Shown: in pieces, positions 1 through 64,000 of the stretch | How positions within the stretch are numbered: the stretch's first letter is position 1 | Layout: every line of letters starts with the position of its first letter | Assembly: GCF_003368325.1 (NCBI RefSeq) | Contig: NZ_CP031468.1 | Coordinates: forward strand, 110,592 to 174,591 | From: Paraburkholderia caffeinilytica | GTDB lineage: Bacteria; Pseudomonadota; Gammaproteobacteria; Burkholderiales; Burkholderiaceae | Reading direction: 5' to 3' | DNA length: 64,000 bases | The notes under the pieces: generated by a model | The model's input: only the letters and a program-made list of their open reading frames with translations | What the model was told of the DNA's origin: nothing | The model's database searches: none | Program-made: the position numbers and the translations under genes

Positions 1-116
1 GGATTTTCGACATCAAGGGTCTTGCCCTTTGCGGGGGTGCGCCACTCGTTGTTAATCAGCAGGCCGGTAATGCCCGCCTTCGGAACGACGATTTCGGCGG
101 ATACGTTGTCGGTCAT
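1..116 (-). CDS. Aldehyde dehydrogenase, N-terminal fragment (cut by window edge)
   Basis: The first 38 codons of a gene running off the left edge. The translation contains LLINNEWRTPAKGKTLDV, the typical opening of NAD(P)-dependent aldehyde dehydrogenases (LFINGEW...GKTF.V.NP). It starts at ATG 116. The catalytic region is outside the window, so the substrate cannot be read. The next gene upstream, 35 bp away on the same strand, is a 3-hydroxyisobutyrate dehydrogenase-like gene. That pairing is common in valine or other hydroxyacid-semialdehyde pathways (mmsB/mmsA style), so a semialdehyde dehydrogenase is a reasonable inference. Confidence 0.65.
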   Translation of the reverse strand, partial: MTDNVSAEIVVPKAGITGLLINNEWRTPAKGKTLDVEN

Positions 117-151
117 GGAATTCACGTTATTTCCTTTGGTGTTCAATTGAC

Positions 152-1042
152 TTACAGGGCGGCGGGCAGGCTAAGGCGCACGCCAAGCAGCTCTTCGTAG
201 ATTTCATTCACGCTGGTCGAATCCTTACCGCCGAGACCCTTTGCGCGAGCCGCGTTGTAGGTTTGCAGCACGAGTTGGCCGAGCGGCATCGGAAGATTCG
301 AGAATTCGTCGAGGCACAATTTGATGTCTTTGTGCATGAGGTCGATGGCGAAGTTGGCCGGGCGCTGCTCGGTGAACAGCGTCTTCGGCAGGTAGTCGAG
401 CATCTTGCTACCGGCGAGGCCAGCCGTCAGGACGTCGCACAGCACGTCGAGCTTCGCGCCTGCCTTGACGCTGGCAGTAAGCACTTCACCTAGGGCGACG
501 GTATTGATTGCCGTGAGCAGGTTGTGGCTTAGTTTCGTAAGCTGACCCGCGCCCGTATCGCCGCAATGCACGACGCGGCCGGCCAGAACTTCGAAAATCG
601 CGTTCAGTTTTTCGATTACTTCGGGCGAGCCACCGACCATCAGAACTAGCTTGCCGTTCTCGGCGCCTGCAACGCCGCCGCTCACGGGCGAATCGACGAA
701 GCTAACTTTCTTTGCTGCGGCTGCAGCAGCAACCTCTTTGGTCGTCGCCGGGTCGACGGTGCTGAAGTCGACAATGATTGCGCCTTCGGCTGCCGTCTGC
801 AGAACACCGGTTTCGCCAGTCACCGCATCGCGCAGCGTCTTCGGGCTCGGCAGGCTGAGGAGAATGCGTTCTGCGTCTTGTGCTGCGTCGGCAGGGCTCT
901 TCGCGGCGATTGCACCCTTCGATGCGAGAGCGTCAACGGCTGCCTGGCTAGGGTCGAACACGCGCACCTGATGACCCGCTGCGACCAGACGGGCTGCCAT
1001 ACGGCCACCCATGCGTCCCACTCCGATAAATGCAACCTTCAT
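152..1042 (-). CDS. 3-hydroxyisobutyrate dehydrogenase-family NAD(P)-dependent oxidoreductase
   Basis: 296 aa, usual length for the beta-hydroxyacid dehydrogenase family, which oxidises 3-hydroxyisobutyrate, tartronate semialdehyde-type or related hydroxyacids. It opens with the Rossmann dinucleotide motif GVGRMGGRMA. The family substrate motif appears as DSPVSGGVAGAENGKL, and the catalytic Lys region as GAGQLTKLSHN. I chose ATG 1042 because GGAGGA lies 7 nt upstream; a longer reading from a TTG would swallow this Shine-Dalgarno. It is probably cotranscribed with the aldehyde dehydrogenase downstream and divergent from the LysR gene at 1259, its likely regulator. The exact substrate is not determinable. 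Confidence 0.85.
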   Translation of the reverse strand: MKVAFIGVGRMGGRMAARLVAAGHQVRVFDPSQAAVDALASKGAIAAKSPADAAQDAERILLSLPSPKTLRDAVTGETGVLQTAAEGAIIVDFSTVDPATTKEVAAAAAAKKVSFVDSPVSGGVAGAENGKLVLMVGGSPEVIEKLNAIFEVLAGRVVHCGDTGAGQLTKLSHNLLTAINTVALGEVLTASVKAGAKLDVLCDVLTAGLAGSKMLDYLPKTLFTEQRPANFAIDLMHKDIKLCLDEFSNLPMPLGQLVLQTYNAARAKGLGGKDSTSVNEIYEELLGVRLSLPAAL

Positions 1043-1258
1043 TTGAGCTTCCTCCAACTGGAATCTGATTGGTTAAGCCGGGCAAAACGCGCAACACCTA
1101 AGTCATTGTCAGTCAAGGGTTTTCCCTTGTTTCGACCAGAAATTGCGTGCCGGTGATGTGACTATAGGAAGACAAATTCAGAAAAAAAAGACGACACTTT
1201 TTGACCCTATGAGTAAGTTTCGCTTACCATTCGCTCCATATCCTTGTAGGAGTGCGGG

Positions 1259-2164
1259 ATGCTCAACCTCAGCCGCCTTCATCTGTTGCATGAGTTGTCG
1301 GTCCTTGGAACGATTTCGGCGGTCGCGGAAGCGGTCCGTCTCACGCGGCCAGCCGTTTCTCAACAGCTCGCCCAACTGGAAGAGGAACTCGAGACGGTTC
1401 TAATCGAGCGGTCAGGTCGCGGCGTCCAACTGACGCCTGCCGGACGGCGTTTGGTGGCAAGAGCGACTGGCTTGTTCGAAATGGTTGCGGATATTGAGTC
1501 CGAGGTCGCTGCCGCGAATGTGGAAGTCAGTGGCGAGGTGCGAATGTCGGCATTCGGGTCGCTGGCGAGCAGTGTCGTGCCGGTCGCCATCAGCCGACTA
1601 CTTGAGCAGCACCCTCAGTTGAACGTCATCTTTACCGAACTGGAGCCATCCGAAGGCCTGAGAGCGGCCGCGGCCAAGCAGACCGACCTCGCCATCGTGG
1701 ATGACCTCGTGAGCGCCGAAGCACTCGCAAGCGCCCTTGAGTTTCATCCTTTATGTGTTGACCACTTTGATGCGGTTGTATCGTCGAAGCACAAGCTTGC
1801 TGGACGAAAATCCATTGCGTTATCGGACCTCGCGCACGAACGCTGGGCGTTGAATCAGTCGGCGGCGACGTACCACACGTTCCTTCTGAACGCCTGCTAT
1901 GCAGGCGGGTTCACCCCGAAAGTGACGACAAGCAGCCGCAATACGGCAGTCACACTGGAAATGGTCCGGACCGGCTGTGCCGTCGCTGTGTTGCCACGGC
2001 TCGCCCTGCGGCAGGCAGAGAAAGACCCCGACTTCTCTGTCATTCCAATTGACCCCGTGTTGAACAGGCGCGTATTCATTGCCTTGCCACGCGGGACCGC
2101 AAAGCGGCCCGCTATCGCGGCAGTTCTCGATGCTCTAACGTTGGCCGCTGAACCGTCCGAGTGA
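1259..2164 (+). CDS. LysR-family transcriptional regulator
   Basis: 301 aa. The N-terminal winged helix (residues about 5-65) has the LysR signature AVSQQLAQLEEELETVLIER. It is followed by a type 2 periplasmic-binding-like effector domain (about 90-295). AGGAG lies 7 nt before ATG 1259. It is divergent from the hydroxyacid dehydrogenase (start 1042), with a 216-bp AT-rich intergenic region between them that should hold the operators. It converges on the aminotransferase ending at 2251. Control of the 152-1042 operon is inferred from position only. Confidence 0.88.
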   Translation: MLNLSRLHLLHELSVLGTISAVAEAVRLTRPAVSQQLAQLEEELETVLIERSGRGVQLTPAGRRLVARATGLFEMVADIESEVAAANVEVSGEVRMSAFGSLASSVVPVAISRLLEQHPQLNVIFTELEPSEGLRAAAAKQTDLAIVDDLVSAEALASALEFHPLCVDHFDAVVSSKHKLAGRKSIALSDLAHERWALNQSAATYHTFLLNACYAGGFTPKVTTSSRNTAVTLEMVRTGCAVAVLPRLALRQAEKDPDFSVIPIDPVLNRRVFIALPRGTAKRPAIAAVLDALTLAAEPSE

Positions 2165-2250
2165 AGGCCAAACCCGTGCCGGTCCCATCACAAGACCAGG
2201 CGACCAGTTGAGTGCCTTTGCGCTCAATACGAGCGGGGCATTTCCGACGC

Positions 2251-3387
2251 TTAGAGGCGTTTTCGGATGATTTCTGCGACAGCGTCAACGTCTGTTTCGT
2301 CGTTGAAAATGCCGAACGAAATTCTGATGCCATCTCGCTCTGGCGATACGCGGACATTGTTCTCCGAGAGATACGCCAACCAGTCAGGCGAGAGCGCCAT
2401 CGTGTAAATGTGCGCACGCTCCGTCGCATTCCGTGGCCCGACAAGTCGGATGCGAAGGTCATCGAGATGCTCGATAAGTCTGTCCCCGAGTCTGAGGACG
2501 TGCGCCTCAATGTTGTCGACGCCGATGCTATCGAGCAAACTCAACGTAGCGCCCAGCGCATGAATCCCTGGCAGGTTGAAGTTGCCGAGCTCGAATCGAC
2601 CAGCCCCTGCTCGCAGAGCGACATCATCGGGACGTGCTATGAAATCGGCCGGCGGATTCGCGAGCCCAGCCGTGGCGAGATACACGGGCTCAAGGCTTTC
2701 GAGGCTTGAATCGACGTAAAGGAACCCAAGCCCTTGGGGCACCAGCAGTCCTTTGTGGCATCCGGCCGCCAGAATCGAAACCCCAAGGTCTTTGACGTCA
2801 AGCGGCAAGACTCCGACCGACTGCATTGCATCGACAACGAGATAAAGAGCATTCTCTTTGCAAAGCTGTCCGATAGACCGGATGTCATGTCGCTGCCCGG
2901 CGTGAAAGGTCACGTGCGAAAGCGATATCGCTCGCGTTTTGCAGTCGACGTAGGGAGCGAAAGTCTGGGCATTCGCAACCTCTCCAGATAATTTGACGAA
3001 CCGCACCTCGACACCTTTACGACGCAAATTCAGCCACGTATAGGCGTTGTTGGGATGGTCGCCTTCAATCAGCAAGACGTTGTCGCCAGCGTTGAAATCA
3101 ATCGCATTGGCTGCGATGTTGAGGCCTTCCGACGTGTTCTTAGTGTATGCGATTTCGTCAGGAGATGCTCCAATGAATGACGCCAGGCCCCCCCGCACCT
3201 GTTCAACCCGGGCCAGCCATTTCGGCTTTGGGCCTGCCATCTCAAAGCTTTCTGCGAGAAAGTCTTCGACTGCCACCTTTGCGGTCACGCCAAGTGGCGT
3301 CTGATGTGCCGAGTCCAGATAGAGCATTTTGCTTGCCGCAGGAAAATCTGCCCTGATTGCTGCGTTATCGAGGAGTGTCATGAGCAT
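2251..3387 (-). CDS. Class V aminotransferase / cysteine desulfurase-like PLP enzyme
   Basis: 378 aa, typical length for class V PLP enzymes. YLDSAHQTPLG near the N-terminus matches the family opening. YTKNTSEGLNIAAN, LVVDAMQSVGVLPLDV (the Asp that pairs with the PLP ring) and AAGCHKGLLVPQGLGF (Schiff-base Lys) are all present, and FELGNFN.PGI is the substrate-side motif. It is the last gene of an operon behind an amino-acid ABC importer (3481-6662), so it probably acts on the imported amino acid. Cysteine desulfurase, isopenicillin N epimerase-like and serine-glyoxylate-type reactions cannot be separated by eye. The start could also be the ATG two codons in (3381). Confidence 0.8.
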   Translation of the reverse strand: MLMTLLDNAAIRADFPAASKMLYLDSAHQTPLGVTAKVAVEDFLAESFEMAGPKPKWLARVEQVRGGLASFIGASPDEIAYTKNTSEGLNIAANAIDFNAGDNVLLIEGDHPNNAYTWLNLRRKGVEVRFVKLSGEVANAQTFAPYVDCKTRAISLSHVTFHAGQRHDIRSIGQLCKENALYLVVDAMQSVGVLPLDVKDLGVSILAAGCHKGLLVPQGLGFLYVDSSLESLEPVYLATAGLANPPADFIARPDDVALRAGAGRFELGNFNLPGIHALGATLSLLDSIGVDNIEAHVLRLGDRLIEHLDDLRIRLVGPRNATERAHIYTMALSPDWLAYLSENNVRVSPERDGIRISFGIFNDETDVDAVAEIIRKRL

Positions 3388-3480
3388 TCATCGTTGCGCG
3401 CCTGAACGGGCGCTGCAATTGGAAGATGGTTACGGGAAGGCCTGCGCCACGAAAACGCTCGTCGGTGGCCGGGGTTTCAT

Positions 3481-4233
3481 TTAGGCGTGTGCCAACACCT
3501 GACCAAGAAATTCGCGTACACGCGGATGAGCTGCGTCGCTGAAGAATTCGTCCGGCGAGGCGTCGACAAGGATGCGGCCGCCGTCAACGAAGATGATTCG
3601 GTCGGCAACTCTCCGTGCAAACGACATTTCGTGGGTGACACAAAGCATGGTCATACCCTCCGTCGCCAAAGCAACCATCGTGTCGAGAACCTCTTTGACC
3701 ATCTCTGGGTCCAACGCCGATGTCGGTTCATCAAAGAGCATGACACTCGGACTCATGCATAAGGCCCGTGCGATGGCCACTCGCTGTTGCTGACCTCCCG
3801 AGAGTTGGGGAGGATATTTTCCCGCCTGATTTGCTACGCGGACCTTGGTGAGCAACCGAGTCGCGATTTCTCTTGCCTCATCCTTGCTTACTCCGTTCAC
3901 TTTTACGGGCGCGAGCATGCAGTTTTTGAGCACAGTGTAGTGCGGAAACAGATTGAAACTCTGAAACACCATGCCTACATGGCGACGTACATCTGCTGGC
4001 TTCTGGTATCGCTCGCCGGTTTGTGGGTTCCGGACAATGACCTCTCCGCCGTCAATGTCCTCCAGCCCGTTGATGCAACGAATGAGCGTAGATTTTCCGG
4101 AGCCCGATGGTCCGCAAATCACCACTTTCTGTCCAACGCCAATCTTCAGGTTGACGCTGTTGAGAACTGTTTGCGCCCCGAAGCGCTTGGTTAGCGATAC
4201 GAGTTCGACGACTGGGGTATCGGTTGCATTCAT
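3481..4233 (-). CDS. Polar amino-acid ABC transporter, ATP-binding subunit
   Basis: 250 aa, the standard size for GlnQ/GltL/HisP-type ATPases. Visible motifs are Walker A GPSGSGKST (about residue 40), Q-loop VFQSFNLFPH, signature LSGGQQQRVAIARAL, Walker B VMLFDEPTSALDPE and the H-loop VTHEM. It powers import of an amino acid with the two permeases and binding protein encoded upstream on the same strand. The gap to the preceding permease is 32 bp. Confidence 0.93.
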   Translation of the reverse strand: MNATDTPVVELVSLTKRFGAQTVLNSVNLKIGVGQKVVICGPSGSGKSTLIRCINGLEDIDGGEVIVRNPQTGERYQKPADVRRHVGMVFQSFNLFPHYTVLKNCMLAPVKVNGVSKDEAREIATRLLTKVRVANQAGKYPPQLSGGQQQRVAIARALCMSPSVMLFDEPTSALDPEMVKEVLDTMVALATEGMTMLCVTHEMSFARRVADRIIFVDGGRILVDASPDEFFSDAAHPRVREFLGQVLAHA

Positions 4234-4265
4234 TTCTGCTCCCTGTAACGGGCGATTGGGTGGAG

Positions 4266-4994
4266 TCAGTTGGCTGCGGTGACAACGATCGGAGCCGGAA
4301 TACGTGTTTCGCTCTTTGCCTGGCGACGCGCCCGAAGGTAGTCAGCAAGCTCCGCCACACCGGAGCAGATTACGAAATACACGACTGCTGCGAATGTATA
4401 AAACTCCACAAGCTTGCCGTCACGCTGGGCAATCTTCGAGGCGGCCCCGACAAAATCCGTCAGCGACAGGACGTACACAAGAGACGTGTCCTGGAACAGA
4501 ATAATTGCCTGGGTCACCATGATTGGAATCACCGCCTTAAGCGCCTGTGGAACGATGACGAGTGAATACGCATGCCAGGTCGAAAGACCCAAAGCTTTCG
4601 CTCCCTCATATTGACCTCTCGGCACGGACAGCAGACCCGAGCGGATGATTTCGCAGAAGTAGGCTGCCTCAAAAAGCGTGTACGTAACGAAGGCCGTCAG
4701 TTGCGGACTTACCGAGACCGAGATTCCCACCGGAGAGAAATGGCGAAGCGCTAGCGGCACAAGAAAGAAAAACCAGAACAGCACCATGATGAGCGGAATT
4801 GACCGCATGACCGTCACGTAAGCCCAGACGATACGGTCGAGCACCGGGACCCTGATGTGACGAATCACGGCGAGGACTATTCCGATAGCGAGACCGCCGA
4901 GAAACGCGAGGAAAGTGAGCTTGAGGGTGAACACCATGCCCTCGCCGAGATACGGGAGTGCGCGCTGGATGGCGCCAAAGTCATACGTAGTCAT
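4266..4994 (-). CDS. Polar amino-acid ABC transporter permease (subunit 2)
   Basis: 242 aa integral membrane protein of the HisM/GlnP family. Its cytoplasmic EAA loop, EIIRSGLLSVPRGQYEGAKALG, docks the ATPase. The N-terminal part resembles GltK/GltJ. It begins 8 bp after the stop of the other permease, so the two are surely cotranscribed and form a heterodimeric channel. Confidence 0.9.
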   Translation of the reverse strand: MTTYDFGAIQRALPYLGEGMVFTLKLTFLAFLGGLAIGIVLAVIRHIRVPVLDRIVWAYVTVMRSIPLIMVLFWFFFLVPLALRHFSPVGISVSVSPQLTAFVTYTLFEAAYFCEIIRSGLLSVPRGQYEGAKALGLSTWHAYSLVIVPQALKAVIPIMVTQAIILFQDTSLVYVLSLTDFVGAASKIAQRDGKLVEFYTFAAVVYFVICSGVAELADYLRARRQAKSETRIPAPIVVTAAN

Positions 4995-5002
4995 GCCTGC
5001 CT

Positions 5003-5728
5003 CTATACCTTGCTGACCGTTGCGACGTTCGATTTCACGGAAAACCGCCGCATGACAATCTCAGCCGCGCCATAAATGACTATGGAGAGGACGAAGTACG
5101 TCGCTGTGACGACGCTGAACGATTCGAACGTTCTGAACGTGAACTCATTCATCTGCTGTGCCTGCGCTGTCAGGTCCAGCAGCCCAATTGTCATTGCAAC
5201 CGATGTGTTTTTGAGCAACGCCAATGCCTCACTGGTAAGCGAAGGCGCCATTGTTCGTAGCGATTGGGGTACCAGAATGCATGCGTACGTGGTGAAGCTA
5301 GACAGCCCCAGCGCATTTGCCGCCTCGCGCTGTCCTTTAGCCAACGACTGAATCCCCGCGCGGATCTGCTCTGCGACGCGCGCCCCGGTGTACAAGCCGA
5401 CAGCAATCAGTGCAGGCACGAAGCTGGCCCACGGTGGTGGCATCTGCTTGATTGCATGTCCCAGTCCGACAGGCAAAATCTCAGGGAAAACGAAGTACCA
5501 GAGAAACGCCTGAAGTAGCAGAGGGACATTTCTGAATACTTGAACGTAAGCGCGACTTAACGTGCGGAGCATCTTGCTACGCGATGTCCGACCCGACCCA
5601 ACCAGCACTCCGAGCGCCGCCGAGATGACGGCGGCGCCGAACCAGAGCAGCAAAGTCCAATAAAGGCCTGAGAGCAACCAGTTGAAGTAGTGATTTCCGT
5701 CGACGGTTGTTTCGAACAGGAGTTGCAT
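5003..5728 (-). CDS. Polar amino-acid ABC transporter permease (subunit 1)
   Basis: About 241 aa with several hydrophobic helices. Its EAA-type loop is EQIRAGIQSLAKGQREAANALG. I chose ATG 5728 (MQLLFETTVDGNHYF) because a GGGGG run lies just upstream and the next 13 upstream residues do not look like membrane-protein sequence. It follows the binding-protein gene (stop 5772) and precedes the second permease by 8 bp, the order sbp-permease-permease-ATPase common for glutamate/aspartate or general amino-acid importers. Confidence 0.88.
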   Translation of the reverse strand: MQLLFETTVDGNHYFNWLLSGLYWTLLLWFGAAVISAALGVLVGSGRTSRSKMLRTLSRAYVQVFRNVPLLLQAFLWYFVFPEILPVGLGHAIKQMPPPWASFVPALIAVGLYTGARVAEQIRAGIQSLAKGQREAANALGLSSFTTYACILVPQSLRTMAPSLTSEALALLKNTSVAMTIGLLDLTAQAQQMNEFTFRTFESFSVVTATYFVLSIVIYGAAEIVMRRFSVKSNVATVSKV

Positions 5729-5771
5729 GGGTGCCCCCAGTTGAAGAGCAGCGCTGCTGCTCCGCACAGAT

Positions 5772-6662
5772 TTATGAAGGCAACTTGTCGCTTGGAGCCT
5801 TGACGCGCACCTTCAGGTCATCGCTCATCGGGAAGTTCAGTTTGATTCCGCGCGGAGGAATCGGGTCTTCGAACCATTTAGCGTAGATCTTGTTGAATTC
5901 ACCTGAAGCCATCAGCGACTTCAATGTGTCGTCGACCGTCTTCTTGAAGGTGGGGTCGTCCTTCGCGAACATCAACCCGTAGACCAGCGAGTTATATGAT
6001 TCCGGGAGGAACGTAAAGGCAGCCGGGTTCTTGGCGTCAGCTTTCTTCGCGGCGAGGAGAATGTCGTCCTCGATGAAGGCAGCCGCGCGACCGCTTTCCA
6101 GAACGAGCATGGACTCGCCGTGGTCATGTGCCGGAATGAACTTAAGGTCGAGGTTGTTCTTCTCGCTGATTTCCTTCGCGAAACCCAAAGCGTTTGAGCC
6201 CTGGGTGTAAACCACAGTCTTACCCTTGAGATCAGCAGCCGACTTGATGCCCGAATCTGCTTGCACGAGCCAGCGCGTATGGCTGACAAACGTACCGACC
6301 GAGAACCCGACCTGTTTTTGGCGGTCAAGGCTGTTCGCCGTACTCGCGCATTCAATGTCGACGTTTCCGTTGTTCACGAGCGCGATACGATTGGCCGAAG
6401 TGACCGGAACATTCGTCAGCTTCAACGCCGGCATGGTCTGCTTCAGTTTGTCGACCACTGCGTGACACAGGTCGACCGAGAACCCGACGTAGTTCTGGTT
6501 CTGGTCGAGGTACGAGAACGGCACAGAAGCATCCCGCACTCCCAGCCGTATTTCGCCAGTGCTTTTGATTTTGGCGAGCGTGTCGGCGGCGTTGGCCTGC
6601 ACCGAAAACATCGTACTTCCCGCAACGAGAAGAACCGCTGGAACGAAAAGTCTGAACAGCAT
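5772..6662 (-). CDS. Amino-acid ABC transporter, periplasmic substrate-binding protein
   Basis: 296 aa family 3 solute-binding protein. Sec signal peptide at residues 1-25 (FVPAVLLVAGSTMFSVQANA, cleavage near ANA-AD), then IRLGVRDASVPFSY and YVGFSVDLCHAVVDKL, which match the GltI/AatJ type. ATG 6662 is preceded by AGGAG at 7 nt; the longer in-frame extension lacks a signal peptide at its start and is rejected. First gene of the 6662-2251 operon. The ligand is unknown; family resemblance favours glutamate/aspartate. Confidence 0.9.
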   Translation of the reverse strand: MLFRLFVPAVLLVAGSTMFSVQANAADTLAKIKSTGEIRLGVRDASVPFSYLDQNQNYVGFSVDLCHAVVDKLKQTMPALKLTNVPVTSANRIALVNNGNVDIECASTANSLDRQKQVGFSVGTFVSHTRWLVQADSGIKSAADLKGKTVVYTQGSNALGFAKEISEKNNLDLKFIPAHDHGESMLVLESGRAAAFIEDDILLAAKKADAKNPAAFTFLPESYNSLVYGLMFAKDDPTFKKTVDDTLKSLMASGEFNKIYAKWFEDPIPPRGIKLNFPMSDDLKVRVKAPSDKLPS

Positions 6663-6798
6663 TCCGAACTCCTGTGTTGTCGCGTATTCACTGGCGCAAC
6701 GATGTCTCCCGGCGCCGGCATTCGTAGGTGGATTTATGCGCACCGAACGACTGGGTGCAGGAAAACTGTAGGCATCCAAAAAGAATAAAAAAAGATGA

Positions 6799-6827
6799 CC
6801 TTTTCTTTCCCAATAGGAAGGAAAAGG
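6799..6827. repeat. Inverted repeat upstream of the ABC operon
   Basis: CCTTTTCTTTCC (6799-6810) and GGAAGGAAAAGG (6816-6827) form a 12-bp stem with one mismatch around a 5-nt spacer. It lies about 140 bp upstream of the binding-protein start, in the promoter region, so an operator is as likely as a hairpin. The rest of 6663-6949 shows no coding sequence. Confidence 0.4.
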
Positions 6828-6949
6828 TTTCGTTTATTTTGGTGCTGGATGCCGCGAGAACGGGGAGAACGCACGCGTGCGAAGCGCGAGGGGCGCCCGC
6901 CATTACGCCGTGAGATGCGGCGGAGTATCTGCGACCGCAAACCAAGCGT

Positions 6950-7195
6950 GTCTTGCAGTCCAACATGCGAGGCTACGGCGCGGACAAGGTCTGGAAGCAG
7001 ATGAACCGGGAACGTATCACGATGGCACGTTGCACAGTCGAGCGGCGGATGAAGCAATAGGTTAGCGCGGCGCGAATCGCAGCAAGCAAGTACGCACGGC
7101 CATCCCCGAACCGCTGGACGGATCAAGCGTCAATTCAAGGCCGACTGGCCGCACGAACTGTGGGTTTCGGATTTCACATACGATACGCCCAGCTA
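6950..7195 (+). pseudogene. IS3-family transposase (OrfB) remnant
   Basis: Two pieces of an IS3-type OrfB integrase lie in different frames. The first, near 6966-7055, reads YGADKVWKQMNRE and ARCTVERRMK, a hallmark of the OrfB N-terminal region. The second, near 7120-7190, reads RQFKADWPHELWVSDFTYD, the start of the DDE domain containing the first Asp. Stops and a frameshift separate them, and the rest of the element is missing. No intact ends seen. 7196-7344 shows nothing further. Confidence 0.75.
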
Positions 7196-7344
7196 ACGTC
7201 CCTGATGAGCGAGAGGTCGGCGTCCTTGTCATAATCCACTTTCATGCTGAATCCTAGACTGTCATTCGTTAAACAAAACGTGCCTTGAGCACTGCCCCGA
7301 CAACTGCTGATGCGCTCCCTGCGCTACGAGACGCCCCCGGCTCT

Positions 7345-8673
7345 CTACTGTATCCCGGAACACGCAGCGCTCTCTATTCTCTCGATGGGTCCCAGCAAAA
7401 ATATATAACTTAGAATTCCCAACACCACGACCGCCCCGGAGATAAAGAAGGCAGCCGAGAAGCTTCCGGTTTTCTGCGCCACAAACCCGGTCACGATCGG
7501 CGCAGACAGGCCGATCAGATTGGCAATACAATTCACGATACCGCCCAGCGCCGCCACACTTCCCTGAGGCGCGATCAGTGCAACAATGCTCGACGCTGTC
7601 GGCGCCGTGATGGCGAGTCCCGCAGCGCCTAGCGACAGGAACACCAGCGCCATTTGCAGTGAAGTTGCGAACGCCGCGCCAACTACGGCAAGCGATAAAA
7701 CCATGCTCCCTACCAAAACAGCCCGGCGCACCTGGGTTGCTTCCTTGCCTCGCATGATCAGCTGGTCTACCAGCCAGCCGCCGATCACGAACTCCGCGAT
7801 TACTGCCACGATCCAGGGAATCGTCGTGTACATGCCGCTCGCAAGAACGTTTAGGCCTAGTTGTTTTGCGAGGAATCCCGGAAGCCAGGTCAGCAGAACG
7901 TAGTAGGTGTACGTGTAACTGGCGTATCCCAGGGCAAGGCCCCAAGTCTTGCGCTGTGTGAGCAAGTAGGAAATCTTCGTGGGGCGATAATTTTCCGAAG
8001 CACGCTCGGTCTGAGCTCCGCCCTCCAAAATAAACTCATGCTCCGCGGCCCTCAGCAAGCCACGCGAGCGCATTTCAGAGGGATTTCTGTACAGCGCCCA
8101 AAACAAGACTGCATAGCCTACGCTTACGATGCCGGTGAGATGAAACGCCGCCTGCCAACCCCAGCGGTTGACCACATAGGCCATCGCCGGAATGCCAATT
8201 ACATTCGACAACTTCGCCGCGCCGTCTAGCAGTGACGTGCACATGCCTCGCTCACTGTTCGGAAACCAGTAGCCCGTCGCCTTCCATGCGGCGGGAATCA
8301 TCGGCGTCTCAGCCACGCCCAGGATCAACCGGGCCACGATCAGCAGTCCCAGGCCGCCCGCTGCGGCGGTCATAAAGGTTGCAACGCCCCACATGACCGT
8401 GGCGATTCGCATCACCCACTTGACGCCGACCTTATCGATAAACGCTCCTATGGGTATTTGCAGAAGCGCATAGGTCCACAAAAACGATGAAAAGACAATC
8501 CCCAACTGGGACGGATCGAGGTTCAGCGCATGCGCCAACGGTTGGGCGGCGATCGACAGGTTCACGCGGTCCACGTAATTGACAAACGCACCGGTGCCGA
8601 GCAAGCCACCAATCAGCCAGCGTGTACGGCCGGGTGCGGACAGGTCTTCGGCACCGTTCGAGATCGAGTTCAT
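7345..8673 (-). CDS. MFS transporter, ACS (anion:cation symporter) type
   Basis: 442 aa with about 12 hydrophobic segments. The N-terminus reads NYVDRVNLSIAAQPLA and then LLQIPIGAFIDKVGVK, the pattern of the ACS subfamily that moves organic anions such as hexuronates, glucarate, tartrate and phthalate. Its ATG overlaps the stop of the preceding aldolase gene by 4 bp (ATGA), so translation is coupled. It likely imports the substrate of the aldolase operon. Confidence 0.88.
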   Translation of the reverse strand: MNSISNGAEDLSAPGRTRWLIGGLLGTGAFVNYVDRVNLSIAAQPLAHALNLDPSQLGIVFSSFLWTYALLQIPIGAFIDKVGVKWVMRIATVMWGVATFMTAAAGGLGLLIVARLILGVAETPMIPAAWKATGYWFPNSERGMCTSLLDGAAKLSNVIGIPAMAYVVNRWGWQAAFHLTGIVSVGYAVLFWALYRNPSEMRSRGLLRAAEHEFILEGGAQTERASENYRPTKISYLLTQRKTWGLALGYASYTYTYYVLLTWLPGFLAKQLGLNVLASGMYTTIPWIVAVIAEFVIGGWLVDQLIMRGKEATQVRRAVLVGSMVLSLAVVGAAFATSLQMALVFLSLGAAGLAITAPTASSIVALIAPQGSVAALGGIVNCIANLIGLSAPIVTGFVAQKTGSFSAAFFISGAVVVLGILSYIFLLGPIERIESAACSGIQ

Positions 8674-9440
8674 TTGTCGTCAGCCCCTGCCGCTTCCTCA
8701 AAGAGCTGAACGGTTTGCTCCCAGGCTGTGCGTAGGCCGAGTGCAAGCGCACCGTGCTCCATCGTTAGGACCATCTTGTAGGCGCCGTTTTTGATGGCGA
8801 AAGCCTTTTCTTCAACACTCCATGCTGGCAGGATCCACGGCTTATTCGCTTCGTGCGCCGCTTCGGCAATGGCCTTCAGGTCCTGCCAGTCTCCTTCGAT
8901 GCGTTTGTATGAGCCACGTGAACGACGCAACGACAAGTCCGACGGACCGATGAATACGCCATCTACGGAAGGAAGCGCAAGAATCTCGCGGACTTCCGCC
9001 AACGCCTGCGCGTCTTCGATCATGGCGAAACACAAAGTCTCGCAATCTTGCCGTTTCAGCCATTCGTCGTCAAAACCGCCGTAACCCGCCGTGCGGCCAC
9101 CAGCAAAGCTCCGCGCCCCTACAGGAGGAAACTTGGCGAACGCGCAGATCTTCTCTGCGTGAGCCGCACCCTCTATGTGCGGAATTACGATCGCGTCCGC
9201 GCCAAAATCCAACGCTTGCTGGATCGGTTCACGAGACGGACCCAGCACTTTCGCGAACACTTTCAGCTCGAGACCCTTGAGCGCCGGAATGAAACGTTCC
9301 AGTGCGGCGAGATCAAAGGTTCCGTGCTCGATATCCAGAACCACCGCCCGGTATCCGATCATCGCCGCTATCTCCGCGGCGGCCAGATTTGGCCCGGACA
9401 ACCACACAGCCGAACGCATTCGCAGGTCAAAGTCTTTCAT
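8670..9440 (-). CDS. HpcH/HpaI-family class II pyruvate aldolase
   Basis: 256 aa, normal for HpaI/GarL/RhmA-type enzymes. These cleave 4-hydroxy-2-oxoacids to pyruvate and an aldehyde using a divalent metal. Family motifs: AVVLDIEHGTFDL, GADAIVIPHIEGAAHAEK, CFAMIEDAQAL and VDGVFIGPSDLSLRRSRG. I prefer ATG 9440 with GGGGA upstream over a GTG four codons earlier. Between porin (upstream) and MFS (downstream, 4-bp overlap). The partner RraA-like gene further up the operon could handle a related oxoacid. Confidence 0.88.
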   Translation of the reverse strand: MKDFDLRMRSAVWLSGPNLAAAEIAAMIGYRAVVLDIEHGTFDLAALERFIPALKGLELKVFAKVLGPSREPIQQALDFGADAIVIPHIEGAAHAEKICAFAKFPPVGARSFAGGRTAGYGGFDDEWLKRQDCETLCFAMIEDAQALAEVREILALPSVDGVFIGPSDLSLRRSRGSYKRIEGDWQDLKAIAEAAHEANKPWILPAWSVEEKAFAIKNGAYKMVLTMEHGALALGLRTAWEQTVQLFEEAAGADDK

Positions 9441-9494
9441 GGAATTCCCCACTGAGTAAAAGGAAGATGGTGTTAGTCCAACTCGTGCGGCACG

Positions 9495-10658
9495 TCAGAA
9501 CTTGTGGTTGATGCCGGCGCGCAAGAAAAGCTGATGACTGGACCTCGAGGCAGTCAGTCCGTTGATGGACGCAACCGCCGTGGTACCCGTCGAATCGATA
9601 CCGCTCGCGTCCTGCGCAACGGCCAGAAGATACGCATCTGTCCGTTTCGAAAGGAAGTAGTCGAGCATGGCGTTCACCTGGTGATAATGCGCACGCTCTG
9701 CCTTTGTGAAATCGTACGATGCGTCCACCATCAGGGACGGCGTGATGTACTGCATCACGCTGACCTCGAGGTTATGAAACTTCACACTCCCGGCGTTCGG
9801 CGTCGACGACGTAGTGACGATGTCGGCGAAACTGGTATACGTGTACATCGCACCGAGAGTCGTTCCCTTAAACGTGTATTTGGTGGCAGTACCGAACACC
9901 GAATAGGTCCGCGCCGATGCATATCCACGATAAACCGGGCTCGTGACCGGATTGAGATAGGTTGTACCTGTGACGGGCGTCACGGTGCCGCCATAAGCTG
10001 CTGTCGCGGGATTTTTGACGTTTAGATACGCGGCGTTCAGGGTGAATCCGCCCGCGGTGTACCCGCCGCCCGTGCTGAAGATTCTGTTTTTCGTCGTACT
10101 GCCCGCCACTCCTCCCGGCGCGATCAGGCCGTTGAACGTGAAGCCGTTCAGATTCGGACTTGCATACTTGAAGGCGTTGTTTTCACGAAAGGCATCGTTC
10201 ACGTTGTCGTAGTCTCCCGGGTGCGCGCCAGGGTAGCCCGCCCACTGATCAGAGGTCGCCAGCGCACCCAAGTAGTTCGCAACCGAGTCGTACTGACGGC
10301 CTGCCGTGAACGTTCCGTAACGGCTGCTGAGGCCGACGAACGCCTGTCTTCCGAACATCAGGCCGCCCTGGCCGAGTGCACCTGAAAAACCATCGAAGCC
10401 ATTTTCGAGCGTGAAGATCGCGGCCATGCCCCCATCCAGATCCTCGCGGCCCGTGAAACCCACCCGACTCCCCCATTTGACGCTACTGAGCGCTTGATAG
10501 GAAGCCTTGCCGCCGCGGTTGCTCGTGTAGTCGACACCATTGTCGATACTGCCGTACAAGATGACACTGCTTTGAGCAAAAACTGACGTATTGGCAATAC
10601 CCGCAGACACCAGAACGGCAAGCGCGGCTTGCCTGAAAGCGAGATTCGATAAGCGCAT
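9495..10658 (-). CDS. Gram-negative porin (Burkholderia trimeric type)
   Basis: 387 aa. Signal peptide with LAVLVSAGIANTSVFAQ, then SSVILYGSIDNGVDYTSN, the usual first strand of the OmpC-like Burkholderiales porins. The middle carries GREDLDGGMAAIFTLENGFD and GRQAFVGLSSRYGTFTAGRQYD. The protein ends in ...HKF, the terminal Phe recognised by the BAM complex. It probably supplies outer-membrane entry for the substrate handled by the neighbouring MFS transporters. Confidence 0.92.
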   Translation of the reverse strand: MRLSNLAFRQAALAVLVSAGIANTSVFAQSSVILYGSIDNGVDYTSNRGGKASYQALSSVKWGSRVGFTGREDLDGGMAAIFTLENGFDGFSGALGQGGLMFGRQAFVGLSSRYGTFTAGRQYDSVANYLGALATSDQWAGYPGAHPGDYDNVNDAFRENNAFKYASPNLNGFTFNGLIAPGGVAGSTTKNRIFSTGGGYTAGGFTLNAAYLNVKNPATAAYGGTVTPVTGTTYLNPVTSPVYRGYASARTYSVFGTATKYTFKGTTLGAMYTYTSFADIVTTSSTPNAGSVKFHNLEVSVMQYITPSLMVDASYDFTKAERAHYHQVNAMLDYFLSKRTDAYLLAVAQDASGIDSTGTTAVASINGLTASRSSHQLFLRAGINHKF

Positions 10659-10720
10659 TATATTTTGGATTCCTAATTACTTGTGAAGCATTCATTCTTC
10701 TAAGATTTTTTCCACGACGG

Positions 10721-12043
10721 CTACACGCGCATTCGTGGCAGTCGCAATGCGAGGAAGCCACCGATCAGCAGGCAGAGCGCGATGAGATAGAGCCCCCCCG
10801 AGATGTGATGAGTCGCATCCCGAATAATGCCCAGCACGAACGGGCTGATGTAACTTGGCACGCTCGAGATAGAATTGATCAACGCGATACCGACCACGGC
10901 CGCTTCACTTTTCAGAATCGACGTGGCAGATGACCAGAAGACGCCGAAGCACGACAAAATGCCAAGGTACGACAAGGCAAGCCCCGCGACTGCCACGACC
11001 AGCGAGTGTGCGAAGAACGCGCATACGAACAGGCCCAATGCGCCAGCGACGGAACCCATTGCGTAGTGCCATCTGCATTCTCCCCTCCTATCGGATGAAT
11101 ATCCGACCGCGATCATGCCTATGCCGGCGACTAGGTAGGGGATGGCCGTCACCAGCCCGTTCGTGACGAGATCGGTTACGCCCAGGTCCATTACGATCTG
11201 CGGAAGCCAGAACGAGAAGCCAGCGTTGCCCACGATCAGGAAAAGGTAGATGAACGTAAGCAACCAGAAAACACGCGAGCGAACCGCTGCACCGATGCCA
11301 TTGGACATCCCGTGCGGCACCTGCACTTGCGCATCGACACGTATGGCGACCAGGGACCTCTCCTCGGCCGACAGCCAGCGCGCGTCTTTCGGCCGATTGT
11401 CCAGATAGAAATACGCCCAAATCCCGACCAGAACGGACGGAATACCTTCGAGCAAAAACATCCATTGCCAGCCACGCAGTTCGTGCGTGCCGTTGAACGT
11501 CCGCATGACGAAGCCCGACAGAGGCGCACCAATGATTCCTGACACCGGGATTGCCGCCATGAAGATCGCGATCATGCGGGCCCGCATGTCGGCCGGGAAC
11601 CAGTATGTCAGGTAGAGAATGACGCCCGGCACCAAGCCGGCTTCAGCGACACCGAGAAGAAACCGCATGAGGTAGAAACTGGTGGACGAGTGAATGAACA
11701 TCATGCCGGTGGACAACGCTCCCCAGAGGATCATGATCCGGCTAATCGTCACGCGTGCGCCAAAGCGATTCAGCATCACGTTGCTGGGCACTTCAAAGCA
11801 CAAATACCCGATGAAGAATATCCCTGCGCCCAAGCCATAAACCCGATCGGAGAAGCCCAGATCTGCGCCAAACTGCAGCTTCGCGTAGCCGATGTTCACC
11901 CGGTCCAAATACGAAAGGACATACACCAGGAAAAGGAAAGGCATGATCCGAAGCGCGATCTTCTTGAAGATGCGGGCTTCATTCTCTGAAGAACTTACGC
12001 AACGAAGTCCGGCAGCAAGTGAACTCAATTTCGAATCAGACAT
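10721..12043 (-). CDS. MFS transporter, ACS type (second in operon)
   Basis: 440 aa, about 12 transmembrane segments. SYLDRVNIGYAKLQFGADLG and YLCFEVPSNVMLNRFGAR are characteristic of tartrate/phthalate-type ACS permeases. It lies 62 bp before the porin gene and downstream of the RraA-like gene. Two related but clearly different ACS carriers in one operon suggest two substrates or import and export of a substrate/product pair. Confidence 0.88.
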   Translation of the reverse strand: MSDSKLSSLAAGLRCVSSSENEARIFKKIALRIMPFLFLVYVLSYLDRVNIGYAKLQFGADLGFSDRVYGLGAGIFFIGYLCFEVPSNVMLNRFGARVTISRIMILWGALSTGMMFIHSSTSFYLMRFLLGVAEAGLVPGVILYLTYWFPADMRARMIAIFMAAIPVSGIIGAPLSGFVMRTFNGTHELRGWQWMFLLEGIPSVLVGIWAYFYLDNRPKDARWLSAEERSLVAIRVDAQVQVPHGMSNGIGAAVRSRVFWLLTFIYLFLIVGNAGFSFWLPQIVMDLGVTDLVTNGLVTAIPYLVAGIGMIAVGYSSDRRGECRWHYAMGSVAGALGLFVCAFFAHSLVVAVAGLALSYLGILSCFGVFWSSATSILKSEAAVVGIALINSISSVPSYISPFVLGIIRDATHHISGGLYLIALCLLIGGFLALRLPRMRV

Positions 12044-12145
12044 TTTCCCGCCTAGATGCAGATGAATGGGAATGAGCGTCGTGCAATGCGTCGATGGTTA
12101 CCGCCACTGGGCCACGGGAGCGATCGGGTGGTGGTGTTTCTTGGG

Positions 12146-12808
12146 CTAGCCTCTACGCGTATCGACGAGGGCGGTGGCTCCGGAGATATCGGGAAGCCGC
12201 TCGCCCTTTGCAAGCCGTTCCAGAAGCAACAGTTCCGCCTGCTGCATATCGAGCGCCATGCGGCCGATCTGCGCAGCGCGCCCCGCTTCGAGCACCACGA
12301 CCCCGCTTTCATCGGCGAGAATGGCGTCTCCCGGATTCACGGACTGCCCGCCTACGCTGATCGGCACGTTGAAGGCGCCTTCGAGGCCAAGGATCTTCGT
12401 GGTGATCGGCGATGGTCCACGGCACCACACGGGCATTTCGCAGCGCCGGATTTCCGAGAAATCGGTCGCGACTCCATCGATCACGGCGCCCGCGACACCT
12501 GCGCGCTTCGCAGTATTGGTCACGACGCCGCCCCAACAGGCGTGCCGCGTATCCCCGCAACGCTCGATAACGACAAAATCTCCTGGGCGTAGATGCGGCA
12601 GGATGTAATGCAGCAAGGTCGAGTCAGCCCCCGGGATTCGCAGAGTAACAGCCGTCCCCGCGACACGACGCTCGGGCAACACCGCGCGGATCGCCGGATC
12701 GACGAAGCCACTGTGTTGCACGTGCCCAATCGTAGCCGTTTCAGCTTGCGCCAATAATTGGAGGGTTTCGGTATCAATTTGACGAGGCAGATCTTTCAGG
12801 ATGAACAT
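12146..12808 (-). CDS. RraA-like / dimethylmenaquinone methyltransferase-like protein, atypical motif
   Basis: 220 aa. Similar to the RraA/HMG-aldolase fold: PGADSTLLHYILPHLRPGDFV, GGVVTNTAKRAGVAGAVIDG and VNPGDAILADESGVV. Characterised 4-hydroxy-4-methyl-2-oxoglutarate aldolases have an Arg-Asp pair after the VIDG segment; here it reads VIDGVATDFSEI, so the Arg is Thr. That makes the aldolase activity uncertain. ATG 12808 chosen (MFILKDLPRQ); it lies 13 bp after the nitrilase stop. Misannotation as a methyltransferase is common in this family. Confidence 0.8.
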   Translation of the reverse strand: MFILKDLPRQIDTETLQLLAQAETATIGHVQHSGFVDPAIRAVLPERRVAGTAVTLRIPGADSTLLHYILPHLRPGDFVVIERCGDTRHACWGGVVTNTAKRAGVAGAVIDGVATDFSEIRRCEMPVWCRGPSPITTKILGLEGAFNVPISVGGQSVNPGDAILADESGVVVLEAGRAAQIGRMALDMQQAELLLLERLAKGERLPDISGATALVDTRRG

Positions 12809-12821
12809 GGTGGCTGCCTCT

Positions 12822-13622
12822 TCACAGTACGTGGTGGCTGGCAACGGGGACATTGCGGCGAACGCTCGCGGTATAGTCATCGTCGAGCGTTGCGACGATG
12901 AATCCCACGCGGTCCGATGCCTGTGCAACCACGCTGCCCCAAGGATCGATCACCATGCTGTGACCCCAGCACGCTTTCGTGCCGTTGCCATGCGTGAAGA
13001 CCTGACCGCAAGCCACAAAATAGGTTTGCGTCTCGATAGCGCGAGCACGCGACAACACTTCCCAGTGGTCCTTGCCCGTTTGCAGGGTGAAGGCGGCCGG
13101 CAGCACGATGATGTCGCATCCTTCGTCGCGCAGCTTTCTAAACAGCTCCGGAAAACGGATGTCGTAGCAGATCGCGCAGCCGACTTTCTGACCGTCGACT
13201 TCATAGGTCACGATTTCCGTACCGCGCCCGACCCGCGACGACTCGAGATAGGTGATACCGCCCGGAACTTCGACGTCGAACAGATGGATCTTCCGGTATT
13301 TTGCGATGACCTCACCGGTCGGGCCGAAGACAGCGGTGGTGTTGTATCGGGCGGCGCCCTCGCTTTCAACCACGCTTCCTGCGTGGAGCGTGACCTTCAG
13401 TTCCCGCGCCAGCGCGGAGAAGCGGTGGAAAATGCCCCCTTGCGGAAACGGCTCGCCGCTTTCCCGTTGGAGGGAATCGCTTGCGCTCAGGCAGGCGAAG
13501 TATTCAGGCAGCACGATCAGTGTTGCTCCGTCCGCGGCCGCGGCACGCACCAGGCGCTCAGCTTCTGCGCAATTGGCGTCCTTGTCGTCTTGTGAATTCA
13601 TTTGGATTGCAGCAATTTTCAT
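12822..13622 (-). CDS. Carbon-nitrogen hydrolase (nitrilase superfamily, NIT1/amidase-like)
   Basis: 266 aa, the size of single-domain amidases of the superfamily. The catalytic Glu-Lys-Cys triad is visible: E40 in IVLPEYF, K111 in YRKIHLFD and C152 in AICYDIRFPE. The pattern is closest to Nit1/deaminated-glutathione or omega-amidase types, which hydrolyse small amides. First gene of the operon read towards 7345, divergent from the LysR gene at 13835. An amide or nitrile substrate feeding an oxoacid pathway would fit the aldolase downstream; this is inference. Confidence 0.87.
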   Translation of the reverse strand: MKIAAIQMNSQDDKDANCAEAERLVRAAAADGATLIVLPEYFACLSASDSLQRESGEPFPQGGIFHRFSALARELKVTLHAGSVVESEGAARYNTTAVFGPTGEVIAKYRKIHLFDVEVPGGITYLESSRVGRGTEIVTYEVDGQKVGCAICYDIRFPELFRKLRDEGCDIIVLPAAFTLQTGKDHWEVLSRARAIETQTYFVACGQVFTHGNGTKACWGHSMVIDPWGSVVAQASDRVGFIVATLDDDYTASVRRNVPVASHHVL

Positions 13623-13834
13623 GGCGGTTCTCTGTTGGGATGATGTGTTGCTATCCTCCCGCCTTTGATCTTCCCCGTAAAACGAGAAAATCTATTCAAA
13701 TTCTCAAATTTTTCCGATCAGTGCCCCACGGTACAATCTAAAAAGTGCCGAGTCGGACGTTTTCGGGGTACGCGAGCAGACCGGACGTGCGTGCCTTAAC
13801 CCTTTATTGATCACTTGCTTAATTTTGGCGTGTC

Positions 13835-14752
13835 ATGAACCTGCGTTTTCTCGAAACCTTCGTTTGGGCGGCCCGCCTTAATAGCTTTCGTTTAGCGGCA
13901 GAGAAATTGAACCTGAGCCAGGCGACGATTTCAGCTCGAATAGCGGCACTGGAACAAGAGCTGGGCATAAAGCTGTTCCAAAGAAGCGGTAGGGACACGA
14001 GCCTGACAGTGCAAGGTGAACGCGCGCTCACGGGCGCCGACGAACTACTAAGAGCCGCTGCCAAGTTTCGGCTCCAATTGAATGGACTTGAACACGCACG
14101 GGGAACGATTCGAATTGGCGTGATCGACGCAATCGCGTTCACGCTCCTTCCGCTGATCGTGGACCGATTGAATACGACCTACCCAAACGTCAATTTCGAG
14201 TTACATGCTGATACGAGCATCAACCTCGCACGGCAACTGACAGAGAGCAAGCTGCATCTGGCCTTGCTCATGGGTCCGGTTCACGGAACAGACATTGTCA
14301 GTCGCCCCATGTTCAACCTGTCTGCAACCTGGATCGCGGGTCCATCCTTTCCTAACGCAGAAACGCCGATCGATCTAGACGTTCTGGTCAGCCATCCCAT
14401 CATTTCATTTCCAAAAGGCTCCGACCCGCATGAAACAATGCGAGGCTATTTTCGCCGAGACGTCTTCCAGGCAATGCGTGTTTATACGTCCAATTCCGTT
14501 GCCACAATTGTCAAGCTGGTCAGCGATGGATTGGGGGTGGCAGTTCTCCCGGAAGCAATCGTGAAAGACGAGATAACGAGCGGCAAGCTCCTGAAGCTCG
14601 ACGTGATCCAACCATTTCCCGCGTTCGCTTTCCATCTTGCGTATGTCGACGCGCCGGAGACTTCGCTACCCGGACTCATTGCCGACCTAGTCAGCGCTGC
14701 AGCACATGACTACTGTCGGCAGGAAACTTCTCGAGTTGCTTGGGTTCCGTGA
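13835..14752 (+). CDS. LysR-family transcriptional regulator
   Basis: 305 aa. The HTH (residues about 3-62) contains FRLAAEKLNLSQATISARIAALEQELGIKLF; the effector-binding domain follows with LPLIVDRLNTTYPNVNFELHADT. It is divergent from the nitrilase gene across 212 bp, so it probably senses an intermediate of the 13622-7345 operon and controls it. The start at 13835 is supported by the fit of the HTH to the family beginning (MNLRFLETFV). Confidence 0.9.
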   Translation: MNLRFLETFVWAARLNSFRLAAEKLNLSQATISARIAALEQELGIKLFQRSGRDTSLTVQGERALTGADELLRAAAKFRLQLNGLEHARGTIRIGVIDAIAFTLLPLIVDRLNTTYPNVNFELHADTSINLARQLTESKLHLALLMGPVHGTDIVSRPMFNLSATWIAGPSFPNAETPIDLDVLVSHPIISFPKGSDPHETMRGYFRRDVFQAMRVYTSNSVATIVKLVSDGLGVAVLPEAIVKDEITSGKLLKLDVIQPFPAFAFHLAYVDAPETSLPGLIADLVSAAAHDYCRQETSRVAWVP

Positions 14753-14764
14753 GTCGCCAGGTGC

Positions 14765-15322
14765 CACTCTTTTTTCATCGCTCTGTCGTAACACGGCGCG
14801 TAACCGCAGGGGCCCGCTCGCCGAACTTCTCTTCGGGGCGCACCCAGGTCTTCATCCCAAGCACGCTAACGGCAAGCCCCTCGGCGTGATCGCCAGCAGG
14901 CTGGGCATCATGAAGCCTTGCTCATGGTTGCCGGTGCCGCGACCCAAACGCTCAGTCGCTTGCAGATGAGACAGGTTGAACTCCGTTGTGTCCTGAACCG
15001 CCAGCACGATCGGCACCTGCCTCATGCGATCGAGCGTTTGCGCAATATGGGGCGCGAGGATGCCGTCCTTGTCGACCTGCGTATTATCGAAGAAACAGTA
15101 GGCTGGCTTAAGCGATTGTGGAAACCAACCGTTGCGGACTGCACGCGAGTCGGCGAGCCAGCGCAACAAGGCGCTGCGCCAGGCGTGCATCACCCAGATT
15201 CGCCTCCCCGAATTCGGCACTTGCCCAGTCACCCGTCTCGTTCTCGTTGACGAATTGCAACTGCCGTTGCGAACAGAATGGGCCGAAATCAACATCGACG
15301 CAGACTGTTTACAAGCGATCAT
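14765..15322 (-). pseudogene. IS4-family transposase remnant, frameshifted
   Basis: Minus-strand reading gives VLAVQDTTEFNLSHL (first catalytic Asp of the Tn5/IS4 type), ATERLGRGTGNHEQGF and SLLAITPRGLPLACLG. It then continues after a frameshift near 14860 as MKTWVRPEEKFGERAPAVTRR. The C-terminal half including the remaining DDE residues is absent, so it is not functional. Confidence 0.75.
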
Positions 15323-15439
15323 CCATCACGCCGCTCACGAAGATGTGGGGCCTTATTGCAGCCGATACAGTCACTGCGGATCCCTATGAAATCCGCTGAC
15401 TCGCCCCTCATTGGCGTCACGAGCTAAGGGCTCTTATGC

Positions 15440-15750
15440 ACATTCAGGTTTAGCGAGTTCAGGTCCAACCTGTCTAGTCATCACATTCGACTGCCGACGC
15501 AACCTTTCGACGTGCCATCCTGTGTAAAACGTAAACTCCCTACGCAGCGCTAAACCGTTCAGGCTTTGCGCGTGGTCGCGGATCGCCTTATCGCCCGTCG
15601 TAGGAGCACTTTCGACGAAGAGCTTGGGATCCTGGTCCCACTCAGCCTCAGTGACGACCTATTACGGCCGGATCGGCCAGATGGCATCCAGATGACCATG
15701 CATGTGAGAAGGGACATCGAAATGGACCGAGTAGTGATCATATAGTTCTC
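15440..15750 (-). pseudogene. Decayed open frame of unknown function
   Basis: On the minus strand one frame reads DHYSVHFDVPSHMHGHLDA, then two consecutive stops (TAA TAG), then LFVESAPTTGDKAIRDHAQ and REFTFYTGWHVERLRRQS, ending at a stop. The composition looks like real protein on both sides of the stops. I do not recognise the family. The remaining bases to 15910 show nothing. Confidence 0.35.
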
Positions 15751-15910
15751 ACAGCGCGGCGGCGGCACATCGCGATGCTGCCGCCGCGACCCCTACGGGA
15801 TTCGCATCCTCCTTGGAACTCGCCAATGTCGGACCCGAAAGCAAGCCCATGGCTTGTGCCGGCGCTTGGATTCGTCGCAGCCTTGTAGCCCAAAGGGCAC
15901 CACTCTTTGA

Positions 15911-17056
15911 TCAGAACCTGTGACGGATACCTAGGCTGGCGATTTCCTGCGAGCGCGACCCCGATGGGTAGTCGTAGTCGGCCACCGTGGCTGTCGCGCC
16001 GGTGCCGGACGCACGCTGATATGCACCGACAACATAAACGTCCGTACGTTTGGACACACTATAGTCAGCGCCGAGCGAAACCTGGTTGTACGAAGCCGAC
16101 GGTCCGTTCCCCGAAGCATGAGTGAATGTGTAACCCAGGCCCAGCAGCGTAGCCGCCGTCAGTTGATAGCTCACAAAACCTGCACCAACGTCGTAGTGCT
16201 CGGTGAAGCTGAACGTCGAGAATGCATCAGGCTTGTACTGGGCATTGCTATACCGCAAACCAGCAGTGAACGGGCCGCTCACGTACTGGCCTGCAATTGA
16301 GACGATGCGGATTGACATCGCCGATTGGTACGGCAGGTTAATCGAATTGAACGTACCGTCCGACGTTGCACCGGCACTCCAGCTCCCATTCCGAGACGCT
16401 GCCGAGCCCGCATTGTCCATGCGAAGGTAACCTGCGGCGAGGCTAAAAGGGCCATTAGAGTAGCTAGCCGCTCCCGACCATGTCTGCCCCGATCCAGTTG
16501 AACCTGCAACCCCGCCGAACGCATACATGGCTTCGACCTGGAAGCCCGCGTATGTTTGCGACGTGTACTTGACTGCATTGTTTGTACGCGAGCTGTTATC
16601 GTTGTTATCGACATCGCTAGGCGTCGAAAATGTAGAGCCCCAGTAGTTGTCAGCGGTGAATTGCTGAACTTGGTCAACGACCGGGTCGTACTGGCGGCCA
16701 ACGGTCACGGTGCCCCAATGGTCACTCGCGAGCCCAACGAACGCCTGGCGACCGAACTGGCGACCGCCTTGATTGAGCCTACCTGTGTTCGGGTTGAACC
16801 CGCTCTCCAACTGGAAAATTGCCCTTAAGCCACCACCAAGGTCTTCTGCGCCTTTGAGTCCCCACCGCGGGCCCTGCAGGTTGCCACCCGCCATACCAAT
16901 AAAGTTCGCGTCGCTGCCTTTGTTGTCAGTCGTGTTGTGCACGAATTGCAACGAATCGTCGATCACACCATACAACGCGACACTGCTCTGGCCATATGCC
17001 GTATTGATGGCACAGACAAGCGCAAACGGAATGACCGACAGTCTGATATTTATCAT
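15911..17056 (-). CDS. Gram-negative porin (Burkholderia trimeric type)
   Basis: 381 aa. Signal peptide (IPFALVCAINTAYGQ), then SSVALYGVIDDSLQFVHN. GAEDLGGGLRAIFQLESGFN and GRQAFVGLASDHWGTVTVGR are standard porin segments, and the C-terminus ends in ...RHRF. ATG 17056 is chosen because GGAG lies 6 nt upstream. It stands alone, with IS remnants downstream and an AT-rich leader upstream. It differs from the 9495-10658 porin in the loops, so it is not a recent duplicate. Confidence 0.92.
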   Translation of the reverse strand: MINIRLSVIPFALVCAINTAYGQSSVALYGVIDDSLQFVHNTTDNKGSDANFIGMAGGNLQGPRWGLKGAEDLGGGLRAIFQLESGFNPNTGRLNQGGRQFGRQAFVGLASDHWGTVTVGRQYDPVVDQVQQFTADNYWGSTFSTPSDVDNNDNSSRTNNAVKYTSQTYAGFQVEAMYAFGGVAGSTGSGQTWSGAASYSNGPFSLAAGYLRMDNAGSAASRNGSWSAGATSDGTFNSINLPYQSAMSIRIVSIAGQYVSGPFTAGLRYSNAQYKPDAFSTFSFTEHYDVGAGFVSYQLTAATLLGLGYTFTHASGNGPSASYNQVSLGADYSVSKRTDVYVVGAYQRASGTGATATVADYDYPSGSRSQEIASLGIRHRF

Positions 17057-17448
17057 TTTCATCTCCAAACAATAATTTTTTATATATTTAAATTGGCACT
17101 AATCGTATATAGTACTTCTAACAAATTAGCGATTATCGTATTACATACATAAACCTAATTATCTTTTTTAACTAATATCTATAGCAGGCTTCATTATGAA
17201 TACACCACAGCCCGACAACCTTTCAGTTGTCAAGTGATTCGCACTAGTCACTCCATCGCCCAAGATTTGCTGTGAAAGCGGCCAGAATGGCAGCTTGATC
17301 GTCTTGTTTCTAAGTCGCGTCGTTAGTTGAAGTCCCTACCTGACTGACATCCGAAACGGCTGGTCTAGCCCTCCGTAAGTCGACATGCGTTCGCCAAAGA
17401 TAGTTGTCTAAGGCGCACATGGGACTTCGACTGTGTGTCACGAATAAG
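17057..17448. other. Intergenic region, AT-rich next to the porin
   Basis: 392 bp without a gene. The first 130 bases upstream of the porin are strongly AT-rich, unlike the rest of the window, and should hold the porin promoter. No clear hairpin or repeat seen. Confidence 0.4.
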
Positions 17449-18588
17449 TTACATGCGAATTTCGTCGAGCAACGTCTTTTTTCCGTTTTTATAATTGAAT
17501 ATTGAGACTACTCCGTGGAGCAAGTCACCCCTCGGATCAAACGCAATCGGACCGGTAACGCCCTTATAATCAGTACCTTGCATAGCTGCGAGGATTTTTT
17601 CCGGATTTGTCGAATCAGCGCTTTTCATGGCTTTGACTACGACGTTCACGGCGTCGTAGGAGTAAGGGGCATATGAGACAACCGGTATACCGAAGCGCTT
17701 CTGATACTTTGCCGCAAATTCAGCGCCACCAGACATTTTTCCAAGTGAGATTCCAGGCGACGAGCAGATGACGTTATCCGTTGCGGGACCCGCTAACTCG
17801 GACAAGGCCTCCGTACATACTCCGTCTCCGGCCAGAACCCTTGCATGCATGCCTAGCTGCCTCGCTTGCTTGGCGAAGGCCCCCCCTGTCGCATCCATCC
17901 CACCGAACATAATTGCATCGGGGTTTTCGCCTTTAATTTTTGTCAGAATTGCACGGAAGTCGATCGCTTTGTCGTTGGTCGCGTCACGTGAAACGATCTT
18001 CAGTCCCAGCGATTGAGCGGCGTTTTCGAATTCCCGAGCCAGCCCTTGTCCATACGCAGTTGCATCGTCGACGATCGCGACGGTCTTCAACTTCAATGTG
18101 GTCGCCGCATACTTCGCAAGCGCTGGTCCTTGCTGCGCATCGGTGGCAACCACTCGGTAGGTCGTCTTGAAGCCTTGTTGCGTGTAGGTAGGATTTGTTG
18201 CGGACGGCGAAATCTGGACGATATGGGCGTCGCTGTAGATCTTCGATGCGGGAATCGATGTGCCCGACGTTCCATGGCCGACAATCGCGACTACGTGTTC
18301 GTCAACTAGCTTCTGCGCGACCTGCGTTGCGATACGCGGATCACCCGCATCGTCCTGTGAGTCAAGACGAAGCAAAACCTTTTTGCCTTGAATCACGAGA
18401 CCTTTACTATTGATCTCCTCTACTGCCATGAGCGCGCCATTTTCCTGATCCTTCCCCAAGTGGGCGATGCTACCGGTTGTGGGCGCGACGTTCCCGATCA
18501 GAACGACTTCGTCACTCCACGCGGGATTAGAAATCACAACACTAATCACCACAGATGCGAGTTGATACTTGTTTCTAGAAATACTCAT
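17449..18588 (-). CDS. Branched-chain amino-acid-type ABC substrate-binding protein (LivK-like), orphan
   Basis: 379 aa family 6 periplasmic binding protein. Signal-peptide-like start, then VVLIGNVAPTTGSIAHLGKDQENGA, IVGHGTSGTSIPASKIYSDA, ISPSATNPTYTQQGFKTTYR and IPVVSYAPYSYDAVNVVVKAM, all typical of LivK/AmiC-like proteins. ATG 18588 has GGAGAAAATTGGA in front. No permease or ATPase gene is nearby, so it must work with a transporter encoded elsewhere or is a stranded remnant of a liv operon. Confidence 0.88.
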   Translation of the reverse strand: MSISRNKYQLASVVISVVISNPAWSDEVVLIGNVAPTTGSIAHLGKDQENGALMAVEEINSKGLVIQGKKVLLRLDSQDDAGDPRIATQVAQKLVDEHVVAIVGHGTSGTSIPASKIYSDAHIVQISPSATNPTYTQQGFKTTYRVVATDAQQGPALAKYAATTLKLKTVAIVDDATAYGQGLAREFENAAQSLGLKIVSRDATNDKAIDFRAILTKIKGENPDAIMFGGMDATGGAFAKQARQLGMHARVLAGDGVCTEALSELAGPATDNVICSSPGISLGKMSGGAEFAAKYQKRFGIPVVSYAPYSYDAVNVVVKAMKSADSTNPEKILAAMQGTDYKGVTGPIAFDPRGDLLHGVVSIFNYKNGKKTLLDEIRM

Positions 18589-19146
18589 TCCAATTTTCTC
18601 CAAAGATTGGGGAAACTACGGTACAACAATGAAATTTGGGTACACCTTGCGATGACCTCAGAGGATGTAAGTCACCCAGACCAAGTGCAGCCCACTTGTG
18701 ACTCGCCTAGAATCGCGCCTCAGAGGCTCAGAAAATCTCGCGCGACCCCGAGAACCTCCCGAATCGCCGCTTTTCAGCGAGACGGAGAACAGCGTCGCGC
18801 GCTCCTACTGATGCGGGACGGAGCCAAACATTCAACTAACGTTTTCTTGATTCCCGTATTCTCGTCTGGTGCCTAATCTGTAAGCTGGACTACCAGTGAC
18901 ACCTATACTTCAAGTCTCAGTCCGGAATTGCGTGTGGAACACTCCCCCAGCCAACACCGCCTTTCCCGCTCGGTTTCACTGTGCAAGAGCTCTGACATGA
19001 AAACCACACGTTGATTGCGGAGACCTCGCCTCCCAAAAATCTGAAACAGCAATACGCGGTGGAGTCAGACTAAATTTTTCATCTTCTTGTTTCGTTATAC
19101 TAATAAAATTGATGGAGAGTTTTTTGAACAGGCCAGAATGAGTGCC
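18589..19146. other. Gap without a recognisable gene
   Basis: About 560 bp between the LivK-like gene and the decayed puuD copy. I see no coding pattern, RNA gene or clear repeat. 19060-19120 is AT-rich. Confidence 0.35.
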
Positions 19147-19443
19147 TCAAACGCAGACCGCTGTTGAATTCAATTGCATAGCGCCCATGTCGCCATAATC
19201 TGGCGCGTATCGGGATGGGAGCAGACGTTCGCGCAGACACCGCACTGCAGCGCGAGCGCCTTGGGCATCCTCGCACTCTGCTCTGACCTGCCAGCGGAAC
19301 CGAAGGGTGTCATTGCAAGCCTCATCTGTAACCATCATCTTTGGCGCCGTGTTGAGTCGCGGTCTCGCGGAGGTAGAAGCAAACGAGCCGGAAACCAGCA
19401 CGCGCGATTGTCGTATATCATCCAGCCCTGCTTTCTGTATCAT
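19147..19443 (-). pseudogene. Remnant of a puuD-like gene (5' end only)
   Basis: The minus-strand frame from ATG 19443 begins with RQSRVLVSGSFASTSARPRLN, which aligns with RQLRVLVSGSFGSPLATPQLN at the start of the intact class I amidotransferase at 23052-23828. After about 30 residues the similarity fades, and none of the Cys-His-Glu catalytic segments is present. It stands divergently in front of a GntR gene, and the intergenic AAACTCTAACAT is shared with the intact locus. It is therefore the decayed half of a duplicated divergon. Confidence 0.6.
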
Positions 19444-19476
19444 GAACGTAGCATTGCTGTCCTATGTTTAAAACTC

Positions 19477-19492
19477 TAACATTTAAAGCTTA
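19477..19492. promoter_or_regulatory. Candidate GntR operator (degenerate copy)
   Basis: TAACAT-TTAA-AGCTTA just before and touching the GntR start codon. It aligns with the perfect palindrome at 23860-23875 and shares the flanking AAACTC. The position fits autoregulation. Confidence 0.4.
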
Positions 19493-20232
19493 TGGTTCAA
19501 CAACTTTTTGTGTCGGGACTTACCCCGATCAGCGGGTTGAGCGCGCCCGAGGCAATCGTGCGCCGACTCACTGAGGCGATCATCGCGGGCGAGTTGAAGG
19601 CGGGCGACCAACTGCCACGCGAGGACGAGTTGGCCCGGGTGCTGCGAGTCGCACCGATGACGCTACGCAACGCGCTTGCGTCACTTAGAGAGATGGGCCT
19701 ATTGGTCACGACTCGTGGGCGATACGGCGGCACCTTTGTCGCGAGTGACATCGGGGAGAAACTACGGAAAGCCGCCAAGTCCAACATAATGACCAAGCAG
19801 GAACTACGTAGCCTGACGGACTGGCGTCGAGCAATTTCCGGGGAAGCATGCTATCTCGCTGCGGAGCGCGGAAATCAACGAGACTTTTCAAACATACAAT
19901 CCGCTGCCGAAGAATTCTCCAAATGCTCATCGGACGTCTCTCTCCGGCGACTGGCAGACGCTCGCTTGCATACACTGATTGCAGAGGCGTCCAAGTCGGC
20001 AGATCTGGTGCGCCAAGAGATCCATATTCAGGAGCAACTTAACTCCATTATCCTACCGCTGACCACTCCCTCGCTTGTAGGAAACACTCGCTCCATGCAT
20101 CATGATTCCCTCGTTTCAGCCATCGTCGAGAGGGACGCCGACGGTGCAAGGCGGGAACTTATCGCCCACGTCGAATCGACGTTCGACTGGTGTGTCAGCT
20201 TGATGATGTCGAGGCAGACCACCAACAATTGA
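19492..20232 (+). CDS. GntR-family regulator, FadR/FCD subfamily
   Basis: 246 aa. Winged helix at residues about 22-88 (AIVRRLTEAIIAGELKAGDQLPREDELARVL, TLRNALASLREMGLLV). The all-helical FCD ligand domain follows; its metal-binding His pattern can be traced in LRRLADARLHTLIAEAS and MHHDSLVSAIVERD...HVES. It lies between a decayed puuD copy (divergent) and a convergent amino-acid permease. It most likely regulates the permease and puuD genes nearby, whose promoter at 23860-23875 carries a related palindrome. Confidence 0.88.
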   Translation: MVQQLFVSGLTPISGLSAPEAIVRRLTEAIIAGELKAGDQLPREDELARVLRVAPMTLRNALASLREMGLLVTTRGRYGGTFVASDIGEKLRKAAKSNIMTKQELRSLTDWRRAISGEACYLAAERGNQRDFSNIQSAAEEFSKCSSDVSLRRLADARLHTLIAEASKSADLVRQEIHIQEQLNSIILPLTTPSLVGNTRSMHHDSLVSAIVERDADGARRELIAHVESTFDWCVSLMMSRQTTNN

Positions 20233-20664
20233 CGCTACCACGTGACGCAGATGACCCATCTCGGTGCGCCAGGCAGCAGGCGCGGCAACACCGCCCCTGT
20301 CGCCTGCAATGCCCGGGTTCAACCGTTTAATGAGAAGACAGCGTAGCGTGTAGCTTCAGCGCTTCCGCTTGCAAACCATTGCTTCCGCGCACACGCGTCC
20401 AATCGCACCGAGCAGCAATACCTTTGTTTGGCAGGTCCGGCATCCTTCTGCACGACAGGGCGCTGCCGAACTCAATTCCGTCGGAGATTGCCGGCACGTG
20501 CAGTTGACAAAGCGCTGACCGAGATCGTCGGTGGCTACGGAGCCATGTGCACGACCACTTCTCGAATGCGAAGCCAGCAAAGCTCGCCATTCACGGACGG
20601 GACGCTCCCCCAATCACGCACTGAGTCTACCAATTCGACGATGAGATGTTTGTTCAGTAGAAGT
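20233..20664. other. Gap between convergent gntR and permease
   Basis: About 430 bp. No convincing gene or terminator hairpin seen. A short minus-strand open frame is Cys-rich but resembles nothing I know. Confidence 0.3.
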
Positions 20665-22065
20665 CTAACGACTTCGCTTCCATCGATAAGAAGCCCAGAC
20701 GAATATGAACCAAAGCGGCGAGACGAGAAGCGCAGCGCGCGTGTCAGCTCTAATCGCGAGCAAGCACAATACAAGAAGAAGAAAAACGAGTGTAACCACA
20801 GCGGCAGCTGCACCGCCAGGGCTGCGGAAGCGTGACAGACGGTGAACGTCCGGACATTTTCGCGTGTAGGAGATGTAAGCGGCGAGAATCATTGACCAGG
20901 TGAAGATCACGAGAATCGCTGAGACGGTCGAAACTAGGGTGAAGACGGTCATCACCTCGGGGATGATGACCAGAAGCAACAATCCCACAAGCATGCACAT
21001 ACCTGAGAAAATCAGGCTAAAAACCGGCACGCCGTTCGAAGATAGTCGGCCGAACGCTACTGGCGCGTTCTTCCACGCCGCCAGACCAAATAGCATTCGA
21101 CTACCAGAATAGACGCCGCTATTTGCGGATGAGGCTGCGGAGGTCAAGACGACGAAGTTAATGATACTTGCAGCGGCAGGAAAACCTGCGAGTTTGAACA
21201 GCTCGACAAATGGACTGCGAGTGGATGGAACGTATTGCCAAGACACAACGCTGATGATGCACACCAGCGACAGGACGTAAAATAAAAGGATCCGCGCTGG
21301 GATCGTATTGATCGCCTTCGGCAGAGTCTTTTCGGGGTCTTTGGCCTCTGCTGCTGTCGTTCCGATTAGCTCGGTGCCAGCAAATGAGAAAATGGCAATC
21401 TGGAATCCAGCAAAGAACCCGGTAATGCCGTGCGGAAATATTGTGCCGGGGGCCGCCATATGCGAAAACGAGGCGACGACACCGTTCGGCGAAGTGAATG
21501 ACGTTGCGATCATTACAAGTGCAGTAGTGACCAGCGCCACAATCGCCACGATTTTTACGATCGCCAACCAGAACTCCACTTCGCCAAATATCCTTACCGC
21601 CATCATGTTCAGTGCAAGAAGAAGCGCCATCGTGAAAAGAGCTGGCAACCACGCAGGCACACTCGGAAACCAATACTGGACGTAGCCAGCGACCACAACG
21701 ACGTCGCCGATCACTGCCACACTCCAGCTCAACCAATAGGACCAGCTCAGTACGTAACCGGCGCGAGGCCCAAGATAGATGCCAACAATATCCGCGAATG
21801 ACCGAACCCGCGAATCGGACAGCAGGAGCTCGCCCATCGCTCGCATCACAAAAAACAGGAAAAATCCGATGATTGCATAGACGAGAACAATCGATGTTCC
21901 TGCGAGCTCGATTACCTTACCGGAGCCCATAAACAGCCCTGTACCAATCGCACCTCCAATTGAAATAAGCTGCACATGTCGATTATCGAGTTTGCGCTCA
22001 AGGCTTTGGCGATCAACCTCATACAAATCAGTTGTACTATCATTGCGTGTAACACTAGTGTCCAT
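20665..22065 (-). CDS. APC-superfamily amino-acid permease (GabP/ProY-like)
   Basis: 466 aa with about 12 membrane spans. The first span contains ISIGGAIGTGLFMGSGKVIELAG, the consensus of the amino acid transporter (AAT) family; GFFAGFQIAIFSFAGTELIGTTAAEAKDPEKTLPKAINTIP is the family signature around spans 6-7 (split here by eye from one continuous stretch). ATG 22065 is selected because the sequence before it is not permease-like. Proximity to a gamma-glutamyl-GABA hydrolase suggests GABA or a related amine/amino acid as substrate. Confidence 0.88.
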   Translation of the reverse strand: MDTSVTRNDSTTDLYEVDRQSLERKLDNRHVQLISIGGAIGTGLFMGSGKVIELAGTSIVLVYAIIGFFLFFVMRAMGELLLSDSRVRSFADIVGIYLGPRAGYVLSWSYWLSWSVAVIGDVVVVAGYVQYWFPSVPAWLPALFTMALLLALNMMAVRIFGEVEFWLAIVKIVAIVALVTTALVMIATSFTSPNGVVASFSHMAAPGTIFPHGITGFFAGFQIAIFSFAGTELIGTTAAEAKDPEKTLPKAINTIPARILLFYVLSLVCIISVVSWQYVPSTRSPFVELFKLAGFPAAASIINFVVLTSAASSANSGVYSGSRMLFGLAAWKNAPVAFGRLSSNGVPVFSLIFSGMCMLVGLLLLVIIPEVMTVFTLVSTVSAILVIFTWSMILAAYISYTRKCPDVHRLSRFRSPGGAAAAVVTLVFLLLVLCLLAIRADTRAALLVSPLWFIFVWASYRWKRSR

Positions 22066-23051
22066 CACATGTCTCTGTATTTCGTAAAACGTTAAATGTA
22101 TTGGCAGATCATTTCTATACTGAATTGTCGATACTGCTATGTGAGGTTCGAGAGAAATGAGGTCGAAGGTCTGCCTGTCCGTATCGTGCTCTGGCCACCG
22201 TCTCGCTTGTTTGTCCAAGCAAAAACAACGACGACACACATCCGTCCTGCCGGAGTACCACGACTAATCCGGACGTTTTGGTTCTCGATGGCACCAGGTC
22301 GGCCACACCCTTGCCCGCCAGAGATTTTTGGCCGCGTACCTCCCTGACGGCGCATCCTCTCCGTACCACCGTACGGCGTCCTCAAGCTGACGCCCACGCA
22401 GGAAACAATCTGCTGTTCACTGTGAATTGCCCAGGGCCATCAACACGCGTGGCGCCGTTCGAGGATAAGATAGTCCGTACGTTTCTCCAGTGGTATCGCG
22501 TTATGCGTCGATCTTATCGACTGGTCGCCGGTAGTCTTCCATGGCGTCGCAACCAGTCGAGTTGGATCAGGCAGACACGACCCGTGCTCCCTCGATCTTT
22601 CTCGACCCCTTCCGTCGCTCAGATAGGTTAAGCACGGGTTCTCTCGCTCGAACTGAGCGTCAATATATTGACATCCAATCGGAGGACCAGTCAGGCTGTC
22701 CAAAATCCGACATCGATGCAAATAATCTCCAGAATGAGTACAGTGAGTATCGACGACTGCTACTTGCGATCGCTATTGCCACGTGTATGTGCGATCTAAA
22801 TAAGGCTCAAAACGGTCGCCTTTGCGATGCGCGGCGGAAAGTAGGTCGCATGTTTTTTGTGGCCCTACGATTCCCGCAACCTACTTGCATGGATCTCACG
22901 GTGAACCACCGGCGACAAAAATATGTAACTCTAGTTACCCTATTGATTGAACGTCGAGTTCAGCATGAATATTCATGCACGCGGAACTCACGTCTACTCA
23001 GAAAATAGCGACGCGGATGGCTTTCGCGTCGATACCGTCAATGAACCTGTA
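22066..23051. other. 986-bp region without a recognised gene
   Basis: No open frame here has a convincing family match or ribosome-binding site. It contains a perfect 16-bp palindrome, GCATGAATATTCATGC (22963-22978), and near the puuD stop a short GC-rich dyad (about 22999-23024). It may be decayed DNA left from the duplication that produced the two puuD-gntR loci. Confidence 0.35.
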
Positions 23052-23828
23052 TCAACATGACACTCGACGTTCTGCGTAGGTAGCGCATTGCAGCGCGAAT
23101 GACTCGAGGATTCGTCCAATTTGCGCCTGGTCGGCCATCGGATCCTCAGGGTGCCATTGCACGCCAACTCCCCAGGCTTCTCCCTTTAGCTCTATCGCCT
23201 CGATAATTCCGTCGGGAGCAACCGCGGCGACTCTCAACTCATTGCCTAACGTGCCTATCGCTTGATGATGCGCAGATCGAATCTCAATGTCCTGTTCCCC
23301 GAAAATTGACGAAAGTCTCGTCTCGGGCAGGATGCGAACGCTATGCCCGGTCAGCGCAGAATTGTCTTCGGCGACATTGTGTACAGTACTGGGGCCAATG
23401 TCCTGAAGCAACGTGCCTCCTTGAGCAACGTTCAACAACTGCATACCACGGCAGATCCCGAAGATCGGCATCTGCACTTCGACGGCGCGGCGCAAAAGGG
23501 AAATCTCGAATTCATCCGCATTTGGATTGATTCCGTACGAGCAGACACTTTCCATGCTCTGACCATACTGTGCCGGATCGACATCGGCTCCGCCAAGAAC
23601 TATCAGCCCGTCGTATAAGTCGGCCAGAACTTGGGGCTCGCAGTTGGGCGCAACCGCGTTGACCGCGTGCCCCGTCACACCGACGATCAAAAGCTGGTCA
23701 TGCACGCTGTCCGCAAGAGTCTGTAGCGTGGAATTGAGCTGTGGTGTCGCAAGCGGTGAACCAAAGGAGCCGGAAACCAGTACCCGCAATTGTCGCGGAG
23801 AGGGCGTATCAGATCGCTGTTCCATCAT
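23052..23828 (-). CDS. puuD: Gamma-glutamyl-gamma-aminobutyrate hydrolase-like class I amidotransferase
   Basis: 258 aa, same length class as PuuD, which releases GABA from gamma-glutamyl-GABA in putrescine breakdown. The nucleophile elbow is FGICRGMQLLNVAQGGTLLQDI (Cys in GICRG), and the His and Glu of the triad are in QWHPED near residue 235. VLGGADVDPAQYG matches the PuuD substrate-side loop. ATG 23828 (or the adjacent ATG 23825) follows ACGAG. Its promoter region has a perfect palindrome likely bound by a FadR-type GntR protein. Confidence 0.82.
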   Translation of the reverse strand: MMEQRSDTPSPRQLRVLVSGSFGSPLATPQLNSTLQTLADSVHDQLLIVGVTGHAVNAVAPNCEPQVLADLYDGLIVLGGADVDPAQYGQSMESVCSYGINPNADEFEISLLRRAVEVQMPIFGICRGMQLLNVAQGGTLLQDIGPSTVHNVAEDNSALTGHSVRILPETRLSSIFGEQDIEIRSAHHQAIGTLGNELRVAAVAPDGIIEAIELKGEAWGVGVQWHPEDPMADQAQIGRILESFALQCATYAERRVSC

Positions 23829-23859
23829 CTCGTGGGCAAGTATTTGATGGATAAAACTC

Positions 23860-23875
23860 TAACATATAGATGTTA
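23860..23875. promoter_or_regulatory. Palindromic operator candidate upstream of puuD
   Basis: TAACAT-ATAG-ATGTTA is a perfect 6+6 inverted repeat 32 bp before the puuD start. FadR-subfamily GntR proteins bind short palindromes of this size. A degenerate version sits at the GntR gene (19477-19492). Confidence 0.5.
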
Positions 23876-23879
23876 TCTT

Positions 23880-23960
23880 TAAAAACGCTTTTATACCAGG
23901 GCTTACCCCGATCGCGGTGGAACAGGTGGGGCTACGCAAGAGACTCATTCGCTAAGCAAA
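23880..23960 (+). pseudogene. Trace of a gntR-like gene start
   Basis: GGGCTTACCCCGATC at about 23899-23913 matches GGGACTTACCCCGATC at the 5' end of the intact GntR gene (19515-19530). A little further on, a GACTCA segment is in similar relative position. Nothing coding follows, so this is the lost partner of the intact puuD gene. Confidence 0.45.
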
Positions 23961-24090
23961 GATCCGCCCCTCAAATAACGCACAACCAGTGATGTTCCCG
24001 CTCAAGTACATGTGTCTTGCTGATTTCTGATACTACCCACCGTTTCGGCTGCATAGATCGGGAGTTCTCCAACTACTCCGCCGAGTTCAC

Positions 24091-24160
24091 CATGCTACCG
24101 TCAACACACCCGCGTCAGCCCACGCTCAATGCGTGGCACCTTTGGGGTTGTGTCTGCCCC
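24091..24160 (+). pseudogene. N-terminal fragment of an ethanolamine-permease-like gene
   Basis: ATG 24091 opens a frame reading STHPRQPTLNAWHLWGC. The intact permease at 32668-34050 begins SNQSLQPTLNAWHLWGL. Similarity stops abruptly after WHLWG, and no membrane segment follows. A fragment of a second eat-type permease is the simplest reading. Confidence 0.6.
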
Positions 24161-24186
24161 CGGAATGGTGCGCTCTCGAAAATGGT

Positions 24187-24684
24187 TTATGGTGCGGCTC
24201 CCACAGCACGGAAGCCGCGATTTTCCAGTCGTCGTCTTTGGGACCGTTGTACGAGCGCTGGAATAGACAATCGCCTTTCAGGAGATGCATGGAAATTACA
24301 CTCGGCGCGTTGATGTGCCGCGACCAATTCATCGAGCGGGGCCGTGTGAAGCTGATGATCGTAAAGTGCAAGCAGTCGTGCGGTCGGTTGAACTGCATTC
24401 GATTTCAAACTGTAATGAGACCCGAGGCTGCGGGACATTGCGAGTTCACCTAGGTTGAGATCCGCTTCGGTGTATATCGACAGATCTCCGTTACCGAAGC
24501 CGGCGTCAAACAAATAAAATGATGCAAACATTGTTCGAACGATGACTCCCAAATGGAATGCGGTGCCGTGCTCAGTACGTAGAGCACTGAAACAGAGATG
24601 ATTTCGAAGCGACAGATCGATAATCGCCGCAGCGGAAAGCCTGACGGCCACCCTTTGCGTGGTGTTCCGGACGCGTAGTGCCAT
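24187..24684 (-). CDS. Hypothetical protein, possibly decayed
   Basis: 165 aa. The middle part (IIDLSLRNHLCFSALRTEHGTAF, MFASFYLFDAGFG, LLALYDHQLHTAPLDELVAAHQRAE) resembles small helical hypothetical proteins common in Burkholderia genomes, some loosely labelled Fis-like regulators. The last 35 residues are Arg-rich and look out of frame, so the 3' end may be damaged. No good ribosome-binding site at ATG 24684. Function unknown. Confidence 0.4.
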   Translation of the reverse strand: MALRVRNTTQRVAVRLSAAAIIDLSLRNHLCFSALRTEHGTAFHLGVIVRTMFASFYLFDAGFGNGDLSIYTEADLNLGELAMSRSLGSHYSLKSNAVQPTARLLALYDHQLHTAPLDELVAAHQRAECNFHASPERRLSIPALVQRSQRRRLENRGFRAVGAAP

Positions 24685-24716
24685 GTCGAGTAGGAGGTAA
24701 AGATTCGTGCAGATGC

Positions 24717-24818
24717 GAGACCACTGTCACAAACGGCAGCGAAAGGCGGAATCCACGCTTCGCACCGGTTTTGCCCTACAGGAATCGTAGGGCCGGCGTC
24801 GCATGAGTGACAGTGTCT
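24717..24818. repeat. Nested palindromic element of about 100 bp
   Basis: AGACCACTGTCAC (24717-24729) pairs with GTGACAGTGTCT (24807-24818) apart from one bulged base. Inside, GCCCTAC and GTAGGGC (about 24774-24794) form a second perfect 7-bp stem. It could be a structured RNA, a REP/MITE-like insertion or an IS-end fragment. The rest of 24685-25181 has no gene I can support; it turns AT-rich towards 25180. Confidence 0.4.
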
Positions 24819-25181
24819 AGCGGCATGGAAATCCCAGCAGCTCGCCCTTCCCAGTCCAAAAAAACGCTCACAAGAAGGCGCCCAAACGGCGCGACGCACT
24901 GCGCTACAGCATTCGGCGGATACCTCGCTATCGCTGGTGTGTGCCTTCTTCAGCTCATCTAGAGAAAGCCATCTGATTAATTTCCGGAGAACCTCTAACG
25001 TTTTTCGTTTGCATGAAAAACACATCCGGATGAATTACGTAAGATCAACCGCACGCAATTGGTAATCTTGTTTTCACGAACTTTTTTAGATATTTCTTAA
25101 ACCGTTCCGCCTGATAGCAAAAAGCTCTAATTAAACTAAATTCCAGCTTGACATTCTTTTGATGGAAATAATGGAATCAAC

Positions 25182-26057
25182 TCAAAAATCACCAGAAAAA
25201 TGATCCGTGTCAATCACAACTCCATCCGGCTCAAGGAGCGCACACGCTGTTTTCAGTAAATTTACAAGCTGTCGGAGATTTCCTGGCCACGGATGCTGGC
25301 GAATTGCTCTGACAGCTAAAGGAGTAAGCGTGATTTCTGATCGGCCTCCACAATGAATTTTCAAAATCTTGTCAACCAATAACATTATGTCCTTCCTATC
25401 ACGTAGAGGTTGGAGAAACACTTCTACCCGACCGAAGAAGCGATATAGGTCTTCAGAAAACTCCCCCCTGGATACAGCCGCACTTAGATTAATACTCGTT
25501 GCACAGATAACTTTTGTTTTCATTACCCCGCACTCGGGAGCCGACGAAGCCATCTTTTCCACCACAGGAAGCAAGCGTTGCTGGATTTCCTCAGACATCT
25601 GGTCAACGTGATCCAAAAACAGGATTCCAGCACCGGTGCGATCCATTTTAAGAATGATATTTTCCGGGCTCAGAGGTGGCTGATTTGGTTCGTATCCAAG
25701 CAGCATTTTATGCAAAGAATTTTCTTGCATTGCTGAGCAGTCAACCACGCAAAGCGGCCTGTTGGACCAGGGTGAGATTGCGTGCAGAGCACCCACAAAC
25801 GCCGTCTTTCCAGTACCAGTTTCACCGCCGACTAGCAAAGAACCAGCGCGCGCAAATGCTGTGAATACTGGCTCCATACAAGGGACTGTGTCGCAGTGAT
25901 TGCTTGAGCAAAGGCAGCGATTTGGGTAGGCGATTTCAAAGTAGGCGCGCTTAGGCCGCGACCGCCGCCGAGTCCCGTCCCCTTCTTTTACAGTGAGAAA
26001 GTTAACTCTATCCATACTTGGCAAAGTTCGATAAATAGCGTCACGATCTGACCTCAA
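25182..26057 (-). CDS. Degenerate sigma54-activator AAA+ module (AcoR-like), truncated
   Basis: 291 aa. Walker A GGETGTGKT, a sensor region VICATSINLSAAVSRGEFSEDLYRFFGRV and HPWPGNLRQLVNLL clearly place it with the NtrC/AcoR AAA+ domain. Three things are off: the sigma54-contacting GAFTGA loop is replaced by GYEPNQPPLSPEN, Walker B reads ILFLDHVD instead of LDEV/I, and both the sensor domain and the Fis HTH are missing. It directly follows an ExaC/AcoD-type aldehyde dehydrogenase, the usual neighbour of AcoR. It is either a decaying regulator or a repurposed ATPase. Confidence 0.7.
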   Translation of the reverse strand: MRSDRDAIYRTLPSMDRVNFLTVKEGDGTRRRSRPKRAYFEIAYPNRCLCSSNHCDTVPCMEPVFTAFARAGSLLVGGETGTGKTAFVGALHAISPWSNRPLCVVDCSAMQENSLHKMLLGYEPNQPPLSPENIILKMDRTGAGILFLDHVDQMSEEIQQRLLPVVEKMASSAPECGVMKTKVICATSINLSAAVSRGEFSEDLYRFFGRVEVFLQPLRDRKDIMLLVDKILKIHCGGRSEITLTPLAVRAIRQHPWPGNLRQLVNLLKTACALLEPDGVVIDTDHFSGDF

Positions 26058-26115
26058 TTCTTTGGCTTCGCCGTCGCCCTCCGACCCTTCTCAGATCCGA
26101 GGGCAACCCTACTTT

Positions 26116-27636
26116 TTAAAAGAACCCTAGAGGTTCTTGACTGTAGTTGACAAGCAGATTTTTCGTTTGCTGGTAGTGATCGAGCATCATCTTGTGATTC
26201 TCGCGGCCAATGCCCGACTGCTTGTAGCCGCCGAACGCTGCGTGTGCCGGATAGGCGTGATAGCAGTTGGTCCATACGCGGCCCGCCTGAATCTGACGGC
26301 CGAAGCGATAGGCGCGCGTGCCGTCGCGCGTCCACACGCCGGCGCCGAGGCCGTAGAGTGTGTCGTTGGCGATCTCGAGCGCTTCCTCTTCGGTCTTGAA
26401 CGTCGTGACCGACACCACCGGCCCGAAGATCTCTTCCTGGAAGATGCGCATCTTGTTGTGGCCGCGGAACACAGTCGGCTTCACGTAATAGCCTTTGCTC
26501 AACTCACCGCCAAGCGTATTGCGTTCGCCGCCAATCAGACATTGGGCGCCTTCCTGTTTGCCGAGGTCGACATACGAGAGAATCTTTTCCAGTTGCTCCT
26601 GCGATGCCTGAGCACCAATCATCGTCTTGGTGTCGAGCGGATGCCCTTGCGTAATTGCCGCGACGCGCTTCAACGCACGTTCCATGAAGCGGTCGTAGAT
26701 CTTTTCATCGATTAGGACGCGCGACGGACACGTGCACACTTCACCCTGATTCAGCGCGAACATCGCGAAGCCTTCGAGTGCTTTGTCGAAGTAGCTGTCG
26801 TCAGCATTCATCACGTCGGCGAAGAAAATATTCGGGCTCTTGCCGCCGAGTTCGAGCGTCACCGGAATGATGTTCTGGCTCGCGTACTGCATGATCAGGC
26901 GGCCGGTCGTGGTCTCGCCGGTAAACGCGATCTTGGCGATGCGCTTGCTGGAGGCGAGCGGCTTGCCGGCTTCAAGGCCGAAGCCGTTGACCACGTTCAG
27001 CACGCCCGCGGGCAGCAGGTCGTGAATCAGTTCGACCAGCACGAGAATCGACGCCGGCGTTTGTTCGGCTGGTTTGAGCACCACGCAGTTGCCGGCGGCG
27101 AGCGCGGGGGCGAGCTTCCACACGGCCATCAGGATCGGGAAATTCCACGGAATGATCTGGCCGACCACGCCGAGCGGTTCATGAAAGTGATAGGCAACCG
27201 TGTCGTCGTCGATCTCGGAGATCGAGCCTTCCTGCGCACGCACGGCGCCCGCGAAGTAGCGGAAGTGGTCGATGGCGAGAGGAATGTCCGCGGCCATGGT
27301 TTCGCGCAGCGGCTTGCCGTTGTCGATCGTCTCGGCTACGGCAAGACGTTGCAGGTTAGCTTCCATCCGGTCGGCAATGCGGTTCAGGATGTTCGCGCGC
27401 TCGGTGGTCGAGGTCTTGCCCCACGCAGCTTTCGCGCGATGCGCGGCGTCGAGTGCGAGTTCGATATCGGCTTCGCGCGAGCGCGGAATCGACGTGAACG
27501 GTTCGCCCGTAATTGGAGAGATGTCGTCAAAGTACTCACCGCCAACCGGCGTTACCCATTCACCGTCAATATAGTTCGCGTACTGCTTCTTGTACGGGAA
27601 TTCGGTGGTCAGATATTGCATTTCCGCGTGATTCAT
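26116..27636 (-). CDS. exaC: NAD-dependent aldehyde dehydrogenase (ExaC/AcoD type)
   Basis: 506 aa, exactly the length of the ExaC/AldB/AcoD group that oxidises acetaldehyde and other aldehydes. Visible: N-terminal [40 protein letters not shown], catalytic Glu in [12 protein letters not shown], catalytic Cys in [11 protein letters not shown], and [18 protein letters not shown] lies 6 nt before ATG 27636. It can oxidise the aldehyde released by the copper amine oxidase at 30561-32540. The symbol is by family resemblance. Confidence 0.9.
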
Positions 27637-28052
27637 CTATCGCTCCCAAGGTAAACTTGCCTATTGCGTTGATTTTCCGACCTGGGATCAGCTTTAATCC
27701 TGGGGAAAGGCGACATGCATCCGACAACGCATCGAATGAACAGGTTACCGACCTTGCTCCGCTGTGGGTATCAAAAATCGGCAATGTATTCGCCCCAGTT
27801 TCGGCGCGGCTGCATCGGCGTTCCCCCGATTTGTGTCGGTTTGTGGGCAGTCTCTTCTATGCGAGGAAACAGCTCCGTCCTGTCGTTCTGTTCGCAGCAG
27901 CGGACACATAAATTGAGGTCCAGTGCAATCCAGCATCATGTTCGTCGAAATCAGCAAAGTGGGGGTTTAAGCACGTAGTCCATTGTCTGTCTAAGAGCAC
28001 ACGTGGGAGAGACGAGCCACGAAGGCGGATATAGTACGGATTCCTCATGATA
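27637..28052. other. Promoter-side gap of the aldehyde dehydrogenase
   Basis: 416 bp between two minus-strand features. I looked for a -24/-12 sigma54 promoter before exaC and found no good match. Nothing else seen. Confidence 0.3.
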
Positions 28053-28430
28053 CTACCGGACTACAGCTGCTGGCTTTGCGCTGTCCCCATCAGCCGATTC
28101 AATCGAGCACGCCCGATCGCCGCGGCGAACGAGTCTACGCACCCAAGGCGCAACTGCACCACGATGGCCCCCGGAAGCGGCGCGCACGTTGAAGGCAGCA
28201 GTGTATGCATGTTCGAGTAGTGCGGCGGCCTGATCGAGCAGCACGCGGCCAGCAGCGTTGGGGCGCAGTGGCCTCATCTCACAATCGAATAGAGCTCCGC
28301 CATGTTCCACTTCGAGGGATTTGCTGGACTGGCTGATCGCGCCTTCCGCCCCCAAGCGCACGCGCGGCTTCGATCATCGACGCTGCTTCGCAAACGATGA
28401 CAAACGCATGCAAGGCCCGCAGATCGGCGA
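28053..28430 (-). pseudogene. LysR-family regulator pseudogene (frameshifted)
   Basis: Three successive minus-strand frames give a recognisable LysR N-terminal half: DLRALHAFVIVCEAASMIEAAR, then after a shift near 28345 GAISQSSKSLEVEHGGALFD and GRVLLDQAAALLEHAYTAAF, then after a second shift near 28150 LRLGCVDSFAAAIGRARLNR. The rest of the effector domain is missing. Confidence 0.75.
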
Positions 28431-28729
28431 ATGGCGTGATCCCCCGCATGGCACCAAGGCAATTGTGTTATACCGCGCTCACCTAATTCGAACGGATGTT
28501 TGGGCGGAAGGAGGTCCGCGCGGCACCAGATCGAATGACGCATGAAGCGAAAAAGTTGCGATTAATATTCGTCGTCATACGGCTTACTTTGAATGACCAC
28601 GATATGGCCCCAGTGCCTCTTTCGTGCGTATCGTCACGCGCGTTTTTTTGGCGAGGTACACTGATGTCCAAAGCGGTGTAGAAACAGAAATTGCATCCGC
28701 AAACCGCATTCGAATGAGGATGCCGGGCC

Positions 28730-29725
28730 ATGGCAACGAATGATTTTCCAATCTCTTCCGAAAGCGCATTTGGCACCGAGTCGATCTCGGCGTCGGTGAC
28801 GCATGCCCTTGCTGCGGATGTCTTTGAGCAAGCCGACAATTTGCCGGAATGGCGCCAGTCGTACTGGCAGTTGACCAACGGCAGGTTTGCTGGGGAGACG
28901 TGGTCGGTGAGCACCGCAGGGATGCAGATCTTTCGAGAACAAATGAACCGCTCTGTCGATCAGCATGGCGAAGCGCCCGTCGGACGTTTAGTTGTCGGCG
29001 TCGGCAATCGCTTGATCGGTGAAGGGTTTTGGGGCGGCCGAGGTCTTCATCAGGACAGCGTGTTGCTGCTGACTGACGGCGCTGAGCTTACTTTCAAGAC
29101 GCCCACAGAATCCGACTTTTCGTTTATGACCGTTAGCCAAGAATTGCTCGGCGAATCGTGTTCGTCAGTCGAACTGGAGTCGCTTGAGAAGGTATTGAGG
29201 GTTCGGCCGGCGGCAGAGCGTGTATCGCCAGTTCACGCCGCGAAGCTGCGGACGATGCTCCTCCTCGCGTTGGACGGGACGGTAGACAAGCACGCGTGCG
29301 CCTTTGATTTACTGGCCAGTGACCTTTGCCTTGCGGCGCTTGCCGCGCTGGGTACGCCCAGCGTCGAACGCGTAGCACGGACCACCCAACGCGTTCACCG
29401 ATACATCGTCAACGCCGTTCGCGACCGCATTCTCGCCGACCCCGGCAGCCCGCCTACTGTGAGCCAGCTTTGCATTCAGCTGAACATTAGTCAGCGCAGC
29501 CTGCACCATGCATTCCATCAGGTGCTGGACATCAGCCCAGTCAAGTATCTCCGAACGGTTCGCCTGCATCTTGCGCGACGCGCTCTACGCGCATCGCCGC
29601 CCGCGCCGGGACGCATTCAGCAGGTCGCACTCGACTGCGGCTTTTGGCACCTCGGCATGTTCGCCAAGCAGTACTTTGAACTGTTCGGCGAATTGCCATC
29701 CAAAACATTGCTGTTGCCGCATTGA
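28730..29725 (+). CDS. AraC-family transcriptional regulator (EutR-like)
   Basis: 331 aa. The C-terminal AraC/XylS domain (about 225-330) has two HTHs: PPTVSQLCIQLNISQRSLHHAFH and GRIQQVALDCGFWHLGMFAKQY, then YFELFGELPSK. The N-terminal 200 residues are a sensing domain like that of EutR. The ethanolamine-type permease and amine oxidase nearby are its likely targets, with an amine as effector; that is inferred from context. Confidence 0.87.
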   Translation: MATNDFPISSESAFGTESISASVTHALAADVFEQADNLPEWRQSYWQLTNGRFAGETWSVSTAGMQIFREQMNRSVDQHGEAPVGRLVVGVGNRLIGEGFWGGRGLHQDSVLLLTDGAELTFKTPTESDFSFMTVSQELLGESCSSVELESLEKVLRVRPAAERVSPVHAAKLRTMLLLALDGTVDKHACAFDLLASDLCLAALAALGTPSVERVARTTQRVHRYIVNAVRDRILADPGSPPTVSQLCIQLNISQRSLHHAFHQVLDISPVKYLRTVRLHLARRALRASPPAPGRIQQVALDCGFWHLGMFAKQYFELFGELPSKTLLLPH

Positions 29726-30530
29726 GATGCCATTGCGGCAACGCGCCCGATTGCACGATTTTCCAATCCTTAACTGTTGCTCCTTGACACGCTGTATTGC
29801 GAGCATAGTTGAGGCCGTGCCAGCCAGCAGTAAACAGGTAAAGCCCGCCCGCGAGCCGTTGATCCGCGCTCCACGACAGCGAATGAACGAGTATCCACGC
29901 AATGCCGCCGAGAGACGGGCGTGCAGCAGAGCGGCATAGCGCCATGTCGAATGCATAGAGCGGCGAGGAAAGGCATAGTTCGAGACCGAGGATTGCGACC
30001 GGGGTCACGCAAAGCATCCAGAAGAGCGCCGATCGCGTTGCAAATGGTCTTTGATTGCGAAAAGCTAGGACAAGCCACGTCCCGCTAAGCAGCATCGAAG
30101 CGCTCATTGCTGAAAGCACGACGGCGCTCCTCATCGCGAGTGCATGCACGACCGGGATCATCCACACGACGCTGATAGTAGCGAAGGCCAACGCGGCAAG
30201 CGTGCTCCATAGTTTCACGTATGTGCTGCAATTCGCGTGGCCTGCGTCGCCCTCTGCATCCATTGCCCCGGCAGAACATGCTCCAGAGAAAACGAGGCTG
30301 GGTACAACGTGGTGAAGCAACACGCTTTGGACTGCATGAATCCAAAGCGCTTGTCGCGCGAACTCGTTGACGACGCCACACTGCGCAATCAGCAGCAAAA
30401 GCGCTCCACATACGACGCGCCCGTGCGGCCTGAACGAGAGTCGACGCATGTTCGAACGCCGTTGTGGAGTCAGCAGCTCCCACCGGGCTGACACTCCCGT
30501 GAGGACACGGCTTTGATTTAGAACAGGCAT
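29541..30530 (-). CDS. CtaG/caa3-assembly-like integral membrane protein, 3' end doubtful
   Basis: About 329 aa by open frame. Residues about 30-255 have 6-7 hydrophobic segments and resemble cytochrome c oxidase assembly factor CtaG-like proteins: HAVQSVLLHHVVPSL, SVVWMIPVVHALAMRSAVV and WSADQRLAGGLYLF (compare DQqlAG in that family). The last 70 residues are Arg-rich and overlap the 3' end of the AraC gene by 185 bp on the opposite strand, so the true stop was probably lost. ATG 30530 has GGAGAG 4 nt upstream. May be a pseudogene. Confidence 0.5.
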   Translation of the reverse strand: MPVLNQSRVLTGVSARWELLTPQRRSNMRRLSFRPHGRVVCGALLLLIAQCGVVNEFARQALWIHAVQSVLLHHVVPSLVFSGACSAGAMDAEGDAGHANCSTYVKLWSTLAALAFATISVVWMIPVVHALAMRSAVVLSAMSASMLLSGTWLVLAFRNQRPFATRSALFWMLCVTPVAILGLELCLSSPLYAFDMALCRSAARPSLGGIAWILVHSLSWSADQRLAGGLYLFTAGWHGLNYARNTACQGATVKDWKIVQSGALPQWHLNAATAMFWMAIRRTVQSTAWRTCRGAKSRSRVRPAECVPARAAMRVERVAQDAGEPFGDT

Positions 30531-30560
30531 TCGACTCTCCACGCAAGTGCTCTGCGCCCC

Positions 30561-32540
30561 TTATTTCGCACTATGGCAGCAACTCGAACCGCTCCCGCCA
30601 CTTGCGCTAACACTCTTGCTATCTTTGCCACCCGGCAGATCCATTGCAGGGTTGGCTGCAAAGAAGTTATTCGGCTTGAGCTTGAAACCGACATACTCGA
30701 CCGGCATCACCGGGAAATCTTCGGGCTTGCAGATATGGGTGTGGCCGAAGGTATGCCAGAGAACGAGATCCTGGTTCTCAATGCTGCGATTCTGCTTTAC
30801 ATAGGCAGGAAGCCCATCGCCGCCCTTGTGCTGGTTCGGATATTCCCCCGAACCGTACCGCTCGCCCGGAGAGTAACGCGTGACCCACACATGCTTCGAT
30901 GCAAAGCCGGCCCGTTGATGGAAATAGCTTCCGGGCTGCGCAAGCATGACGGGATTCTGCTCGGCGACAAGCTTGTAGCCTGGATGATTCCCGGCGGCAT
31001 TGCGCACGTTGGGGTTGATAATCTTCCAGAAACGTCCGGTTTGCCCGTTCGCTTCGCGGCAGGCGTCGAGCTCGTTCTTGAACGTCGTCGTCACTGCGTC
31101 GAAGACATTTCCATAGCGGTTCCCTTCCCCGACCGGTCTCGGATGGAAGTCTGTCTCCACCACTGAATTCTGCTCGCCGTCGACCATCATGTGCAAACGC
31201 GCGCTGAAGAAGTGCTGGTGGCTAGGTCCGTATATATCCGCGGCGACCTTTCCGCCGTTCTGAACCTCTCCGGGTACAAGCGCAGCCGTCTGGATGATGC
31301 CGGTCAGCTTCGCCTCGAGCTGGATCGTGCCGTCCTGGTAGAGGTACCAGAAGAAGCCATAGTCGTAGTTGGCGACCGTACAGAAGAAACTGATAACAAG
31401 GCGCCGCGAGCGACGCATTTCGAAGACGCCGGTGCGAAACTCATAATGCTTCCAGAGCGTGCCGTAATCTTCCTCGTGCATGCAAATGGCATTCTTCATG
31501 ACGAATGCCTCACCCAGATCGTTTACCGCGGGCACGTCGAAATAACGGATCGCGCCGAGGCAGTCACAGCCAAGCTCGAGCGAATTAGCGAGTCGGCCGA
31601 GTCCATATTCGCCGCCGTCGAAAGCGCATTTCCAGAAGTGATTGAGTTCGTCGCTCGAATATGGCACGCCCATGTCGGTCACGCTCGCGCGATAGATAAT
31701 CGGCCTGACCTCCTCGCCATCGTGGTAACTGAGGTTATGAAGCACAAGGCCCTCGCGCGGCGTGAAGCCTACGCGGAAGTCCCAGTTTTGCCATGACACT
31801 CTCCAGCCGTCCACCGAGAATGTCACACCTTCGGGCTGCGTGATGTGCAGGGGCTTCAAGCCGTCGCGAGGCGCGCCGAGCGACGGCGTATCGTAGTTGC
31901 GTTTTGTCTTCGGGATCGGTACGTTGCGACCGTCGTCAAGCAGGTCGATAACCTTTTCCTCGTTCAGATCGATGATCGCGACCAGACCTTCAATCGGGTG
32001 CGCGTAGCCGTTGTCGGTGATGACATCACGGTAGAACGCGACTCCGCGCATCAGGCGGCGACCGCGATAACGCTCCTCATCGCCGAAGTAGCCAAAGGAC
32101 CATGGATCGATCTGCACGTTGGCAATGTCCTCATCGGTCAAACCACGCCGCTTCACCGCAGCCCGCCATTCGGGATCTTCCTGAACTATCTTCACGCAGA
32201 GGTCGAATTCCTCCACCATGATCGGCGCCTGACCCGTAACTTCTGTATCGAGCGCGCGCCAGGATACAACCTCCGCTACGCGGAGATCAACGAGCGACTC
32301 GTAGGTTGCCCCGGTCGCCTTATCGAGTACGAGCACAAAAGCTTTACGCGAATACGGCATGCCGGGCTTGAATGCCAGCACTTCGCTTTTACTGGGCTCA
32401 TCGAGATAAACATACGGAAAACGGCATCGTGGACCAAGTGCTTTCGCGTCCCTCACGATTTTGCATGCCGCTTCGATCTCGGCAATCGACAAGGGATCAA
32501 GAGGATGTGCGCTAAGCACCGCGCTGTGATCGTTCTTCAT
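30561..32540 (-). CDS. tynA: Copper-containing primary-amine oxidase
   Basis: 659 aa, the size of bacterial Cu/topaquinone amine oxidases, which convert R-CH2-NH2 to aldehyde, ammonia and H2O2. The TPQ precursor Tyr is in VANYDYGFFWYLYQDGTIQL (about residue 393). The copper His-X-His is HQHFFSARLHM (about 442) and a third His is near HTFGHTHICKPEDFPVMP. NAICMHEEDYGTLWKH is another family block. The sequence resembles the phenylethylamine/tyramine oxidase branch. No obvious signal peptide, so a cytoplasmic enzyme. Downstream of an amine/ethanolamine permease on the same strand. Confidence 0.92.
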   Translation of the reverse strand: MKNDHSAVLSAHPLDPLSIAEIEAACKIVRDAKALGPRCRFPYVYLDEPSKSEVLAFKPGMPYSRKAFVLVLDKATGATYESLVDLRVAEVVSWRALDTEVTGQAPIMVEEFDLCVKIVQEDPEWRAAVKRRGLTDEDIANVQIDPWSFGYFGDEERYRGRRLMRGVAFYRDVITDNGYAHPIEGLVAIIDLNEEKVIDLLDDGRNVPIPKTKRNYDTPSLGAPRDGLKPLHITQPEGVTFSVDGWRVSWQNWDFRVGFTPREGLVLHNLSYHDGEEVRPIIYRASVTDMGVPYSSDELNHFWKCAFDGGEYGLGRLANSLELGCDCLGAIRYFDVPAVNDLGEAFVMKNAICMHEEDYGTLWKHYEFRTGVFEMRRSRRLVISFFCTVANYDYGFFWYLYQDGTIQLEAKLTGIIQTAALVPGEVQNGGKVAADIYGPSHQHFFSARLHMMVDGEQNSVVETDFHPRPVGEGNRYGNVFDAVTTTFKNELDACREANGQTGRFWKIINPNVRNAAGNHPGYKLVAEQNPVMLAQPGSYFHQRAGFASKHVWVTRYSPGERYGSGEYPNQHKGGDGLPAYVKQNRSIENQDLVLWHTFGHTHICKPEDFPVMPVEYVGFKLKPNNFFAANPAMDLPGGKDSKSVSASGGSGSSCCHSAK

Positions 32541-32667
32541 TGAGGGACCTTCAATGTCTGGGTTGGCGGCTGCGTAGAGCCGATAGATTCATTGTTAGCG
32601 GAGCAAATTTGCGTGGATATCAAGTTTCAGCAAGACTCGCCGGGCAACAAGGTAGGGGCGCCGGAAG

Positions 32668-34050
32668 TCAATCGCCCTGTAGCGACGCGAGCGAGGGAGC
32701 CTCTTCGTGCACGCGCTGGTCGCGTGTGAAGTGGTAGTACAAATAGAAGATGCCCATCATGACGAGATACAGCCCCGAAAGCATCGCGTTGTAGTACAGC
32801 ATCGTGACAAGGCACACGACCGCGAGACACAGCGCAAGAGCCGGAAAGAGCGGATAGGCGATCGCGCGATATGGGCGGTTCAGATCAGGCTCGCGACGGC
32901 GCAGCGCAAAGAGACTGGCCATCGACACGATGTACATCGTGATAGCGCCGAGCACCGACAACGTGACGATGTTGGCCGTTAGCGTCTGGCCACCGAACGT
33001 GACGAGCGAGTCGCTGAAAATGGCTGCGATGCCGACCACACCACCGGCGAGAATCGCCCGATGGGGCGTATGGAACCGCGGATGCACGGCTGACAGCCAC
33101 CGGGGCAAGTAACCTTCACGGGCCATTGCAAAAACGCAGCGTGAGTAGCCCAGAATGATGCCGTGGAACGACGCCACGAGACCAAACAGGCCGAGCCACA
33201 CGAGCATGTGTAACCAGTTGCTGTGATTACCGACTACCGCCTTCATTGCTTGCGGAAGCGGGTCGTTGATATTCGCGAGCACACGCCAGTCGCCGACTCC
33301 GCCTGCAAACATCATCACGCCAATGGCAAGCACGAGCAGCGTCAGAATGCCCGTGATGTACGCGACGGGAATCGTACGAGTCGGGTTCTTCGCTTCCTCC
33401 GCAGCCATTGCCACGCCTTCGATAGCGAGAAAGAACCAGATCGCGAAAGGCACCGCCGCGAACAGACCCGGCACCACACCGAGCGAGAAATGATCGTGAC
33501 CGGCCCAGCCATGCGCCACGAAATTAGCGACCGAAAATCCGGGCGACACGACGCCCATGAAAACCAGCAATTCGATGATCGCGAGTATCGTCACGATCAA
33601 TTCGAAGGTTGCCGCCATGCGCACGCCAAGGATGTTCAAACCCATGAAAACGACGTAAGCACCGACGGCCATCCACTTCGGATCGACGCTGGGAAACTGG
33701 ACATTGAGATAGGCGCCGATCGCCATCGCGATTGCAGGCGGTGCAAACACGAATTCGATCAGCGTCGCAAAGCCGGCAATGAACCCGATTCTCGGGCCGA
33801 ACGCGCGCCGGGCGTATGCGAAGGGGCCACCCGCGTTTGGAATAGAGGTGGTGAGTTCCGTGAAGCTGAAAATGAAGGTCGTGTACATCACCGCGACGAC
33901 GACGGAGGTAACGATGAATCCAAGGGTACCCGCGGCAGACCAGCCGTAGCTCCACCCAAAGTATTCGCCAGCGATGACAAGGCCGACAGCTAGGCCCCAA
34001 AGGTGCCACGCATTAAGCGTTGGCTGAAGGGATTGGTTCGACGGTTGCAT
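32668..34050 (-). CDS. eat: Ethanolamine permease-type APC transporter
   Basis: 460 aa, about 12 spans. QPTLNAWHLWGLAVGLVIAG and EYFGWSYGWSAAGTLGF are the signature start of the Eat (ethanolamine permease) family; FLAIEGVAMAAEEAKNPTR and RAILAGGVVGIAAIFSD follow. ATG 34050 is used because the upstream extension is not hydrophobic or conserved. No ethanolamine ammonia-lyase (eutBC) is present here. With the amine oxidase downstream (128 bp) it may import an arylalkylamine or monoamine instead. Confidence 0.88.
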   Translation of the reverse strand: MQPSNQSLQPTLNAWHLWGLAVGLVIAGEYFGWSYGWSAAGTLGFIVTSVVVAVMYTTFIFSFTELTTSIPNAGGPFAYARRAFGPRIGFIAGFATLIEFVFAPPAIAMAIGAYLNVQFPSVDPKWMAVGAYVVFMGLNILGVRMAATFELIVTILAIIELLVFMGVVSPGFSVANFVAHGWAGHDHFSLGVVPGLFAAVPFAIWFFLAIEGVAMAAEEAKNPTRTIPVAYITGILTLLVLAIGVMMFAGGVGDWRVLANINDPLPQAMKAVVGNHSNWLHMLVWLGLFGLVASFHGIILGYSRCVFAMAREGYLPRWLSAVHPRFHTPHRAILAGGVVGIAAIFSDSLVTFGGQTLTANIVTLSVLGAITMYIVSMASLFALRRREPDLNRPYRAIAYPLFPALALCLAVVCLVTMLYYNAMLSGLYLVMMGIFYLYYHFTRDQRVHEEAPSLASLQGD

Positions 34051-34328
34051 GTTGGGCTCGTCAAGTTGGTGGGTGAGCGCCCAATTTATGCAGCCGAAAT
34101 TTCTGCACCTATCTGGAATCAGCAAGACATGCGACGTTTCCGGAATGAAACCTCCTTCCGGCATCCATCCGCATTCTCTTTGTTTGGATTTCGTAATGTT
34201 AATGACAGCATTGTGCTTTTACGGGGGGCGAGCAGCCACCGGGCCGGCGAGCCCTCCAGTGCTAACAATCTTGGGTACCCAGACATGTCAGGCGAGTTGT
34301 CGCCTCACCCGAACTGATTGGTGTTGCC

Positions 34329-34828
34329 GTTCGTCAATTCTGCTAATGATGTCCGTTGGAGCGCTAATCGTGCCCATTAATTCTGCTAGCGCGGCTTTTT
34401 CTACCGCAACGCGAACTCACTGCCCGGCACGACTGACAAAGCGCAGGACGACGCCGTGCTGACCAACATCCACACAAGGGGATGTTGAAGGCCCCCGATG
34501 TGACACACAAAGTGCCGTACTGTATGGCGTTTTTGATCTGCGCACTGAGATGGGCACCTTCCGAAGATCAAAAAAATGACCTCCGATATTTACACTTGCT
34601 GCCGCTTCAAGCGAATGCACCTATCGCGCTCCTCTACAACCGTACTAGCCGAATTAGCGGACACGACAAACGCGTTAGCAAAATCAACGGACATCCGAGC
34701 GTGCGTGTGTTGCTGAAACGCAACGCCTAGAAAAGCGTGCGAAACCGCCGCTATGCCTTGTTTTGCAGGGCCAAAATGCAGTCTTACATTAGCGTAATCT
34801 ATGGACACGATTAGCAGTTTTTAAGGAC
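34329..34828. repeat. Inverted array of seven ~20-bp repeats
   Basis: Consensus GTCCGTTAATTCTGCTAACG. Forward copies at 34329-34348, 34351-34370 and 34372-34391 (period 21-22 bp). Reverse-complement copies at 34643-34662, 34673-34692, 34787-34806 and 34809-34828 (period 22-30 in pairs). Individual copies match the consensus at 14-18 of 20 positions by eye. The two groups face each other around about 250 bp with no gene I can support. Spacing of two helical turns is typical of sites for a DNA-binding recombinase or regulator. Confidence 0.6.
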
Positions 34829-34864
34829 TTCAACACATACCGCCCGTTTTGCACTAATGCACGA

Positions 34865-37324
34865 TTACTCGCGCTCGTCGTAGACAATGGTGAGTTCGGC
34901 CTCTTCATTGCCGCGGTAGATACGCCGCGTCCGATCGTTGACGGAAACGACGTTGAATCCCTCCCCGCGTGCGTGGAGAATTCTCCCCGCCAATTTTCGC
35001 AAGTCTTTGTCTTTTACAGCTTCGATGACCCGGGCGGCAGACAGTGACAAACGGCTCTCAACCCTTGACGCTGCCCCGATTTCCTCGCTGAACGGCGATA
35101 GTGCCAATTGCATCTCGGCGTCATAGGCAGGCTTGATGTACTTGCCGGTCACATAGGCATGCAGCAACAGGCAGGCTCGCTGGACATCGACCTGCACAAC
35201 GACCCCATCCCTCACGTTTGTCGACTTTCGCACCCATTTACTAAGTAGCTCCTCGAGCGGGCCGTAGCGCTGACTCGCGATGGTCAGCGACTTGTCAACG
35301 TCATCGGTTTCGCGAACTCGTTGCGCAATTCGAACGATAAGTGCCGCCAAAAACGCTTTGGTCGCCGCTGTGTCTCCGTTGTGGGCCATGCGCAGCAGAC
35401 ACAGCGCAGCTAGCGCAGATGTCTCCTTGTCAAACCGAAGTACGGCGTAGGCTAGGGTGTTAATCGTGTCGGCGCGCGACAGCGGCCAATCAGCACGATC
35501 CTCATGTGCGATACCGACAATAGCGATGTGCGCGGGCGAGCAACTGGATGACCTCGCCGTCGCGGCGATTTCCTTTACAAGCGCAGCGTCCGATTGGAAA
35601 TAGCGAAGGTAGTCTATGGTGAGCGGCCCTTCGCAGGCGCTCAGCGTTTCGAACCAGCTCGCGAGATGGCTTTGGTCCGGCGCAGCGTCGAGGAAACTGC
35701 GAATGTCCGGCGTGATGGCGGAACTCATGAGGACGTGTTGATCCGGCGTAAGCCGGACAGTGCGCAGACGGTCGGCAACAAGAAACTCCTGAAATGAGCG
35801 GTGTGCAAAGTACAGGATGCCCGCTTCCTTCTCTTCGGTCAGACTCGACACGATGTATTCGGTCAGTTTGGCCGCCCCATCAGTCGCATCGCCATCCGGC
35901 AACTGATCGACGAGGGCTTGAGGGATCTCGTCTCGGTTGAAGTAACCCTGACCATCACTTGCTTTCGTCCAGGACCACCACCCCAGTTCCTTCTGAAACG
36001 AATACCTTGCCTCGAGGGGGATAACCCCGCGTGCACGCTTCTCCTCCGTATCGCGCGCGATCAATTGCCTGATGAACTGGTCGTACAACGTGTAGCTGGT
36101 GAAGCCATCGAGCCTGAAATTCGGATCATAGGCCAGCTCAGCGACGATCCTTGCTTGCACCGGGCGCCGGAGAAGGTCAGGGCTAACCTTTAAGATGACT
36201 TCCCGCACACGCAGATCGACGAATTCGGTCACAGTCACGCCGTTAACGTGCGTCAGATGTCTCAGCAAATGTCCGAGGTACGCACGCAAGAACCGTTCAA
36301 TCTCCTCGGCATTGAAGAAGGCAATCTCCTCCTCGCGCCACGGCGCAAACTGAGGATCATTTACCGTTTGCGATCCAACGCGTCGCTGGCCGCGGAGCAC
36401 ATGCGTACGCGCCTCGGTTGGCAGTGCGTTCGGACGGCCGAGCAGCAGTACTCTTGCCTTCGGCCCGAGCAGGCGATTGAACTCCCTAAACGTGGCATGA
36501 AAGTCCGCGACTGACATCGCGTGCTTCATCTCGTCAAATCCGTCAAGGACGACGAACAGCCGCCCCTCGGCATTCAGATGCATGAGCGTGTGAAACCGAA
36601 AGTCCGTCGCGGGAAAGCGGGCCGTGAACTCCTTTCCGAAGAGAGCCTCGAGCTGTGTCTCGTGTACCACCTGTCCCAACCGAATGAGGATTGGGATGCG
36701 TTCAGCGGGATCCGCACGGTGTCGCGCAGCCTGCTGCGAGACGACCCGCAGCGCGAGGCTCGTCTTGCCTTTTCCATATCCCCCAAGGATGGCCAGCGGC
36801 ATTGGATCGTCGGATCGCATCCAATCTTCGATAACGGCTAGTGCGGGTTTTTCGTGTCCCTCGAAACGGGCGTCCACGTAATAGCTTTCCAGATCGCTGG
36901 CTTTGAACGTACCAGCGAGCTGTGTCACATAGTCGTTCAACCCGATCAGGCTGTCCTCGAACTGCTCGTACGTCTGGAACCTCAGTGACGGTATTCCGTC
37001 GACATACGCACGCGCCATCGCGTTAATGTCCTTCCTGGCAACGATGATGACAATATCTAGCTCGTGTTTGTCGACGAGCGGGTCGTAGTCCGACCAGATC
37101 CTCGTTCGGATATCATCCTTTGTAAGCGGAGCTGCTTCGTTCTTACATTCGACGCCGACGGTGATCCGCCGGCCAAACTCGACGTACGTGTAGACCACGT
37201 CGACCTTCTTATGGCCAACTAGGACTTCCGTCCGGACATCGGAATATTTCGTGCGCAGGAGGCTCGCAACGGCGTCGCGAAAAGCGTTGCCGACTTCCGT
37301 TGTATTGGCAGGGTTAGCGCGCAT
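34865..37324 (-). CDS. NACHT NTPase with N-terminal PD-(D/E)XK nuclease-like domain (candidate antiphage NLR)
   Basis: 819 aa, single gene. Residues 1-135 look like a restriction-endonuclease-like (Mrr/RE-alpha) fold: VDVVYTYVEFGRRITVGVECKN supplies D42, E59 and K61. The NACHT core begins at LAILGGYGKGKTSLA (Walker A, 181-189), and Walker B is LFVVLDGFDEM (256-266), with the extra acidic residue typical of NACHT. LLLGRPNALPTEAR may be sensor 1. ILYFAHRSFQEFLVADRL (503-520) is the winged-helix FxHxSFQEFLAA motif. The remaining 300 residues are helical and presumably the sensor. Known bacterial NACHT proteins abort phage infection; a role here is inferred. Confidence 0.82.
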   Translation of the reverse strand: MRANPANTTEVGNAFRDAVASLLRTKYSDVRTEVLVGHKKVDVVYTYVEFGRRITVGVECKNEAAPLTKDDIRTRIWSDYDPLVDKHELDIVIIVARKDINAMARAYVDGIPSLRFQTYEQFEDSLIGLNDYVTQLAGTFKASDLESYYVDARFEGHEKPALAVIEDWMRSDDPMPLAILGGYGKGKTSLALRVVSQQAARHRADPAERIPILIRLGQVVHETQLEALFGKEFTARFPATDFRFHTLMHLNAEGRLFVVLDGFDEMKHAMSVADFHATFREFNRLLGPKARVLLLGRPNALPTEARTHVLRGQRRVGSQTVNDPQFAPWREEEIAFFNAEEIERFLRAYLGHLLRHLTHVNGVTVTEFVDLRVREVILKVSPDLLRRPVQARIVAELAYDPNFRLDGFTSYTLYDQFIRQLIARDTEEKRARGVIPLEARYSFQKELGWWSWTKASDGQGYFNRDEIPQALVDQLPDGDATDGAAKLTEYIVSSLTEEKEAGILYFAHRSFQEFLVADRLRTVRLTPDQHVLMSSAITPDIRSFLDAAPDQSHLASWFETLSACEGPLTIDYLRYFQSDAALVKEIAATARSSSCSPAHIAIVGIAHEDRADWPLSRADTINTLAYAVLRFDKETSALAALCLLRMAHNGDTAATKAFLAALIVRIAQRVRETDDVDKSLTIASQRYGPLEELLSKWVRKSTNVRDGVVVQVDVQRACLLLHAYVTGKYIKPAYDAEMQLALSPFSEEIGAASRVESRLSLSAARVIEAVKDKDLRKLAGRILHARGEGFNVVSVNDRTRRIYRGNEEAELTIVYDERE

Positions 37325-37629
37325 CGTAGTGTTCTCAGTTTGTCTTCACTGTCGTCGCGACGCGCATGGCCGCGTCGCGACGTCGGACCGCCCATGGCAG
37401 TTTCATCGCGAAATGCTGGGCGCCGCGCTCCCGCAAATTGTTCCATTTGTCGGTGTTAACGAATGTCCTGCCCCTTCGTATCAAACGACTCGATCATCGC
37501 GCGCTGCCCACGCGCTCAGGCCTTCTGCCAGACGCGGCCGTTCTCTACCGTCACGATCTGCGGCAGCGATTTGGCCGGCAACGCTACCGTCGGCACGTAT
37601 CTTATCTAGCCGACGACGTGTGCCCGGTC

Positions 37630-37908
37630 TCATCCGCCGTTCACCGCATCCTTGAAAGCCTTGCCCGCGGTGAACTTGACCGTCTTCGCGGCCGGAATCT
37701 GGATCTCGGCGCCGGTTGCCGGATTGCGGCCGACCCGTGCGGCGCGCGCGCCTACCGAGAACGAGCCGAATCCGATCAGCTGTACCGTTTTGCCCTTCGT
37801 CAGTTCGCCTGTGATGGCCGCGATCACCGCGTCGATCGTCTCGCCCGTGGCGACCTTGCTGTCGCCCGTCTTCGCGGCCACGGCATCGACCAGCTCCTGC
37901 TTGTTCAT
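37630..37908 (-). CDS. hup: HU-type DNA-binding protein
   Basis: 92 aa. [50 protein letters not shown] (the DNA-binding arm) and [14 protein letters not shown] make this a clear HU. ATG 37908 has AGAGGA 7 nt upstream; the longer open frame upstream is rejected. HU binds and bends DNA without sequence preference; a plasmid copy may compact the replicon or help the initiator. Confidence 0.95.
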
Positions 37909-39191
37909 GGCTATTCCTCTTGATGGTTGTTGACTGCGCCACCGTACCCGATCGGTGCCGGGTCGCGCAATGGCCGCACTGTTTCTTTGGCATCGCAGGT
38001 AGCCCGTGCACTGGCTCTCCGCCCGCCTCCCGTTTCTTCTCACCTCAACAGCAACGTTCCCATCCGCGTGGGATTCCGTCGCGTGCCGGGCGATGAAGCC
38101 CAGCGCGCGCAAGTGTGCCGTTTCGTCAGTCGCCGGACAGTTTGCGACCAGCAGCTGGCTTTCATTGCTGGCTCGCGTCATCCCAATGCTGCCTGGCGCC
38201 TCCACACCCGGCGCCTGAACGCATCTGAACAGTCGCTCACGGTAACAAAATTAGTTGTGTGCGCGGTAGCACATCACCCATAAAAATTGGGGACATATCA
38301 ATGGCAGTTTTGATAACTGCTACAAGCAATACTGCATTTAATGACCTGAATCCATCGATAGTCAGTCAAACCTCCAGCCTGTCGCCCCTCACCGACGTGT
38401 CTGTCGCAGGGTCGTTGAATCGCTTGGGCGAACTTTGCACGTGCAAAGTTCGGCGCACCTGAGCAAAGGTGAACGTCTATGGTTCCGCTTCCAGCTTTCC
38501 AGACCGGACGCCGGTTTCCGACGGCACCAACCGCCGGGGCGCCCAGCCTGCCGGGCTCCGGCTGTTGCGGTGCTCTCTGCGGCGCACGGGCGTGCCGTGT
38601 GACCTTCTGGCGCATCACGTCAATGCGGTCACCCGCTAGCCGACTTCTTCACCGGGCCCGGTTGCGTGCCATGGCAAGTGTGGGCCATCGCATAAGGGAC
38701 GCCCGCAGCGTGGCCTTGAGGTGAAACCCCAGCGGCAATTCCGGAACTTGGGCCCGTGTCCACAAATGAAGGGGTAGATAGCCCTAAACTATCTACCCCT
38801 TCATTTCACTCATGCAACCGGCTACGTTCGTAGCGGCCTTTACAGGTTTGATGTCGGCCGACGTAGGCGCGGTCCGTTAGTTGCTTTTACGAATAAAAAA
38901 GCAGCAACCTTCGCTGGTCGCTGGCTGGCGCAGATTCGGCTATTCGGAGGGCCATACCGAACCCGAAAGAGGACAACAGTTTGCGCGATCCTCCGCTAAT
39001 GATCGTGCGAGTACGCACGACTCATACCCTGTTTTATCGGTATCGCCAGCGCGGGCTGCCGGCGTCAGGTAACGAGCGCTTATACTCGGCCCATGTTGAC
39101 CTCGCGAATGCCCACGCCGGGCGCGACCGCAATCGGGCCGTCGCGATCGATGTGTGCAAGCTCGTTCATTTTCTTCGCTCAGGTTGATGGT
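37909..39191. other. 1.28-kb region without a firm gene
   Basis: Between HU and the relaxase. A plus-strand frame at 38479-38724 (81 aa, Arg-rich) looks vaguely like short hypothetical entries seen in Burkholderia, but has no ribosome-binding site, so I do not call it. The only strong structure is the 18-bp hairpin at 38764-38806. Confidence 0.4.
38764..38806. repeat. Perfect 18-bp inverted repeat with 7-nt loop
   Basis: AAATGAAGGGGTAGATAG (38764-38781), loop CCCTAAA, then CTATCTACCCCTTCATTT (38789-38806): 18 of 18 pairs. There is no gene ending close by and no T-tract after it, so it is not an ordinary terminator. Confidence 0.7.
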
Positions 39192-42100
39192 TCATCGGTC
39201 AATATCCGGCCCGCTGTCCGGTGCATCCGGATCAGCTGGCGGTGCTACATCCAAGTCGGGATTGGACGGATCTTCCGGGGTGGGTGGCGGCGGATTGCGC
39301 ACAACATCGCGCAGCTCGTCACGCTCCCATGCCTCGCGCTCACGCTGCGCCGCCCGACGTTCCAGCGCTTCGGAATCGAGCTCCGCAAGCCGGACCTGCC
39401 GGATGCTCTCCAGCTCCGGTTGCTCGAACACGATGCGCATACGCGTGTCGGCCGCCACACGCGCCGCGGCCGCCTGGAAGTCATCAGGTCCGGACAGCGA
39501 CAGCGTGCTGCCGAACTTCTGCTGCGCGAAACGCAGCGCAATCTCGATCGCCTCGCGCTCGCTATCCCACAGGCGCAACGTGCGGCCCTCGTCGACGAGG
39601 AACGCCACACCGTCCTTCCGGTAGTCGACCTCGCCGCTGGCCCGCACCTCGTACGTGATCGCCGGGCCCGCGTAGATGATCTCGTTGCGGTCGTAGGCTG
39701 CCGGTCGGTTCACCGCATGAGACGGCGCACTGAAAATGACCGCGCGTTCGTCGTCTGCACGTTTCGTCCGCAGGAGGATCTGCTGCATCCGGCGCAACTC
39801 ACGCAGCGCCCGTTCGTCGCCTTCCTGAGCGCGCTCCTGAAGGAAGTCACGATACCGCTCGGTCAAGGGCCGGCTTGCGGCGCCCTTCAGCGCATCCCGC
39901 TCTTTCGCGATCTGCACACGCAGCGCAGCCTCTGCCTCAAGGCGCGCAACACGTGCCGCGGAAAGCTGCTCGCGGCGCTGCGCACCTGACAGGTCCATGC
40001 GCGGGCGTTCAACCAGCGCGCTACGGGCACTGTAGAACTCGGATTTGACCGCCTTTCGCCGCTCACTCTCATGATCGGCCTGCGCATCCCACGCGCGACG
40101 TAGCTCGTTCCGGTATGCCGATCGCCATTGCTGGAACTCGCCCCATAGGTCCCGTTCAGGCGCACGCCTCTGTGCATGCTCCGGATCACGTCCTGTCTGT
40201 GCACGATAGGTCTCGCGCAGCAGCTCAGCCGCCTCCTCCCATGACAGGTTCATCTCCTTGGTGAGGAAGTCAGACACATTCAGATTGCGCGAGCCGGCCT
40301 GGATCCTGTCACCGCCGTCCGCGCCTTTACCGATCGAATACTTTTCGACGATCACTCCGTGCGTATGCGCGAGCACGGCCAGCAACCGGCCCGCGTCGAG
40401 CGTCGCGCGAATCTCTGTGAACTCATCCCGCTCCCGGGCACGTCGCACCGTGCGAGCCTCGGACAGGTCACGCGCAAACTGGTCGCAAACGGTATCGGCT
40501 GCCCGGCCCGTCGATGCGCGCGCACCTGCATTGAAATCGACCGACGCCGCGTCCGTCGGCAGCGGCGTATCAGTTGGCCGGATCTCGAACGGCAGCGATT
40601 CGATCGCATCGAACGATTGCACATCCGCGAGGCTGCGGATTTCCTCACGCGGTCCGAACCCTGCAGGCAGGCCGCCGCCGCTCAGACCAAAAGGCTCGCG
40701 TGAGCCGAACGGTCCTCCTGCCCGCATGAACTTCCCGGCAGCGGTGCGGGTGAGACGCGTCCGCCCTGCCTCGTCGGCCTGGTCCCACGCGACAAACATG
40801 CGATCTACGATCGCTTTCCATTCAGGCTCGCCGGCGGAACTGTCAATGGCATCGGGTTCGCCCGACCATTGCCACCGATCCTCGAACTCGCCGTAATTGC
40901 GGCCCACGTCGAAACCGCCCTCGGCACCTTCGCGCCATCGCGGCAGTGGCACCGAAATGACTAGCTGTTCTCTTCCCGCTCGCTCGCGATCGCCAGACCA
41001 TCGCAGTGCGTCAATTCGTTCGGCTTGCTGGTTTCCCAGCTCCAGTAATGCATCAGCCGGCAGAAGCACTTGACGTCGCGCGGCGTCGCCATCCACACCG
41101 CGGCCGGGCATGCCATGCACACGGTGGGCGGATTGGGACGGCGCGCCGGATCGATCGAAGCGAGCGTCAAAGTCGTGATCCGCTCCGGCTCGCCATCGCC
41201 CCGTGATTTCGCGGTGCGCGCGTTCGAGCTCGTTCCACCATTGCTGCGACTGCCCTGTCCTTTCCGGTTCCCGCCCGGCACCGCGCTCTCGCGCCCGCCC
41301 TCCTGCTCCGGCGGCTCCCATCCGCTTCCAATCTCGCCAGTGTCCGGATCGATCGTGGCGCTGTTGTGTTCGCTCTCGTGTGCGTTCATTAAGCCCTCCT
41401 GTTGCGTCATAGAACCGCTGTTCGCGGTGATCGAGAATGCGCCGCTGCTCCGCCGGCGGCGCTGCCTGATACGTCTTGTAAAAACTGCTGCCGCTGTTCA
41501 GATACTTGATCTCTCTCGCGCGCGTGTCGTGCCACGTCTCGAGCGAATCGAGATAGATCCGCGGCGTATCGCGCGGTACGCCTGGCTCGACGTACTGCGC
41601 ATGCACATTCGATTCGAGCGCCTCACGCTTGGCCGTAGCATCGAGCTCGATGAACTCGCGCGAAAACACGAACTCCTTCAGGTTCACACCCTTCGCGGCA
41701 CCGGGCGGTTTGACGTTCTCGTACTCCGACTCCCTGCCGGCATTGCGTGTGCGCGTCTCGCCGTACTCCGTGATCAAGGCCCTGAAGTCGTCATACCGGG
41801 TCACATCACGCGTCATCACTGCCTCAAGAATCGAGGCCTTCAGCTCGCGGTTAGCGCCCTCGAACACATCGCCCTTGTACCGGCTGATCATTTCGGACGC
41901 GTCCGTGAACTGCACACGCCGGTTGTCCTTTGGGCTCGCCAGTCCGTACTTCGCGTTAATGTGCTCCTGAAAAGCCTCCAGATACCGCTCGTTATGGTCA
42001 ACCTTCCCGAACGGATCAAGCCGTCTGCCCGTTACCAGATTCATTTCCGGGATCACCACATGCACGTGAACCTTGCGCTCGACAGCCTCGCCCGTCTTGC

Positions 42101-42434
42101 GGTCCGCATAGCTCTTGATCCGCGGCACATGCGCTTCGGCGTAGAAGTTGTATTCGTCCCGACGGTATGCGGCAAACGCAAACGCCTCGAACTCGCGCAC
42201 GATCTCACCCAGCAGCTCGCGGTCGACCTCGTCTTCCTTGAAAGACAGCGTGACATTCAGGTAGCGTTCAGCGTCCGTGTCGATCGACTGGATGATGTCG
42301 TTCGTCAGATCGAGATCGCCGGCGAGTATCACGCGCTCGTCCATCTCGTCGCGTTCCATTTCGCGACCCTGCTTCTGGCCCTTCTCCAGGTATGCCTTGA
42401 TCCCGTCGTGATAGCCGCGTACGCGTATGAGCAT
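39192..42434 (-). CDS. Relaxase (MobA/TraI type) with C-terminal LPD7-like domain
   Basis: 1080 aa open frame. Residues 1-250 form the HUH relaxase domain: Y8 in RVRGYHDG is a candidate nicking Tyr, and KVHVHVVIPEMN (121-132) supplies two metal-ligand His residues, with H102 a possible third. Residues about 930-1020 (IIYAGPAITYEVRASGEVDY, AIEIALRFAQQKFGSTLSLS) resemble the LPD7 domain often fused to relaxases. It would nick at oriT and lead the strand into a recipient. Upstream on the same strand are MobC and two small genes. Residues about 348-491 lie over a second gene in another frame and look compositionally poor there. Confidence 0.8.
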   Translation of the reverse strand: MLIRVRGYHDGIKAYLEKGQKQGREMERDEMDERVILAGDLDLTNDIIQSIDTDAERYLNVTLSFKEDEVDRELLGEIVREFEAFAFAAYRRDEYNFYAEAHVPRIKSYADRKTGEAVERKVHVHVVIPEMNLVTGRRLDPFGKVDHNERYLEAFQEHINAKYGLASPKDNRRVQFTDASEMISRYKGDVFEGANRELKASILEAVMTRDVTRYDDFRALITEYGETRTRNAGRESEYENVKPPGAAKGVNLKEFVFSREFIELDATAKREALESNVHAQYVEPGVPRDTPRIYLDSLETWHDTRAREIKYLNSGSSFYKTYQAAPPAEQRRILDHREQRFYDATGGLNERTRERTQQRHDRSGHWRDWKRMGAAGAGGRARERGAGREPERTGQSQQWWNELERAHREITGRWRAGADHDFDARFDRSGAPSQSAHRVHGMPGRGVDGDAARRQVLLPADALLELGNQQAERIDALRWSGDRERAGREQLVISVPLPRWREGAEGGFDVGRNYGEFEDRWQWSGEPDAIDSSAGEPEWKAIVDRMFVAWDQADEAGRTRLTRTAAGKFMRAGGPFGSREPFGLSGGGLPAGFGPREEIRSLADVQSFDAIESLPFEIRPTDTPLPTDAASVDFNAGARASTGRAADTVCDQFARDLSEARTVRRARERDEFTEIRATLDAGRLLAVLAHTHGVIVEKYSIGKGADGGDRIQAGSRNLNVSDFLTKEMNLSWEEAAELLRETYRAQTGRDPEHAQRRAPERDLWGEFQQWRSAYRNELRRAWDAQADHESERRKAVKSEFYSARSALVERPRMDLSGAQRREQLSAARVARLEAEAALRVQIAKERDALKGAASRPLTERYRDFLQERAQEGDERALRELRRMQQILLRTKRADDERAVIFSAPSHAVNRPAAYDRNEIIYAGPAITYEVRASGEVDYRKDGVAFLVDEGRTLRLWDSEREAIEIALRFAQQKFGSTLSLSGPDDFQAAAARVAADTRMRIVFEQPELESIRQVRLAELDSEALERRAAQREREAWERDELRDVVRNPPPPTPEDPSNPDLDVAPPADPDAPDSGPDIDR
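40961..41389 (-). CDS. Cys-rich conjugation-associated protein nested inside the relaxase gene
   Basis: 142 aa, read in the +1 frame relative to the relaxase on the same strand. It has an excellent ribosome-binding site, AGGAGG 5 nt before ATG 41389. The C-terminal part reads TVCMACPAAVWMATPRDVKCF and CRLMHYWSWETSKPNELTHCDG, a CxxCP...C.C...C pattern that I associate with small proteins in plasmid and ICE transfer regions. Third codon positions here are mostly G/C, as in the neighbouring genes. Function unknown; a zinc-binding fold is plausible. Confidence 0.65.
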   Translation of the reverse strand: MNAHESEHNSATIDPDTGEIGSGWEPPEQEGGRESAVPGGNRKGQGSRSNGGTSSNARTAKSRGDGEPERITTLTLASIDPARRPNPPTVCMACPAAVWMATPRDVKCFCRLMHYWSWETSKPNELTHCDGLAIASEREENS

Positions 42435-42438
42435 CGTC

Positions 42439-42672
42439 CTACTCCAGCATCCCGCGCTCGGCGAGCCAGCGCTCAGCCCCTTCGATGCGCAAAAGCAGCG
42501 TGCTGTTCACGATCGACAGCAGCAGATGGCCAGCGGCATCGACAGCCGCCCGGGCGCTGTCGCAGTCCGGCTGCGTCAGCGTACGCGCACCGTCATGGTC
42601 GCGATCGAAGTGCAGCTTCGTCTCCAGCTCGATGACCGCCATGATGGCGGCCTGCTTTTGATCCATTCCCAT
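42439..42672 (-). CDS. Small mob-operon protein, unknown
   Basis: 77 aa, squeezed between mobC (5-bp gap) and the relaxase (4-bp gap), so surely cotranscribed and probably coupled in translation. It is mostly helical by eye: QKQAAIMAVIELETKLHFDRD, ARAAVDAAGHLLLSIVNSTLL. I do not recognise it. Confidence 0.65.
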   Translation of the reverse strand: MGMDQKQAAIMAVIELETKLHFDRDHDGARTLTQPDCDSARAAVDAAGHLLLSIVNSTLLLRIEGAERWLAERGMLE

Positions 42673-42677
42673 CGATA

Positions 42678-43043
42678 TCAGTCGACCTTGTTCAGGGTTG
42701 CCTTGAGGTACTGCCCGATGAGCTGCAATTGCGCGAGCAGTTGCTCGTAGGTCGCCTCCGAAAGCTTCCCGCGAACGTGCTCCGAGTTCGCGCGGTGGGC
42801 AATCTGGTTCAGGTTGTTGCTGGTCTTGTTGAAGATGTACAGCAACCGCTTGCGGTCTCCGCTCGCCACCGGGCGCGCAATCACCTGCGTACGGTTGGTG
42901 AGCACCGCCTGCCTGAAAAACTCTGATTGCGTCATCCCGCTTTGCGCCACCTTGGCAAGGTACGCTGCGCGATCCGCATCCGACAGACGGAACGCGATCG
43001 GCTTGCCCAGCCCTGCCCCGTCATTGCTCTTCTGCCGTGGCAT
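42678..43043 (-). CDS. mobC: Relaxosome accessory protein MobC-like
   Basis: 121 aa. FRLSDADRAAYLAKVAQSGMTQSEFFRQAVLTNRT has the ribbon-helix-helix look of MobC/TraJ-type proteins; RLLYIFNKTSNNLNQIAHRANSE is the classic MobC C-terminal motif (ln.l.NQiA...N). It binds near oriT and helps the relaxase. Its start overlaps the stop of the preceding small gene (TAATG). Confidence 0.87.
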   Translation of the reverse strand: MPRQKSNDGAGLGKPIAFRLSDADRAAYLAKVAQSGMTQSEFFRQAVLTNRTQVIARPVASGDRKRLLYIFNKTSNNLNQIAHRANSEHVRGKLSEATYEQLLAQLQLIGQYLKATLNKVD

Positions 43044-43300
43044 TACCAGAGCCCCGTCGAACGACTACGGTCGATCTCGGCGCCGACCATCGCGAACGGC
43101 CTGCCGTCGTCCTCGATCGGATGCGCGCGAAACTCGTATTCCGGCCACCGCAACTCGCACTCGCGCAGCGCGCGCATTGCCTGGTCACCCGTCATTGGCA
43201 ACGTATAGCCTGCCCACGGCAGATAACGCGGCTCGCTGCCGCGCTCGTCGGCACGCGGCCCCACTACAAGCTGGATCACCCATTCACTGCTCGGAATCAT
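43043..43300 (-). CDS. Hypothetical protein, first gene of the mob operon
   Basis: 85 aa from ATG 43300 (MIPSSEWVIQLVVGPRADERG). The stop overlaps the mobC start by one base, so it belongs to the same transcript. No family recognised. An ATG nine codons earlier is possible. Confidence 0.6.
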   Translation of the reverse strand: MIPSSEWVIQLVVGPRADERGSEPRYLPWAGYTLPMTGDQAMRALRECELRWPEYEFRAHPIEDDGRPFAMVGAEIDRSRSTGLW

Positions 43301-43398
43301 CGCCAGACCTCCGTATTCATTACGCATACCAGGCAGTGCTTAGTGTCAGTAACGGAGTTGCCGACACGCGGACGCGGCAATAGACCGCGGCGGGGTTT

Positions 43399-43455
43399 CA
43401 AAGGGGCCCGCCCCTTTGGCACGAAATATTTTACGGAACGCGTAGCGTTACGTAA
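43399..43455. other. Candidate oriT region with two inverted repeats
   Basis: Between the divergent mob operon (start 43300) and the 43633 gene. CAAAGGGGC/GCCCCTTTG (43399-43407/43410-43418) is a perfect 9-bp dyad. TTACGGAACGC/GCGTTACGTAA (43431-43441/43445-43455) is an 11-bp dyad with one mismatch. A dyad beside mobC and the relaxase, in an otherwise empty 330-bp intergenic stretch, is where oriT is expected. The nick site cannot be placed. Confidence 0.45.
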
Positions 43456-43632
43456 ACATATTCGACGTGCCTCGCCCCGCTCTTGCCACACATTATTTCC
43501 TACGCATATTCTACGCCCCTACTACACCAGTACATCACGCATTGCGTGGGAGTACTACCCAATACAACCTTGCCCCTACATGCTGTCGTCATTCATACTA
43601 CGTCCATACTACATTTATTCGCCATTTCCCCA

Positions 43633-44154
43633 ATGGATCACGAACAACTTGCTTCCGCGCTGCGCCGCCTTGCCAGCACAAGCCCGAAACGCAGTAAAGC
43701 TTCCCATCTCAAGGCCCTCCTTCCGGACATTGAGGCGGCGCTCGCCGCTCGCGTTCCCGCCGCTGATATCCTGAATACCTTGCGCGAACAGGGACTCGAT
43801 ATCTCCCTTCGGACGTTTCACGGAACCCTGTACAGGCTTCGAAAGATCACCTCTCCGCCCGATTCCGGCAGCAAATCCGGCGCTGCGGCAGCCCGCCCCA
43901 GCGCCCCGCCCCCCGTTACAGCCTCCCGAGCGACAGCCCCTCTCGAAACGCACAAGCCTACCCCTCCCACGACCGATGCACCGGCACCGGCACAGACTCG
44001 CATCAAAACCTTCGAGCAATTGCAGTCTGAGAATCCCCACCTCTCAAGCATGCAGTTGAACCGCCTCTACGCCGAACAGTACGGCGAACCTCGCGTGAGC
44101 AATGCCGATATTGATGCACTCAAGAAAAAATACCCTCAGCACGCGAAACCCTGA
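43633..44154 (+). CDS. Hypothetical plasmid protein divergent from mob operon
   Basis: 173 aa. Residues 1-75 (LASALRRLASTSPKRSKASH, ADILNTLREQGLDISLRTFH, GTLYRLRKI) look like a small helical HTH domain. A Pro/Ala/Thr-rich linker follows (about 80-125), then a second small domain KTFEQLQSENPHLSSMQLNR. The pattern resembles TraK/StbC-like oriT-side proteins, but the match is weak. The position opposite mobC favours a relaxosome or mob-regulator role. Confidence 0.55.
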   Translation: MDHEQLASALRRLASTSPKRSKASHLKALLPDIEAALAARVPAADILNTLREQGLDISLRTFHGTLYRLRKITSPPDSGSKSGAAAARPSAPPPVTASRATAPLETHKPTPPTTDAPAPAQTRIKTFEQLQSENPHLSSMQLNRLYAEQYGEPRVSNADIDALKKKYPQHAKP

Positions 44155-44376
44155 GCCGCATCGGCCCGCCGCACTGCGCCGGGTCGGGCCGCTCCCCATG
44201 CATCCTGCATGGGTCCCCGTGGCCCTCGATACGGGCGCGCGGCGCGCGCGATACCACCCTGGTTCGCACACGCAGTTACATTCTGTTTCGCAAAACGCGG
44301 CGCCTTCAGGCGTGCTCCTTGGCACAATCGCCCTGCCCCTGCCTAGTCCCCAAAGCCATGCGGTAGGAGCCTCGGA

Positions 44377-44406
44377 AAGCCGGTCTGCGTACCGGCTTCT
44401 TTTTTT
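44377..44406 (+). terminator. Rho-independent terminator
   Basis: AAGCCGGT-CTGCGT-ACCGGCTT (8-bp stem, 44377-44398), then CTTTTTTT. It is about 220 bp after the stop of the 43633 gene. Confidence 0.75.
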
Positions 44407-44426
44407 CCTGTGCAGAACCCGTAAAG

Positions 44427-44461
44427 CAAAAAGCCGCCCGGGCGTTCACCCGGACGGCGGC
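44427..44461 (-). terminator. Rho-independent terminator of the ParB-like gene
   Basis: Read on the minus strand: GCCGCCGTCCGGG, short loop, CCCGGGCGGC, then TTTTTGC. The stem has a small bulge. It is 38 bp after the stop of the minus-strand gene at 44499 and back to back with the plus-strand terminator, insulating the two units. Confidence 0.65.
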
Positions 44462-44498
44462 ATGTGACAACCCGCACTTACGCGAAGTGCATCACGGC

Positions 44499-46553
44499 TC
44501 AGGCGACTTCGGCTTCCTCCGCGTCCCCGTCGTTGCACTCATCCTGCGTGCTATCGGCATCGCTTTCCCCGTCATCCTCCCATTGGCCGTACGTGACGTG
44601 TTCCGGCACCTCACGGTTGCGCAGCACTTCCGGCAACCAGCCCGCGTCCGTCATGCGAAGCTCGGCGGCAGCTGCGGCATCGCCCTTTTTCAGCCCGCGC
44701 AGTTCGCCTGCGGCCTGCGGCGAAACCGTCTCGCCGACGACGGTCACGATACGATCTTTCGGGACGTGCTCGAAATACCCTGCACGCGTTGGCTTCCAGT
44801 AGCGCGTGAGGTCCAGTTCCAGCGTGTTCGCCACTTCGTTGACCGGGTGCGCCCGGTCAACGGGACTGATGCTGTCTACCGTCGCGGCCACGCAGAATGC
44901 AAACAGGTTTGACATCACGTCCACATCCTGTTGCAGCAGCCACGCGAGCAGTTCATCGGTGCGCTTCGGCAGCATCCGGCTCCACTTCGCCCGCTCGCCT
45001 TCAAACGCCTTCCATGCAGCGCTGTCGGCCATGTCGTCGGCGTTCGACACCAGCGCATCGCGCGATGTATGCACGTCGATCCGCACCGCATGGTCGATGT
45101 ATGACTGTCGGTACACGTCATCGAACACAGCCGGAATCATCCGGTACATCAGCACGGCCAGCGCAACGGTCGGCTGCTGCGCAAGCTCGATCTGTACCGC
45201 AGCCGTGCGGTGCGCGGTAAGCCGTTTGCACAGCTTTTCGCCGTGCAGGGGCCGGGCCTTCGCGGGCAGGTCGCGATTTCGCTGCGCATGCGCGAAGTGA
45301 GCGATACTGCCCGCGTCTGCGTCGTTGATTTCCCGGCACCGCAGGCCGCGCGTGATCTGCACCTTCCCGTCCTCGTCAATGGCGACGAACGCACCGGCCT
45401 GCTTCATGTCGTCGGCGGCGAATGTTTCGAAGCGCTCGGCATAGGCGTCAACAGCAGCCGAAGCATCGTTGAGCGCGTTGTCCAGCTTTTCCCAAAGCGC
45501 CTCGTCTTCCTCGCCGTCCTGATCGGCGTAATACGCATCAAGCGCGGCCTTCGCCTCGTCGCGCGTGGCAACAAGCTTCGCAAGCTCGGCCTTTTCCGCT
45601 TTGGTCGGCTTGCGCGTGGTCGATGCGATCCGGTCGTACTGGAACAGTTCGGCCTGGTCACAGCGGGTCCGCGTTTCCACGAAACACCAGCCCTCAGTGG
45701 CCACGGCTTGGGATAGCTCGATCAGGCGGTCAGTTGCCAGGCGATGCAGCAGGTCAGCGTCCGCGATGTATCCGGCGTTCTGGTCGTCGGAAAACAGATC
45801 GCGACGCACGTAGCCGCCTGCCGCCTCGTAAGCGTCTAGCCCGACAAACTTCGCGAGCGGATTCTCGCTGGCGTCGAGCTCCGCTTTCGTCAGCGCTGCG
45901 CGCAGTTCGGATGGTCGGCGTTGCCAGGCATTTGGGGCATCGTTCCACACGCGTTCCTGCGTCGCGTGATCGTCGGCCAGTGCAAGCACCTTCGCCTGCT
46001 CATAATCCAGCTTGTCGTCGCGCAGCAGGTCAAGCAGCGCCGGAGCGAGGTTCGAAATTTTCAGTGCACGGCGCACCACCATTTCGGAGACTTTGAACAG
46101 CGCCGCGACGTGGGCCACACTTTTGCCATCCTCCGTGAGCAGGCGGAACGCTACGCTTTCATCTGCGATCGACATGGCTTCCCGTTCCCGGTTCTCGATC
46201 AGCGACGCAGCCACCGCCTCGCCATCACTTACGATCAGCACCGGCACCAGGTAATCCTTAGTAATGTGCCCCTGCGAAAACAGCAGGTCCAGCGCAGCGA
46301 GCCGCCGTTGTCCGGCGCACACGCCGAGCTTCGGCACCTTCGCGCGGCCTTTCATCTCATGCACGACGAGATTCTGTATCAGTCCTTTCCCGGCAATTGT
46401 TCCGGCCAGCGCCTCGATGCCGGTGGGTGCCTTTTTGCGGATATTCAGCGGTGAGCGGCACAGCCGTCCGTACGGGACGTATTCGATCTGCGCTTCGTTG
46501 CCGAAGTTAGCTTCGAGAACGGATTCAGTTACACGGATTTCAACGACTTCCAT
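44499..46553 (-). CDS. Large ParB/Srx-fold plasmid protein
   Basis: 684 aa. Residues 30-130 carry a ParB-type N-terminal domain: SPLNIRKKAPTGIEALAGTI (compare NPR...l..LA.SI), GLIQNLVVHEMKG, VCAGQRRLAALDLL (the GERR-like box as GQRR) and ENREREAMSIADE. An HTH follows (HVAALFKVSEMVVRRALKIS, LLRDDKLDYEQAKVLAL). The remaining 450 residues are acidic and of unknown role. GGAGG lies 8 nt before ATG 46553. This is not the partition ParB (56790); such long ParB-like proteins are common plasmid accessory genes, sometimes described as nucleases. Confidence 0.8.
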   Translation of the reverse strand: MEVVEIRVTESVLEANFGNEAQIEYVPYGRLCRSPLNIRKKAPTGIEALAGTIAGKGLIQNLVVHEMKGRAKVPKLGVCAGQRRLAALDLLFSQGHITKDYLVPVLIVSDGEAVAASLIENREREAMSIADESVAFRLLTEDGKSVAHVAALFKVSEMVVRRALKISNLAPALLDLLRDDKLDYEQAKVLALADDHATQERVWNDAPNAWQRRPSELRAALTKAELDASENPLAKFVGLDAYEAAGGYVRRDLFSDDQNAGYIADADLLHRLATDRLIELSQAVATEGWCFVETRTRCDQAELFQYDRIASTTRKPTKAEKAELAKLVATRDEAKAALDAYYADQDGEEDEALWEKLDNALNDASAAVDAYAERFETFAADDMKQAGAFVAIDEDGKVQITRGLRCREINDADAGSIAHFAHAQRNRDLPAKARPLHGEKLCKRLTAHRTAAVQIELAQQPTVALAVLMYRMIPAVFDDVYRQSYIDHAVRIDVHTSRDALVSNADDMADSAAWKAFEGERAKWSRMLPKRTDELLAWLLQQDVDVMSNLFAFCVAATVDSISPVDRAHPVNEVANTLELDLTRYWKPTRAGYFEHVPKDRIVTVVGETVSPQAAGELRGLKKGDAAAAAELRMTDAGWLPEVLRNREVPEHVTYGQWEDDGESDADSTQDECNDGDAEEAEVA

Positions 46554-46562
46554 TATGGATGC

Positions 46563-46767
46563 CTCCGGAAATGGGCCGCAGCGGAATGCCGGGCCACACT
46601 GATATGATAGGTCGAATTGCCCTTATAGCACGTAATTATTCGATTTATATTTTAAATTGATTTATCTTTATGATTGAAACATGGGATCGTTAAAATCTTG
46701 ATGTAACGGTCAATACGACCTAATATAAAAGCGTGGCCCGGCATTCCGCTGCGGCCCATTTCCGGAG
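46563..46767. promoter_or_regulatory. Divergent promoter region with 35-bp perfect inverted duplication
   Basis: 46563-46597 is the exact reverse complement of 46733-46767 (35 of 35). Similarity continues inwards, weaker, to about 46612 and 46716 (TAGGTCGAATTG against TAGGTCGTATTG). The outer ends contain the GGAG ribosome-binding sites of both divergent genes, so the two mRNAs start with nearly the same leader. The plus-strand promoter is good: TTGATG (46698-46703), 17 bp, TAATAT (46721-46726). The centre is very AT-rich. Confidence 0.75.
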
Positions 46768-46773
46768 ATAACC

Positions 46774-47187
46774 GTGATTGACAATGAAACCAGAATCTCG
46801 TCAGCAGTCGTTGTCGATGAGTTGCGTCTGAATTTCCTTCCTCACTACCTGGGCGCGCAATACCTTCGGGGCGAGGCATTGGTGTACGACTGGGCTGCCC
46901 GCCTTTCGAGTGCCTACAAGGGCGGTTCGTGGGACTTCTTCCAGTTGTCGAACAGCGGCTTCTATATGGCTCCAGCGAATTGCGGACGGGTGCATGTGCG
47001 GTGGCACATGAACGGCTACAGCGACACGATGGGCGCTGACGCGTTCGGCATCGTCGTCACGCTGTTTGCCCTGTGCCATCTCGCGGAAAAGTGCGGCGAT
47101 GACAGGATCGTTGACCACTACCACGCGCTGCGGGCCTACGCGGCGCAGCACGTAGAGGCCGCCAACATTCTGCGCGCCATCGACTGA
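46774..47187 (+). CDS. Antirestriction protein, ArdB/KlcA family
   Basis: 137 aa. LNFLPHYLGAQYLRGEALVY, SSAYKGGSWDFFQLSNSGFYMAP and HYHALRAYAAQH are the ArdB/KlcA core. These proteins inhibit type I restriction enzymes and protect plasmids entering a new host. It starts at GTG 46774 with GGAG 6 nt upstream, inside the duplicated leader shared with the ParB-like gene opposite. First of a plus-strand run of plasmid housekeeping genes. Confidence 0.88.
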   Translation: MIDNETRISSAVVVDELRLNFLPHYLGAQYLRGEALVYDWAARLSSAYKGGSWDFFQLSNSGFYMAPANCGRVHVRWHMNGYSDTMGADAFGIVVTLFALCHLAEKCGDDRIVDHYHALRAYAAQHVEAANILRAID

Positions 47188-47249
47188 CGCATTGACCACT
47201 CACGGCCCTAGCCTGTGGGCTGGGGCTGATCCTGATATTGGGGAACAGC

Positions 47250-48083
47250 ATGGATACCACTTACCTGACAAGCCGCTTCGGACGCAACGCAGTTGGCACA
47301 CGATCGGATCGCCCGCTGACGAATGACGAGATTGCAGAGGTTGCCCCGTCGATCTTCGCGCTGTCCGCGCACGAAAGTCGCTCGGAACGGTACACCTACA
47401 TTCCAACCAGCGATGTACTGGACGGCCTGCGCAAGGAAGGTTTTCAACCCTTCATGGCCTGTCAGACCCGCGTACGCGCCGACGACAAGCGCGCACACAC
47501 AAAACATCTGGTCCGCCTGCGCCACGCCGACCAGGTCACGGGCCGCGAAGCCAACGAAATCATCCTTCTGAACAGCCATGATGGCAGCAGCAGCTACCAG
47601 ATGCTCGCCGGGATGTTCCGGTTTGTGTGCCAGAACGGTATGGTCTGCGGGGACACCATTGGTGATATCCGCGTGCCTCATAAGGGCGACGTAGTCGGCC
47701 AGGTAATCGAGGGGGCGTTCAAGGTGCTCGACAGCTTTGAGGCAGCGACCCATCAGCGAGAGGGGATGGCCGGTCTGGCATTGACCGACGGCGAACAGAC
47801 CGCTTTCGCACGGGCCGCGCTTGCGCTGCGGTACGACGACGAGAAGCCCGCGCCCATCACTGAGCAGCAACTATTAACACCGCATCGCATGGAGGATCGC
47901 GCACCGGACCTATGGACGACATTCAATCGCGTGCAGGAAAACATGATCAACGGCGGCCTGCGCGGTCGTAACGCGAATGGGCGGGCAACCACAACCCGCG
48001 CCGTCACCGGCATTGACCAGAACATCAGGCTCAACCGCGCCCTTTGGGTGCTCGCCGACGAACTGTGCCGCCTGCGCGGATGA
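47250..48083 (+). CDS. DUF932-type plasmid protein
   Basis: 277 aa. SRSERYTYIPTSDVLDGLRKEGFQPFMACQ, HLVRLRHADQVTG, EIILLNSHDGSSSYQMLAGMFRFVCQNGMV and NRALWVLADELCRLRG are the conserved blocks of DUF932/YfjQ-like proteins carried by plasmids and integrative elements. The biochemical role is unknown. ATG 47250 follows GGGGAACAGC; an upstream TTG would consume that site. Confidence 0.85.
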   Translation: MDTTYLTSRFGRNAVGTRSDRPLTNDEIAEVAPSIFALSAHESRSERYTYIPTSDVLDGLRKEGFQPFMACQTRVRADDKRAHTKHLVRLRHADQVTGREANEIILLNSHDGSSSYQMLAGMFRFVCQNGMVCGDTIGDIRVPHKGDVVGQVIEGAFKVLDSFEAATHQREGMAGLALTDGEQTAFARAALALRYDDEKPAPITEQQLLTPHRMEDRAPDLWTTFNRVQENMINGGLRGRNANGRATTTRAVTGIDQNIRLNRALWVLADELCRLRG

Positions 48084-48134
48084 CAGGTGCGCCCGGCCTT
48101 CGCGCCGGGCATGACCTCAACTATGGAAACCGAC

Positions 48135-48434
48135 ATGGATACCGCTCACATCCGCCCAACGTGGCTGACCGCCCTCCTTCCGCTGCTGGCCGTCTATCAA
48201 TACGGCGATCGTTCCCTGGTGCGCGCGGAACTGTTCCGCATGGCCTTGTCCGCCGATGCCGCCGCGCGCTCCGCCGAAGCACTCGACCGGATTGCCAACA
48301 TGCTGGACCGCGACGGGCACCCAATCGACATGCACCGGGAAGAGTTGCGCGCGATAGCCCGCAACGCTCTCTCCGAGTTTCATCGTGTGCCGCCCCGTGC
48401 CCCGCAGCCTGCCCTACCCGAGTCAGGATTTTAA
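48135..48434 (+). CDS. Small plasmid hypothetical protein
   Basis: 99 aa from ATG 48135 (GGAAA just upstream); ATG 48123 is also possible. Mainly helical: SLVRAELFRMALSADAAARSAEALDRIANML. No family recognised. 51 bp after the DUF932 gene and 45 bp before ssb, same strand. A GCCCGGC-CTTCGC-GCCGGGC hairpin (about 48088-48110) lies between it and the DUF932 gene. Confidence 0.6.
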   Translation: MDTAHIRPTWLTALLPLLAVYQYGDRSLVRAELFRMALSADAAARSAEALDRIANMLDRDGHPIDMHREELRAIARNALSEFHRVPPRAPQPALPESGF

Positions 48435-48479
48435 CGAAAGTTGCCCTCTGTTTCATTCAAACTGTCAGGAGTACAAATC

Positions 48480-48842
48480 ATGAACAAGCTTTTCTTTACT
48501 GGCCGTGTTGCCGCCGCCCCTGTGCTTGCGAATCACGGTGATTCGAAGGTGACGAAATTCACCCTGATTTTCAACGAGTACGCCGGTCGCGACGAAGGCA
48601 GCGGTGAAGCGAAAGAGCGTCAGGTGAGAATCCAGTTCACCGCCTTTGGTTCGCGCGGTGGGGCCATCGCCAGAAACGTTCTGAAGGGCGATCAACTGAT
48701 CGTTGAGGCGAAGCTGTCGAACAACGATTTCACGGACGGTGAAGGCATCGAGCGTTACGGATACAACTTCACGGTCGATAACTTCGACTTCGGCGCGCCC
48801 GGTGAACTCAAACGGGCGCAACTGGCGCGGCGTCAGGAATGA
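48480..48842 (+). CDS. ssb: Single-stranded DNA-binding protein (plasmid type)
   Basis: 120 aa OB-fold SSB: MNKLFFTGRVAAAPVLANHG, KVTKFTLIFNEYAG, VRIQFTAFGSRG and AKLSNNDFTDGEGIERYGYN. It lacks the acidic tail ending in ...DDIPF that chromosomal SSB uses to recruit partners; it stops at LARRQE. AGGAG is 8 nt before ATG 48480. It likely coats transferred single strands. A GCCCCGG-TTCAT-CCGGGGC dyad follows at about 48850-48872. Confidence 0.87.
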   Translation: MNKLFFTGRVAAAPVLANHGDSKVTKFTLIFNEYAGRDEGSGEAKERQVRIQFTAFGSRGGAIARNVLKGDQLIVEAKLSNNDFTDGEGIERYGYNFTVDNFDFGAPGELKRAQLARRQE

Positions 48843-49289
48843 TGCATGGTGGCCCCGGTTCATGCCGGGGCTGTTGATCAGTACAGGAGATGACGCTGAA
48901 ACCGTGGGCTGCGGTGGTTCCTTCCGGCCCATGCCTGGCCGAAATAGCCTCAGCGGCATGGGCGTCCCAGGCGTCCGGAAAGGGCACCCCCTTCCTGCCA
49001 AACCTTGAGTCCGGATAACCGCAGGCGTCACGCGCGCGCCGGCGCGCCCGGATCGAGGCGCACGGGGACCCGCGCCAGTAGGCGTGGGGAGAGCGCCGGC
49101 GCGGCGCAGTAGCGCCGGGACGATCCGGTACAGCGCAAGCGAACCGCAGCCGGGGTCGTCAAGCAGCCGCAGGCTGCGTGTTTCCTCCGCGGCGAAGCCG
49201 TGGGGGCTGGATCCAGGATCGGCTTGCGGACCTTCGAGGCCAGCGCTGTCGTACGATCCCGTACACGGACTCAATCAACAGGACCAGAG
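48843..49289. other. GC-rich leader region
   Basis: About 450 bp, very GC-rich with several short dyads, beginning with the likely ssb terminator hairpin (CCCCGG...CCGGGG, no clear T-tract). No coding frame I trust. Confidence 0.35.
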
Positions 49290-49535
49290 ATGGAAGAGAG
49301 AACGATTTACGCTGGTGCAGACGGACTGGCACGTCTCGAGGTGCACATGGTTGTGGCCTGGCGCGAACGGACGCGAGGAACTGGCGTTGGGTACCGTCGC
49401 GAATGTTTCGGCGGCATGGTTGTCGGGCTTGCGCTGGCCGATGCCGTCGATGCAACAGTGCCGTTCGGCATCGCCGCTTTTATCACCGAACGCGGGTACG
49501 AGGCCGAATCCTCCTACTCCGGACAATCAAGGTAA
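49290..49535 (+). CDS. Small hypothetical plasmid protein
   Basis: 81 aa from ATG 49290 (EERTIYAGADGLARLEVHMV, FGGMVVGLALADAVDATVPFG, IAAFITERGYEAES). AGGACCAGAG precedes the start. It ends 4 bp before the next gene, which argues it is real and cotranscribed. Unknown family. Confidence 0.5.
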   Translation: MEERTIYAGADGLARLEVHMVVAWRERTRGTGVGYRRECFGGMVVGLALADAVDATVPFGIAAFITERGYEAESSYSGQSR

Positions 49536-49539
49536 CACC

Positions 49540-50217
49540 ATGAACATTGCGCCCCGGCCGAAAACGCACCGGATTACCAGCGACGTGCCCGAGCACCTCC
49601 TCGAGGCATTCCAGCACACCATCGCCGAGTTTTTTGCGAACGCGCACGGCGGCCAGACGCCGGCGCAGCGCGCAGCGGAGATCCGCGCTGGCGATCGTGA
49701 CCGCGGCCTCGATTCGCTCCTGCAGCTCGTTGACATGGCCGAAGGCGACACCGAACAGGCGGAGACCGTCGCCGAATTTCTCGCGGGCCTGTACAACGGC
49801 ACCGACTACCGTCTCGACCTCACGGCGCTGCGGGCGCCGGACGACGATCTGTTCGAGCACTGTCTCGCCGTGCTGCGACTCGACCACCGCCCGACTGGTG
49901 AAGTGCACGGCTATTTTCCTGGCGGTGAGCGGCGCCGGCAGCAGATAATCACGCGCTGGAATCTGGACAAACGTCCGGCCAGAGCCGGCGCCGCTTCATG
50001 GCGAACGCTATCAGGCCAGCTATGTGACGTATCAGGAAGCACCAGGTTATCGCGATATGACGCTGGTAGCGGTGATCGACGGGAACCCTGCACGCCAGCA
50101 GCCGATCGAACTAGACTTTTCAACTGGCGCCTCGGAGCGTATAGCCGCGATCTTATCTACCTGCATCGCGGGGCCTGGCGGCCGCGTGAGTGGCACGAAG
50201 GGCCACTCGACATGTAG
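49540..50217 (+). CDS. DUF7673-like plasmid protein with a scrambled 3' part
   Basis: 225 aa by open frame. Residues 1-148 look intact (EHLLEAFQHTIAEFFANAHG, DRGLDSLLQLVDMAEGDTEQ, YNGTDYRLDLTALRAPDDDL, RRQQIITRWNLDK), and I associate them with DUF7673 proteins of Burkholderia plasmids. After that the frame loses protein-like character, while a neighbouring frame reads PEPAPLHGERYQASYVTYQE and TLVAVIDGNPARQQPIELDF. The original frame then looks good again at SRDLIYLHRGAWRPREWHEG. Two frameshifts, or two overlapping genes, are possible. Confidence 0.5.
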   Translation: MNIAPRPKTHRITSDVPEHLLEAFQHTIAEFFANAHGGQTPAQRAAEIRAGDRDRGLDSLLQLVDMAEGDTEQAETVAEFLAGLYNGTDYRLDLTALRAPDDDLFEHCLAVLRLDHRPTGEVHGYFPGGERRRQQIITRWNLDKRPARAGAASWRTLSGQLCDVSGSTRLSRYDAGSGDRREPCTPAADRTRLFNWRLGAYSRDLIYLHRGAWRPREWHEGPLDM

Positions 50218-50312
50218 GAAGGCGAACTGCGGCCGCAGTGGCTTTAGATTCCGGGCGCACGCCTTATGCGCCAGTAGTTGAGACGAACGTAAGAGTACCA
50301 GGGGGAAAGCAT

Positions 50313-50579
50313 ATGGCAGTTGACACAAACACGACAATCCGACGCGAATGCTTGCAGCCCGCGATCTACTGGGCCAAACCGACCGGGGCAGAAATCCAGG
50401 AGGTAGTGCGGCTGGCCGGTTTTACGGGACGTAGTGCAGCGGAATTTCTGGACCTCGCTGACAAGAGCGGGCGGCAGATACGTCGTTGGATCAGCGGCGA
50501 AAATGAAATCCCCTATTCCGCATGGGCGCTACTCTGCCATGCCGCCGGATTTGGCCATATCTGGGAAACAGAAGAGTAG
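50313..50579 (+). CDS. Small HTH plasmid regulator-like protein
   Basis: 88 aa. IQEVVRLAGFTGRSAAEFLD, LADKSGRQIRRWISGENEIP and YSAWALLCHAAGFGHIW fit an Xre-like HTH of the kind found in plasmid and ICE small regulators. GGGGGAAA lies 6 nt before ATG 50313. Likely a local transcription regulator. Confidence 0.65.
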   Translation: MAVDTNTTIRRECLQPAIYWAKPTGAEIQEVVRLAGFTGRSAAEFLDLADKSGRQIRRWISGENEIPYSAWALLCHAAGFGHIWETEE

Positions 50580-50984
50580 CCTCGATACGCTGATGATTCG
50601 CAATCCTGCGGTTCCTGTATCACGCCGGGGGCGCGACTAATCGGGGTGCCCCTTCAAGATTCGGACGTTTACGTACGCGAGGCTGGGGCCATCCCAGTAT
50701 TTCCGAGTCTTCAGATGCCCTCTTCCCTGACGGCCTCCCCGAGTGTGTCAGGTAACAAAACGAAAAAAGAGCGATGCCATGTCGGGTTGCAACCGGCTTT
50801 GCGCCGTGAGCGATCCTCTCCGGGGAACGACACCCGGGCTGGGACCCGACACCTGCAACCATCTGCCCGGATGAATACATGCCGTGCAAGGCAGCTTGTG
50901 CACATTTGTTACGCGTAACGAAATAGCATATTTATCGTTATGTATAACGTAAAATAGATTTGGTCAACCGCACCAGGATGGATC
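50580..50984. other. Intergenic region before the AT-hook gene
   Basis: 405 bp; GC-rich first, then AT-rich from 50900 with the palindromes listed separately. No gene supported. Confidence 0.35.
50908..50949. promoter_or_regulatory. Two palindromes upstream of the AT-hook gene
   Basis: GTTACGCGTAAC (50908-50919) is a perfect 12-bp palindrome; CGTTAT-GT-ATAACG (50936-50949) is a perfect 6+6 dyad. They lie 36-77 bp before ATG 50985, in promoter position. The first overlaps GTAACGAAAT, a motif that recurs as GTAACGAAAAAT inside the gene (51129-51140) and at its end (51505-51516). Confidence 0.5.
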
Positions 50985-51518
50985 ATGCCTTCACCGGCAA
51001 ACGACAAGGTAACCGGCATCACGGAAAAGCGTGGCCGTGGCCGGCCACGGAAACCGGATGCGATGTCGAACGCTGAGCGTCAGGCAGCGTGGCGAGCCCG
51101 ACATGGCGCGCACACAAAATCCGTTACTGTAACGAAAAATACCCCTCCGCCTGCCGACGCCCATGACGCCCTGGTGCGGGAGTGCGAGCAGCTGCGTGGT
51201 GAACTGGTACAGGCGCGGCGCGAGCTTAAGACTGTGTCACGGGCGAAGCCGTCTGCCCAAGCTCCTTCTGACGTGGCGACAGTCCTCGGACGGCTTCCGC
51301 GTCAGGAAGACGCCGATTCTGGCGAGCGGCGTCTGCACCTGACGATGACTGGCACCCAGTTTTTCGCGCTGGAGCGGTTGGGCGCGCACTTCGGCCTGTC
51401 CCGGCGCGCGGTGATCGAGCGCATGATCGACTGGGCCGACGACACGTTTTCGAGGTCGCTTTACGACGACGAAGCCGCATTTAACCGTTACATCGACCGT
51501 GACCGTAACGAAAAATAA
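50985..51518 (+). CDS. AT-hook/RHH-like plasmid DNA-binding protein
   Basis: 177 aa. An AT-hook RGRGRPRKPDAMS sits at about residues 17-29, followed by NAERQAAWRARH, which resembles small plasmid regulators. Residues 70-90 may form a short coiled coil (LVRECEQLRGELVQARRELK). The C-terminal GTQFFALERLGAHFGLSRRAVIERMIDWAD looks like a ribbon-helix-helix or related dimer domain. Probably a plasmid regulator acting on the palindromes upstream (autoregulation inferred). Confidence 0.6.
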   Translation: MPSPANDKVTGITEKRGRGRPRKPDAMSNAERQAAWRARHGAHTKSVTVTKNTPPPADAHDALVRECEQLRGELVQARRELKTVSRAKPSAQAPSDVATVLGRLPRQEDADSGERRLHLTMTGTQFFALERLGAHFGLSRRAVIERMIDWADDTFSRSLYDDEAAFNRYIDRDRNEK

Positions 51519-51621
51519 TCCCCCTACTGACTGGATCGGCACGAGCCAGTTCAAGAACCTGCAGGACCGGTTCCGCCAGTGGTGGTCCGTGACAGGCGAC
51601 GTCCCTAAACGCATGATGTAA
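51499..51621 (+). CDS. Possible small ORF overlapping the AT-hook gene end
   Basis: 40 codons from GTG 51499: VTVTKNNPPTDWIGTSQFKN, then LQDRFRQWWSVTGDVPKRMM, stop at 51621. It overlaps the previous gene by 20 bp. The middle looks like protein (Trp/Phe spacing). No clear ribosome-binding site. It could instead be the displaced tail of the AT-hook gene after a frameshift. Confidence 0.3.
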   Translation: MTVTKNNPPTDWIGTSQFKNLQDRFRQWWSVTGDVPKRMM

Positions 51622-51733
51622 TCGGTTTTGACAACGCACAGGCACCTTGAATGGCGGCACCCCGCGAAGCATGGCCGGCGGGTTGGTTGATCACACGCCA
51701 TCGTCCGCTTGCCACTGCCACACGAAATGCTCG

Positions 51734-52210
51734 TCACGATCCCTTCGCAGCAGCGCGCCGCAATAACCGAGGGTCGGTCAACCACTCATCACGCGCTCCA
51801 ACCAGGACGAGCGCGAAGTCCGGATGATTGGGATTGAGCAAATAATTGGATTCTGCAGGAACGACCGCACTGGGAACAGCCAGCACGGCGCTGGTTCGCT
51901 TCCGCTCCCACGCCGATCCAAGTTGCTGCAGTTCGGCCCGCGCTGAAATGTCCCGCCAGTCGCGAGGCAAACTGGCGGGATCGATACGTTCGACGATTTT
52001 CTCCGGGATAGTGGCCGGGATCATCACATAGCGGGCGCGCAGCGGTGAATCCTGGACCAACATCTCGAGCAGCGCGAGCGATTGCGTCTGCGCCGTATAC
52101 ACCATCGCGACGCCTTTGGGATTCCACCGGCCACCGTACAATCGCGCTCCTTCCCCAGAAAAAGCGGTATCCGCATATCGTTCAGTCACCACCCGCCATG
52201 CCGTGAACAT
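51734..52210 (-). CDS. RES-domain toxin
   Basis: 158 aa. RES-family core: RLYGGRWNPKGVAMVYTAQ (the GGRWN-G..YT signature), SLALLEMLVQ (catalytic Glu region) and PAESNYLLNPNHPDF (the E-SNYLLNP-H signature). RES toxins such as ParT and MbcT deplete NAD or modify a target. The ATG (52210) overlaps the antitoxin stop (TGATG), so translation is coupled. It acts as plasmid addiction or phage defence; family-based inference. Confidence 0.92.
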   Translation of the reverse strand: MFTAWRVVTERYADTAFSGEGARLYGGRWNPKGVAMVYTAQTQSLALLEMLVQDSPLRARYVMIPATIPEKIVERIDPASLPRDWRDISARAELQQLGSAWERKRTSAVLAVPSAVVPAESNYLLNPNHPDFALVLVGARDEWLTDPRLLRRAAAKGS

Positions 52211-52650
52211 CACGCAAACACGCCATGCTCGATGCGTCCCAGCGTATCCATCACGCTATCGGTGCCAATGTCGGTATCGACAAGACTCAGTGGCGTGGCG
52301 TCTTCCAGGGCAGCAACCGGCATCTTAAGCCAGGCGAGTGCCAGGTCGAGATCGTCAAACACCTCGGCAGCGCGCGCTGCGACACGCGCGAGTCGCAGCA
52401 GCTTGGCTGACTCCTCACGGCTCAACACCCCTTCCCGCTTGCGACGCGCCAAGGTCCGCTCCGGGATATCGAGCGCCTGCGCCAGTTCTGCTTGCGAAAG
52501 TCCGATGGATTTGAGCATCGCGTCCAGCGCCCGCGACGAAATGCCGTGGCGGACGACCTCCACCCATTCAAGGCCGGATCGGGGAGAACGCGGAAATACC
52601 GACCGGCCTCCCAGTAATGAATCGGCTGATACCTTCTCGATGACGTTCAC
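52210..52650 (-). CDS. Xre/MbcA/ParS antitoxin
   Basis: 146 aa. GISSRALDAMLKSIGLSQAELAQALDIPERTLARRKREGVL is the Xre-like HTH; LRLARVAARAAEVFDDLDLALAWLKMPVAALEDATPLSLVDT is the DUF2384 toxin-binding domain (each quoted in pieces: SIGLSQAELAQALDIPERTL; LAWLKMPVAALEDATPLSL). GTG 52650 is chosen because a strong AGGAGGTGA precedes it by 5 nt; an ATG at 52668 lies almost on the promoter -10. Binds and neutralises the RES toxin downstream. Confidence 0.9.
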   Translation of the reverse strand: MNVIEKVSADSLLGGRSVFPRSPRSGLEWVEVVRHGISSRALDAMLKSIGLSQAELAQALDIPERTLARRKREGVLSREESAKLLRLARVAARAAEVFDDLDLALAWLKMPVAALEDATPLSLVDTDIGTDSVMDTLGRIEHGVFA

Positions 52651-52661
52651 GGTTTCACCTC

Positions 52662-52697
52662 CTGCCATTTGGCATCTATTTTATACCAAAATGGCAG
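52662..52697 (-). promoter_or_regulatory. Toxin-antitoxin promoter/operator
   Basis: CTGCCATTTGG (52662-52672) and CCAAAATGGCAG (52686-52697) form an imperfect dyad. On the minus strand TATAAAAT sits between the arms and can serve as -10 for the antitoxin-toxin operon, so binding by the Xre antitoxin would block its own transcription. Confidence 0.6.
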
Positions 52698-52854
52698 AGA
52701 CGGTAGCTGCTGCTGGGGCGTCGCCGGTCCGGGCGGGACTGCCGGCTACTTTCAGCGAGAGATTGCGCCAAAACCCCTTGGGGGGTGTGCCATGAACGTG
52801 TTTGTAATTTGAACGCGATGTTGTACCCGAGACGGAGGAAGTGCACCTTTGCCT

Positions 52855-54351
52855 CTACTTGCGTTGCACTCGCGCGGCCTTTCTAAGTTCGCCGGCAACA
52901 AAGGAACCAAACGTATTGGCGATATCCGGAAAGGTCAGGATGTTCGCCTCTGTTACCTGGGCAGGTTTAAGCATCTGGCGTTCAATCGCCCGGAGCCCCA
53001 TAGTGCTCGATGCGACAAACTTGCGGACAAGGTCCTCCCGTTTCTTCTTGTCTGCCGTGTCAAAGTATTCGCGCGCGAGGCGAATCTCTTCGTGTCGACG
53101 GTGTTCGGCTGCGGCGTTAGCTGCCGCCAAGTTGGCAGCTACCGCTTTTTGAATGTTGGAATTGGAGTCCTGTTGAACCGTCGCCGCGTCAACCAGTTGC
53201 GCCTGAATTAACTCAACCTGCTTATCGGCTTCGGACACTCGGTAGTTGTCCGAAAGGGCTTTCATCATGTACCCCGCAGCCGTTTTAATCTTGTCGCCCT
53301 GTCGGATTCTCCACCGGGTGTATTCGATGGCCTGTTGAATGCGCTCATCGGTCCACACTGCCCGGTTCTGCGCGATTGTCTCAAACTGCTTTTCGGACAG
53401 CGCGAATTCGTTCTGCAGCGTCATGAAAAGCGCTACCGAATTGAGCATATCCGCCTTGGAGGCCACAGCTGCCTCCTTGCGCTTGAGCCTGAAGCGAATC
53501 TGGTCTTTCTTTCGCGAACCCGGAGTCCCTGCCCGGGTTTCATACGACAGCTCGATGTCAGACAGCTCGTTGATTTGGCTCACGGCTGGCTCTAGGTAAT
53601 CACGCTTGAAGTATTTGAATTCAGCGTTGTTTGCCCATGACTTTCCGGGCAGGTTTCTAACGAGGTCCAGCGGCAGCCACTCCGTTACCGCGTTCGGAAC
53701 AAATGGCAGGACATGGTCGTAGATTGCGCGCGCATAGATAAGCGTAAATCTCGAGGTGATTAACAGGCTAGTCCAGTAAGAATTCTGGGGGTCCTTGATG
53801 AGGCGTTGCAGCTCAACCGGCACCCTGAATCGAATCCGACCATTTCTGACACTGACGCGGCCTATCAGCTCAAGCCAGTCGCCATCCTCATTTTCGACCA
53901 CCAAGTCGTGGTCATCCGCCTCATCATCGACTGCCCTGCCCTTTTCCTCACCGCTTTCAACGGACTCTTCCACCATCCGTCCAGCCGAATCGACCGACAA
54001 GACTGGCGCGCTTGTCACTTCGAGCATGGAAGATTTGACGCTACGAATGACGCTGGAAAAATGCTTCTTGTTTTTACTGTCATAGCGCATCAGCCATTTG
54101 AAAAAGCTGAGGGTGACATCGTAGGCTTCCTGGACTTCAGGTTCCTGCGCGACGATAAAGTAGGCGGCGTCAACGAAACGCCTAGCGGATAGACCGAGGC
54201 CAATAATGCGGGCAAAGACCCGGTTCTTTTGATAGCCGATATCCTTGTCAGAGACGGCCTCATTGATAGACCCGCGTGTCGGCGCCATTTCGACGAAAAG
54301 GTCAAGCGCATATTGAAGCGGGGTCACTCGCCGTTCGACGCTGCTGGCCAT
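52855..54351 (-). CDS. Replication initiator, Rep_3-like (RepB type)
   Basis: 498 aa. Residues 1-110 (MASSVERRVTPLQYALDLFV, GYQKNRVFARIIGLGLSARR) and the winged-helix block SYWTSLLITSRFTLIYARAIYDHVLPF (quoted here in part) with KYFKRDYLEPAVSQINELSD resemble Rep_3-family plasmid initiators found on Burkholderiales megaplasmids. The acidic stretch at about 137-160 (SGEEKGRAVDDEADDHDLVV) is a linker. It is transcribed away from an iteron cluster that begins 61 bp before ATG 54351, the usual arrangement for self-regulated initiators. No other initiator is visible. Confidence 0.75.
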   Translation of the reverse strand: MASSVERRVTPLQYALDLFVEMAPTRGSINEAVSDKDIGYQKNRVFARIIGLGLSARRFVDAAYFIVAQEPEVQEAYDVTLSFFKWLMRYDSKNKKHFSSVIRSVKSSMLEVTSAPVLSVDSAGRMVEESVESGEEKGRAVDDEADDHDLVVENEDGDWLELIGRVSVRNGRIRFRVPVELQRLIKDPQNSYWTSLLITSRFTLIYARAIYDHVLPFVPNAVTEWLPLDLVRNLPGKSWANNAEFKYFKRDYLEPAVSQINELSDIELSYETRAGTPGSRKKDQIRFRLKRKEAAVASKADMLNSVALFMTLQNEFALSEKQFETIAQNRAVWTDERIQQAIEYTRWRIRQGDKIKTAAGYMMKALSDNYRVSEADKQVELIQAQLVDAATVQQDSNSNIQKAVAANLAAANAAAEHRRHEEIRLAREYFDTADKKKREDLVRKFVASSTMGLRAIERQMLKPAQVTEANILTFPDIANTFGSFVAGELRKAARVQRK

Positions 54352-54555
54352 GCCTGTTCCCTGAAAATGCAGCTATTCTTAAGCCAAAATTTCAGCAGAC
54401 TCTAAGCATATAAAGGTGAGATGTCAATGGATGCGTCTCACCTTTCGCGCCGTCGACGACCGCGGGTACAACATCTCTCACCTTCGGTACAACAAGTCTC
54501 ACCGTCAATTCAGACACGTGCGCCCAAACCTCTGCGCGGCCGGGATTCCGCCCGC

Positions 54556-54564
54556 TTATCCACA
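54556..54564 (+). other. DnaA box
   Basis: TTATCCACA, the perfect consensus 9-mer, within the iteron cluster. Host DnaA would assist the plasmid initiator in opening the origin. Confidence 0.7.
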
Positions 54565-54755
54565 GACCTGCCGCCAAATCTCTCACCTCGGGACCGGCTA
54601 TGGCACCTTCTCTCACCTTCGGGTCCACGGAGTCTCACTTTTTACCCTTCTGATTTCTCACCTGCGAGGTACATTATCTCTCACCTTTGACACATCAACT
54701 CTCACCCCACAGGTGTTAACCTGTTGATTTTAAAGGATCCCAATCTTCCCTGTTA

Positions 54756-54794
54756 GTTTGTAGGTTCGTTTTTTTTATAAAACAACCTACAAAC
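54756..54794. repeat. AT-rich dyad beside the iterons
   Basis: GTTTGTAGGTT (54756-54766) and AACCTACAAAC (54784-54794) are perfect inverted 11-mers around CG, eight T and ATAAAAC. It could be the DNA unwinding element or a terminator/attenuator; its position next to the iterons favours an origin role. Confidence 0.5.
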
Positions 54795-55575
54795 GGGTGA
54801 CCAGTTCATTGCCCTATTGAAAGAGCATGACGCGGATGGTCGCGGACAGGCGCTTTGGCAAGATACGACCGGTGATTGCTAATTGGCCTCGCCGAATTCG
54901 CGGCACAAAAGCAGCCGTCGTCAAGCGCCAGTGAGGTCGGAACAGTCAGCACATCGGCTGCTCGGATATAGCTGAAGTTGCTCTTCGAAAGGTGAGAGAT
55001 TTTGTACGCGTGGTTTGGCTTTGAGATTGCACAAGGAGCGCACGGTACGAAATCTCCCACCTATTCGTTAGGCCGCCGATGGCCAATGGAAATGCGCTTC
55101 CGTGGCGAGCATCCGTGCATCCGTAGGATGAGAAACTTTGTGCTCAATATGCTGGTGCATGGGCAACTAGGCAAACTAGGTACACAATCTCTCACCTTTA
55201 GCTCTGGTTCGTGGTTAGTGAAAGGCGAATGTGAGATGGACACGGTGTGGAGACGCCATTCTGCGTGCCGCAGGCCCGCTTTTCTGCCTCGACATGTCTG
55301 ATTTTTCCTAACTGCGGCAGCAGCCCGATTACTTCGTTTCTTAGTACCTTGACGGGAATACGCTCACCTCGGCTCGTGTAGCTCGTCAAAGGTGAGAGAT
55401 TTTGTACCTGCAATGGCGGAGACTCATCTTCTGTCCGCGCTGGGACTGGGTGAGTGAATATATAGAAAACAGTGGCTTACGGGCGACTCTTCAGAATTCA
55501 GACGATGAAACAAGCATGTTTCTGCGTTTTTCCTGTATTCTCCGTTTAGCTTCAATTTTCAGGGAAAACTCAGAA

Positions 55576-56793
55576 ATGGCCAATGTCAGTCAACCGATGC
55601 CGATAGACCGAACCGTAACGCTTGAGGAAATCTCCGATTTCGCGGACGTCGTCACCGATTATGCAACTGAATTGCGAGACCAGATTATAGCGCCGCGCCC
55701 GCGCAAGGAAGCGCCGGTGTTCACTACGGGAGAAGTCGCCGAGCTATGTGGGTTGACGCGTCAGCAAGTGCAATATCTTGCAACGAAGGGGGACGGTGTG
55801 TTGCCGGAGGGGCAGTCGACAGGCACTGGCCGAAGCCGTAGTCGTCTATTTACATTGGTTGAAGCTCGAAACTGGGTACAGAAGGTATCGGACATTTACC
55901 AGACGCCGCTGGTAGTCGGTCCGAGTGACTTTGAGGGCAAAGTGATCGTTACCTCACAGCTCAAGGGCGGTTCGGCCAAAACGACGTCAGCTATGTGTCT
56001 CGCCCAAGGGCTGAGCTTGCGCGGGAGAAAGGTTGTCGTAGTTGATCTCGACCCCCAAGCTTCCCTTTCGGAGCTGTGTGGCTTGTATGCCGAGAAGGAA
56101 GTCTTTGCTGACGACACGGTACTCCCTTATATCTATGACCAGAAGGTAGAGGGCGGCCTACTGGCGAAGGTGCAGAAGACTTATTGGGACGGGCTAGACA
56201 TCATCCCTGCTCATACTGAGCTAGTCGGTGCGGAGTATCACCTCCCAGCAATGCAGATGAAGATTCCTGGCTTCAAATTCTGGCAGGTGCTGCGCGACGG
56301 GCTCGCGCCTTTGCGCACGCATTACGATTACATCATTCTGGACACGTCGCCGTCTCTTTCGTACCTGAATCTGAACGCCCTGTTAGCCGCGGACGCGATG
56401 GTGATGCCCATGGTCCCGGAAAATCTCGACTTTTTCAGCTCACTTTCGTTCTGGCGGCTTTTCTCCGACGTCGCAAAGTCCTTTATCAAATACGAATCCA
56501 ACAAAAAGTATGACTTCGTGTCCGTCCTGCTGACGCGTGTGAATTACAGCACCACTTCCGCGGCTCCTGTCGTCCGCACTTGGGCGCAGGGCGCTTACCG
56601 GCACTGGCTGTCCCAGTTCGAGGTTCCAGCTAGCTCCGTGATGAGTTCGGGCGCGCTTGCGTTCACTACCGTATTTGACATCAGCAGCTCGCACAGCCAG
56701 GCCAAGTCCTTGGCGCGGGTAAGACAGCCGCTCGTCGACTACTGCCGATGGGTCGATGACATGTTCGTCCAACAATGGAGGCCGGCACAATGA
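55576..56793 (+). CDS. parA: Plasmid partition ATPase ParA (type Ia, with N-terminal HTH)
   Basis: 405 aa. An N-terminal HTH (FTTGEVAELCGLTRQQVQYL, about 53-72) marks a type Ia ParA that also represses its own promoter. The deviant Walker A is LKGGSAKTTSAM (about 135-146), with VVDLDPQASLSEL and YIILDTSPSLSYLN as the A' and Walker B regions. I chose ATG 55576 (MANVSQPMPIDRTVT) with AGGGAAA upstream; a longer frame would run into the last 20-bp iteron. The stop overlaps parB by 4 bp. Confidence 0.93.
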   Translation: MANVSQPMPIDRTVTLEEISDFADVVTDYATELRDQIIAPRPRKEAPVFTTGEVAELCGLTRQQVQYLATKGDGVLPEGQSTGTGRSRSRLFTLVEARNWVQKVSDIYQTPLVVGPSDFEGKVIVTSQLKGGSAKTTSAMCLAQGLSLRGRKVVVVDLDPQASLSELCGLYAEKEVFADDTVLPYIYDQKVEGGLLAKVQKTYWDGLDIIPAHTELVGAEYHLPAMQMKIPGFKFWQVLRDGLAPLRTHYDYIILDTSPSLSYLNLNALLAADAMVMPMVPENLDFFSSLSFWRLFSDVAKSFIKYESNKKYDFVSVLLTRVNYSTTSAAPVVRTWAQGAYRHWLSQFEVPASSVMSSGALAFTTVFDISSSHSQAKSLARVRQPLVDYCRWVDDMFVQQWRPAQ

Positions 56794-57764
56794 GCAACGG
56801 CAATATTCGTGACCAGATGCTGGCTAAGACCGCCGGTCTTCGCTCGACGGCGGAAAGAACCCCCGACGTTGGCCGGCGCGCGAGTCGCACAGAGACCGCG
56901 CCGGGTATGGCCGGGGCATTGGCGGCTGCGCAATTGAGGGTGCAGGAACTCGAGTCGACGGGCACGTCGTCGCAATTGCCTGTTTCCGCCATCGTCCCAA
57001 ATCCCTGGCAGCCGCGGCGAGTTTTCAATGAAACCAAACTGTCTGAGCTCGCGGAATCGATTCGCGAAGTGGGGCTCATGCAACCCATCGTTGTTCGGCG
57101 CGTCGAGTCGGCGTACCAGATTGTCGCCGGGGAACGCCGTTGGCGGTCACATAAGATGCTTGGGCTTGAGAATATCAAGACAGTAGTGATCGAATGCTCC
57201 GACCAAGACATGATTGTCTTGGCGCTTGTCGAGAATTTGGGACGGGACGACCTGTCTGACTATGAGGTTGCCATCTCCATCCGGCGGTCTGAGACTGAGT
57301 TTCCGAGTCGCAAGCGTTTGGCGGAATCACTGGGCCTGTCGCGCACAGGCCTGTACCAGTTTCTCGCGTTTCAAAATTTGCCTGACTTCATCAAGAATGA
57401 CCTCGATTTGCAGCCTGGTCTTCTCGGTTGCAACGCAGCTGAGGAGGTAGTTTCTGCTCTGAAGAAGCACGGGGCGGACGCTGAATTGGCAGCGCGAGAA
57501 TTGTGGCCCGACGTGGTGAAAGGCGAGTTGGCCCAAGGCAAATTCGCTCCAGCAATCGCCGCCATGGTCACACGTCGCGCGACCGGGACAGCGGCTCGGG
57601 AGCGTCTCATTGAGAAGTTTTTCGCTGGCAAGGACCAAGCTGGAAGCATAACCAAGGACGTCAACAATTTCACGGTCAAAATCAAAACCGCGTCGTTGAC
57701 CGAGGCGCAAGAGACTCGAATCCGGCAACTAATAAGTGATCTGTACAAGGGTGAGCCGCGCTGA
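56790..57764 (+). CDS. parB: Plasmid partition protein ParB
   Basis: 324 aa. N-terminal nuclease-like CTP-binding domain: IVPNPWQPRRVFNETKLSEL, SIREVGLMQPIVVRR, YQIVAGERRWRSHKMLG (GERR box) and ENLGRDDLSDYEVAISI. HTH: KRLAESLGLSRTGLYQFLAF. GGAGG lies before ATG 56790, which overlaps the parA stop (ATGA). It binds the centromere; the palindromes 72-195 bp downstream are the obvious candidates. Confidence 0.93.
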   Translation: MSNGNIRDQMLAKTAGLRSTAERTPDVGRRASRTETAPGMAGALAAAQLRVQELESTGTSSQLPVSAIVPNPWQPRRVFNETKLSELAESIREVGLMQPIVVRRVESAYQIVAGERRWRSHKMLGLENIKTVVIECSDQDMIVLALVENLGRDDLSDYEVAISIRRSETEFPSRKRLAESLGLSRTGLYQFLAFQNLPDFIKNDLDLQPGLLGCNAAEEVVSALKKHGADAELAARELWPDVVKGELAQGKFAPAIAAMVTRRATGTAARERLIEKFFAGKDQAGSITKDVNNFTVKIKTASLTEAQETRIRQLISDLYKGEPR

Positions 57765-57790
57765 CCGTCCGACGCAGCCGCCATCGAAGA

Positions 57791-57813
57791 GCCCGCCTCG
57801 AGCGGGCTTTTTT
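57791..57813 (+). terminator. Rho-independent terminator of parAB
   Basis: GCCCGC-CTCGA-GCGGGC followed by TTTTTT, 26 bp after the parB stop. Confidence 0.88.
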
Positions 57814-57835
57814 GTGCCTGTAGAACGTCGGGTTG

Positions 57836-57959
57836 GTGTCAGTAATACTGACACAGCCCCCAAACCGAACAACCCGCGGTTTCACTTCTGCGGGACTCGC
57901 CCGAGTGTCGACCTGCACGCACCTCCGGTGAACAACTGCCGTGTCAGTATTACTGACAC
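57836..57959. other. Candidate parS centromere: two 19-bp palindromes plus a half-site
   Basis: GTGTCAGTAATACTGACAC (57836-57854) and GTGTCAGTATTACTGACAC (57941-57959) are near-identical palindromes differing only at the central base pairs. TGTCAGTGA (57971-57979) is a further half-site. They sit just after the parB terminator. The rest of 57814-58071 contains no gene. Confidence 0.65.
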
Positions 57960-58071
57960 ACTCAAACTGCTGTCAGTGAGCAAACAAAACAGTCAGGCTA
58001 GATCCCTGCTGTTTAGAATCGCGGGGGTGTGTTGATGTCTGGCCGTCCGTCGCGGCTCTGCCCCCATCGCG

Positions 58072-58111
58072 AAGCGGTCCGCGCGATCGGCCGCCGACGG
58101 GCCGCTTTTTT
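58072..58111 (+). terminator. Probable terminator
   Basis: AAGCGGTCC (58072-58080) pairs with GGGCCGCTT (58099-58107) with one mismatch, and a T-run follows. The loop is 18 nt. No gene of its own is evident just upstream. Confidence 0.5.
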
Positions 58112-58116
58112 CGCTT

Positions 58117-58146
58117 CAATGCCGCTAACTCCTGTTAGCGGCATTG
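58117..58146. repeat. Perfect 13-bp hairpin beside the recombinase gene
   Basis: CAATGCCGCTAAC (58117-58129), loop TCCT, GTTAGCGGCATTG (58134-58146). It lies 52 bp past the 3' end of the recombinase. It may be a recombination or attachment site, or a bidirectional terminator with the preceding structure. Confidence 0.6.
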
Positions 58147-58197
58147 ACTATGCGGACGGCACAGATGGTAAGGCTTGATCAGCCGGTTTCGGCCGGA

Positions 58198-60147
58198 TCA
58201 GACTGGCGATGCGGCGGCAGCATCCTCCAGCGCTGCCTCAAAAAACCGCTCCACCGCGCGGTACTGCCGGGCCGCGTCGCCCTTGGTGTAAAGGGTCGTC
58301 GTGCCGAGACTGGCGTGGCCCAGGCCCGTCTGCACGTCCCGCAGGTCGCTGCCGGCGTCGAGCGCGTGATTCGCATGCGTGTGGCGCAGCCAGTGCGTGC
58401 TGGCCCGTTTCAGGTCCGCCGCGGCACCGGGGTAGCTGGGCGCGAGCGCGTCCGCGGCCCGCCTGAAGATGGCTTTGTACAGCCGGGCCAGCGCGTCGGG
58501 CGTCAGGGGCTTGCCGGTTTTCAGGTGGGCGATCAGCGGCGTGTCAGCGGGCGCGGTCTCGAGCGTGCAGGGCGTCGGCCGCAGCGGCAGCGACGCCGCG
58601 AGCGTCTCCATCAGCCGGTGTGGCATCGGCACCTGCCGCTCGCGCCTGCCCTTGCCCATGACCCGCAGGGTCCAGGCGTCCTCGAGGGCCGCATCTAGTG
58701 CCTTGCGCGACAGCGCGCCGGTGGTGGCGGTGGCCAGTTCGGTGCGGCGCAGCCCGGTCGCATACGCCAGCAGCAGCGCAAAACAGTCCCTTTGGTCGGC
58801 GAGCGAGCCGCCGGGCAGGTTCAGTGGCCGGCTGACGGTCTGGAGCACAAAACGCCACTGGGCGTGCGTGAGCGTGCGCCCGGTCACGTCGACCAGCGGC
58901 TTCGCACTGTCCACCTTCTGCAGCCCGTGAAACGGGTTGACCAGCAGGTAGTGCTCCTCCACCAGCCAGCTGCACAGGGCCGACAGGATCTTTCGGGCGG
59001 TCTCCCGGCTCGCGGGCGGCAGTTTCTTGGCGAACGGCCGCCAGGCCGTGTCGAACCGCTCGGCCTTGCCGTTGCCGATCCAGCGGTCAGCGGGTTGCGG
59101 GTCGGCCAGGAAGCCATTGATGTAGTCGCGGCAGTCCAGCGTATTGAGCGAAGACAGCGGTTTGCGCCGCACGATGATCGCCCACAGCAGCAGCCGCTCG
59201 GCTTCGCGCCGGTAGGCGCGGGCGGTGTGCGCGCTGCGTTCGCCGCGGATCGCGATCCACGCGTTGACGGCGTCCAGGTCGGTGGCGAGTTCCGCCTGGT
59301 GGGCGGGCACGGGCGCCCGGTTCAGGCCGTGCGACCCATCCAGTTCGGGCGGCACGCGCAGCGACTCCAGGGGCGCCACGTCGGCGCTGACGACCGGCCG
59401 GGTGAGCACCGGATGGCCCACGGCGAGCTGCCGGCGTGGCGTGGTCGCCAGCGGCGAGAGGATGCAGTCTAACGAGCGCGCGTGCAGATCCAGCCAGTCG
59501 GTGATGCGCTGCGCGCCTTTCGGACCGAGCCTGGGCACGGCGGTGTACCAGCGCTGCCGGCGGCGCTGGATCAGCGCGAGCAGGTCGGCGAGGGTGGTTA
59601 GCCCCGCGGCGGCGAGGCGCGCCGCGACCTCCGGCTCGAACCAGCCGTCGAGCGGGTGCTCTGGCGCAGGGTCCTGAACCAGCGCGCGTTCCATGCGCTC
59701 GAGCGCCGCGGCCTGGCGGGCGCGCAGCCGCGCATTGCGGGCGATTTTCCGGTCAAGGGCGGCCGAGGGCGGCGGCGGAAAATCACCCCGGTACAGTTGC
59801 AGGAGCTCGGCCTCGGAATAGAAGCCGTCGGGGTCCACCTGCGCGCGGTAGGCTTCGAGCGTAGGGACGTCATCCCGAGCGTGCAGTTCAGCCAACGGAA
59901 TGCTGCCCGGTTTCAGCCGCAGCAGGTGCGCCGCCTCGAGGTCGCATGCGCGCCGCGCCGCGACGGCCAGCGTGTCGCGCAGCGTTGCGATCAGTCGGCG
60001 CGTGACACGCACGTCGGTGCCGGGCTCGCCGTACGCGGCGTGGAGTCCCCCGACCGCTGCGCCTTCCAGCCAGCCGCGATAGAGCGCGAAGTGCTGCCGG
60101 GTCAGGCGACGGGCCGCGCCAGCGTGTGCCGGCCGGCTACCGGTCAT
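58198..60147 (-). CDS. Large tyrosine recombinase/integrase
   Basis: 649 aa, about twice a typical XerC/D. Catalytic block at the C-terminus: LAYATGLRRTELATATTGAL (Arg I), VMGKGRRERQVPMPHRLM (Lys region), STHWLRHTHANHALDAG (His-x-x-Arg), LGHASLGTTTLYTKGD (second His and the nucleophile Tyr). Residues about 280-400 hold a SAM-like core-binding domain (HTARAYRREAERLLLWAIIV). The first 270 residues are an extra domain seen in plasmid-encoded recombinases of Burkholderiales (family recollection). ATG 60147 overlaps the stop of the upstream gene. Dimer resolution or integration are both possible. Confidence 0.85.
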   Translation of the reverse strand: MTGSRPAHAGAARRLTRQHFALYRGWLEGAAVGGLHAAYGEPGTDVRVTRRLIATLRDTLAVAARRACDLEAAHLLRLKPGSIPLAELHARDDVPTLEAYRAQVDPDGFYSEAELLQLYRGDFPPPPSAALDRKIARNARLRARQAAALERMERALVQDPAPEHPLDGWFEPEVAARLAAAGLTTLADLLALIQRRRQRWYTAVPRLGPKGAQRITDWLDLHARSLDCILSPLATTPRRQLAVGHPVLTRPVVSADVAPLESLRVPPELDGSHGLNRAPVPAHQAELATDLDAVNAWIAIRGERSAHTARAYRREAERLLLWAIIVRRKPLSSLNTLDCRDYINGFLADPQPADRWIGNGKAERFDTAWRPFAKKLPPASRETARKILSALCSWLVEEHYLLVNPFHGLQKVDSAKPLVDVTGRTLTHAQWRFVLQTVSRPLNLPGGSLADQRDCFALLLAYATGLRRTELATATTGALSRKALDAALEDAWTLRVMGKGRRERQVPMPHRLMETLAASLPLRPTPCTLETAPADTPLIAHLKTGKPLTPDALARLYKAIFRRAADALAPSYPGAAADLKRASTHWLRHTHANHALDAGSDLRDVQTGLGHASLGTTTLYTKGDAARQYRAVERFFEAALEDAAAASPV

Positions 60148-61033
60148 CGGGAGTCCTCGGTCGCAGGCGGCCCCCTTCGTTGATCCAGACGCTTCCGTGC
60201 TCCACGTTGTCCAGCTCCCCAGCGGCGACATGCTCCACGATGAACTGCCGCCAGAGTTCAAAGCACTGGCCGACCAGTTCGACCGCCGGCAGGTGCGACG
60301 CCGCTCCACCACGTTCGAGCGCGATCCGGATCTCGACTTTTGCCCGCGATACGTGCCCAGGCGCTGAGCGGCCGAGCGGGATAGTGATCGCTGGCCCCCC
60401 CGGTCGGGCGACCACGTTCGCGCGGGTGCCGCCCCTTGCCGGGTCGAGCCACGCGTGCTTGGCCGTATTCGCTAAGTCGGCACAGATCTGCAGTGGCTCG
60501 TGTTCGTCGATGTACGCATTGGCCTGCTCGTTCACCGGTTCGGGGAACCAGTCCTTCAACTGATGAAGATGGATGAAGGTCGAAGTCGCGACGTCCTCCC
60601 ACATGTCGTGCCAGTCGATCGCATCATCGGCGAGGCGCGTACCGAAAGACGGCGCCAGTACGTTGCGAACGGAACGTTGCACGCGGTGCCAGTGCAGTCC
60701 GTACGTGCGCCGCGTCGGCGGTGTCCGGCCGAGGTGACCGTTGGGGTGGACTTCGCTTGACGCCTCAGGTGTCACCGCCGACGGGCGGCGAATCAGCGCC
60801 TTCAGCCGCTCGTGATCAGCCTTCACCTGGTCGGTGTGATTCGGGGAGGACGGGTCGGACAGTCCGCCGACGAGACGGTGCCACAGGGCCAAAGCTCCGT
60901 GGGCCATGCTGGTCTGTTGCTGACGCTGCGCCTTGGGCAACTGCAGCTTCCCCGCCCGGTCCATGAGCGCTTGGATTGTCTGCTCGGTGTGCGTCGTCAG
61001 CTCCGTGTAACTGTAGGTCTCGTTGGTCGTCAT
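60137..61033 (-). CDS. Hypothetical protein cotranscribed with the recombinase
   Basis: 298 aa from ATG 61033. The N-terminal 90 residues are helical (THTEQTIQALMDRAGKLQLP, SMAHGALALWHRLVGGLSDP). The C-terminal part includes EPLQICADLANTAKHAWLDP, a C.DlANaaKH motif I have seen in uncharacterised proteins with HEPN-like helical bundles, but I cannot name the family. Its stop overlaps the recombinase start by 11 bp. No predicted membrane segment. Confidence 0.6.
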   Translation of the reverse strand: MTTNETYSYTELTTHTEQTIQALMDRAGKLQLPKAQRQQQTSMAHGALALWHRLVGGLSDPSSPNHTDQVKADHERLKALIRRPSAVTPEASSEVHPNGHLGRTPPTRRTYGLHWHRVQRSVRNVLAPSFGTRLADDAIDWHDMWEDVATSTFIHLHQLKDWFPEPVNEQANAYIDEHEPLQICADLANTAKHAWLDPARGGTRANVVARPGGPAITIPLGRSAPGHVSRAKVEIRIALERGGAASHLPAVELVGQCFELWRQFIVEHVAAGELDNVEHGSVWINEGGRLRPRTPDDR

Positions 61034-61341
61034 CGTGCGAGTGGCGTCTTCCCGGTTGAGTTGCCTGTCCGCCGAATGGCTGGAAGTGTTGCCGGGCGGG
61101 CCTTCCGGCGAAGTATGGCGGAGTGGGGCAAATCTGCCAAGGAAAATCATCACTCGTGATAACTCCAGTTATCAGATGTAGCGATTTTGCTGCAGCGGGG
61201 AAACGGCGGGTTTTTCTTGCGCCGCCGGGACACGCAGACCTTGAAAAGCAACAGGGCAGGGCCCACGTCGCCTTTCGCATGCGAAAAGGCGCGCGCGGGC
61301 TTCCGCGCGGGTGAGAACGACCACACAACGGGAATACAAAT
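61034..61341. other. Divergent intergenic region
   Basis: 308 bp between divergent genes. AACTCCAGTTATCAGATG and a GCATGCGAAAAGG segment are visible, but no clear promoter or dyad stands out. Confidence 0.3.
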
Positions 61342-62034
61342 ATGGATGAGATGAACTGGTTGACCGTCGCGACCTCGGTCCTCGGCAGCAGCGCCCTGGT
61401 CAGCGCACTGGCCTTTCTTCTGCGCTCCTGGATCAGTGAGCGGCTGAAGGGGGCGATCCAGTCGGAATACGCCGGGAAGCTCGAAACCCTGAAGGCCCAA
61501 CTGAAGGGGGACGCCGATATGCGGCTCGAAGTCCACAAGGCCAGTCTGAAGGCGGCAGGCGACGTCGAGCTGGAAAGGCTGCGCTCGCAACTGGCCGCGA
61601 CGGCGGCCGAACGCAACACGCTGCTCAATGCGCTCACCACGCGCCGGTTCGAAGCGATCGCCGCCATACACGCCCCGCTGCTCAAATTCCACATCGCGCT
61701 CGGACGACTGACCGCCGCGTTCCGGCCGGTCGGCGTCGACGAACAAGCATTGCTTAAGGAAGTCGCCGACGCATCGGAAGCCTTCGACAAGGTGCTCAGC
61801 GAGAAGCAGATCTTCCTGTCCCAGCGGACTGAAGCCAAGATCGTCGAGATCCGCCAGATGCTCGTCAGCAACGCCAACCTGTTCCAGTGGACGGTCGCGC
61901 TGAACCAGCACGACCCTGAGCGTCCCCTGAAGTGGATGGAAATCGAACAGACTGTTCGGGGCCCCGTCACGAAAGCGATCGGCGATCTCGCGGCGGAACT
62001 GCGGGCACTGATGGGCGACAAGCCAGTGGCGTAA
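61342..62034 (+). CDS. Membrane-anchored coiled-coil hypothetical protein
   Basis: 230 aa. One N-terminal transmembrane helix (VATSVLGSSALVSALAFLLR, residues 8-27), then a long predicted coiled coil (ISERLKGAIQSEYAGKLETL, LEVHKASLKAAGDVELERLR). A helical cytoplasmic domain follows (RRFEAIAAIHAPLLKFHIAL). Proteins of this layout occur near defence genes and mobile elements, but I know no function. Confidence 0.6.
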   Translation: MDEMNWLTVATSVLGSSALVSALAFLLRSWISERLKGAIQSEYAGKLETLKAQLKGDADMRLEVHKASLKAAGDVELERLRSQLAATAAERNTLLNALTTRRFEAIAAIHAPLLKFHIALGRLTAAFRPVGVDEQALLKEVADASEAFDKVLSEKQIFLSQRTEAKIVEIRQMLVSNANLFQWTVALNQHDPERPLKWMEIEQTVRGPVTKAIGDLAAELRALMGDKPVA

Positions 62035-62222
62035 GTACGACCGCTTCGCGCCGTCGTTCGCGCCACGCTGTCCCTGCGGGCGAAGGGTCCGGTAGATGGC
62101 TTCCTCGCGCTGAACCGGTATCCGATCTGCTAGCATCGGGACGGCCGCTCGCCGCATGCGGCAGCGGTCCGCAGGCACACAGTACGCGTGCCGCAGGGAT
62201 CATGCACAGGAGGGGAGGAAGG

Positions 62223-63065
62223 ATGCTCCAGTTCGACAGCGCACTGCGCTACACGTCGCCGGGTGAATTCCCGTCCGACCTATTGGACGACGTGTTTTCG
62301 GTGATCATCGCCCGTCTGGCCTCCCAGGCCAATCCGCAGACGGTCTACGAACTGTTCAAGCGACGCTTTGCACAAGCGTCGGGCCGGACCGCGACGCGCA
62401 GTTCGAACGAGAGCTGGGCCGAGAGTGACCTGCGGTCCTATATGGGGTATGCGGCCGACAACGCGGCTCTCTTCGTCGAAGCGCTGCACGATGCGATGAG
62501 CGACCTCGCGCGGCTGCACCCGGAGATTGGCCAGCCGCCGTGGGTCTATGTCAACAGCGTGCTGGCACCGAGCGGGTATGCGATCGACCCGCCGCGACTG
62601 ATCGTCGGCACCATCGTCTCGGCTGTGTCCGTGCCGCAGAACGTCCCATCGCTCGACACCCAGGCCAACGAATTGATCCAGCGCTCGCTCGCGCAGTCCG
62701 AAGAGCTGCTCAACAGCGGGCGCTCCCGTCAGGCGGTTCAGGAAATACTCTGGCTTCTGGAAACCATTTCGACAGCCTTCGAAGGAAGCAGCCACGGCGA
62801 CGGCACGGTGCAGGGCAAATACTTCAACCGGATCATTGGCGACCTGAAGAAGTTCAACCGTGGACGCATGCTGGGGCAGGTTGCTTCGTGGATGGAAACG
62901 CTGCACGGCTACCTCTCGGCGCCTGGCGGCGGTGGCGTGCGGCACGGTACGGTGCTCAACGATGCATACGAACTGAGCGACGTCGAAGCGCGCCTCATAT
63001 GCGACCTCACGCGTAGCTACATTTCGTACCTGCTGAATGAACACCACCGCCTTGGACTCCGCTGA
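62223..63065 (+). CDS. Abortive-infection C-terminal (Abi_C)-like protein
   Basis: 280 aa. GGAGGGGAGG lies directly upstream of ATG 62223. The N-terminal half is unique (SALRYTSPGEFPSDLLDDVF). The C-terminal part (SEELLNSGRSRQAVQEILWL, FNRIIGDLKKFNRGRMLGQV, GGGGVRHGTVLNDAYELSDV, EARLICDLTRSYISYLLNEH) resembles the Abi_C domain, with its hallmark (R)HG motif after a Gly-rich loop. Abi_C proteins are linked to phage abortive infection, often as HEPN-type RNases; function here is inferred. Confidence 0.5.
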   Translation: MLQFDSALRYTSPGEFPSDLLDDVFSVIIARLASQANPQTVYELFKRRFAQASGRTATRSSNESWAESDLRSYMGYAADNAALFVEALHDAMSDLARLHPEIGQPPWVYVNSVLAPSGYAIDPPRLIVGTIVSAVSVPQNVPSLDTQANELIQRSLAQSEELLNSGRSRQAVQEILWLLETISTAFEGSSHGDGTVQGKYFNRIIGDLKKFNRGRMLGQVASWMETLHGYLSAPGGGGVRHGTVLNDAYELSDVEARLICDLTRSYISYLLNEHHRLGLR

Positions 63066-63235
63066 TCCCGGATGTATGCACATGGTCATGCAAAGTCAAC
63101 AGGAACAGATCTAGACGCGATGGGAAATGCGGCGCGACGCGCGCAGGCATCGTTTCGGTGAACCGGGGCCGGTTTGCGCCAGGCGAACGCGCCTAGACGG
63201 CGTGCAAGGAATAATCATGTTGATCGGGGGCGAAG

Positions 63236-64000
63236 GTGGATGAGAATCTCGAGGAACACGACGAAGGTTCACGATACGACGATCCGGACGCGATCGGCAG
63301 CACGGCGCTCTATCAATCGTTATCGAACCTTGTTTTTTTCTCCGACGATATGTACCTGAGTTCTCAGGCGCAAAACCTGAACCTCGTCGACCAGTTTCTT
63401 ATGCCGTTGGAATACAAGGTATTGCGAGAACTGTTCGAGACAGACTCCACACCCGCTGACACGCATTTCCTGCTCGCGCAGTCGCAGATGTGGATCTTCG
63501 CTGCGTATGAACTGCTGCGAAACTGGAGGCAGCGTGCCAGTGAAATCATCAAGTGGCATGCGAACCACGGGCTTGAACAGAAACTGGCGTCGCTGAAAGA
63601 GCGGCACAAGGCGGACTTGCACTTTGGGCTAAGAATCAGAATTGAGCAGATCGAGCGGGTGCTGAACGACGAAGCGATCGTGGCCGAACTGGACAGGCAA
63701 CGCCGACATATCTACATTCCGTTCGCACGTCTGGAGTGGGTTCGCGTGTCGCTTGCAAAACACGAAGTCAGCGGCAATCCAAAGCAGGCGGCGCTTATGC
63801 CCGGTTACGGGCGCATCAATAGCTGGTGCGGCTCACTGGACTTTGAACTGGAGAATGGTAAGTACAGTATGGGCTATATCAACCGCCGCGACATTGCTGA
63901 CAGTATCCGCGATCTCGACTTCACGGCCGAACCTCCAGACGACGAGACGATCGAAAGCTTTGACGCGTTTATGTCTGGTAAGGGATTTGAGCCGGATTGA
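63236..64000 (+). CDS. Hypothetical helical protein
   Basis: 254 aa, stop codon exactly at the window end. GTG 63236 with GGGGGCGAAG upstream. Segments QAQNLNLVDQFLMPLEYKVL, QSQMWIFAAYELLRNWRQRA and GLRIRIEQIERVLNDEAIVA look helical. No motif recognised. 170 bp after the Abi_C-like gene on the same strand, so perhaps functionally linked. Confidence 0.55.
   Translation: MDENLEEHDEGSRYDDPDAIGSTALYQSLSNLVFFSDDMYLSSQAQNLNLVDQFLMPLEYKVLRELFETDSTPADTHFLLAQSQMWIFAAYELLRNWRQRASEIIKWHANHGLEQKLASLKERHKADLHFGLRIRIEQIERVLNDEAIVAELDRQRRHIYIPFARLEWVRVSLAKHEVSGNPKQAALMPGYGRINSWCGSLDFELENGKYSMGYINRRDIADSIRDLDFTAEPPDDETIESFDAFMSGKGFEPD

Follow-up and report, generated by a model that had tools for sequence, protein, structure and literature searches.

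A minus-strand open reading frame with an ATG start, at 34865-37324 of the window (the whole 64-kb stretch of Paraburkholderia caffeinilytica NZ_CP031468.1 analysed here), encodes an 819-residue protein with a predicted N-terminal nuclease domain, a central NACHT NTPase and a C-terminal helical tail. The window comes from contig C3 in a three-contig genome assembly of 8.32 Mb, and the gene is plasmid-borne. An identical Mrr-NACHT gene, with 0 nucleotide differences, is present in Paraburkholderia caffeinitolerans LMG 28688. The features of the locus are as follows.

34865..37324, minus strand: single gene of the 819-residue Mrr-NACHT protein (ORF; NACHT profile; AF2 model)
36941..37306, minus strand: predicted N-terminal PD-(D/E)XK (Mrr_cat-type) nuclease domain, about residues 7-128 (Mrr_cat profile and conserved D42, E59, K61)
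37199-37201, minus strand: D42, partner of the ExK (position and conservation)
37142..37150, minus strand: ExK of the predicted active site, E59-C60-K61 (position and conservation)
35750..36964, minus strand: NACHT NTPase with helical and winged-helix subdomains, about residues 121-525
36758..36784, minus strand: Walker A, GGYGKGKTS, residues 181-189 (K187 kept in 112/112 homologs)
36530..36559, minus strand: Walker B, LFVVLDGFDE, residues 256-265 (D261, G262, F263, D264 and E265 in 112/112 homologs)
35768..35809, minus strand: winged-helix motif FAHRSFQEFLVADR, residues 506-519 (H508, R509, S510 and E513 in 112/112 homologs)
34868..35749, minus strand: C-terminal helical (armadillo/HEAT-like) tail, putative sensor, residues 526-819
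34321..34836, no strand: non-coding stretch of about 500 bp immediately 3' of the gene, its ends forming imperfect inverted repeats (repeat search; plasmid matches)
30561-32540: amine oxidase (primary)
32668-34164: ethanolamine permease
37630 to about 37908: HU-like gene, neighbour of the Mrr-NACHT gene
39192..42434, minus strand: relaxase-like LPD7 protein, plasmid backbone
46774-47187: antirestriction protein
52855-54351, minus strand: Rep3_C replication protein, plasmid replication gene
55402-56793, plus strand: ParA-like partition gene
56775-57764, plus strand: ParB partition gene

The residues D42, E59, K61, K187 and D261 and the three motifs GGYGKGKTS, LFVVLDGFDE and FAHRSFQEFLVADR, all named in a preliminary description of this DNA, were found at the positions claimed there in the translated protein. 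Conservation was counted over 112 homologs of at least 740 residues (120 fetched, eight shorter ones excluded): D42 was conserved in 111/112 and E59 in 110/112, while K61, K187 and D261 were each present in all 112. The named motifs are therefore not a product of chance.

Plasmid context of the gene

The plasmid carrying the gene is likely mobilisable, as the preliminary description had it. A relaxase-like protein was indeed found, although its matches to relaxase models score under their curated cut-offs, and the Paraburkholderia sp. FT54 plasmid, 95% identical to the backbone from window position 38785 on, was typed as non-mobilizable by MOB-suite. In that plasmid a mobC gene adjoins the LPD7 gene, and two tyrosine recombinases lie near the junction in place of the Mrr-NACHT side. 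A perfect 18-bp inverted repeat with a 7-bp loop (38764-38806) marks the place where the identity with the FT54 backbone begins.

Beside the NACHT gene, the region 20665-34164 holds an apparent amine-degradation cargo (amino-acid permease, aldehyde dehydrogenase, AraC-type regulator, primary amine oxidase and ethanolamine permease). On the other side, the ORF listed at 37630-38205 is too long, since its HU match starts at residue 100; the HU-like protein, a plasmid-borne HU homolog, probably starts at 37908 and has about 92 residues. With an HU-like gene, a permease and an amine oxidase as neighbours, the Mrr-NACHT gene is a lone gene here, outside any defence island.

The odd repeat array that had been reported beside the gene was not recovered, as Tandem Repeats Finder returned 0 arrays across the whole window. 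Repeat searches of 34000-39500, 34200-34900, 37300-38900 and 42400-50500 gave chance-like two- or three-copy pairs, one hairpin, an inverted repeat at 46549-46781 and the stretch at 34321-34836, and no array. The 46549-46781 repeat, between the ParB-like and antirestriction genes, has 74-nt arms that are 82% complementary and 85 nt apart. The stretch at 34321-34836 contains three copies of a TAGC...GGACA-type repeat and matches P. phytofirmans pOLGA2 (84.8% identity), two Burkholderia plasmids (shorter or partial matches) and contig C2 of its own genome (89 bp, 73%); it may be what is left of a mobile element, or one of its ends.

Nuclease domain, NACHT core and C-terminal tail

On the query alone the Pfam Mrr_cat profile scored under its cut-off (E = 0.048 with the whole protein, 0.0034 with the trimmed domain). 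Of 60 diverse full-length members 41 gave a match at E <= 0.01, as did 37 of the 40 N-terminal domains scanned in trimmed form. D42, E59 and K61 were invariant in the 40/40 aligned domains, an alignment that excluded L037, L048, L052 and L053, whose domains do not show the D-ExK set as aligned. Counted over the 44 loci with a long enough N-terminus, E33-D42-E59-K61 was present in 38 and glutamine replaced E33 in two; the four in which the D-ExK set was not kept as aligned are distant members, L037 and L048 both from Micromonospora. In nine other loci the N-terminus was too short for the active site to be judged. The nearest PDB sequence, and the sole sensible profile match, was 1y88 (AF1548; E = 0.025). 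In the AF2 model of the full-length protein the N-terminus is formed, at high pLDDT, by a helix (8-24), three strands (31-36, 39-49 and 52-61), a second helix (69-85) and a further strand (91-96), the order expected for the PD-(D/E)XK fold. Profile, invariant active-site residues and modelled helix/strand order thus agree with the PD-(D/E)XK-like N-terminus proposed in the preliminary description, and the domain is predicted to be a member of the Mrr-like PD-(D/E)XK family.

The protein has a central NACHT module: the Pfam NACHT profile matched the query over its cut-off (E = 8.6e-8), the module was found in 60/60 family members, K187 of Walker A and D261 to E265 of Walker B are invariant and the fold is NLR-like. 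The AF2 model (pLDDT 89.6, pTM 0.79) shares the NACHT, helical and winged-helix core with NOD2 (model residues 121-590) and NLRP3 (7vtp_A; residues 124-555), at 16-19% identity, and Avs4 (8dgf) was also among its Foldseek matches. As modelled, the core of the protein is NLR-like and not that of a helicase.

The tail (residues 526-819) is a separate helical domain that diverges fast among relatives. Its fold, previously described as unknown, is helical in the predicted structure of the C-terminal part and weakly resembles armadillo/HEAT-type repeats, which mostly bind proteins; the sensor role suggested for it in the same description is a putative one.

Distribution and neighbourhoods of the relatives

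Relatives were collected at 54 loci, assigned by record title to Alpha-, Beta- and Gammaproteobacteria, to Bacteroidota and to Micromonospora. The family turned up in 3 of 398 Burkholderiaceae genomes (E <= 1e-30, own genome counted), in 12 of 398 genomes of the phylum (E <= 1e-15), with a full-length match in the own genome only, and in 5 of the 369 genomes sampled from the class to which G801 belongs, G801 being included and known beforehand as a carrier. Fourteen of 72,556 plasmid records matched the query, six over at least 60% of its length and none over 80%; phage records gave no match to the query and four IMG/VR contigs did. A chromosomal housekeeping STAND protein is ruled out by the 3/398 Burkholderiaceae and by the single full-length match among the 398 phylum genomes, and relatives lie within 4 kb of known defence genes.

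Two of the four annotated plasmid relatives (Bosea and Azospirillum) directly adjoin site-specific recombinase genes. In an Azospirillum argentinense plasmid (L076) the NACHT gene is directly flanked by a SIR2-family gene before it and a tyrosine recombinase gene after it, with TniB/TniQ nearby; the Rhizobium relative has a recombinase and a TniQ gene about 3 kb off, and the neighbours listed for the Phyllobacterium relative were hypothetical genes only.

PADLOC was run on 324 ORFs lying no more than 4 kb from a relative, whether close or distant, in sets of 137, 95 and 92 ORFs. The matches listed include a CBASS cyclase, a 4TM effector, capP and a type II restriction pair in the first set, Avs2, GajA, AbiLi, BilD, AriA and capP in the second, and SIR2, HerA, ShosA and ShosT in the third. 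Direct scans placed the type II restriction pair in L007 and the CBASS cyclase in L009, and gave only weak matches for four of eight other proteins and none for the remaining four. In the control (132 ORFs from 14 regions of the genomes of the 137-ORF set only), the matches listed were to PD-T4-6 (kinase) models, probably all from one protein, a DEDDh protein and similar broad families. PADLOC families were not more numerous near relatives (70 for 137 proteins vs 76 for 132 in the control), and mad8/mad3 matches were alike (4 and 2 vs 3 and 2). Because the family count is no higher, mad8/mad3 occur in both, the best 25 families of each list were compared, E-value limits were unequal across the scans and the control applies to the 137-ORF set only, with most of the systems listed in the other two, the association with defence genes is to be read as a bias in kind and not as a statistic. 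Among the 137 neighbours of 17 loci no neighbour was common to many loci, and the commonest Pfam family, Phage_integrase, was found in four.

Known NACHT proteins and the probable function of the gene

The closest counterparts by published description are bNACHT25 and bNACHT32 of bNACHT clade 6, tested in E. coli (PMC12169576), which likewise consist of one protein with an N-terminal PD-(D/E)XK nuclease, a central NACHT and a C-terminal helical part. The catalytic aspartate lies near residue 45 in each (D48 in bNACHT25/32, D42 here), and a histidine of the NACHT/winged-helix part is found at 506 there and at 508 here; H508, likened by place and not by alignment, may be equivalent to the residue whose H506L substitution makes bNACHT25 hyperactive (PMC12169576). 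Family and active site fit a PD-(D/E)XK DNase effector as in clade 6. The C-terminal domain of bNACHT25/32 is described as NCH1 (PMC12169576), whereas no NCH-named Pfam family matched the query at E <= 1 or was one of the 22 families that 60 members gave at E <= 0.01, in a library where the presence of the NCH1 model is unconfirmed. By Walker A and B, a predicted N-terminal effector and a putative C-terminal sensor, the protein is of the bNACHT type. The combination of effector and NACHT is already in print for bNACHT25 and bNACHT32 of clade 6 (PMC12169576), and this is thus not a new kind of system. A further NACHT defence protein, DS-8, shown to protect against phage (PMC13092281), shares the switch and an N-terminal enzyme effector and differs in the type of effector, a metallophosphatase.

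The Avs proteins also have a STAND NTPase core with an N-terminal effector, Avs2 is encoded near one relative, and the Avs4 chains in 8dgf exceed 1500 residues against 819 here. The Avs effector is often a nuclease. Membership in Avs1-5 is not supported, as the profile search found 0 PADLOC families matching the query at E <= 1, Avs models included, and the same library finds Avs2 in another protein; no NCBIfam model matched the query either. The mammalian NLRs NOD2 and NLRP3 resemble the protein in how the core of NACHT, helical and winged-helix parts is folded; in the protein a nuclease replaces CARD or PYD and an armadillo/HEAT-like tail replaces the leucine-rich repeats.

In its build the protein resembles the immune receptors of animals and plants, with a predicted ATP-driven switch at its centre. 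Taken together, the evidence makes phage defence the most likely function of the gene, in a form that other bacteria are already known to have, and we give a probability of roughly 0.8 to the protein being a single-protein antiphage receptor of the bNACHT (NLR-related) kind. The candidate antiphage NLR of the preliminary description is supported, with three corrections: the pairing of effector and NACHT is not a new one, the repeat array was not recovered, and this copy lies outside a defence island. We counted against this reading the sub-cut-off Mrr_cat score of the query, the four distant members without the D-ExK set, the flat PADLOC family count relative to the control, the metabolic and plasmid genes around the gene and the absence of PADLOC or NCBIfam matches.

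Domain order, conserved active sites, the NLR-like core, the fast-diverging tail, the patchy distribution and the defence genes near relatives come from computation; sensing, oligomerisation, DNA cutting and protection are drawn from bNACHT25/32 and other NLRs, and the protein most likely works like the former, through sensor tail, NACHT switch and DNase effector. At rest, the NACHT/winged-helix core would bind ADP and the Mrr-type nuclease would be kept inactive. Detection by the helical tail of a phage-made molecule, or of a host protein disturbed by infection, would trigger nucleotide exchange and oligomerisation, bringing together PD-(D/E)XK domains that would then cut DNA and stop phage growth, probably damaging the host's own DNA too.

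Defence against plasmids, conjugative DNA or competing replicons instead of phages, with a tail sensing incoming DNA or transfer proteins and a nuclease destroying the DNA, is unlikely. Such a role would suit a nuclease-family effector encoded on a plasmid beside relaxase-like and antirestriction genes, in a family with 14 matching plasmid records, six of them over at least 60% of the length, but phages are the target of those proteins with this architecture that have been tested (PMC12169576), and many antiphage systems are found among the genes near relatives. Still less probable is a modification-dependent restriction enzyme (type IV, Mrr-like) carried by a plasmid, with the NACHT as its motor or switch and a C-terminus that would read modified DNA and sense no protein. 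Mrr enzymes cleave modified DNA, and type IV enzymes of the Mrr type (Mrr_cat; 1y88, AF1548) have a like nuclease domain, here fused to an NLR-like switch; the tail, weakly similar to armadillo/HEAT repeats of a class mostly binding proteins, and the core, NLR-like and not helicase, speak against it. A STAND NTPase with a regulatory or other non-immune role, for which one may cite regulators such as MalT (PMC10427625) and the adjoining ethanolamine permease and amine oxidase, is very improbable given the conserved nuclease active site, the patchy spread (3/398) and the absence of a widely shared neighbour.

Within the bNACHT-type antiphage reading, it is a tentative suggestion, somewhat short of even odds, that the Mrr-NACHT proteins of about 800 residues, from Proteobacteria and Bacteroidota and rare in each genome sample, form a separate bNACHT lineage sensing phage via a hypervariable armadillo/HEAT-like tail that changes much faster than nuclease and switch. 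The family is a well-defined single-gene one that links an Mrr-type nuclease to an NLR switch, and the natural variation of its tail could offer a way to chart what bacterial NLRs recognise. Since bNACHT25, which has been studied best among proteins of this architecture, is described as sensing infection via the host chaperone DnaJ (PMC12169576), the natural set of tails would test how general the DnaJ route is.
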